IMG/VR virus record: IMGVR_UViG_3300033142_000789
Span: 1-20,883 of that record
Source: a virus
Reading direction: 5' to 3' (one strand)
Length of the DNA: 20,883 nt
Part shown: positions 1-20,883 of the stretch, in pieces
Numbering within the stretch: position 1 is the stretch's first letter
Layout of the letters: each line of letters starts with the position of its first letter
Position numbers and translations under genes: made by a program
The notes under the pieces: model-generated
What the model saw: the letters and a program-made list of their open reading frames with translations, nothing else
Database searches by the model: none
Told to the model about the DNA's origin: nothing

Positions 1-833
1 TTATAGATGAAACAAATGAAGACTTAGAGAAGTTATGTGAAGTGTTTGATGACCGTGGCATTACTGTATACAGACCAAACGAATCAATTAACTTTCAGTT
101 TACAGACGGGCAGTACTCATATTGTCCACGTGACAACTTGTTAGTTGTTGGTAATAGGGTTATTGAAGCACCTATGTCAGTCCGGTCCAGGCAGCACGAA
201 GTACAAAGTTATGCTGAAGTAAAACGTTGGGCGATACGCACAGGCATTGAATGGGTTGCAGCCCCAGCACCGAATTTAAATTATCAGGAAAATGTAATAG
301 CAGGTAGTTTCAGACTTACAAATGCTGAACCTATTTTCGATGCTGCAAACATAGCCAGATTTGGATTTGATATATTGTACCTTGTTAGTGATTCTGCAAA
401 TATGCGTGGTGCAGAATGGTTGCAAACTGTACTAGGAGATATGTTTACAGTACACACAACAGATATCTATGATGCAGCGCACATAGACAGCACCATTATA
501 CCAATTGATGAGAACTGGATAGTACTAAATGCTAATCGTGTCAATGATCATAATCTGCCAGAATTCCTCCAGGGCTACAACAAGATTTATATCACTGAGG
601 ATATGATCAATCCACAATCATTTACAGGATATCCGTATGCAAGTAAGTGGATCGCTATTAACATGCTCTCCATAGGTAACAAGACAATAATCTGCGATAA
701 GAATCAGCCACTGATACATGCAGAACTAAAGAAGAACGGGTTTGATGTAATACCACTAGAGCTACGTCACGCACGTACTCTAGGCGGTGGGTTTCATTGT
801 GTAACACTTGATTTGCTCCGGGAGGCTAAGTAA
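1..833 (+). CDS. Amidinotransferase (glycine/inosamine amidinotransferase family), 5'-truncated by window edge
   Basis: The frame is open to base 1, so the start lies upstream; a GTG at 42 is in frame but is probably internal. The protein matches the AGAT/StrB amidinotransferase fold. Early it shows CPRDN...VIEAPMSVRSRQHE, then FDAANIARFG, then HTTDIYDAAHIDST (the His-containing catalytic strand). Near the C-terminus it has LGGGFHCVTLDL, whose Cys is the expected nucleophile. Such enzymes transfer an amidino group from arginine to an amine, via an amidino-cysteine intermediate. Related arginine-modifying enzymes (deiminases, DDAH) share the fold but differ around the active site; the GGGFHC form favours an amidinotransferase. 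The acceptor substrate cannot be told from sequence. A late structural gene follows 34 nt downstream, so the gene may be expressed with virion genes. Family assignment is strong; the reaction is inferred. Confidence 0.85.
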   Translation, partial: IDETNEDLEKLCEVFDDRGITVYRPNESINFQFTDGQYSYCPRDNLLVVGNRVIEAPMSVRSRQHEVQSYAEVKRWAIRTGIEWVAAPAPNLNYQENVIAGSFRLTNAEPIFDAANIARFGFDILYLVSDSANMRGAEWLQTVLGDMFTVHTTDIYDAAHIDSTIIPIDENWIVLNANRVNDHNLPEFLQGYNKIYITEDMINPQSFTGYPYASKWIAINMLSIGNKTIICDKNQPLIHAELKKNGFDVIPLELRHARTLGGGFHCVTLDLLREAK

Positions 834-835
834 TC

Positions 836-842
836 ATAAATA
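836..842 (+). promoter_or_regulatory. T4-type late promoter box
   Basis: CATAAATAC lies between the amidinotransferase stop and the structural gene at 868. The box ends 25 nt before the ATG, leaving room for a short leader with a GGAG ribosome site at 859-862. T4 late promoters use TATAAATA at about -10 and no -35 box. Its placement before a virion gene supports the call. Confidence 0.65.
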
Positions 843-867
843 CACTAAATTGAAACCCGGAGATATC

Positions 868-2112
868 ATGATCGACTCAAACGAAATTAATGCCATTGTA
901 GCAGCTAAAGTCACCGAAACAGTAGCAGAGCAAGTCGCAGACCTTTTTAAGAATGACAAAGCACTAGTAGCAAACCTTAGGAGCCAAGCAGTATCGTTAT
1001 TGGTACGCAACTTTGACCTTGATGACTTAGTTAAGAAAGGCATATCCAAGCAAATAGCAACAGAGGTAGCTGAACTTTTAGTTAGTCCAGACAGTAAACT
1101 ACTTGACTCAGAACTTATCAATTCAGCAGTTGCTAACAGCATTGCAGAAGCAACAAACTCACAAATAGGATCACTCATTGACAATGATCCAAAGCTTCTA
1201 GGTTCTCTTAAGTCGCAGGCAGTTACAACGCTAGTCAGCAGATTAAGCGAAACTAGTAATATTGACAGACTTATTTCTAATAAAATTGCAGAACGATTTG
1301 AAGCAGAGTTTGATGGCATTGGTATTCATAATAGCGCAACGAAACGCGAAATAACTATTATGGAAGATAATGTAGTTGTTGACAATACACTAACATCCAC
1401 GAACGTTTCTGTAACTGAAGACCTTTCAACTAATAATATATCCGTCCGCGGTAACTTATCAATTAACGGTAACGTAGATATTACCTCAGGTGCATGGGAC
1501 GCGCTATCTTCAAAAATTACACTTGCCGCAGCAGATGAAATTACACTTGCAGTCAAGAAAGATATGATTGAAGCAGTAATAGCTCAAACTGATAACTTGA
1601 ACTTTACGCAAATAAACATTAATGGTAAGCCAGCGATATCAGGCAACACATTAGGTGCTCAGATAACTGATTCAACATTAACTAAAATTGGTAAATTAAA
1701 AGTATTAACGGTTACCGGAACAGCCACAGTAGGTGTAATACATTCCGAAGATAAGCGAGTTGGTATTAACACCCGCACTCCAAATGCAGCACTTGATGTA
1801 TGGGATGAAGAAGTTGAAATACTAGTTGGCAAATTAAAAGAACAGACAGCGTTCGTTGGCACTAACAGACCACAGAACTTAGTACTTGGTGTTAACCGAA
1901 GTGAAGACTTAAAAATTGATACTGATGGTGTAGTAACAATCAAGAAACTTAAATTAGGTCACCGCACTATTAAACACGGCGACACACAGCCGGGATATTC
2001 AGGCGTGCCGGGCGACTTAGTATTGAATACAAAACTAACAGTAGAAAACCCAATCTTCGCATGGTATTGTTTGCACGAATATAGTTGGGTGGCACTTAAG
2101 GCCACAATGTGA
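868..2112 (+). CDS. Virion structural protein, fibre/baseplate type, with duplicated helical N-terminus
   Basis: The ATG at 868 is chosen over an upstream in-frame TTG (808) because GGAG sits 5 nt before it and a late promoter box ends at 842. The protein is 414 aa. Residues about 4-68 and 82-146 are a diverged helical duplication, each copy carrying a D(K/P)xLxxxLxSQAVxxLV core. Residues 150-260 are Thr/Asn/Val-rich, as in beta-strand fibre shafts (NTLTSTNVSVTEDLSTNNISVRGNLSI). Residues 287-345 carry RVGINTRTPNAALDVWDEE followed by GTNRPQNLVLGVN and KIDTDGVVTIKKL, a pattern I associate with tail-fibre and baseplate proteins of large phages. The end, with FAWYCLHEYSWVAL, resembles a fibre tip. 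It overlaps the next gene by 4 nt (GTGA). A virion role is well supported; exact position in the particle is not. Confidence 0.7.
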   Translation: MIDSNEINAIVAAKVTETVAEQVADLFKNDKALVANLRSQAVSLLVRNFDLDDLVKKGISKQIATEVAELLVSPDSKLLDSELINSAVANSIAEATNSQIGSLIDNDPKLLGSLKSQAVTTLVSRLSETSNIDRLISNKIAERFEAEFDGIGIHNSATKREITIMEDNVVVDNTLTSTNVSVTEDLSTNNISVRGNLSINGNVDITSGAWDALSSKITLAAADEITLAVKKDMIEAVIAQTDNLNFTQININGKPAISGNTLGAQITDSTLTKIGKLKVLTVTGTATVGVIHSEDKRVGINTRTPNAALDVWDEEVEILVGKLKEQTAFVGTNRPQNLVLGVNRSEDLKIDTDGVVTIKKLKLGHRTIKHGDTQPGYSGVPGDLVLNTKLTVENPIFAWYCLHEYSWVALKATM

Positions 2113-2648
2113 AAATATGCTGGGTAGTTAGTGAAGAGATTCCTTCCAAGCTATTAGATCCAGAAGTTCTTAAAGACACAGCGATATCCTGGGGCAGTTG
2201 GAAAATTTGGAAAGAATATAAACTAGACAATTGCATCTGTACAGATCCAGACGAAGCTCATAAACTAATCCAACGTGCCTTTCATGCAGTTTGCACCTTG
2301 TACATTATGCAAGAAAGTTATAAAGCAGTTGGTAGTCCAGGTGGAGTTAAATTATTCAATGGACACTTTAAGAATAATGGCGTTAGTAATAAAGATGACA
2401 TTGTTGCATTGAACCTTGCAGTTCCACAATCTGATGTTGTTCTACTGTCAGGATTCAATTTTAGTCCTATCTTAGAAGCAGACCCTAGTCGCGAAGAATA
2501 CTATTTTAATGTACGTGAGTTAATGAAAGCAAATGCTACGACGCAATTTGTATTAGTTGATTGTTCAGCTGAATTAGCAAGTTGGGTAGGTGAACTAGAC
2601 AACGTAACACAAGATACTATCGACAGTGTAAAGAAGTTGTTAGGCTAA
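2109..2648 (+). CDS. Uncharacterised phage protein
   Basis: A 179-aa protein that I do not recognise. It starts at a GTG overlapping the stop of the structural gene (GTGA), so it is probably translationally coupled and expressed late. It is mixed alpha/beta with no membrane segment. A central hydrophobic strand (DDIVALNLAVPQSDVVLLSGFNFSPIL) and a later one (TQFVLVDCSAELASWV) suggest a Rossmann-like or other three-layer fold, but there is no nucleotide-binding motif. Its last 32 nt are antisense to the end of the EAL gene. Position directly after a fibre-type gene suggests a virion assembly role, which is inference only. Confidence 0.6.
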   Translation: MKICWVVSEEIPSKLLDPEVLKDTAISWGSWKIWKEYKLDNCICTDPDEAHKLIQRAFHAVCTLYIMQESYKAVGSPGGVKLFNGHFKNNGVSNKDDIVALNLAVPQSDVVLLSGFNFSPILEADPSREEYYFNVRELMKANATTQFVLVDCSAELASWVGELDNVTQDTIDSVKKLLG

Positions 2649-3402
2649 TAGTTTCTTCAATTTCTTCTACAGTTTCCGGCTCACAAAAATAATAACCCTG
2701 AAAACAAGTAAATCCAATATCACGTAATATATTATATTGACAGTTGGTTTCCACTCCTTCGACAACGGTAAATTTATGCAATGCAGTTGTTAATTGAAAC
2801 ATGGCGGTAAGAAGTGCAACGTCTTGTTCAGAACTTACAACATCATCTACAAATGTTTTGTCTATTTTGATTTCATTAATGGGCAGCATTTTCAATCTAC
2901 CAAGTGAACTGTACCCAGTACCAAAGTCATCAATTGAAACATTAATACCAGACGCTGAAAGCCGATATATCTTTGCAATGTTTAAATCATTAATCATTGA
3001 TGTTTCGGTAAGTTCTAGAGTTAGCTGATGCGGATGGATTTCTGCGTCTAGCACTATCTCAATTACACGGGCACAAAAACGGCTGTCTTGCAGTTGCTCT
3101 GCAGATACGTTAACTGATAGTGAGAATGCATCAGTGACTAATTTTCGATCCATCCATGACCTTAATTGCTGGCAAGCATGCCGCATTATCCAATACCCTA
3201 GCTCGATCATCTGGTTAGTTTCGATTGCAACACTAAGAAGTTGGTCAATTTGACATACGCTAGTATCTGGTCTGAGTAGTGCCTCTGCTCCAGTCAATAC
3301 AAAGTGATCCAACTCTAGCAAAAACTGTGGTTGGTATTTTATAGTAAACGAATCGTTGCGAATGCCCGTCCTGATGTATTGCTCTATATCTCTGTTCATC
3401 AT
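2617..3402 (-). CDS. Stand-alone EAL-domain cyclic-di-GMP phosphodiesterase
   Basis: A 261-aa protein consisting almost entirely of an EAL domain, which hydrolyses c-di-GMP to pGpG. The key residues all appear present: GAEALLR (E40, the EAL Glu), SVNVS (N98), LELTET (E130), IDDFGTG (D158, D159, the metal and loop-6 region), IKIDKTF (K179, D181), VVEGVET (E215) and QGYYF (Q235). No GGDEF, PAS, signal peptide or membrane segment is seen, so it would act as a soluble, constitutively active enzyme. It is the only minus-strand gene here and runs into the end of its neighbour. ATAAATA ends 3 nt before the first of two tandem ATGs (3402, 3399) with no Shine-Dalgarno, suggesting late, leaderless expression. 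Predicted effect: lower host c-di-GMP, hence less biofilm and more motility. Domain and activity are strongly supported; the purpose is inferred. Confidence 0.93.
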   Translation of the reverse strand: MMNRDIEQYIRTGIRNDSFTIKYQPQFLLELDHFVLTGAEALLRPDTSVCQIDQLLSVAIETNQMIELGYWIMRHACQQLRSWMDRKLVTDAFSLSVNVSAEQLQDSRFCARVIEIVLDAEIHPHQLTLELTETSMINDLNIAKIYRLSASGINVSIDDFGTGYSSLGRLKMLPINEIKIDKTFVDDVVSSEQDVALLTAMFQLTTALHKFTVVEGVETNCQYNILRDIGFTCFQGYYFCEPETVEEIEETISLTTSLHCR

Positions 3403-3405
3403 CAG

Positions 3406-3412
3406 TATTTAT
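3406..3412 (-). promoter_or_regulatory. Possible T4-type late promoter box for the EAL gene (leaderless)
   Basis: The minus strand reads CATAAATACTG immediately before ATGATG. With T4 geometry, about 5 nt from the box to +1, transcription would begin at the start codons. No Shine-Dalgarno is present. Confidence 0.45.
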
Positions 3413-3422
3413 GGGAGGTTGC

Positions 3423-3440
3423 TAAGTCATTGATTTACAG
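3423..3440 (+). repeat. Intergenic repeat, copy A
   Basis: TAAGTCATTGATTTACAG, the most diverged of four copies of TAAGTCATTGATTTATATAG. It lies 36 bp before copy B, between the divergent EAL gene and the early promoter at 3493. Confidence 0.85.
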
Positions 3441-3458
3441 TGGTACACCTCTAATTTG

Positions 3459-3478
3459 TAAGTCATTGATTTATATAG
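3459..3478 (+). repeat. Intergenic repeat, copy B
   Basis: TAAGTCATTGATTTATATAG, identical to copy D (10769). It ends 14 bp before the palindrome of the early promoter at 3493, so it could be an activator or repressor site or a recombination-prone module boundary. Confidence 0.9.
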
Positions 3479-3492
3479 GCAACTAATTTGCC

Positions 3493-3527
3493 CAAAAGGT
3501 AGACCTTTTGAGTGCATTTGCTATAAT
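3493..3527 (+). promoter_or_regulatory. Early promoter with operator-like palindrome
   Basis: CAAAAGGT-AG-ACCTTTTG (3493-3510) is a perfect 8+8 palindrome. The -35 TAGACC (3500-3505) lies inside it. After a 16-nt spacer comes TATAAT (3522-3527) with an extended -10 TG at 3519-3520. The following ATTAGTA is shared with the promoters at 8398, 10388 and 10898. It drives the gene at 3559 and probably the gene run to 8390. Confidence 0.85.
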
Positions 3528-3558
3528 TAGTATAACAGTTAAGCACAGGAGCAACAAA

Positions 3559-3885
3559 ATGCCATACGTTATATACAACAAAGCAACTACAGAAATTTTA
3601 CTAGCCCGCGCACGTTCAGTAGGTTGTTATATCCGGAACTACAAAACCGAAGGCGCAGCAAAAGCAGCATTGACCCGCATGGATAAGAAAGGTAAGTTAG
3701 GCGGTCGGTATCAAGGTGCTGATTATGTTAAAGAAGACTTTGCAATTTGTGAAGCTGGTGAGTTCCAGGCTAACGTAGAAAAAACGCACATGGTCCGCAG
3801 CGCAATGAACGGTGTGATGGTTGAAGAATCCGTTAACACTCCATTTGGTTCTTCGGTAGCTTCTGAAAACTACTGGTGCAGCTAA
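3559..3885 (+). CDS. Uncharacterised early phage protein
   Basis: A 108-aa protein, first gene after the early promoter. The ATG at 3559 follows AGGAGC; an upstream in-frame TTG lies inside the promoter and was rejected. The N-terminus MPYVIYNKATTEIL is followed by SYNxKTEGAAKAALTRM-type helices (YKTEGAAKAALTRMDKKGKLGG). This arrangement of a short beta hairpin plus an Ala-rich helix recurs in small conserved proteins of T4-like phages with no known function. There is no membrane segment or catalytic motif. Being first behind a strong early promoter it is likely abundant early, so a host-takeover role is possible but unproven. Confidence 0.7.
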   Translation: MPYVIYNKATTEILLARARSVGCYIRNYKTEGAAKAALTRMDKKGKLGGRYQGADYVKEDFAICEAGEFQANVEKTHMVRSAMNGVMVEESVNTPFGSSVASENYWCS

Positions 3886-3886
3886 T

Positions 3887-4159
3887 ATGAAATCAAAGAA
3901 AAAATTGTTTGAAGCCCTTGACAAGCATTTCAAAACTAACCGCTGGTCAGCAAAGGGCCTGAAGCACAGCAACATTTCAGACGAAACATATGGTCGAAGA
4001 AGTATGATATATGTTAGTTTGAAAACGCCCGATGAGCGCGATGAAGTTGAACGTTTATTAAAGCGCGATGGCTTTGGGGTACAAAGTGGATATTGGCCAG
4101 ACGGTCCAGTAGCAGAAATACAAGTTTCATATTTTAAAGGTCATCACTGGGATGAATAA
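3887..4159 (+). CDS. Small uncharacterised protein
   Basis: A 90-aa protein, starting 1 nt after the previous stop (TAATATG), so probably translationally coupled. The N-terminus is strongly basic (MKSKKKLFEALDKHFKTNRW) and the C-terminus is aromatic and acidic (YFKGHHWDE). The middle (SMIYVSLKTPDERDEVERLLKRDGF) reads as beta-alpha, compatible with a small RNA- or protein-binding fold. I do not recognise a family. Confidence 0.6.
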   Translation: MKSKKKLFEALDKHFKTNRWSAKGLKHSNISDETYGRRSMIYVSLKTPDERDEVERLLKRDGFGVQSGYWPDGPVAEIQVSYFKGHHWDE

Positions 4160-4367
4160 GCGTAACTTCCACAAAGAAGGTTTTGAAACCGGCAAAGGCT
4201 GGAATGAGAACTACAGACCCGGCGGCCCGTATCGTTGTGGCGCTGTAGGCCCAGACCACAAGTATTATCAGATGTACAAGCAGGACCAAATAAATTCAAT
4301 GTTATGGTTCGACGGATTTGACAAAGGCTTAGAACAGCAAAAAGTTTTTCGGAGGTTACAAGCATGA
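4152..4367 (+). CDS. Possible ribosome modulation factor-like protein
   Basis: A 71-aa protein overlapping the previous gene by 8 nt and the next by 4 (ATGA). It has the spacing of small RMF-like proteins: an N-terminal FHKEGFETGKGW, a central PY (residues 26-27), and a C-terminal WFDGFDKGLE, comparable to the RGYQAG...CPY...WLGGWREA pattern of E. coli RMF. RMF drives 70S ribosomes into hibernating 100S dimers. A phage version could protect or silence ribosomes during infection. The match is by pattern only, with a longer central loop and different flanking residues, so it could be an unrelated short basic/aromatic protein. Confidence 0.4.
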   Translation: MNKRNFHKEGFETGKGWNENYRPGGPYRCGAVGPDHKYYQMYKQDQINSMLWFDGFDKGLEQQKVFRRLQA

Positions 4368-4690
4368 TTGATTACACTCCTTTTATAATTGGCGCGCTAT
4401 TTGGATTTGGTGCTGGCTTTATGATTGCACATTATATACACCGCTTGCCTAAACTGACTGCCGCACGTAAAGCGGCAAAGACTCGCAAGCTGAATAAGAT
4501 TAAAGATAATGTCGTAAATCGCGTAGCAAACAAAAATCTTAATCATACAATTGGATCGGCTGTATTATATTACATGGATCTTTCCCCAGAGCTGTTTGTT
4601 GGGATAACAACTAAAGATCTCGAGCAGCTTGCGGCAGAAATAGGTGAAGAAGAACGCAATCGCAACAAAGGAAATCACAATGCCAGCTAA
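4364..4690 (+). CDS. Small inner-membrane protein with basic cytoplasmic tail
   Basis: A 108-aa protein behind a good GGAGG site (about 4351). Residues 5-25 (FIIGALFGFGAGFMIAHYI) form one transmembrane segment. It is followed by a Lys/Arg/Ala-rich stretch (PKLTAARKAAKTRKLNKIK) that by the positive-inside rule would lie in the cytoplasm, placing the short N-terminus outside. The C-terminal half is helical and more acidic. It overlaps the genes on both sides (4 nt and 11 nt). No family recognised; small phage membrane proteins of this kind often act in host takeover or superinfection exclusion, but nothing here shows that. Confidence 0.6.
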   Translation: MIDYTPFIIGALFGFGAGFMIAHYIHRLPKLTAARKAAKTRKLNKIKDNVVNRVANKNLNHTIGSAVLYYMDLSPELFVGITTKDLEQLAAEIGEEERNRNKGNHNAS

Positions 4691-4871
4691 ATCAGAATTA
4701 TATGTAGCACATATCGATACCGGCGTTATGTTCACCGGCACTAAAGAAGAGTGCCAGGCGCACCGCGACGCACTACAGTTCAACACAGATTGTTGGCGCG
4801 TAAGTTCTTTAGAAGCATATGGCGCAGCATGTTACGCAGATGGGTACGACGAAGGTCAGAGACATTGCTAG
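4680..4871 (+). CDS. Small uncharacterised protein
   Basis: A 63-aa protein. The ATG at 4680 follows AAAGGAAA inside the end of the previous gene, and the 11-nt overlap suggests coupling; an in-frame upstream ATG (4644) would overlap far more and lacks a ribosome site. The sequence has a small beta-hairpin-like start (ELYVAHIDTGVMFTGTKEEC) and ends in AYGAACYADGYDEGQRHC, with three cysteines. The closing YADGYDEG recalls the C-terminal GxxxG helix of the RMF-like neighbour. No function assigned. Confidence 0.5.
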   Translation: MPAKSELYVAHIDTGVMFTGTKEECQAHRDALQFNTDCWRVSSLEAYGAACYADGYDEGQRHC

Positions 4872-5019
4872 AGGCAAAATCAATCGCGTAGGTGATCATT
4901 GGTCGCCAAGTTATTGCAATGAGGCAGCGGATGTAATTGAACAACTCCGTGCCGACAATCTGAAATTGGAAGAAGAGATCCAATGTATGTGCGACGACGC
5001 AGCCGGAGAAGATATTTAA
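4819..5019 (+). CDS. Small uncharacterised protein with C-terminal coiled coil
   Basis: Up to 66 aa; the start is uncertain. The ATG at 4819 overlaps the previous gene by 53 nt without a clear ribosome site, and an ATG at 4840 is an alternative. The conserved-looking part starts around VRDIARGKINRVGDHWSP and continues into a helix (EAADVIEQLRADNLKLEEEI) with a heptad pattern typical of a short coiled coil. The stop overlaps the next start (TAATG). Small proteins with this EAADxIExLRxxN helix are common in phages and have no established function. Confidence 0.5.
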   Translation: MAQHVTQMGTTKVRDIARGKINRVGDHWSPSYCNEAADVIEQLRADNLKLEEEIQCMCDDAAGEDI

Positions 5020-5147
5020 TGAAAAAGAAATGGCCAATATTTTTACCAGACATTGAAAATTACACAGCTAAGGATTGGCTAGGGTGGTTTAGTCTTGTTG
5101 TGATAATCGGCGCAATTATGTTTGGCATACTAGGATTGTTAACATGA
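5019..5147 (+). CDS. 42-aa single-pass membrane protein
   Basis: A short gene between 4819-5019 and the HNH gene, joined to both by overlaps: TAATG at its start and ATGA at its end. The product begins MKKKWPIFLPDIENYTAKDW and continues into a hydrophobic stretch at about residues 21-42 (FSLVVIIGAIMFGILGLL), one clear transmembrane helix. The basic start and the double overlap argue that it is real despite its size. A regulatory or host-membrane role is possible; nothing specific is visible. Confidence 0.6.
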   Translation: MKKKWPIFLPDIENYTAKDWLGWFSLVVIIGAIMFGILGLLT

Positions 5148-5611
5148 ATAAGGAATGGTCGCCGGGCTTCGTGCAAAAAAAGGTGAAGGTGATGTATCAT
5201 CTTCAGAACGGCTTGTGTGGCTTGTGTGGCACTCCTAATATGTTCTTAAGAGCCGAAGTATCCGCAAGTTACTACAAAAGCTTCAAGCACTTCGCTGCAA
5301 CATTTGATCATATTCTTGCTAAGTCGCATGGTGGTACACTGGCTTACTCAAATGGTGTTTGTGCATGTAACAGGTGCAACACGATAAAAGGTGATTTATC
5401 AATTGAAGAGTTTTTTGAGCAGTACGATGTATTGTTTAAGCGACTGATCGAAAGGCCGCAGCGTATAGCAGCAAGACGATTGGCAATGGTGAAGAAAAAC
5501 GGATATATTATTGCTTGGTTAGCAGCACAGCTTGGTGAAACAGTGGAAGACTTGTTCCTGAAACATGTGTATACTCAGGATGAGATACTTGAAATGGAGA
5601 AAGCAGCATGA
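5144..5611 (+). CDS. HNH endonuclease
   Basis: A 155-aa HNH-family nuclease with a zinc-ribbon-type frame: CGLC (C25, C28) and CNRC (C75, C78) flank the core. FDHILAKSHGGTLAYSN holds the DH pair (D55, H56) and the central N70. NTIKGD (N79) closes the beta-beta-alpha metal motif. Such enzymes cut DNA and in phages occur as homing endonucleases, host-DNA degraders or packaging-associated nucleases. This one is freestanding inside a run of small coupled genes, not next to a terminase or inside an intron, so a mobile homing role or host-DNA attack is more likely. The C-terminal 60 residues are helical and may bind DNA. It overlaps both neighbours by 4 nt. Confidence 0.88.
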   Translation: MNKEWSPGFVQKKVKVMYHLQNGLCGLCGTPNMFLRAEVSASYYKSFKHFAATFDHILAKSHGGTLAYSNGVCACNRCNTIKGDLSIEEFFEQYDVLFKRLIERPQRIAARRLAMVKKNGYIIAWLAAQLGETVEDLFLKHVYTQDEILEMEKAA

Positions 5612-5808
5612 TTGAAGCACTATTTATATTCACCGCGGTAATGGTTATTACGGCAACGATTAAGTACATGGGTTTGATACTTGGTAACGACATGACACTG
5701 CCATATCTCATTCCGGGCGTTTGCTCCCCGGGGCACTTTTTAATTTGGTATCCATCAGCAATGTTCCAGGTTTGGTTTTGGACAGATAAATTAGGAGTAT
5801 TTGTATAA
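5608..5808 (+). CDS. Small membrane protein
   Basis: A 66-aa hydrophobic protein starting in an ATGA overlap with the HNH gene. Residues 4-27 (ALFIFTAVMVITATIKYMGLILG) form a transmembrane helix. A second hydrophobic, Trp- and Pro-rich stretch (PGHFLIWYPSAMFQVWFWTDKLGVFV) runs to the C-terminus. It ends in TAATG with the next membrane gene, so the two probably act together. No family recognised. Confidence 0.6.
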   Translation: MIEALFIFTAVMVITATIKYMGLILGNDMTLPYLIPGVCSPGHFLIWYPSAMFQVWFWTDKLGVFV

Positions 5809-6239
5809 TGTGGAAAACTATATCAAAACACCCAGTATATCTCTTTACGAGATACGTAGTAATCAACAGTATCTTTGCAGCCGCTTTGTATTACGGCTTT
5901 ATAGTTGAAGAACCAATTGAAGGTGCAAAGAATATTGCCGTGTTCATGGGTTGGGTCACTGTCGCTATTAGTCTTTTGTTTATGTTTGCCTTAATGATAG
6001 ATGGCGCTGAGTCAAATGATAAGAAAGGCGAGATGAAAGAAAAGTTGGCCAGGGAGATGCCAAAGTCGGTTATACCATTCCCAATCGACGTACTATATGA
6101 TCTGTGCGTGACAGGAGTGTTTATCTGGTTCGGACATTATGTATTGGCATTCTTTTATATAATATCAATATTCGTAGGAAAAGAACTACGCGACATACCA
6201 AAGAATTTAGTACTTAAAAATCTTCAGAAGAAGGAATAG
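5808..6239 (+). CDS. Polytopic membrane protein
   Basis: A 143-aa protein coupled to the previous gene by a 1-nt overlap. Hydrophobic segments lie at about residues 17-34 (VINSIFAAALYYGFIV), 44-66 (NIAVFMGWVTVAISLLFMFALM) and 98-127 (LYDLCVTGVFIWFGHYVLAFFYIISIF), giving three or four membrane passes. A charged loop (ESNDKKGEMKEKLAREM) lies between the second and third. With the genes at 4364, 5019 and 5608 it forms a cluster of phage membrane proteins. It could be a holin-like or exclusion protein, but there is no adjacent lysin and it lies behind an early promoter, which argues against a holin. Confidence 0.6.
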   Translation: MWKTISKHPVYLFTRYVVINSIFAAALYYGFIVEEPIEGAKNIAVFMGWVTVAISLLFMFALMIDGAESNDKKGEMKEKLAREMPKSVIPFPIDVLYDLCVTGVFIWFGHYVLAFFYIISIFVGKELRDIPKNLVLKNLQKKE

Positions 6240-6242
6240 CAA

Positions 6243-6437
6243 ATGTCAGATGTGTTAACAAAAGGTGAAGCGTTCCTAAATCGCAAGTCATCACTTGAAG
6301 CAACCATTGACGATGAATGGCGCAACCCTATAGAAAGGGTTGATGCTTGTTTAGAGTTAGCACAGTTACTTGAGAAAGATTTGTATCAACGCGCTAAGTT
6401 TGTACAGCTGGCGCGCGACTTCCTAAGGAGTTTATAG
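6243..6437 (+). CDS. Small helical protein
   Basis: A 64-aa protein with a GAAGGA ribosome site, starting 3 nt after the previous stop. It is almost entirely helical (GEAFLNRKSSLEATIDDEW, then RVDACLELAQLLEKDLYQRAKFVQLARDFLRSL) and acidic at the start. It resembles the short helical-hairpin proteins common in early regions of T4-like phages. No motif or family recognised. Confidence 0.55.
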   Translation: MSDVLTKGEAFLNRKSSLEATIDDEWRNPIERVDACLELAQLLEKDLYQRAKFVQLARDFLRSL

Positions 6438-6439
6438 AA

Positions 6440-6646
6440 ATGGCACTTGTTGATGTTACAAACGATTTAACAGACGAACAGAAACTTGTGTTAAGCAACA
6501 AGTTAGAAGCCATTATGGCAAAGTACACAAAGATGGCTAGAGGCGATGACTTTGCCAAAGATTATTTTACAGGCGTAGCTGATGGACTTAACCATGCTTT
6601 TAAATTAACAAATGAAATTGATGATGATTATAATAGTAAGGATTAA
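6440..6646 (+). CDS. Small uncharacterised protein
   Basis: A 68-aa protein with AAGGAG upstream, separated from the previous gene by 2 nt and overlapping the next start (TAATG). It is helical and acidic (LTDEQKLVLSNKLEAIMAKYTKMARGDDFAKDYFTGVADGLNHAF), with a GVADGLNHA motif in the last helix and a Asp-rich tail. I see no known domain. Its tight linkage to the HD hydrolase gene suggests co-expression, not necessarily shared function. Confidence 0.55.
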   Translation: MALVDVTNDLTDEQKLVLSNKLEAIMAKYTKMARGDDFAKDYFTGVADGLNHAFKLTNEIDDDYNSKD

Positions 6647-7101
6647 TGATGAGCACTAAGATAAAGTACGCAGGACTTGACAAGGCAATCCGCATTATGG
6701 CGGTAGCGTTTGACGGAAAGTTCGACAAGGGTGGAACTCCTTATGCCCTCCACTGCCTTCATGTTATGCGCGCCGTTGCACATCTAGGCACGGAAGCGAT
6801 GATCGCTGCGGTACTTCATGACTTAATTGAGGACACGGATTGGACAGCGGAGATGCTTTTAGCCGAGGGCTTTGACCCTCGTACAGTTAGCATAATCGTA
6901 TTGCTCAGCCATGCTGATAACGAACCATACATGGATTACATTATGCGGATTTCAGTATCTCTAATTGCTCGCGCAATTAAGATGGCTGACTTGCGACACA
7001 ACAGCGACATTCACAGGATGAAGGGCTTACGTCCAAAGGACCACGAGCGCATCGAGAAGTACCACAAGGCCTACGCCTTCTTAAAAGAGGTTAAGGACTA
7101 A
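6646..7101 (+). CDS. HD-domain (p)ppGpp hydrolase, SpoT/MESH1-like small alarmone hydrolase
   Basis: A 151-aa single-domain HD hydrolase. The RelA/SpoT-type signature is complete: KFDKGGTPYALHCLHV (H36), AAVLHDLIEDTDW (H58, D59, and E62, D63 of the EDT motif) and IKMADLRHNSD (D115, followed by RHN). This pattern marks the manganese-dependent 3'-pyrophosphohydrolase domain that removes pyrophosphate from (p)ppGpp, as in SpoT and the stand-alone MESH1 enzymes. No synthetase, TGS or ACT domain is present, so it would be hydrolase-only. Other small HD enzymes also carry HD but lack the KMADLRHN pattern. In a phage it could keep host alarmone low and sustain transcription and translation. ATG at 6646 or 6649 are both possible. 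Family confident; in vivo role inferred. Confidence 0.85.
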   Translation: MMSTKIKYAGLDKAIRIMAVAFDGKFDKGGTPYALHCLHVMRAVAHLGTEAMIAAVLHDLIEDTDWTAEMLLAEGFDPRTVSIIVLLSHADNEPYMDYIMRISVSLIARAIKMADLRHNSDIHRMKGLRPKDHERIEKYHKAYAFLKEVKD

Positions 7102-7343
7102 TGTCATCAGACTCAACATTCGATCCTACGAGGACATACGACGAACGATCGTATAATATCACAGGCGGCGCTCTCAATCAGATTGGCCAAGAAATGCTTG
7201 AGTTAAAGCAACAGCTTCTGGATGTCGAAAAAAATGCACTCCAGCTAGAACTCGAGGACCTCCGGCTTCGCGATAAGAACCCAGCGGTAAAAGATGCGTG
7301 GGACAAATACCAAACAGTATTAGGATTAATAAGGAAAGAATAA
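7101..7343 (+). CDS. Small coiled-coil protein
   Basis: An 80-aa protein coupled by TAATG to the HD hydrolase gene before it and to the gene after it. The first 25 residues are Ser/Asp/Thr-rich (SSDSTFDPTRTYDERSYN). Residues 28-60 form an amphipathic helix with heptad Leu spacing (EMLELKQQLLDVEKNALQLE and onward), likely a coiled coil. The tail holds KNPAVKDAWDKYQTVLGLI. No enzymatic motif. A dimeric adaptor would fit; I do not recognise it. Confidence 0.55.
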   Translation: MSSDSTFDPTRTYDERSYNITGGALNQIGQEMLELKQQLLDVEKNALQLELEDLRLRDKNPAVKDAWDKYQTVLGLIRKE

Positions 7344-7987
7344 TGTCATTAAGTACTATTTTAAAAAGTTGTGGCGGTGTTAAAATCGAAACAAAAGAAT
7401 CAAAAGATTGGACCGGCAAAACAGTATACTCCGACAGATTCATTAAGGTCGGGGATATTGTTGTACCTGCTGATACGTTTATCGAAATTACTGCTACTGC
7501 AACCAAAGGCACTATTGCTAGAGTAATAGGCATTGAAGTTGACACGTACAAGGAAAAAACCAAGTACAACAATGCTAATCAGATTGTAACATATGGTGCC
7601 ACACTTATATACAAAGTAGACGGGCGTAAACAAAAAGGCCGTATTCAATGTCAGTACACAAAAGCACTTGTCGGAAAACATCAAACCGAGTACCTCCGTA
7701 ACGTTGAAGCACACAAGAAGGTAGAAGTTAAAAATCCTGTTAACAAGTACAAGCAGGAACTCCAAAAAGGCGATTGGGTCATTGGTGTTATGCCAGGTAA
7801 GATATTAGGAATTGGTCGTATTACACGTTGGACCAATCATAATGTGTGGGCAATTAGAGGAGATGACCTTAAAGATAAATCTAAAGAATTTAAGTTCGAC
7901 AGCATAACGCAAACATTCACCATGCCGAATGATGAGCATGTACAACTATTAACATTCGCCGCCCTTAAAGGATGGAAAGGAAAATAA
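7343..7987 (+). CDS. Uncharacterised protein with beta-rich domain
   Basis: A 214-aa protein. The ATG at 7343 is chosen over an in-frame ATG at 7298 because it forms a TAATG junction and has AAGGAAAG upstream. The N-terminal part holds repeated beta strands (DRFIKVGDIVVPADTFIEIT, then KGTIARVIGIEVDTY). The C-terminal part has KGDWVIGVMPGKILGIGRITRW, a turn-rich strand pair reminiscent of KOW or SH3-like barrels that bind nucleic acid or ribosomal partners. This resemblance is structural guesswork. It lies in the early gene run and is fairly basic. No close family recognised. Confidence 0.6.
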   Translation: MSLSTILKSCGGVKIETKESKDWTGKTVYSDRFIKVGDIVVPADTFIEITATATKGTIARVIGIEVDTYKEKTKYNNANQIVTYGATLIYKVDGRKQKGRIQCQYTKALVGKHQTEYLRNVEAHKKVEVKNPVNKYKQELQKGDWVIGVMPGKILGIGRITRWTNHNVWAIRGDDLKDKSKEFKFDSITQTFTMPNDEHVQLLTFAALKGWKGK

Positions 7988-7991
7988 GATT

Positions 7992-8390
7992 ATGCAGACT
8001 GGTAATAATGTAACAGGATCGAAGACAAGAGAGGAACACGAAGCAGAGGTCATGAAGTATGGAATTAAAATGGTAGCCATTACTATTATGGTTGTCGTTG
8101 TTTCAATGGCATCCTGTTCAATGATGCCAGAATTTATTGATGCAGAGACAGCAAAAGTCGAAACAGCAAAAACAAATGGCCAAGTCAAGATTTCGGCACA
8201 AAAGCATACAGCGGAAATGGCAAAGATAGCAGCCATTGAAAAACTTATTAAAGAACACAAAGTTGATCCTGTTGCTGCCCGTTGTGCCGTTGAAGGTTGG
8301 GACGACGTATTTTCAAAGGTGTGCATGGCTACTATAACCGGAGAAAAGAAAGAATCTGGTAAAGTATCAATTTCGATTAAGTCCAAATAA
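7992..8390 (+). CDS. Membrane-anchored protein, possible lipoprotein
   Basis: A 132-aa protein with a charged 25-residue N-terminus, then one hydrophobic segment (IKMVAITIMVVVVSMASCSMM, about residues 25-45) and a Lys/Ala-rich helical domain. The sequence VSMASC could be read as a weak lipobox with the Cys as lipidation site, but the Met at -3 is not typical and the N-region is long, so a plain signal anchor is the safer reading. The downstream helix (ETAKVETAKTNGQVKISAQ) is amphipathic. A spanin subunit is conceivable, but it has no neighbouring partner or lysin. It is the last gene before a new early promoter. Confidence 0.55.
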   Translation: MQTGNNVTGSKTREEHEAEVMKYGIKMVAITIMVVVVSMASCSMMPEFIDAETAKVETAKTNGQVKISAQKHTAEMAKIAAIEKLIKEHKVDPVAARCAVEGWDDVFSKVCMATITGEKKESGKVSISIKSK

Positions 8391-8397
8391 CCTGATA

Positions 8398-8431
8398 AAA
8401 AGGTTGACCTTTTGGATAGTCCTGCTACAAT
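8398..8431 (+). promoter_or_regulatory. Early promoter with operator-like palindrome
   Basis: AAAAGGT-TG-ACCTTTT (8398-8413) is a perfect 7+7 palindrome. The -35 TTGACC is at 8404-8409, followed by a 16-nt spacer, an extended TG at 8423-8424, and -10 TACAAT at 8426-8431. From AAAAGG through ATTAGTACATA it is almost identical to the promoter at 10388. It serves the gene at 8466. Confidence 0.88.
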
Positions 8432-8465
8432 TAGTACATACTAATATAAGAAGGAGCACCGACTA

Positions 8466-8801
8466 ATGTCACAGAAACTTATTGATGCAGTACTAGAAGT
8501 TGAGAAGTACAAGCTGGCCTTACCTAGCTTAGAGGAAATGGTCGAGCAAGGTAACTTTTCAATGTACATTGCAGCCTCACTTATGATAAAGTACGATCCG
8601 GATAAAGATATGGTATCGTTTGAACCTAAGCCAATTGAAGATTACGAAAGCAAGATTATCAGACGCGGGCAGTACTTGGTGTCGAAAATTTATGCTAAAC
8701 ACAAAAAAGGATGTCACTACTACGAGACAGCACTAAGTAACATTGAACAGTACGAAAGAATTCACGGTCGTGATAGGAGCCGTCAGGCACAGATGCAATA
8801 A
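8466..8801 (+). CDS. Uncharacterised early protein
   Basis: A 111-aa protein with a strong AAGGAG site, sitting alone behind its own promoter. It is helical, with a central YDPDKDMVSFEPKPIEDYE segment and a basic C-terminus (IHGRDRSRQAQMQ). The stretch YAKHKKGCHYYETALSNIEQY holds a Cys-His pair but not enough ligands for a zinc site. I do not recognise a family. A monocistronic setting behind the same promoter type as other early genes suggests early expression. Confidence 0.6.
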   Translation: MSQKLIDAVLEVEKYKLALPSLEEMVEQGNFSMYIAASLMIKYDPDKDMVSFEPKPIEDYESKIIRRGQYLVSKIYAKHKKGCHYYETALSNIEQYERIHGRDRSRQAQMQ

Positions 8802-8911
8802 GCTGATAAAGGCCTTTTAAACCATAAACTATAGAGATGATAAAAAGTAGTACCCCGGAACCCTTGTACGCTCTGCAAGGTCTACGGAAACCTTAATAAA
8901 GGAGTCATGCT

Positions 8912-8944
8912 ATGAGTAATAGTATTAGAGCTTCCCCGGACTAA
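8912..8944 (+). CDS. Possible 10-codon leader peptide
   Basis: ATG at 8912 encodes MSNSIRASPD and then TAA. AAAGGAG at about 8898-8904 is well spaced before it. An overlapping ATG-CTA-TGA sits at 8908. The ribosome site is better than for many real genes here, so it may be a leader peptide, but at ten codons chance is a serious alternative. Confidence 0.25.
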   Translation: MSNSIRASPD

Positions 8945-9014
8945 AAGTTAATAATTTAATACCAAGAGAATAGTAGGGATGACAATAGACCTATAGAGAT
9001 TTACAATCCCACTT

Positions 9015-9034
9015 CAAGGGCCTCCGGGCCCTTG
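9015..9034 (+). other. Stem-loop with UNCG-type tetraloop in mRNA leader
   Basis: CAAGGGCC-TCCG-GGCCCTTG forms a perfect 8-bp, GC-rich stem closed by C(UCCG)G, a member of the very stable UNCG tetraloop class. It ends 18 nt before the ATG at 9053. No T-run follows, so it is not a typical terminator; an mRNA-stabilising or processing element is more likely. Confidence 0.65.
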
Positions 9035-9052
9035 CAAGCTGAAGAGAATACC

Positions 9053-9310
9053 ATGACAGACTTTACAGCAGAAGATACATTCGAAGCCCTTAAGAGAGTT
9101 CCTCTCGATATTGATCTTGTTAACAAAAGCTCTTTTGAAGTTGAAGGAGTTGACTTTGGTGACTACCCAGATTTCTGTGACGCTTTTATCGGGTATGCAG
9201 AATTTAACGATGGTACGGTTGTACCCGAAGAGCAAATGGATGAGCTCAATGAAAAATGTGAAGATATGATTAATCAAATAGCAGTCGAAAGTCTTTACCA
9301 ATTCTCCTAG
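9053..9310 (+). CDS. Small acidic protein
   Basis: An 85-aa, strongly acidic protein (MTDFTAEDTFEALKRVPLDI, then VEGVDFGDYPDFCDAFIGYA). The ATG at 9053 follows GAAGAG; an upstream TTG at 9032 would start inside the stem-loop and was rejected. Length and charge recall DNA-mimic proteins that phages use against restriction or DNA-binding proteins, but there is no motif to confirm this. It lies alone between the structured gap and the ClpP promoter. Confidence 0.6.
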   Translation: MTDFTAEDTFEALKRVPLDIDLVNKSSFEVEGVDFGDYPDFCDAFIGYAEFNDGTVVPEEQMDELNEKCEDMINQIAVESLYQFS

Positions 9311-9330
9311 CACCTCCCGCTTTGGTCTAA

Positions 9331-9366
9331 TTGACATTGCATCTTTTGTATTACCTGTGTTACTAT
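9331..9366 (+). promoter_or_regulatory. Probable promoter for clpP
   Basis: TTGACA at 9331-9336 is a perfect -35, but the only good -10, TGT-TACTAT (9358-9366), is 24 nt away, too far for normal pairing. The extended -10 may work without a -35. A transcript from here would reach the clpP ribosome site (GAGG, 9381) after a short leader. Confidence 0.4.
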
Positions 9367-9391
9367 GTGTTCTTAATTAAGAGGACTCAGC

Positions 9392-9976
9392 ATGACAACA
9401 TTGGTACCAGTAGTAATAGAAAAGACCCCAAACGGTGAACGCAGTTACGACATTTACAGTCGGTTGCTTAAAGAACGAATCATTATGCTAAACGGCGTAG
9501 TAGATGAGAATAGCTGTAACAGCATTATCGCTCAAATGTTATATTTGGAAAGCGACAACCCAGATTCAGAAATCCTATTTTACATCAACAGCCCAGGCGG
9601 TTCAGTAACTGACGGCATGGCTGTAATTGATACCATGAACTTCATCAAATGTGATATACGAACTATTGTTGCTGGCCAGGCTTGCAGCATGGGGTCATTG
9701 TTAGCAGCAAGCGGTACCAAAGGTAAGCGCATGATGTTGAAGCACGGTACACACATGATACACCAAGTCCTAGCTGGTTACAAAGGTCAGGCGTCCGATT
9801 TGGAAATTCACACTAACGAAACATTGCGCTGGAAGAAAGCATTAAACGATGTGTATGTTACTGTCACCGGTAAGCCGTACACAACAATCGAAAAAGATAC
9901 AGACCGCGATAATTTTATGACCTCAGAAGAATCTGTAGCATATGGTTTAGCTGACGAGGTTATCCTTAAGAGATAA
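9392..9976 (+). CDS. clpP: ClpP-like ATP-dependent protease proteolytic subunit
   Basis: A 194-aa ClpP serine peptidase of normal length. It has the substrate-groove motif NSPGGSVTDGMA (67-76) and a complete triad: S99 in GQACSMGSLLAASG, H124 in GTHMIHQ, and D173 in DRDNFMTS. The usual GGS loop and handle-helix region (QASDLEIHTNETL) are present. ClpP forms a 14-mer barrel that degrades proteins delivered by Clp ATPases; no Clp ATPase is seen here, so it would use the host's ClpX or ClpA, or act alone. Phage ClpP can also serve in capsid maturation, but the lack of nearby head genes and the early-type promoter favour a role in altering host or phage protein turnover. GAGG lies 7 nt before the ATG. 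Confidence 0.93.
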   Translation: MTTLVPVVIEKTPNGERSYDIYSRLLKERIIMLNGVVDENSCNSIIAQMLYLESDNPDSEILFYINSPGGSVTDGMAVIDTMNFIKCDIRTIVAGQACSMGSLLAASGTKGKRMMLKHGTHMIHQVLAGYKGQASDLEIHTNETLRWKKALNDVYVTVTGKPYTTIEKDTDRDNFMTSEESVAYGLADEVILKR

Positions 9977-9997
9977 CAGTTTCGGCAAAACTGACTA

Positions 9998-10026
9998 TTG
10001 ACAGATTACGGGAATGACTGTACAAT
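9998..10026 (+). promoter_or_regulatory. Sigma70-type promoter
   Basis: TTGACA (9998-10003), a 17-nt spacer and TACAAT (10021-10026) form a near-consensus promoter. It lacks the palindrome of the early family. A small hairpin CAGTTT-CGGCA-AAACTG (9977-9993) lies just upstream. It serves the winged-helix gene at 10088. Confidence 0.85.
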
Positions 10027-10087
10027 CCGTCGTATACATTGTGAAGAGTAAGACCTTTTCAATGGAACATTTAGAGGAAATATAAAA

Positions 10088-10315
10088 ATGTCATATTATA
10101 AAGTAAAGGGCCAAGCAAGATTCTTGGAAAACCATTTACGCGGAACAGGCCGTACGCTTACAGCTTCTCAAGCAGCAAAGCAATACGGTATCTTGAATTT
10201 AACTGCTCGCGTCTTTGACTTACGTAACTTAGGCTTAAACGTTAAAGTTGCTGGCGGCAAGTATTCAATCTCATCACGTGATGTTGTAGGTAGCCGCGCT
10301 AAAGTACTTGGTTAA
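10088..10315 (+). CDS. Small winged helix-turn-helix protein
   Basis: A 75-aa basic protein with an HTH-like core: GRTLTASQAAKQYGILNLTARVFDLRNLGLNVKVA fits helix, turn, recognition helix and wing, as in small phage HTH domain proteins that set up a DLRN..G pattern. It would bind DNA and may regulate transcription. It has its own promoter and is followed by a strong terminator, so it is a single-gene unit, as expected for a regulator. It is a candidate to bind the AAAAGGT-NN-ACCTTTT palindromes, but that is inference. AGAGGAAA precedes the ATG. Confidence 0.75.
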   Translation: MSYYKVKGQARFLENHLRGTGRTLTASQAAKQYGILNLTARVFDLRNLGLNVKVAGGKYSISSRDVVGSRAKVLG

Positions 10316-10351
10316 TATACCCTGGTAGAATAAGCGTATAAGGAAGTACAC

Positions 10352-10377
10352 AAAGCCCGCGTTGTGCGGGCTTTTTT
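10352..10377 (+). terminator. Rho-independent terminator
   Basis: AAAGCCCGC-GTTGT-GCGGGCTTT followed by further T residues (T-run 10372-10377). It has a strong GC stem and small loop, and closes the winged-helix gene unit. Confidence 0.93.
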
Positions 10378-10387
10378 GTGGCTGCAA

Positions 10388-10421
10388 AAAAGGTTGACCT
10401 TTTGGGTAGTCCTGCTACAAT
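10388..10421 (+). promoter_or_regulatory. Early promoter with operator-like palindrome
   Basis: AAAAGGT-TG-ACCTTTT (10388-10403), -35 TTGACC (10394-10399), 16-nt spacer, extended TG and TACAAT (10416-10421). It is nearly identical to the promoter at 8398 and starts immediately after the terminator. Confidence 0.88.
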
Positions 10422-10451
10422 TAGTACATAATTTATTGCGAGGTTTTGATT

Positions 10452-10703
10452 ATGATTGAATATGTTGATTTTATGGGTGTTCCGATTAATGTTGGTGATC
10501 ATGTATATCGTAACGAAAAACTTCATAAGGTGTTGGCACTATCAAAACCTGACCAATACAATTCTATCCGGATTAAAGTAGATCTTATCTATCCTAGTAC
10601 ATGGTTAAAACCACAGATACATCGTGCCAGAGAGTTTGTACTAATTTCCCCTTTGCAGATGACAGCATTTTTAATAACACACAAAATACCAAGTAAAGCG
10701 TAG
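10452..10703 (+). CDS. Small uncharacterised early protein
   Basis: An 83-aa protein. The ATG at 10452 lies 8 nt after GAGG; a TTG at 10446 is too close to it. It begins MIEYVDFMGVPINVGDHVYR, a small beta barrel-like start with a GDxVYR turn, followed by a beta strand and KPQIHRAREFVLI. No family recognised. It stands alone behind an early promoter and is followed by the repeat-bearing gap. Confidence 0.6.
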   Translation: MIEYVDFMGVPINVGDHVYRNEKLHKVLALSKPDQYNSIRIKVDLIYPSTWLKPQIHRAREFVLISPLQMTAFLITHKIPSKA

Positions 10704-10712
10704 GCGGTTTGC

Positions 10713-10732
10713 TAAGTCATTGATCTATATAG
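10713..10732 (+). repeat. Intergenic repeat, copy C
   Basis: TAAGTCATTGATCTATATAG, one mismatch from copies B and D, 56 bp before copy D. Confidence 0.9.
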
Positions 10733-10768
10733 AGTTATAGGCTCCCAGTTATGTATCACTAAAACTGC

Positions 10769-10788
10769 TAAGTCATTGATTTATATAG
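10769..10788 (+). repeat. Intergenic repeat, copy D
   Basis: TAAGTCATTGATTTATATAG, identical to copy B over 20 bp although more than 7 kb away. Confidence 0.92.
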
Positions 10789-10897
10789 TAAAAGTGGGAA
10801 AAACTTTGCATGTAATCTTTAAATGTGCGTCAATACACACTAGAACGCTTAAAACCACCTGTTTAGCACCTATTAGGAAATAAATCAAGCAATTTGG

Positions 10898-10925
10898 TAG
10901 ACCTTTTGGGCTAAGGTGCTATAAT
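10898..10925 (+). promoter_or_regulatory. Early promoter with half-conserved palindrome
   Basis: -35 TAGACC (10898-10903), 16-nt spacer, extended TG and TATAAT (10920-10925), then ATTAGTACATA. Only the right palindrome arm ACCTTTTG is intact; the left arm is AATTTGGT. It matches the 3493 promoter in the core. Confidence 0.82.
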
Positions 10926-10954
10926 TAGTACATATTAGATAGAAGGCAACCGGA

Positions 10955-10961
10955 ATAAATA
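10955..10961 (+). promoter_or_regulatory. Possible late promoter box (leaderless)
   Basis: AATAAATACTG ends 5 nt before the ATG at 10967. With T4 late geometry +1 would be the A of ATG. It lies downstream of the early promoter, so the gene may be transcribed both early and late. Confidence 0.45.
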
Positions 10962-10966
10962 CTGTT

Positions 10967-11170
10967 ATGAAAACCTTTACAGCCAGAGTATATGTACGCA
11001 ACGGCAACGCCCGTGTACCACATACCGTCCAATTCAACGCACAATCCAGCTTTGCAGCTCAACAGATGTGCGCGGCACAATATGGATCTGCTAACGTAAT
11101 TACAGTTCCAACTGAAGTTAAAGGATCAGCAGCTTCTAACTCCGCACCGTGGATGATCAAAATCGGTTAA
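10967..11170 (+). CDS. Small basic beta-rich protein
   Basis: A 67-aa protein (MKTFTARVYVRNGNARVPHT and onward, then FNAQSSFAAQQMCAAQYGSA) with an alpha/beta look and basic charge. There is no clear Shine-Dalgarno; AAGGCAACCGG lies rather far upstream. It stands behind both an early promoter and a late-type box. Small proteins of this VYVRNGNARV...A...AAQYG type are widespread in phages and of unknown role. Confidence 0.6.
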   Translation: MKTFTARVYVRNGNARVPHTVQFNAQSSFAAQQMCAAQYGSANVITVPTEVKGSAASNSAPWMIKIG

Positions 11171-11172
11171 AT

Positions 11173-11187
11173 CGAAATATTATTTCG
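11173..11187 (+). other. Small inverted repeat overlapping a promoter
   Basis: CGAAAT-ATT-ATTTCG just after the stop of the previous gene and ending 1 nt before the -35 at 11189. It is AT-rich without a T-run, so a weak terminator or an operator are both possible. Confidence 0.4.
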
Positions 11188-11188
11188 G

Positions 11189-11217
11189 TTGACTATTCTA
11201 AAACAAGACCCTATACT
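11189..11217 (+). promoter_or_regulatory. Sigma70-type promoter
   Basis: TTGACT (11189-11194), 17-nt spacer, TATACT (11212-11217). It drives the gene at 11250 and probably those to 12185. Confidence 0.82.
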
Positions 11218-11249
11218 TAACACTTCAACCAATGGTTAGCGAGGATATT

Positions 11250-11468
11250 ATGAATATTCGGACAAGCAAAGAAGTACAAGACATTCATACTGCTGAGATC
11301 GAAAGATCCTTAGACCAGGTCGCAAAAGTCTGGGAAAGCAACGAAGTATTATCTGTTGATGATATGTGCAAGCATCTCGAAGCAGTAATTGACGTAATGG
11401 ATGGCAAGTCCGATTTCAACCAATTCGTAGAATCATCTAACCTCACTAGCCATGTACGGCTAAACTAA
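11250..11468 (+). CDS. Small acidic helical protein
   Basis: A 72-aa protein. The ATG at 11250 is preferred over one at 11232 because GAGG lies 5 nt before it. It is helical and acidic (SKEVQDIHTAEIERSLDQVA, then DDMCKHLEAVIDVMDGKSDF). No domain recognised. It is the first gene behind a near-consensus promoter, with a good ribosome site, so early expression is likely. Confidence 0.55.
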   Translation: MNIRTSKEVQDIHTAEIERSLDQVAKVWESNEVLSVDDMCKHLEAVIDVMDGKSDFNQFVESSNLTSHVRLN

Positions 11469-11502
11469 ACCTTAATAACTGATCCTGAGGAGGATTAAAC
11501 AT

Positions 11503-11889
11503 ATGAGTAAAGAGAAAACCTTCACAATCGTAGGTACTGCGATTAACAAAAATGGTACTATCAAGGTACGTTGGGCGAATGACCTCGTCTCACGCATTAA
11601 GATCCTTGACAAGGCCGAGTGTACCGACATTGATCTTATTGAACTGCCAAAAGGAATGACTAAGTTAAAAGCAGCTCAATATTTCATGGACAACAGGGCT
11701 AACCTAACGGGCGCACAGAAAGAAATTCTTGAAGTTAAGATTTCTGAAAAGTCACGTAACGTGAAACGCGCTAACATGAAGACCACGTTGACCAAGAACG
11801 TTAAAACTCGTATCAAAGAAAACAAACCAACCGACCCTCGTGTCGAAACTTTTGTTAAGAAAGCAACCAAGGTTGCAACTACCGGGTAA
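11503..11889 (+). CDS. Basic uncharacterised protein
   Basis: A 128-aa protein with a very strong ribosome site (GAGGAGG). The N-terminal half is alpha/beta (TFTIVGTAINKNGTIKVRWA). The C-terminal half is strongly basic and helical (EKSRNVKRANMKTTLTKNVK and onward), as in nucleic-acid-binding proteins. The best guess is a DNA- or RNA-binding phage protein made in quantity; no family is recognised. It joins the next gene by TAATG. Confidence 0.6.
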   Translation: MSKEKTFTIVGTAINKNGTIKVRWANDLVSRIKILDKAECTDIDLIELPKGMTKLKAAQYFMDNRANLTGAQKEILEVKISEKSRNVKRANMKTTLTKNVKTRIKENKPTDPRVETFVKKATKVATTG

Positions 11890-12185
11890 TGTTCGAAGAC
11901 CTAGAACCAACCGTTCATCACGCGATCATGAAAATCTTATCGGCCATCTACGAAACTGGAATGGTTGATACTGTTGACATGAGCGACGTGTTGCGGTTGT
12001 TTGGAGTACCGGGCGATCCGGACCAAGTAACTGTATTCTCATTCAATGACCCAGACTGGATCACTGCATATGATAACTTCCTAGAGGACCCCGAAACTCC
12101 AATTAGTGAAAAAAGCAATACCGACGAAGAATCATTTGACGAATGGGATCTTGGCGATCTGAGTTCGGATAGAAAGTTACACTAG
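11889..12185 (+). CDS. Acidic uncharacterised protein
   Basis: A 98-aa, very acidic protein coupled to the basic protein before it by a 1-nt overlap. The N-terminal helix (HHAIMKILSAIYETGMVDTV and onward) leads into a DVLRLFGVPGDPDQVTVFSFNDPDW segment and an Asp/Glu/Ser-rich tail. The acid-base pair of coupled genes may form a complex, which is speculation. No domain known to me. Confidence 0.55.
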   Translation: MFEDLEPTVHHAIMKILSAIYETGMVDTVDMSDVLRLFGVPGDPDQVTVFSFNDPDWITAYDNFLEDPETPISEKSNTDEESFDEWDLGDLSSDRKLH

Positions 12186-12199
12186 TCACCCCCCACACA

Positions 12200-12206
12200 A
12201 TAAATA
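12200..12206 (+). promoter_or_regulatory. Possible late promoter box (leaderless)
   Basis: AATAAATAT ends 1 nt before ATG 12208, with no Shine-Dalgarno. The gap is shorter than the expected 5 nt, so either the start lies further in or this box is fortuitous. Confidence 0.3.
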
Positions 12207-12207
12207 T

Positions 12208-12483
12208 ATGGAACGAATAAAAAACGCTTTAGTGCGGAGTTGGCAACATGATCATATCGCATTTCTATTTGAAATGATTGGTATGTTATTTACAATTGCT
12301 GGTTCATTGCTATTAGCACTCACAGCGAAAGATCCAAACATGCTACTCGTTTACCCATTGTTTTTAGTTGGGGCATCAACGGGCTTGTTTGCTTACTACC
12401 GTAGAGAAATGGTATGGACTATTTTGTTAACTGCATATTTTGTAGTCATTAACATCGTAGGCTTTTTCATAGCTCTAGGTTAA
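12208..12483 (+). CDS. Small three-pass membrane protein
   Basis: A 91-aa protein with hydrophobic segments at about residues 17-39, 44-63 and 68-90, so three membrane helices, with a short basic loop (YYRREM) between the second and third. No Shine-Dalgarno precedes the ATG; a late-type box lies right in front of it. Small size, three helices and possible late timing fit a class I holin, but no lysin gene is near, and host-membrane proteins of T4-like phages look similar. It is followed after 19 nt by groES. Confidence 0.6.
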   Translation: MERIKNALVRSWQHDHIAFLFEMIGMLFTIAGSLLLALTAKDPNMLLVYPLFLVGASTGLFAYYRREMVWTILLTAYFVVINIVGFFIALG

Positions 12484-12502
12484 GAATACAATAGGAAAAA
12501 AC

Positions 12503-12799
12503 ATGAGCGAAATAAAAATCCGTCCCTTACACGATCGCGTAGTCTTACGCCAATTAGAAGCTGAAACCACATCCGCCGGTGGTATTGTAATACCGGGCGC
12601 CGCAGCAGAAAAACCTGCTGAAGGTATTGTTCTAGCAATAGGCAAGGGCAAGACATTAAACTCCGGTGAAATCGTACCAATGGATGTTCAAATAGGCGAT
12701 AAAGTAATGTTTGGCAAATACGTTGGACAGGAAATTACCGTCGACGGCGAAGATCTATTAGTTTTAAACGAAGAAGAGATTATAGCAATTTTAGTTTAA
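12503..12799 (+). CDS. groES: GroES (Cpn10) co-chaperonin
   Basis: A 98-aa full-length Cpn10: IRPLHDRVVLRQLEAE, mobile loop at about residues 18-31 (TTSAGGIVIPG), then EGIVLAIGKGKTLNSGEIVPMDVQIGDKVMFGKYVGQEITVDGEDLLVL compressed into the usual barrel, ending EEIIAIL. The heptamer caps host GroEL and releases the folded substrate. It keeps the bacterial-type sequence, unlike the gp31-like second co-chaperonin at 19772. Location just before the virion genes suggests it helps fold them. AGGA precedes the ATG. Recent acquisition from a bacterium is plausible, but base use cannot be tested here. Confidence 0.95.
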   Translation: MSEIKIRPLHDRVVLRQLEAETTSAGGIVIPGAAAEKPAEGIVLAIGKGKTLNSGEIVPMDVQIGDKVMFGKYVGQEITVDGEDLLVLNEEEIIAILV

Positions 12800-12820
12800 G
12801 TAGGCTTCCTTGCCAATGTG

Positions 12821-12827
12821 ATAAATA
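12821..12827 (+). promoter_or_regulatory. T4-type late promoter box
   Basis: GATAAATATACTG ends 29 nt before the ATG at 12857, with AGAGGA between. It starts the virion gene block. Confidence 0.65.
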
Positions 12828-12856
12828 TACTGTAACTTAACAGAGGAACAGTATAA

Positions 12857-13390
12857 ATGGCAAATCAAACAATTAATATCGGTACTACCGCGAACGATGG
12901 CACAGGCGATCAACTTCGTGATGCATTCGATAAGACTAACGACAACTTCCTAGAAATCTACACAGGTGTAGCATCTGTGGTACGCCAAACAGCACCGCCA
13001 GCAGACCGCAAGGGGTTATCGGGCGATGTTGCTGGCATGATCGCAATAGATGGTACAGACGGTACTAGCATTTGGGTGTGTTACCAAACGTGGACAGACG
13101 GCGTCGCAAACATATGGCGCGAGGCTGATATCTTTGCAACTGAGTCACATCTTGCAGATGCAACCGTGCATTTCACAGAAGCATCAATTACCATCCTGGA
13201 AGCGGCAGTTACTGATTTAAATCAACGCACAATTCCAGCTTTACCACATGGTGTTACAGGCGATACAGCTGGTATGCTTGCATACGAAGACGGATTTTTG
13301 TACGTTTGTATCTTAGATTATGTACCAGGTGATGCAACAGTGAGCTGGCAGCGAGTAGCAATATCGTCAACAAACCCGACTACTTGGTAA
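12857..13390 (+). CDS. Fibre/baseplate-type virion protein
   Basis: A 177-aa protein. Residues 1-37 (INIGTTANDGTGDQLRDAFD, then NDNFLEIY) form the module found at the N-terminus of many phage virion proteins. Two copies of a compact module follow: residues about 44-90 (GDVAGMIAID...IWVCYQTW...IWREA) and 124-168 (GDTAGMLAYEDGFLYVCILDY...SWQRV), each with G.GD..GM.A, Y.C and a closing W.R. The same module ends the protein at 15835. It is likely a small trimeric fibre or attachment protein. AGAGGA and a late box lie before it. A virion role is well supported; target unknown. Confidence 0.78.
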   Translation: MANQTINIGTTANDGTGDQLRDAFDKTNDNFLEIYTGVASVVRQTAPPADRKGLSGDVAGMIAIDGTDGTSIWVCYQTWTDGVANIWREADIFATESHLADATVHFTEASITILEAAVTDLNQRTIPALPHGVTGDTAGMLAYEDGFLYVCILDYVPGDATVSWQRVAISSTNPTTW

Positions 13391-13395
13391 TATAA

Positions 13396-15804
13396 ATGGC
13401 ATTGGCTCCGGTATGGATTACCGACGCCGGTAGTTTAGGCGTGGTACCAGAAGGGAAGTTTTACAGGATTGCATTAGAAGCAGAAGATCCTGATTTCCCC
13501 GGTGACCCATCCAAAGTAACCTATTCACTAATAGCTGGCGCATTGCCAGCTGGAGTGCAAGTAAACACAAACGGCGTCGTTGAAGGCATTCCTGTTTCAG
13601 TAGCAGACTTTAAAGGCGTACCATCCGAGGTATCCGAAGACACAACCTCAAAATTCGCAATACGTGTTATTGATGAGGAGGACCGTGTTTCCGACAGAAC
13701 GTTTACTCTCACAATATCAGGACAAGATAAACCAAAGTGGGATACACCGGCTGGCCTAGTAGGTAAATGGTTCGACGGTGGTGAGGTTAGTTTCCAATTC
13801 GAAGCGTCAGATTCAGATCCAAGCGACACTATTGAAATTTCGTTAGTGTCTGGCATACTTCCACTGGGATTAACTCTTACGTCAGACGGTCTTTTGAGCG
13901 GCTTCGCTCAACCGCTTATTGGTATAGGTGGTGCAGTAGCAGGCTGGGATAGAGACGGCACAACGTTCGATGAGTTCCCGTTAGATTTTAGTACAGTATC
14001 TATTGATCAGAACTATCAATTTGTATTACAAGTGACAGATGGTAAGGACGTTGTCTTAAGAACATTTGAAGTGTTTATATACAGTCGTAATAGCATGACA
14101 GCTGACAATGTTGAATTCACAGCTGATAACACTAACGTCACAGCAGATAGCATCGCAATTCGATCACCATACATTACAAACAACGTAGATGACTTAGGTA
14201 CTGTCAGGCACGATAATTATTATGCACATCAGTTCATTGGAATAGATCCAAACGGCGATCAGATTCAATACGAGATTGCATGGGGACCGGATACTGCGAG
14301 CACTACAGATATTACAGCTGATGACGGTAACTTAACAGCAGATCACGGTATATTACCTGCAGGGCTAACATTAGATCCTGTAACAGGTTGGTTGTCTGGT
14401 CACCTGCCACACGTAGGTTTAACTGAAGTAGAATATACATTTGGCATCAAAACATTTAAAACAATAGATCCATCGATTAAATCATTGTTGTACTTAACCT
14501 CGCTAACGTTAATTGGTGATATTGAAACTAGTGTCTTCTGGTTAACAGATACCCTAGTAGGCACAATTGATAATGGTGCTATTAGCACACTATATGTCGA
14601 AGCATCATATCCTGGAACAGTAATAAAGTACAGATTAAAGACCGGCCTTAAAAATAAGTTGCCACAGGGGTTATCATTGTTACCTAGTGGTAACATCGTT
14701 GGCCAGGTTAGCTTTAAGACGTTTAGCTTTGATGGTGGCACTACAACATTCGACGAAGAATATGCAACTAGACTTGATGCTAACCCAACTACATTTGACT
14801 TAACATACAACTTTACAGTTGAAGCATATAGTACAAATGGCATCGTATCAGTTACTAAAGAATTTACAATTTTAGTTAATAGAGAATTCGATAGCCCACA
14901 GAATATATTATATTGTAAGGCTATGCCACCGCTTGCTGATAGAGATTTACTTAATACATTGCTATTGAACGGTAATGTCATTGCACAAGATAATGTGTAC
15001 AGAGCTGACGACCCAAACTTTGGATCAGCTAACCGAGTTATATACCAGCACGCCTTTGGCCTAACACCTGCAACACTTGAAGACTATTTTGCGGCACTTG
15101 AATTTAATCACTACAACAAGAACTTGATACTTGGTGAAGTTAAAACTGCAAGAGCATTAGATGATAATGACGATGTCATATACGAAGTTGTGTATAGTCA
15201 AATTGTAGATAACTTGGTTAATAGCGATGGTGAAAGTATACCACCTTCTGTTTCTATTAAGTATCCAGCAATAGATGATGGCGTGCCTGTTACGACTGTT
15301 TATCCGAACAGCTTACAAAATATGCGTGAAGAAGTAGTTGATCAAATAGGTCAACTGTCGAAGTTATTGCCTCGCTGGATGCTATCAAAACAAATAGATG
15401 GATCGGTACTAGGATTTACACCTGCCTGGGTTATTGCATACACTCAACCCGGGAAATCAAAACAAATGCAATACAGCATTACTGAGTTCTTTGGTACTCA
15501 ACTTAATTTAATTAACTTTGAGATTGATCGATATACGCTTGATGCAACACTATCACAATATTGGGGTATCACAGCAGACTCGGAGAATATCACAGTTGAT
15601 AGTGATATGTTAGTATCCGATTCTAATATATGGAAACGTGGTATTGTGACATCGTTTGATAGGAATGACGGTATCGACCTTGAGACGATATTTGACGGAG
15701 GCGCATGCCGATTTACATCGCCAGTTGATGTCTATAGTAGCTCAGACGCAAACGATCAATATGTTAAGTTTCCGCAGAAAATGATAATAAACAACGAACA
15801 GTAA
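13396..15804 (+). CDS. Large virion protein with repeated Ig-like/cadherin-like domains
   Basis: An 802-aa protein, the largest here. Four copies of the putative-Ig (He_PIG-like) core LPxGLxLxxxGxxxG occur at about residues 50-66, 151-171, 319-338 and 415-440 (for example GALPAGVQVNTNGVVEGIP). TADN-type strand repeats (SMTADNVEFTADNTNVTADS, about 234-253; DITADDGNLTADHG; and GITADSENITVDSD near 724) stand between them. The C-terminal 300 residues are a separate conserved-looking region (LLNTLLLNGNVIAQDNVYRA and onward). Such repeats build elongated surface or baseplate proteins that touch host carbohydrate or neighbouring proteins. The ATG lacks a good ribosome site and lies 5 nt after the previous stop, so it is probably coupled. 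Virion assignment confident; exact location not. Confidence 0.8.
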   Translation: MALAPVWITDAGSLGVVPEGKFYRIALEAEDPDFPGDPSKVTYSLIAGALPAGVQVNTNGVVEGIPVSVADFKGVPSEVSEDTTSKFAIRVIDEEDRVSDRTFTLTISGQDKPKWDTPAGLVGKWFDGGEVSFQFEASDSDPSDTIEISLVSGILPLGLTLTSDGLLSGFAQPLIGIGGAVAGWDRDGTTFDEFPLDFSTVSIDQNYQFVLQVTDGKDVVLRTFEVFIYSRNSMTADNVEFTADNTNVTADSIAIRSPYITNNVDDLGTVRHDNYYAHQFIGIDPNGDQIQYEIAWGPDTASTTDITADDGNLTADHGILPAGLTLDPVTGWLSGHLPHVGLTEVEYTFGIKTFKTIDPSIKSLLYLTSLTLIGDIETSVFWLTDTLVGTIDNGAISTLYVEASYPGTVIKYRLKTGLKNKLPQGLSLLPSGNIVGQVSFKTFSFDGGTTTFDEEYATRLDANPTTFDLTYNFTVEAYSTNGIVSVTKEFTILVNREFDSPQNILYCKAMPPLADRDLLNTLLLNGNVIAQDNVYRADDPNFGSANRVIYQHAFGLTPATLEDYFAALEFNHYNKNLILGEVKTARALDDNDDVIYEVVYSQIVDNLVNSDGESIPPSVSIKYPAIDDGVPVTTVYPNSLQNMREEVVDQIGQLSKLLPRWMLSKQIDGSVLGFTPAWVIAYTQPGKSKQMQYSITEFFGTQLNLINFEIDRYTLDATLSQYWGITADSENITVDSDMLVSDSNIWKRGIVTSFDRNDGIDLETIFDGGACRFTSPVDVYSSSDANDQYVKFPQKMIINNEQ

Positions 15805-15810
15805 TAAATA
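15804..15810 (+). promoter_or_regulatory. T4-type late promoter box
   Basis: AATAAATACAG ends 24 nt before the ATG at 15835, with AAGGA between. It overlaps the stop codon of the previous gene. Confidence 0.65.
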
Positions 15811-15834
15811 CAGTACACCAAGGATTATAATAAT

Positions 15835-16563
15835 ATGACAAGCATAATTAATACAACTAACATCGATACAGCGTATCCGATAGCAGGCCAGGATAACGAT
15901 AGTCAAGGCTTCCGAGACAACTTTACTAATACAAATACCAACTTTGTAGCAGCAAAAGATGAGATTGAAGACTTGCAGAGTAAGGTAATTCTCAAAGCAG
16001 CACTACTTGGTGACACATTAGATAACGACTTTGCAGGCGCAGTAATAAAATCCGCTCAGGTTGAAGATATGCGCGGAACAGTATTAATTACTACAGGACA
16101 AACAGGCCCAACAGATATTACAGTTTCCGCCGCACCGTACCAAAAGATAACACCGGTGGCATCAGTTAGTTTATCGTTTCTTAGCTTTTCTCCAGTAGCT
16201 ACGCATAGCACAGTACAACTTGAAATTGAGATTACTAATGTTGGTTACACGGTTACATTACCAGCCGCAGTATCAATTGGAATTGATGGATTGCAAAACA
16301 TCGAAGGTCAGGTATTTACGTTTCCTACTGTAGGAACATATATATTTGAATTTGCGTCTAGAGATGGTGGTGCTACAATTGTGGTTAATGATTTAACACA
16401 AGGTCGCAGACAAATTCTAGTTGCAGCACCAGCAGCATCAATTGGTGCAGCAGGCGATTTAATCGGTATGGTAGCATTTGACGCTACGTACATTTACCTA
16501 TGCACAGCCGATTACGACGGTGCTACTTCAATTTGGCATCGTGCCTTAGCAGCATCTTGGTAA
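15835..16563 (+). CDS. Fibre/baseplate-type virion protein
   Basis: A 242-aa protein. The N-terminus (INTTNIDTAYPIAGQDNDSQ, GFRDNFTNTNTNF) has the RDNFxxTNxNF anchor seen also in the 12857 protein. A helix with EIEDLQSK follows. The middle is a beta-rich jelly-roll-like section (DITVSAAPYQKITPVASVSL and onward, VGTYIFEF). Residues about 192-238 repeat the small module of the 12857 protein (GAAGDLIGMVAFDATYIYLC, ending IWHRALAASW). The likely role is a fibre, perhaps trimeric, sharing its tip module with its neighbour. Late box and AAGGA lie before it. Confidence 0.78.
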   Translation: MTSIINTTNIDTAYPIAGQDNDSQGFRDNFTNTNTNFVAAKDEIEDLQSKVILKAALLGDTLDNDFAGAVIKSAQVEDMRGTVLITTGQTGPTDITVSAAPYQKITPVASVSLSFLSFSPVATHSTVQLEIEITNVGYTVTLPAAVSIGIDGLQNIEGQVFTFPTVGTYIFEFASRDGGATIVVNDLTQGRRQILVAAPAASIGAAGDLIGMVAFDATYIYLCTADYDGATSIWHRALAASW

Positions 16564-16572
16564 CCGAATAGC

Positions 16573-16601
16573 TTGATCTTCCACTCGCGTTAGTTTATAC
16601 T
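16573..16601 (+). promoter_or_regulatory. Sigma70-type promoter
   Basis: TTGATC (16573-16578), 17-nt spacer, TATACT (16596-16601). It lies right after the virion block. The -10 ends 5 nt before the ATG at 16607, so +1 would coincide with that start codon. Confidence 0.78.
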
Positions 16602-16606
16602 AAGTC

Positions 16607-16972
16607 ATGCGCGAAATAACACAAGACGATTGGGATGAAATGACAAAGCTAAGGGAACCTACCGTTAGTGAACTTGTCTTTTTGGCATCTATGGCTGGGC
16701 AATCTGTGTACGAACTAGATTGCCGGGTATACAAACAACACACCGTAGTTCAGTGGGATCCACTCAACAAACTCGATCAGAATCTAACCCTATTAGGCGC
16801 AGTAATATCAAAAGGCGATTGCAAGTTGTTCTATGATGACGGCGTAAATGAATTCTTCATTTACCAATATATATCCGGCCCAGAAACCGAACCCCCAATT
16901 GCACACAGAACAAATTTAAACGAAGCTGTTATTGAAGCAGCTATGAACTTATGGATTCCTGAGGAGGAATAA
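16607..16972 (+). CDS. Uncharacterised protein
   Basis: A 121-aa protein. ATG 16607 has no leader if the promoter at 16573 is used; ATG 16640, preceded by GGGATGA, is the alternative start. The sequence is alpha/beta: a helix (TVSELVFLASMAGQSVYELD), then strands (LLGAVISKGDCKLFYDDGVN and onward), and a C-terminal helix with EAVIEAAMNLW. It looks like a small regulatory or adaptor fold. No family recognised. It overlaps the MazG-like gene by 1 nt and carries that gene's GGAGG site in its last codons. Confidence 0.6.
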   Translation: MREITQDDWDEMTKLREPTVSELVFLASMAGQSVYELDCRVYKQHTVVQWDPLNKLDQNLTLLGAVISKGDCKLFYDDGVNEFFIYQYISGPETEPPIAHRTNLNEAVIEAAMNLWIPEEE

Positions 16973-17382
16973 TGGCAGATTTAAACGATTACGAAATGTT
17001 CGTACAAGGTAAACTATCAAAGCAAAGCAGAGACTTTGATACAATGATTGAGAGCCTGGTCGCTCTTAAAGAAGATGGCGACGGTATCGGAGTGCAAATT
17101 CCAGAGTTACTCACAGCGGCAGTTGGCCTTACTGCCGAAGCAGGCGAGTTTGATGAGATTGTTAAGAAAATGATCTTTCAGGGCAAGCCACTTGATCTAG
17201 CCAACAAGATTCATCTACAAAAAGAGCTTGGCGATTTAATGTTTTATGTGATGGTTGCATGTCTGGCGTTAGGTGTCACAGCAGACGAAATAATTAAAAT
17301 GAACCGCGACAAACTGGAAGGTCGTTATAAAGAAGGCTTTACAGTTGAGGAGTCTGAAAATCGCGCCGAGGCTGATATCTAA
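16972..17382 (+). CDS. mazG: MazG-like NTP pyrophosphohydrolase
   Basis: A 136-aa all-alpha NTP pyrophosphatase: GLTAEAGEFDEIVKK (E56..E59) and KELGDLMFYV (E85..D88) form the EExxE-type magnesium site of MazG and dUTPase-like enzymes, followed by the conserved NRDKLEGRY (N111, K114, R118). It hydrolyses NTPs or dNTPs to monophosphate and pyrophosphate. In phages it has been proposed to clean modified nucleotides, alter the nucleotide pool or touch (p)ppGpp metabolism. Single-domain length fits phage MazG-like enzymes. With the HD hydrolase at 6646 it may help reset the host starvation state, an inference. GGAGG precedes the ATG. Confidence 0.88.
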   Translation: MADLNDYEMFVQGKLSKQSRDFDTMIESLVALKEDGDGIGVQIPELLTAAVGLTAEAGEFDEIVKKMIFQGKPLDLANKIHLQKELGDLMFYVMVACLALGVTADEIIKMNRDKLEGRYKEGFTVEESENRAEADI

Positions 17383-17394
17383 CTAAGTAAGATT

Positions 17395-17640
17395 ATGGAA
17401 CATCCTGGGGTAGACATATTACAGTTAAAGAGAGATTTGAACCTTGAAGAAATTCAAGTGAAAATTCAAGATCTTAATAAGCGTGTAGCGTTTGCATACA
17501 GAATAAATAACCAGGATCTTATAAATCAACTCAACATGGTGCTTGAAGTTTACACAAGAGCACAGCAAGAAATGCTTAACGAAATGTTCGGCAATAGTGG
17601 CAAAGACTCGGATCTAGATGAGAAGATCGATATCTCATGA
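17395..17640 (+). CDS. Small helical protein, conserved type in T4-like phages
   Basis: An 81-aa, almost wholly helical protein (LQLKRDLNLEEIQVKIQDLN, then NNQDLINQLNMVLEVYTRAQ and onward). The pattern DLNKRVAFAYRxxNxxLINQLxMVLExY recalls a small protein I associate with large T4-like phages, without known function. A short coiled coil is likely. It overlaps the next gene by 4 nt (ATGA). I make no firm functional claim. Confidence 0.6.
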   Translation: MEHPGVDILQLKRDLNLEEIQVKIQDLNKRVAFAYRINNQDLINQLNMVLEVYTRAQQEMLNEMFGNSGKDSDLDEKIDIS

Positions 17641-18110
17641 TAGTCGATGAAGATCGGATAACAGTTAATTCGCAATTAATAGTCTCACTAGCGAATCAAG
17701 CACTAGATAATACAACTCGCTTGTCTATTACAAATTGGTATAAAAAAATGCCAAGTGACCATTATCGCAAGGAGTTCGGGACAGTGAAAATTTCAATGCC
17801 GCGGCGATCTGGACACACAACAGCGGCCCTTCAGCTATTAGTCGAGCACCCAGATTCGATATGCTTTGTTTCCAAACACGATCAGAAACTCGGAATGACC
17901 CGTATGTTACATGACTACACGTCGGACCGAAAAATTATTAATCGTGTTTGTAATGCTATAATAACAGTAAATGATAATTCATTAAAACAAATTAAGGTGG
18001 TTAAAAGCAGACCATTTGTTATATTCGACCAAACAGATATGATACGGGAAGATGTATTTGAGTACCTTAAAGAAGGATACAACGCTAAGATTGTTGTAGA
18101 GTTACAGTAG
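17637..18110 (+). CDS. Degenerate P-loop-like protein
   Basis: A 157-aa protein with a P-loop-like MPRRSGHTTAAL at residues 54-65 (GxT/GKT expected; here the Lys is replaced by His, RSGHTT), followed by an alpha helix and HPDSICFVSKHDQ (helicase motif Ia-like strand). A hydrophobic strand plus Asp, PFVIFDQTD (126-134), occupies the Walker B position, though the catalytic Glu is absent. The order resembles the N-terminal half of a terminase or helicase ATPase, but the protein stops there. Loss of the Lys and Glu predicts weak or no ATPase activity; it may be a pseudo-ATPase that binds another protein or nucleic acid. Confidence 0.55.
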   Translation: MIVDEDRITVNSQLIVSLANQALDNTTRLSITNWYKKMPSDHYRKEFGTVKISMPRRSGHTTAALQLLVEHPDSICFVSKHDQKLGMTRMLHDYTSDRKIINRVCNAIITVNDNSLKQIKVVKSRPFVIFDQTDMIREDVFEYLKEGYNAKIVVELQ

Positions 18111-18124
18111 AGGATTTAAAGTAG

Positions 18125-18817
18125 ATGGCTAGAATGAAGAACCAATATGATTTTATGGCAGGCATACACTTCGGTGGCGAATTGTATTTTAACAAGTACT
18201 CGATGATTATAGATTTTTATTCAGATGGCGAATCAATGCAAGATCAGAATACCGGCATTGATCGCTTAGGGTATTTTGTATATGAAATAGTACAGCGTAG
18301 CGTCTTTGTACAAGAAGATGATCTCCTTGCTATTAAAGGCTACGTAAAAGCAGGTATTCCTGTGTTAACGGTTGCAGGTCCGGGTCCTTTTGATCCAATA
18401 ATTCTTGCCACGCTAGTTACGAAGATGAATGCTATACTCGAAGATACACTTGTAATATCGGATGCAGAAATTACAAGCGCAGTTGGCGGCTTGATGACAT
18501 ACGTTTGGGATTCAACAGACGACGATGACGAAGTGCATGAAATAGTAGCCGACGATGATGAAGTAAACTGGTGGGCATCACCTGCTCCACGTTTCTTATC
18601 ATATCCAGTGGGCAGCGACGTAGATGAAATTGAAGCTATTAAACCTTTTCCGTTAACGTGGGAAGCCTTAGGATTTCCGTGGATGGACGAAGATGCAGAT
18701 AAAGATACAGACGAGAATGAATTTATGTTAGATCCATCTTTAAAGAAAACCAAAAAAGGAACTGGTGGAAAAGTTATTAAAGCAGACTTTACTAGCAAAA
18801 CTAAAAACCCTAAGTAA
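18125..18817 (+). CDS. Uncharacterised phage protein with acidic middle and basic tail
   Basis: A 230-aa protein preceded by AGAGGA. The N-terminal part (GELYFNKYSMIIDFYSDGES and onward) is alpha/beta. The middle has a very acidic run around residue 140 (STDDDDEVHEIVADDDEV), then a Trp/Pro-rich region (PFPLTWEALGFPWMDEDAD), and the end is basic (LKKTKKGTGGKVIKADFTSK). No membrane segment or catalytic motif. The gene joins the next by a TAATG overlap and lies among structural-type and chaperonin genes, so a morphogenesis role is possible but unproven. Confidence 0.6.
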   Translation: MARMKNQYDFMAGIHFGGELYFNKYSMIIDFYSDGESMQDQNTGIDRLGYFVYEIVQRSVFVQEDDLLAIKGYVKAGIPVLTVAGPGPFDPIILATLVTKMNAILEDTLVISDAEITSAVGGLMTYVWDSTDDDDEVHEIVADDDEVNWWASPAPRFLSYPVGSDVDEIEAIKPFPLTWEALGFPWMDEDADKDTDENEFMLDPSLKKTKKGTGGKVIKADFTSKTKNPK

Positions 18818-19341
18818 TGAAAACAGATAAATTTGGACAAATGATTTATGATCAGGACGAAGTGTTTGATATACTCATGCACGATATTAATCCTGACCCT
18901 AATTATCACCCTGGACCGTTTATGATAGAGGACGGACAAACAATAGATGTCAGCCTAGCAAATAGGGCTGCCGGGTACGAAGCATTAGTCACACACCTAG
19001 AAGATGATTTATCTATAGAAGATTTTGATAAGCAAAACCAGGAACTGTGGTACATGCCTGATAGCTACAAAGAGATGGACATTGCCGCGCATATATTAAG
19101 TTTATGCAAAACAGATGCAGAGTTACAACGATGTGGTGAAGAATTAATATTGTACATGGAACGTGATTTGTTTGATCTCTTACGTTATATGGTTTACTTA
19201 GTAGATACAATGGAATTGAATAATGTAGTCTGGGGAGTTGGGCGAGGGTCTAGCGTATCCAGTTATATATTGTACAAATTAAAAGTACATAGGATTGATA
19301 GTATATTTTATAAACTTGATCCTAGAGAATTCCTGCGCTAA
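18817..19341 (+). CDS. Small protein with a DNA polymerase III alpha-like palm motif
   Basis: A 174-aa protein whose last 65 residues match the family C (DnaE) polymerase segment: ERDLFDLLRYMVYLVDTMEL, then VVWGVGRGSSVSSYILYKLK (GRGSS 142-146) and RIDSIFYKLDPREFL. In DnaE this reads roughly [34 protein letters not shown], and is followed by the catalytic PDIDxDF. Here the protein stops just before that point, so the catalytic aspartates are missing. It is not a polymerase on its own. The first 100 residues are unrelated and acidic. It could be a DnaE-derived binding module or a decoy of the host replicase. The motif is clear by eye, but similar short matches can occur by convergence. Confidence 0.65.
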   Translation: MKTDKFGQMIYDQDEVFDILMHDINPDPNYHPGPFMIEDGQTIDVSLANRAAGYEALVTHLEDDLSIEDFDKQNQELWYMPDSYKEMDIAAHILSLCKTDAELQRCGEELILYMERDLFDLLRYMVYLVDTMELNNVVWGVGRGSSVSSYILYKLKVHRIDSIFYKLDPREFLR

Positions 19342-19344
19342 ATA
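19338..19344 (+). promoter_or_regulatory. Possible late promoter box
   Basis: CTAAATATG ends 26 nt before the ATG at 19371 and overlaps the previous stop. The box is CTAAATA rather than ATAAATA. Confidence 0.5.
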
Positions 19345-19370
19345 TGCGTATATAACCAGAGGAAGGAATT

Positions 19371-19769
19371 ATGGCAGGAAAAAAGACTTACAGAACAGCA
19401 AATGGAAATGAAATAGATTTCCAAAAAATCCAGTTACAGAATGAGACTGTTCGCGCAGTTGGCAATATGAATATTAATGCCCGTGGTGATGTTATTGACA
19501 ACACTAACAAGACCACTTCTACACGTTCAGCACAAGTTAACAAAAGTTATCGCAAGCAAATTGGCAATGTCGCAAGAGACTTACCAATTGTTAGTAGTAT
19601 TGCTGACGTTCAAGCAGAAGAAATAGTTTCAGGTCTCGACGACGAACCAAGCGCAGAACCAGTTGAGGCTCAAGTTGAGGCTCAAGTTGAAGCACAAACA
19701 GAAGCGCCAACAGGTGGCCTTGCTGGCGCAATGGCTAAAGCTAGAGAAAGTAAAAACGTTAAGGAATAA
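19371..19769 (+). CDS. Conserved virion-type protein of T4-like phages
   Basis: A 132-aa protein. The N-terminus GKKTYRTANGNEIDFQKIQL, then NETVRAVGNMNINARGDVID follows a pattern I associate with a small conserved protein of T4-like and cyanophage genomes, probably structural. After residue 70 it becomes disordered, with three tandem VEAQ units (nucleotide unit GTTGAGGCTCAA) and an Ala/Glu-rich tail. It has an AGAGGAAGGA ribosome site and a late-type box. A virion or morphogenesis role is likely; which one is not known. Confidence 0.65.
   Translation: MAGKKTYRTANGNEIDFQKIQLQNETVRAVGNMNINARGDVIDNTNKTTSTRSAQVNKSYRKQIGNVARDLPIVSSIADVQAEEIVSGLDDEPSAEPVEAQVEAQVEAQTEAPTGGLAGAMAKARESKNVKE
19662..19697 (+). 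repeat. 12-bp tandem repeat encoding VEAQ
   Basis: GTTGAGGCTCAA at 19662-19673 and 19674-19685, then GTTGAAGCACAA at 19686-19697. A degenerate fourth unit follows. In frame, so copy number changes would alter protein length by four residues per unit. Confidence 0.9.
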
Positions 19770-19771
19770 AG

Positions 19772-20191
19772 ATGTCACTAGTAACACATAAAGCTGATAG
19801 TATACAGGCTGTTAAAGATCATGTTTTAGTTAAAGGCATGGAATTTAATGAGACTATATCAAGAGGCGGTATTATCATGCCGCTAGATGATGGTAAGTCC
19901 GAAGGGATTAAACCTAGATGGGCTGAGGTAATTTCAGTTGGGCCTAAGCAAAAGGATATCAGCGTAGGCGAGTGGGTACTTGTTGATCACGGACGCTGGA
20001 CACGCGGTATAAAGGTAGTGGTTGGGGATGAAGAAATTGTTCTCCGACGCATTGATGTTAATGATGTCCTGCTAGTTAGCGATGTTAAACAGCTCGACGA
20101 AACACGATCAGTTGCAGTAACAGGTAAGTCAGATCGACATAGAATCGAAGGGTCACTACATAATCATGATGGCGGCAGTTCTCTAGATTAA
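19772..20191 (+). CDS. gp31-like GroES-fold co-chaperonin
   Basis: A 139-aa GroES-fold protein: IQAVKDHVLVKGMEF opens the barrel. A mobile loop at about residues 22-37 (NETISRGGIIMP) has the hydrophobic GGIIMP expected to touch GroEL. KPRWAEVISVGPKQKDISVG and EWVLVDHGRWTRGIKV complete the barrel. It is longer and far more diverged than the Cpn10 at 12503 and matches the T4 gp31/RB49 CocO class, which enlarges the GroEL chamber to fold the major capsid protein. The C-terminal 30 residues (TGKSDRHRIEGSLHNHDGGS) are an extra, polar tail. Position among late genes fits that role. AAGGA precedes the ATG. Confidence 0.82.
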   Translation: MSLVTHKADSIQAVKDHVLVKGMEFNETISRGGIIMPLDDGKSEGIKPRWAEVISVGPKQKDISVGEWVLVDHGRWTRGIKVVVGDEEIVLRRIDVNDVLLVSDVKQLDETRSVAVTGKSDRHRIEGSLHNHDGGSSLD

Positions 20192-20192
20192 G

Positions 20193-20199
20193 ATAAATA
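20193..20199 (+). promoter_or_regulatory. Possible late promoter box (leaderless)
   Basis: GATAAATAG ends 5 nt before the ATG at 20205, and no Shine-Dalgarno is present. T4 geometry places +1 on the A of ATG. Confidence 0.45.
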
Positions 20200-20204
20200 G
20201 CTTT

Positions 20205-20561
20205 ATGAAATCATCAGAATTTATTACAGAAGAAATAGTCGACGAGATCGATGACGGAATAGACTCCGACATGGGCGATGCTGAAAAACGTAGAGTACGG
20301 TTGAGTAAAGAGATCAAAGCAGGCAACGCACCAGTCGTACATAACGTATCCAGTACAACCGACGCAGTTTATACAATGGGCGATGTCGAAGCACTGGGTT
20401 GGATGACTAAAGAGTACCATACTAGTCGTTACGGTGATGAAGAAGAAGATGTTTCGTGGACACGTTACTATCACAAAGAAGCGCCAGGTCCAATCAGAGT
20501 TAAAACAATGGGCGGTGGTGAACCAGCAGTTTGGCAACCAGGCTTCCAAGAAGAATTATAA
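20205..20561 (+). CDS. Putative internal head protein with capsid-targeting signal
   Basis: A 118-aa protein beginning MKSSEFITEEIVDEIDD. In T4, internal proteins start with a capsid-targeting sequence such as MKTYQEFIAE that is cut by the prohead protease gp21 after (L/I)xE. MKSSEFITE fits, with a cut expected after Glu9. The remainder is charged (KRRVRLSKEIKAGNA) and ends with aromatic and Trp residues (EDVSWTRYYHKEAPGPIRVK). If right, it is packed in the head with DNA and could be injected into the host. The gene follows the gp31-like gene by 13 nt and has a late-type box. The signal is short, so chance is possible. Confidence 0.6.
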   Translation: MKSSEFITEEIVDEIDDGIDSDMGDAEKRRVRLSKEIKAGNAPVVHNVSSTTDAVYTMGDVEALGWMTKEYHTSRYGDEEEDVSWTRYYHKEAPGPIRVKTMGGGEPAVWQPGFQEEL

Positions 20562-20570
20562 CCAAATAGT

Positions 20571-20599
20571 TTGACCTCCGAGGTGAATAATTGTATAAT
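20571..20599 (+). promoter_or_regulatory. Strong sigma70-type promoter with a different -35 palindrome
   Basis: TTGACC (20571-20576), 17-nt spacer, TATAAT (20594-20599), a near-perfect promoter. ACCTC-C-GAGGT (20574-20584) is a palindrome overlapping the -35, in the same place as the early-promoter palindromes but of another sequence. The ribosome site CGGAGG follows at 20608-20614, which is also partly complementary to CCTCCG in the spacer. Confidence 0.88.
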
Positions 20600-20620
20600 T
20601 ATCCATCCGGAGGTTTTTTA

Positions 20621-20883
20621 ATGGCTCAACATACAACACGTAACATCGGTGGCAAAGTGGTTAGAGATAATGACACTTACATCGTTCAAGACAATACCGA
20701 ACTTGATAATCTAGTGCTGAGTAGCACACTATTATATCCAAAACATTGCACAACAGGACATAAACACGAAGGCCAGGAAGAGGTTTATATTTTTATCTAT
20801 GGCCGCGGCACTATGGAAGTTGACGATGAGATTTTTGCTGTTTACCCGGGCGACGTAATTACAATTCCAGATGGTGCTTTCCA
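20621..20883 (+). CDS. Cupin-domain protein (3'-truncated by window edge)
   Basis: The first 87 residues of a cupin. Motif 1 is complete: TGHKHEGQEEVYIFIYGRGTM fits GxxxxxHxHxxxxExxxxxxG, with metal ligands H47, H49 and E54 and the closing G61. The metal-binding barrel continues as VYPGDVITIPDGAF, and the final two bases (CA) suit the His of motif 2. The sequence resembles the cupin-type glucose-6-phosphate isomerases and related small cupins that bind iron, zinc or manganese and act on sugars. In a phage it could modify nucleotide sugars for surface glycans, a guess. The frame runs off the window. It has a strong promoter and a GGAGG site. Confidence 0.85.
   Translation, partial: MAQHTTRNIGGKVVRDNDTYIVQDNTELDNLVLSSTLLYPKHCTTGHKHEGQEEVYIFIYGRGTMEVDDEIFAVYPGDVITIPDGAF

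What the first reader, a model, noticed from the sequence alone, without database searches (positions are those of the whole stretch)
2617..7101. One phage region encodes enzymes to destroy two host second messengers
The EAL protein (2617-3402) keeps all key c-di-GMP phosphodiesterase residues, and the HD protein (6646-7101) keeps the SpoT/MESH1 hydrolase motifs. Neither has a synthetase or sensor domain, so both should only lower the messenger. Together they could push the host from the surface-attached and starvation states toward active growth. I know of few phages carrying both.
Basis: partly seen in the sequence, partly recalled or inferred. Interest (0 to 1): 0.85.

Follow-up and report, generated by a model that had tools for sequence, protein, structure and literature searches.

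The report
Jumbo-phage enzymes that cut signalling nucleotides
A very large bacterial virus carries one enzyme predicted to destroy the bacterial signal c-di-GMP and another predicted to strip stress-type pyrophosphates, most likely from (p)ppApp or blocked tRNAs, and its near-complete relatives also carry enzymes that make c-di-GMP, so this virus family probably steers that signal rather than simply erasing it.

Summary
ORF 2617-3402 (-) is a standalone EAL domain (Pfam E 3e-56) with all catalytic residues kept; ORF 6646-7101 (+) is a standalone HD alarmone hydrolase with its metal and catalytic residues kept. The window is a fragment of a jumbo phage distantly related to Pseudomonas phages PA5oct and Paride. 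Both genes keep their place, under purifying selection, in three relatives (two of 293 and 344 kb).

Two corrections. First, the HD protein is not SpoT/MESH1-like: by sequence and fold its best match is Aph1, a (p)ppApp hydrolase (TM 0.87/0.93; MESH1 0.73/0.63). It is 43% identical to the only such gene in phage PVP-SE1, whose SAH is reported to rescue E. coli from a (p)ppApp-making toxin. Counter-defence against toxic alarmone synthetases is likelier than removing (p)ppGpp. Second, 'both only lower' fails for the lineage: near-complete relatives also encode PAS-GGDEF diguanylate cyclases with intact motifs, so c-di-GMP can be made as well as degraded.

Phage alarmone hydrolases and phage GGDEFs are known separately; a conserved phage EAL + GGDEF + Aph-type set was not found in the literature held. 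No activity was measured; host and timing are unknown.

The parts
2617..3402 (-). Standalone EAL-domain protein, 261 aa, predicted c-di-GMP phosphodiesterase; start more likely at the second ATG (3399)
   Evidence: Pfam EAL 3.4e-56; catalytic residues invariant in 4 phage copies; fold match to MorA/BifA/MucR; syntenic orthologues
6646..7101 (+). Standalone HD-fold small alarmone hydrolase, 151 aa, Aph1 type (predicted (p)ppApp 3'-pyrophosphohydrolase)
   Evidence: Best PDB relative 7smg by sequence and fold; active-site residues kept in 10 phage homologues; syntenic orthologues
2617..2648 (.). Convergent 3' overlap of the EAL gene with gene 2109-2648 (+); the same arrangement in G003, G004 and G006
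3420..3478 (+). Two copies of a 23-nt repeat (TGCTAAGTCATTGATTTATATAG type) between the divergent EAL and + strand genes; possible regulatory element
   Evidence: motif recurs 13 times in G004 and 7 in G006, 0 in one shuffle of each
3498..3532 (+). Promoter-like element (TAGACC, 16 nt, extended -10 TGCTATAAT) ahead of the + strand gene run that includes the HD gene; one of four similar copies in the window
   Evidence: total promoter-like hits in the scan do not exceed shuffles, the recurrence of the longer motif does
16972..17382 (+). MazG-like nucleotide pyrophosphohydrolase; possible further nucleotide enzyme, not required by the explanation
   Evidence: Pfam MazG 6.4e-7, PHROG 229 1.4e-41

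Best explanation
The window is a fragment of a jumbo phage from a lineage related to PA5oct/Paride that carries a set of enzymes acting on bacterial signalling nucleotides. The EAL protein is a soluble phosphodiesterase without a sensor domain that linearises c-di-GMP to pGpG. The HD protein is an Aph1-type 3'-pyrophosphohydrolase that most likely removes (p)ppApp, or the pyrophosphate put on tRNA 3' ends, made by toxic alarmone synthetases (toxSAS) used in defence and competition; lowering (p)ppGpp may be a side activity. The lineage steers c-di-GMP rather than only erasing it, because near-complete relatives also encode PAS-GGDEF diguanylate cyclases, so synthesis and breakdown can be separated in time or place during infection. 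Shown: gene presence, catalytic residues, folds, synteny, purifying selection, GGDEF genes in relatives. Inferred: activity, substrate preference, timing, benefit to the phage, and a GGDEF gene in the window phage itself.
For: EAL. HD: 7smg first by sequence, 3.9e-26 against 8e-7 for RelA and 1.4e-3 for MESH1, and by fold; D27 and L116 invariant in ten phage homologues and in PVP-SE1 gp220, which is 43% identical and the only such gene in that phage. [quoted passage not shown] SSU5 SAH removes the tRNA modification made by FaRel2 (PMC11559606). GGDEF: G004 and G006 orthologues with RYGGDEF and I-site RKTD at a syntenic site flanked by phage genes; G017 has three GGDEF and an EAL next to a PAS-GGDEF; G018 and G022 have EAL, GGDEF and a SAH. 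No RelA/SpoT synthetase in the five records searched.
Against: Nothing was measured. The window phage is known over only about 45 kb, so its own GGDEF is unproven. Substrate choice of HD rests on family resemblance; several SAHs (MESH1, P. aeruginosa SAH, XccSAH) act on both (p)ppApp and (p)ppGpp. The original Aph1 paper could not be read, so its specificity signature was not tested as published. That the PVP-SE1 SAH tested was gp220 is inferred. EAL and HD lie on opposite strands and may be functionally unrelated.
Confidence: 0.6

Rival explanations
1. One reading: the phage only lowers both messengers, c-di-GMP and (p)ppGpp, to move the host from surface-attached and starved states to active growth.
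For: EAL residues intact; HD fold is that of alarmone hydrolases; no GGDEF or synthetase in the 45 kb known of the window phage.
Against: GGDEF cyclases in near-complete relatives; HD is Aph1-like rather than MESH1-like; the related phage Paride depends on (p)ppGpp signalling in dormant hosts (PMC10761892).
Confidence: 0.17
2. Pure counter-defence: both enzymes remove immune nucleotides. HD clears toxSAS products; EAL clears a cyclic dinucleotide such as 3'3'-c-di-GMP made by a CBASS/STING-type system rather than by lifestyle signalling.
For: Jumbo-phage phosphodiesterases have been read as counter-nucleotide defence (PMC7824862); in G006 the PAS-GGDEF gene overlaps an Acb1 anti-CBASS gene (Pfam 7.5e-36).
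Against: The same lineage makes c-di-GMP itself, which would feed a c-di-GMP-sensing defence; Acb1 was found only in G006; PADLOC has no match for EAL, HD or GGDEF, though it covers defence rather than counter-defence genes.
Confidence: 0.12
3. The EAL protein is not an enzyme in the cell but a c-di-GMP receptor or protein partner, as FimX or CsrD are, and the linkage with HD is incidental.
For: EAL proteins with such roles exist (FimX and CsrD, established knowledge); the ExLxR Arg is Lys in the G004 copy.
Against: All other metal ligands and the catalytic glutamates are invariant across four copies down to 59% identity, unlike degenerate receptors; the closest matches include active phosphodiesterases.
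Confidence: 0.08

Closest known systems
Aph1 (adenosine 3'-pyrophosphohydrolase, PDB 7smg) and phage SAHs such as PVP-SE1 gp220
   Same: Fold (TM 0.87/0.93), size, active-site residues, Asp27 and Leu116; 40% and 43% identity to the window HD protein
   Different: The solved Aph1 is from Bacteroides caccae, and aph1 genes are described beside a MuF (p)ppApp synthetase toxin as immunity genes (PMC12226406); here there is no synthetase nearby and the gene stands in a lytic-type jumbo phage
Standalone EAL c-di-GMP phosphodiesterases (MorA, BifA, MucR and DosP EAL domains)
   Same: Whole EAL domain, catalytic residues and fold
   Different: No sensor, GGDEF or membrane part; about 35% identity at best to bacterial EALs; encoded by a phage and conserved in that phage lineage
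Phage-borne GGDEF cyclases (Bacillus phage G gp350; Bordetella LK3 and Yuavirus)
   Same: A phage gene for making c-di-GMP (PMC8471281)
   Different: No EAL match turned up in the Bacillus phage G records; here relatives of the window phage carry EAL and GGDEF as separate genes
Pseudomonas phage Adele (SAH, MazG and Dap1; PMC12846349)
   Same: A phage predicted to touch both alarmones and c-di-GMP
   Different: Adele's Dap1 is reported to inhibit the host phosphodiesterase DipA, which would raise c-di-GMP; it does not encode an EAL enzyme in that account
Arenbergviridae (PA5oct, Paride)
   Same: Relatives' terminase 53% identical; ClpP, MazG, pol III fragment and GroES-like genes shared
   Different: No EAL, GGDEF or Aph-type HD found in Paride

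Membership tests
EAL c-di-GMP phosphodiesterase | Full-length EAL domain above the curated Pfam cut-off | tested here: met
   190.7 bits against a cut-off of 31.3, positions 4-236 of 236
EAL c-di-GMP phosphodiesterase | Metal-binding and catalytic residues (E, N, ELTE, DD, K, EGVE, Q) | tested here: met
   Invariant in four phage copies; aligned with MorA and DosP. The ExLxR Arg is Lys in G004 only
EAL c-di-GMP phosphodiesterase | Hydrolysis of c-di-GMP to pGpG | not testable with these tools
   Needs purified protein
Aph1-type (p)ppApp hydrolase | Closer in sequence and fold to Aph1 than to MESH1 or long RSH hydrolases | tested here: met
Aph1-type (p)ppApp hydrolase | Published (p)ppApp specificity signature (Ahmad et al. 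2023) | not tested
   Paper not held. A substitute, Asp27 and Leu116 where the Rel and SpoT sequences printed have Arg, is met
Aph1-type (p)ppApp hydrolase | Hydrolysis of (p)ppApp in preference to (p)ppGpp | not testable with these tools
   Needs enzyme assays
MESH1/SpoT-type (p)ppGpp hydrolase | HD metal site (H, HD, ED, D, N) | tested here: met
   H36, H58-D59, E62-D63, D115, N119; shared by all these hydrolases, so not diagnostic
MESH1/SpoT-type (p)ppGpp hydrolase | MESH1 or SpoT as nearest relative, with Arg at positions 27 and 116 | tested here: not met
   MESH1 1.4e-3 against 7smg 3.9e-26; Asp and Leu at those positions
GGDEF diguanylate cyclase (in relatives, not in the window) | GGDEF domain with intact GG[DE]EF motif and I-site RxxD | tested here: met
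   G004 and G006; no GGDEF found in the window or in G001
Arenbergviridae | Core-gene relationship (TerL and shared gene block) | tested here: inconclusive
   TerL of the syntenic relative G004 is 53% identical to Paride; six window genes match Paride at 34-50%; no phylogeny was built and the window holds no TerL

The most novel reading that the evidence does not exclude
A jumbo-phage lineage runs its own two-way c-di-GMP circuit (PAS-GGDEF synthases that may sense a cue, and separate EAL hydrolases), alongside an Aph1-type hydrolase that disarms toxic alarmone synthetases, so that host lifestyle signalling is put on a phage-timed programme.
Probability: 0.35. Interest if true: 0.8.

Novelty: new variant of a known kind. 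Interest (0 to 1): 0.62.

Why it matters
Phages are known to degrade immune nucleotides, and a few carry a single c-di-GMP or alarmone enzyme. A conserved phage set that can both make and break c-di-GMP would mean that a virus regulates, rather than merely blocks, the host's surface-attachment signal. It makes two questions directly testable: when in infection c-di-GMP rises or falls, and whether phage alarmone hydrolases exist to defeat toxSAS defence rather than to end the stringent response.

Tried and rejected
Host contamination of the GGDEF genes: rejected for G004 and G006, where the cyclase lies at the same place next to phage genes 84% and 63% identical.
MESH1-like HD: rejected by sequence and fold ranking.
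A synthetase partner for HD (toxin-antitoxin pair): no RelA/SpoT synthetase in G000, G001, G003, G004 or G006.
A PilZ c-di-GMP receptor of the phage: none. HD-GYP phosphodiesterases: none.
GGDEF-Acb1 operon as a general rule: Acb1 only in G006.
Reference phage records with EAL: many are unannotated, look host-contaminated, or are a transposon Urf2-type gene, so they were not used as precedents.
Nearest bacterial EALs (26-37% identity, mixed phyla) give no host.
HD relatives outside the lineage lie in stretches that match no other window gene: HD is widespread in phages, this EAL clade is not.
PADLOC: no match for EAL, HD or GGDEF.
Full report
What was checked. Both ORFs exist as described. ORF 2617-3402 (-) is one EAL domain and nothing else (Pfam 3.4e-56). 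Its closest solved relatives are the EAL domains of P. aeruginosa MorA and E. coli DosP. Aligned with three diverged phage orthologues it keeps every metal ligand and the catalytic glutamates, and its model superposes on EAL phosphodiesterases. ORF 6646-7101 (+) is one HD-fold hydrolase.

Where it lies. The window is a 20.9-kb virus record with no DNA-level match among 50,697 phage records. IMG/VR holds a 45-kb contig 99.7% identical over 19.2 kb (G001), a diverged 78-kb contig (G003), and two large relatives: G004 (293 kb; its ends lie in a short tandem repeat, so completeness is uncertain) and G006 (344 kb, with a 127-base direct terminal repeat, so probably complete). Most of the window is syntenic with them. 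EAL orthologues are 74, 61 and 59% identical (G003, G004, G006) and HD orthologues 77, 70 and 61%; EAL dN/dS is about 0.1-0.2, like the neighbouring genes, with dS near saturation. The G004 terminase is 53% identical to those of Pseudomonas phages Paride and PA5oct. Paride shares the ClpP, MazG, pol III fragment and GroES-like genes but shows no match to EAL, the Aph-type HD or GGDEF.

What the HD protein is. By sequence its best solved relative is 7smg, a (p)ppApp hydrolase (3.9e-26), far ahead of RelA (8e-7) and MESH1 (1.4e-3). By fold the ranking is the same: TM 0.87/0.93 and 40% identity for 7smg, about 0.73/0.63 for MESH1. In the printed alignments Mtb Rel and SpoT have Arg where this protein and Aph1 have Asp (27) and Leu (116). 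Both residues are invariant in ten phage homologues and present in PVP-SE1 gp220, the only such gene in that phage. The SAHs of phages PVP-SE1 and SSU5 are reported to rescue E. coli from the (p)ppApp synthetase FaRel (Jimmy et al. 2020, as described in PMC7644958), and the SSU5 SAH to remove the tRNA modification made by FaRel2 (PMC11559606). That the PVP-SE1 SAH tested was gp220 is inferred. The SSU5 enzyme is of a more distant type, which a further relative of the window phage, G018, appears to carry. Counter-defence against toxic alarmone synthetases is therefore the leading role, with (p)ppGpp as a possible extra substrate.

Does the phage only lower c-di-GMP? Not in the lineage. G004 and G006 each encode an orthologous PAS-GGDEF protein (52% identical) with intact RYGGDEF and I-site RxxD, at a syntenic place next to phage genes. 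G006 has a second PAS-GGDEF, shared with G017, a 250-kb contig that is syntenic with G006 but ends at the homologue of window gene 13396-15804, short of the EAL/HD block. G017 has three GGDEF proteins, one a GGDEF-EAL with an apparent membrane part, and a separate EAL directly upstream of a PAS-GGDEF on the same strand. More distant relatives G018 (TerL 54% to G006) and G022 also carry EAL, GGDEF and a SAH. No RelA/SpoT synthetase was found in the five records searched, no PilZ protein and no HD-GYP. Whether the window phage itself has a GGDEF is unknown, because only about 45 kb of its genome is represented.

Arrangement. The EAL gene is on the strand opposite to its neighbours and diverges from the + strand gene run that includes HD. 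The region between them holds two copies of a 23-nt repeat and an extended -10 promoter-like element, both recurring elsewhere. The two enzymes are thus probably under different control; expression timing is inference only.

What is known. Iyer et al. 2021 (PMC7824862) describe HD alarmone phosphodiesterases and HD-GYP enzymes in jumbo phages and read them as counter-nucleotide defence; a search of that text finds EAL and GGDEF once each, in cited titles. Phage GGDEFs are known in Bacillus phage G and Bordetella LK3/Yuavirus (PMC8471281), and PHROGs holds families of phage proteins that match GGDEF and EAL. Phage Adele carries a SAH, a MazG and the DipA inhibitor Dap1 (PMC12846349). The combination of EAL, separate PAS-GGDEF and Aph1-type hydrolase in one phage lineage was not found in the held literature; absence there is weak evidence.

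Verdict. Observation confirmed; interpretation partly supported; new variant of a known kind. No activity has been measured, the host is unknown, and co-occurrence among these related phages reflects shared descent, so it is not a statistical test of joint function.

Noticed in passing
G006 (IMGVR 3300032254_000001) 33940-34458 (-) and 34449-35417 (-): The PAS-GGDEF gene overlaps a downstream anti-CBASS Acb1 gene (Pfam 7.5e-36), so a c-di-GMP synthase and a cyclic-oligonucleotide nuclease share an apparent operon. Acb1 was not found in the other relatives.
   Followed up: partly
G017 (IMGVR 3300033143_001962) 150920-152630 (-) and 171342-173333 (-): A standalone EAL directly upstream of a PAS-GGDEF on the same strand, plus a 663-aa GGDEF-EAL with an apparent membrane region: several c-di-GMP enzymes in one phage contig.
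   Followed up: partly
window 3498, 8402, 10392, 10896 (+): Four copies of GGTWGACCTTTTG-N8-TGCTAYAATTAGTA, a candidate phage promoter family, none in a shuffled window.
   Followed up: partly
window 3420-3478 and 10710-10788; 13 sites in G004 and 7 in G006: A 23-nt repeat (TGCTAAGTCATTGATTTATATAG), often in pairs about 56 nt apart, of unknown role; none in shuffles.
   Followed up: partly
window 12503-12799 and 19772-20191 (+): Two different GroES-like co-chaperonins in one phage region.
   Followed up: no
window 18817-19341 (+): A 174-aa protein resembling a piece of DNA polymerase III alpha (Pfam 5.5e-5, just under its cut-off; PHROG 11127 6e-39), also in Paride.
   Followed up: no
window 9392-9976 (+): A full-length ClpP-type protease (Pfam 2.9e-71; above the NCBIfam PRK00277 cut-off), conserved in the lineage.
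   Followed up: no
window 3-833 (+): A 276-aa protein with no Pfam match whose GGGFHCVTLDL end recalls amidinotransferases by eye; only a PHROG of unknown function matches.
   Followed up: no
L234 (G018, IMGVR 3300045972_000138, about 181470-181697 +): A different alarmone hydrolase, resembling the Salmonella phage SSU5 SAH, in a jumbo phage related by its terminase; it suggests repeated acquisition of such hydrolases.
   Followed up: partly
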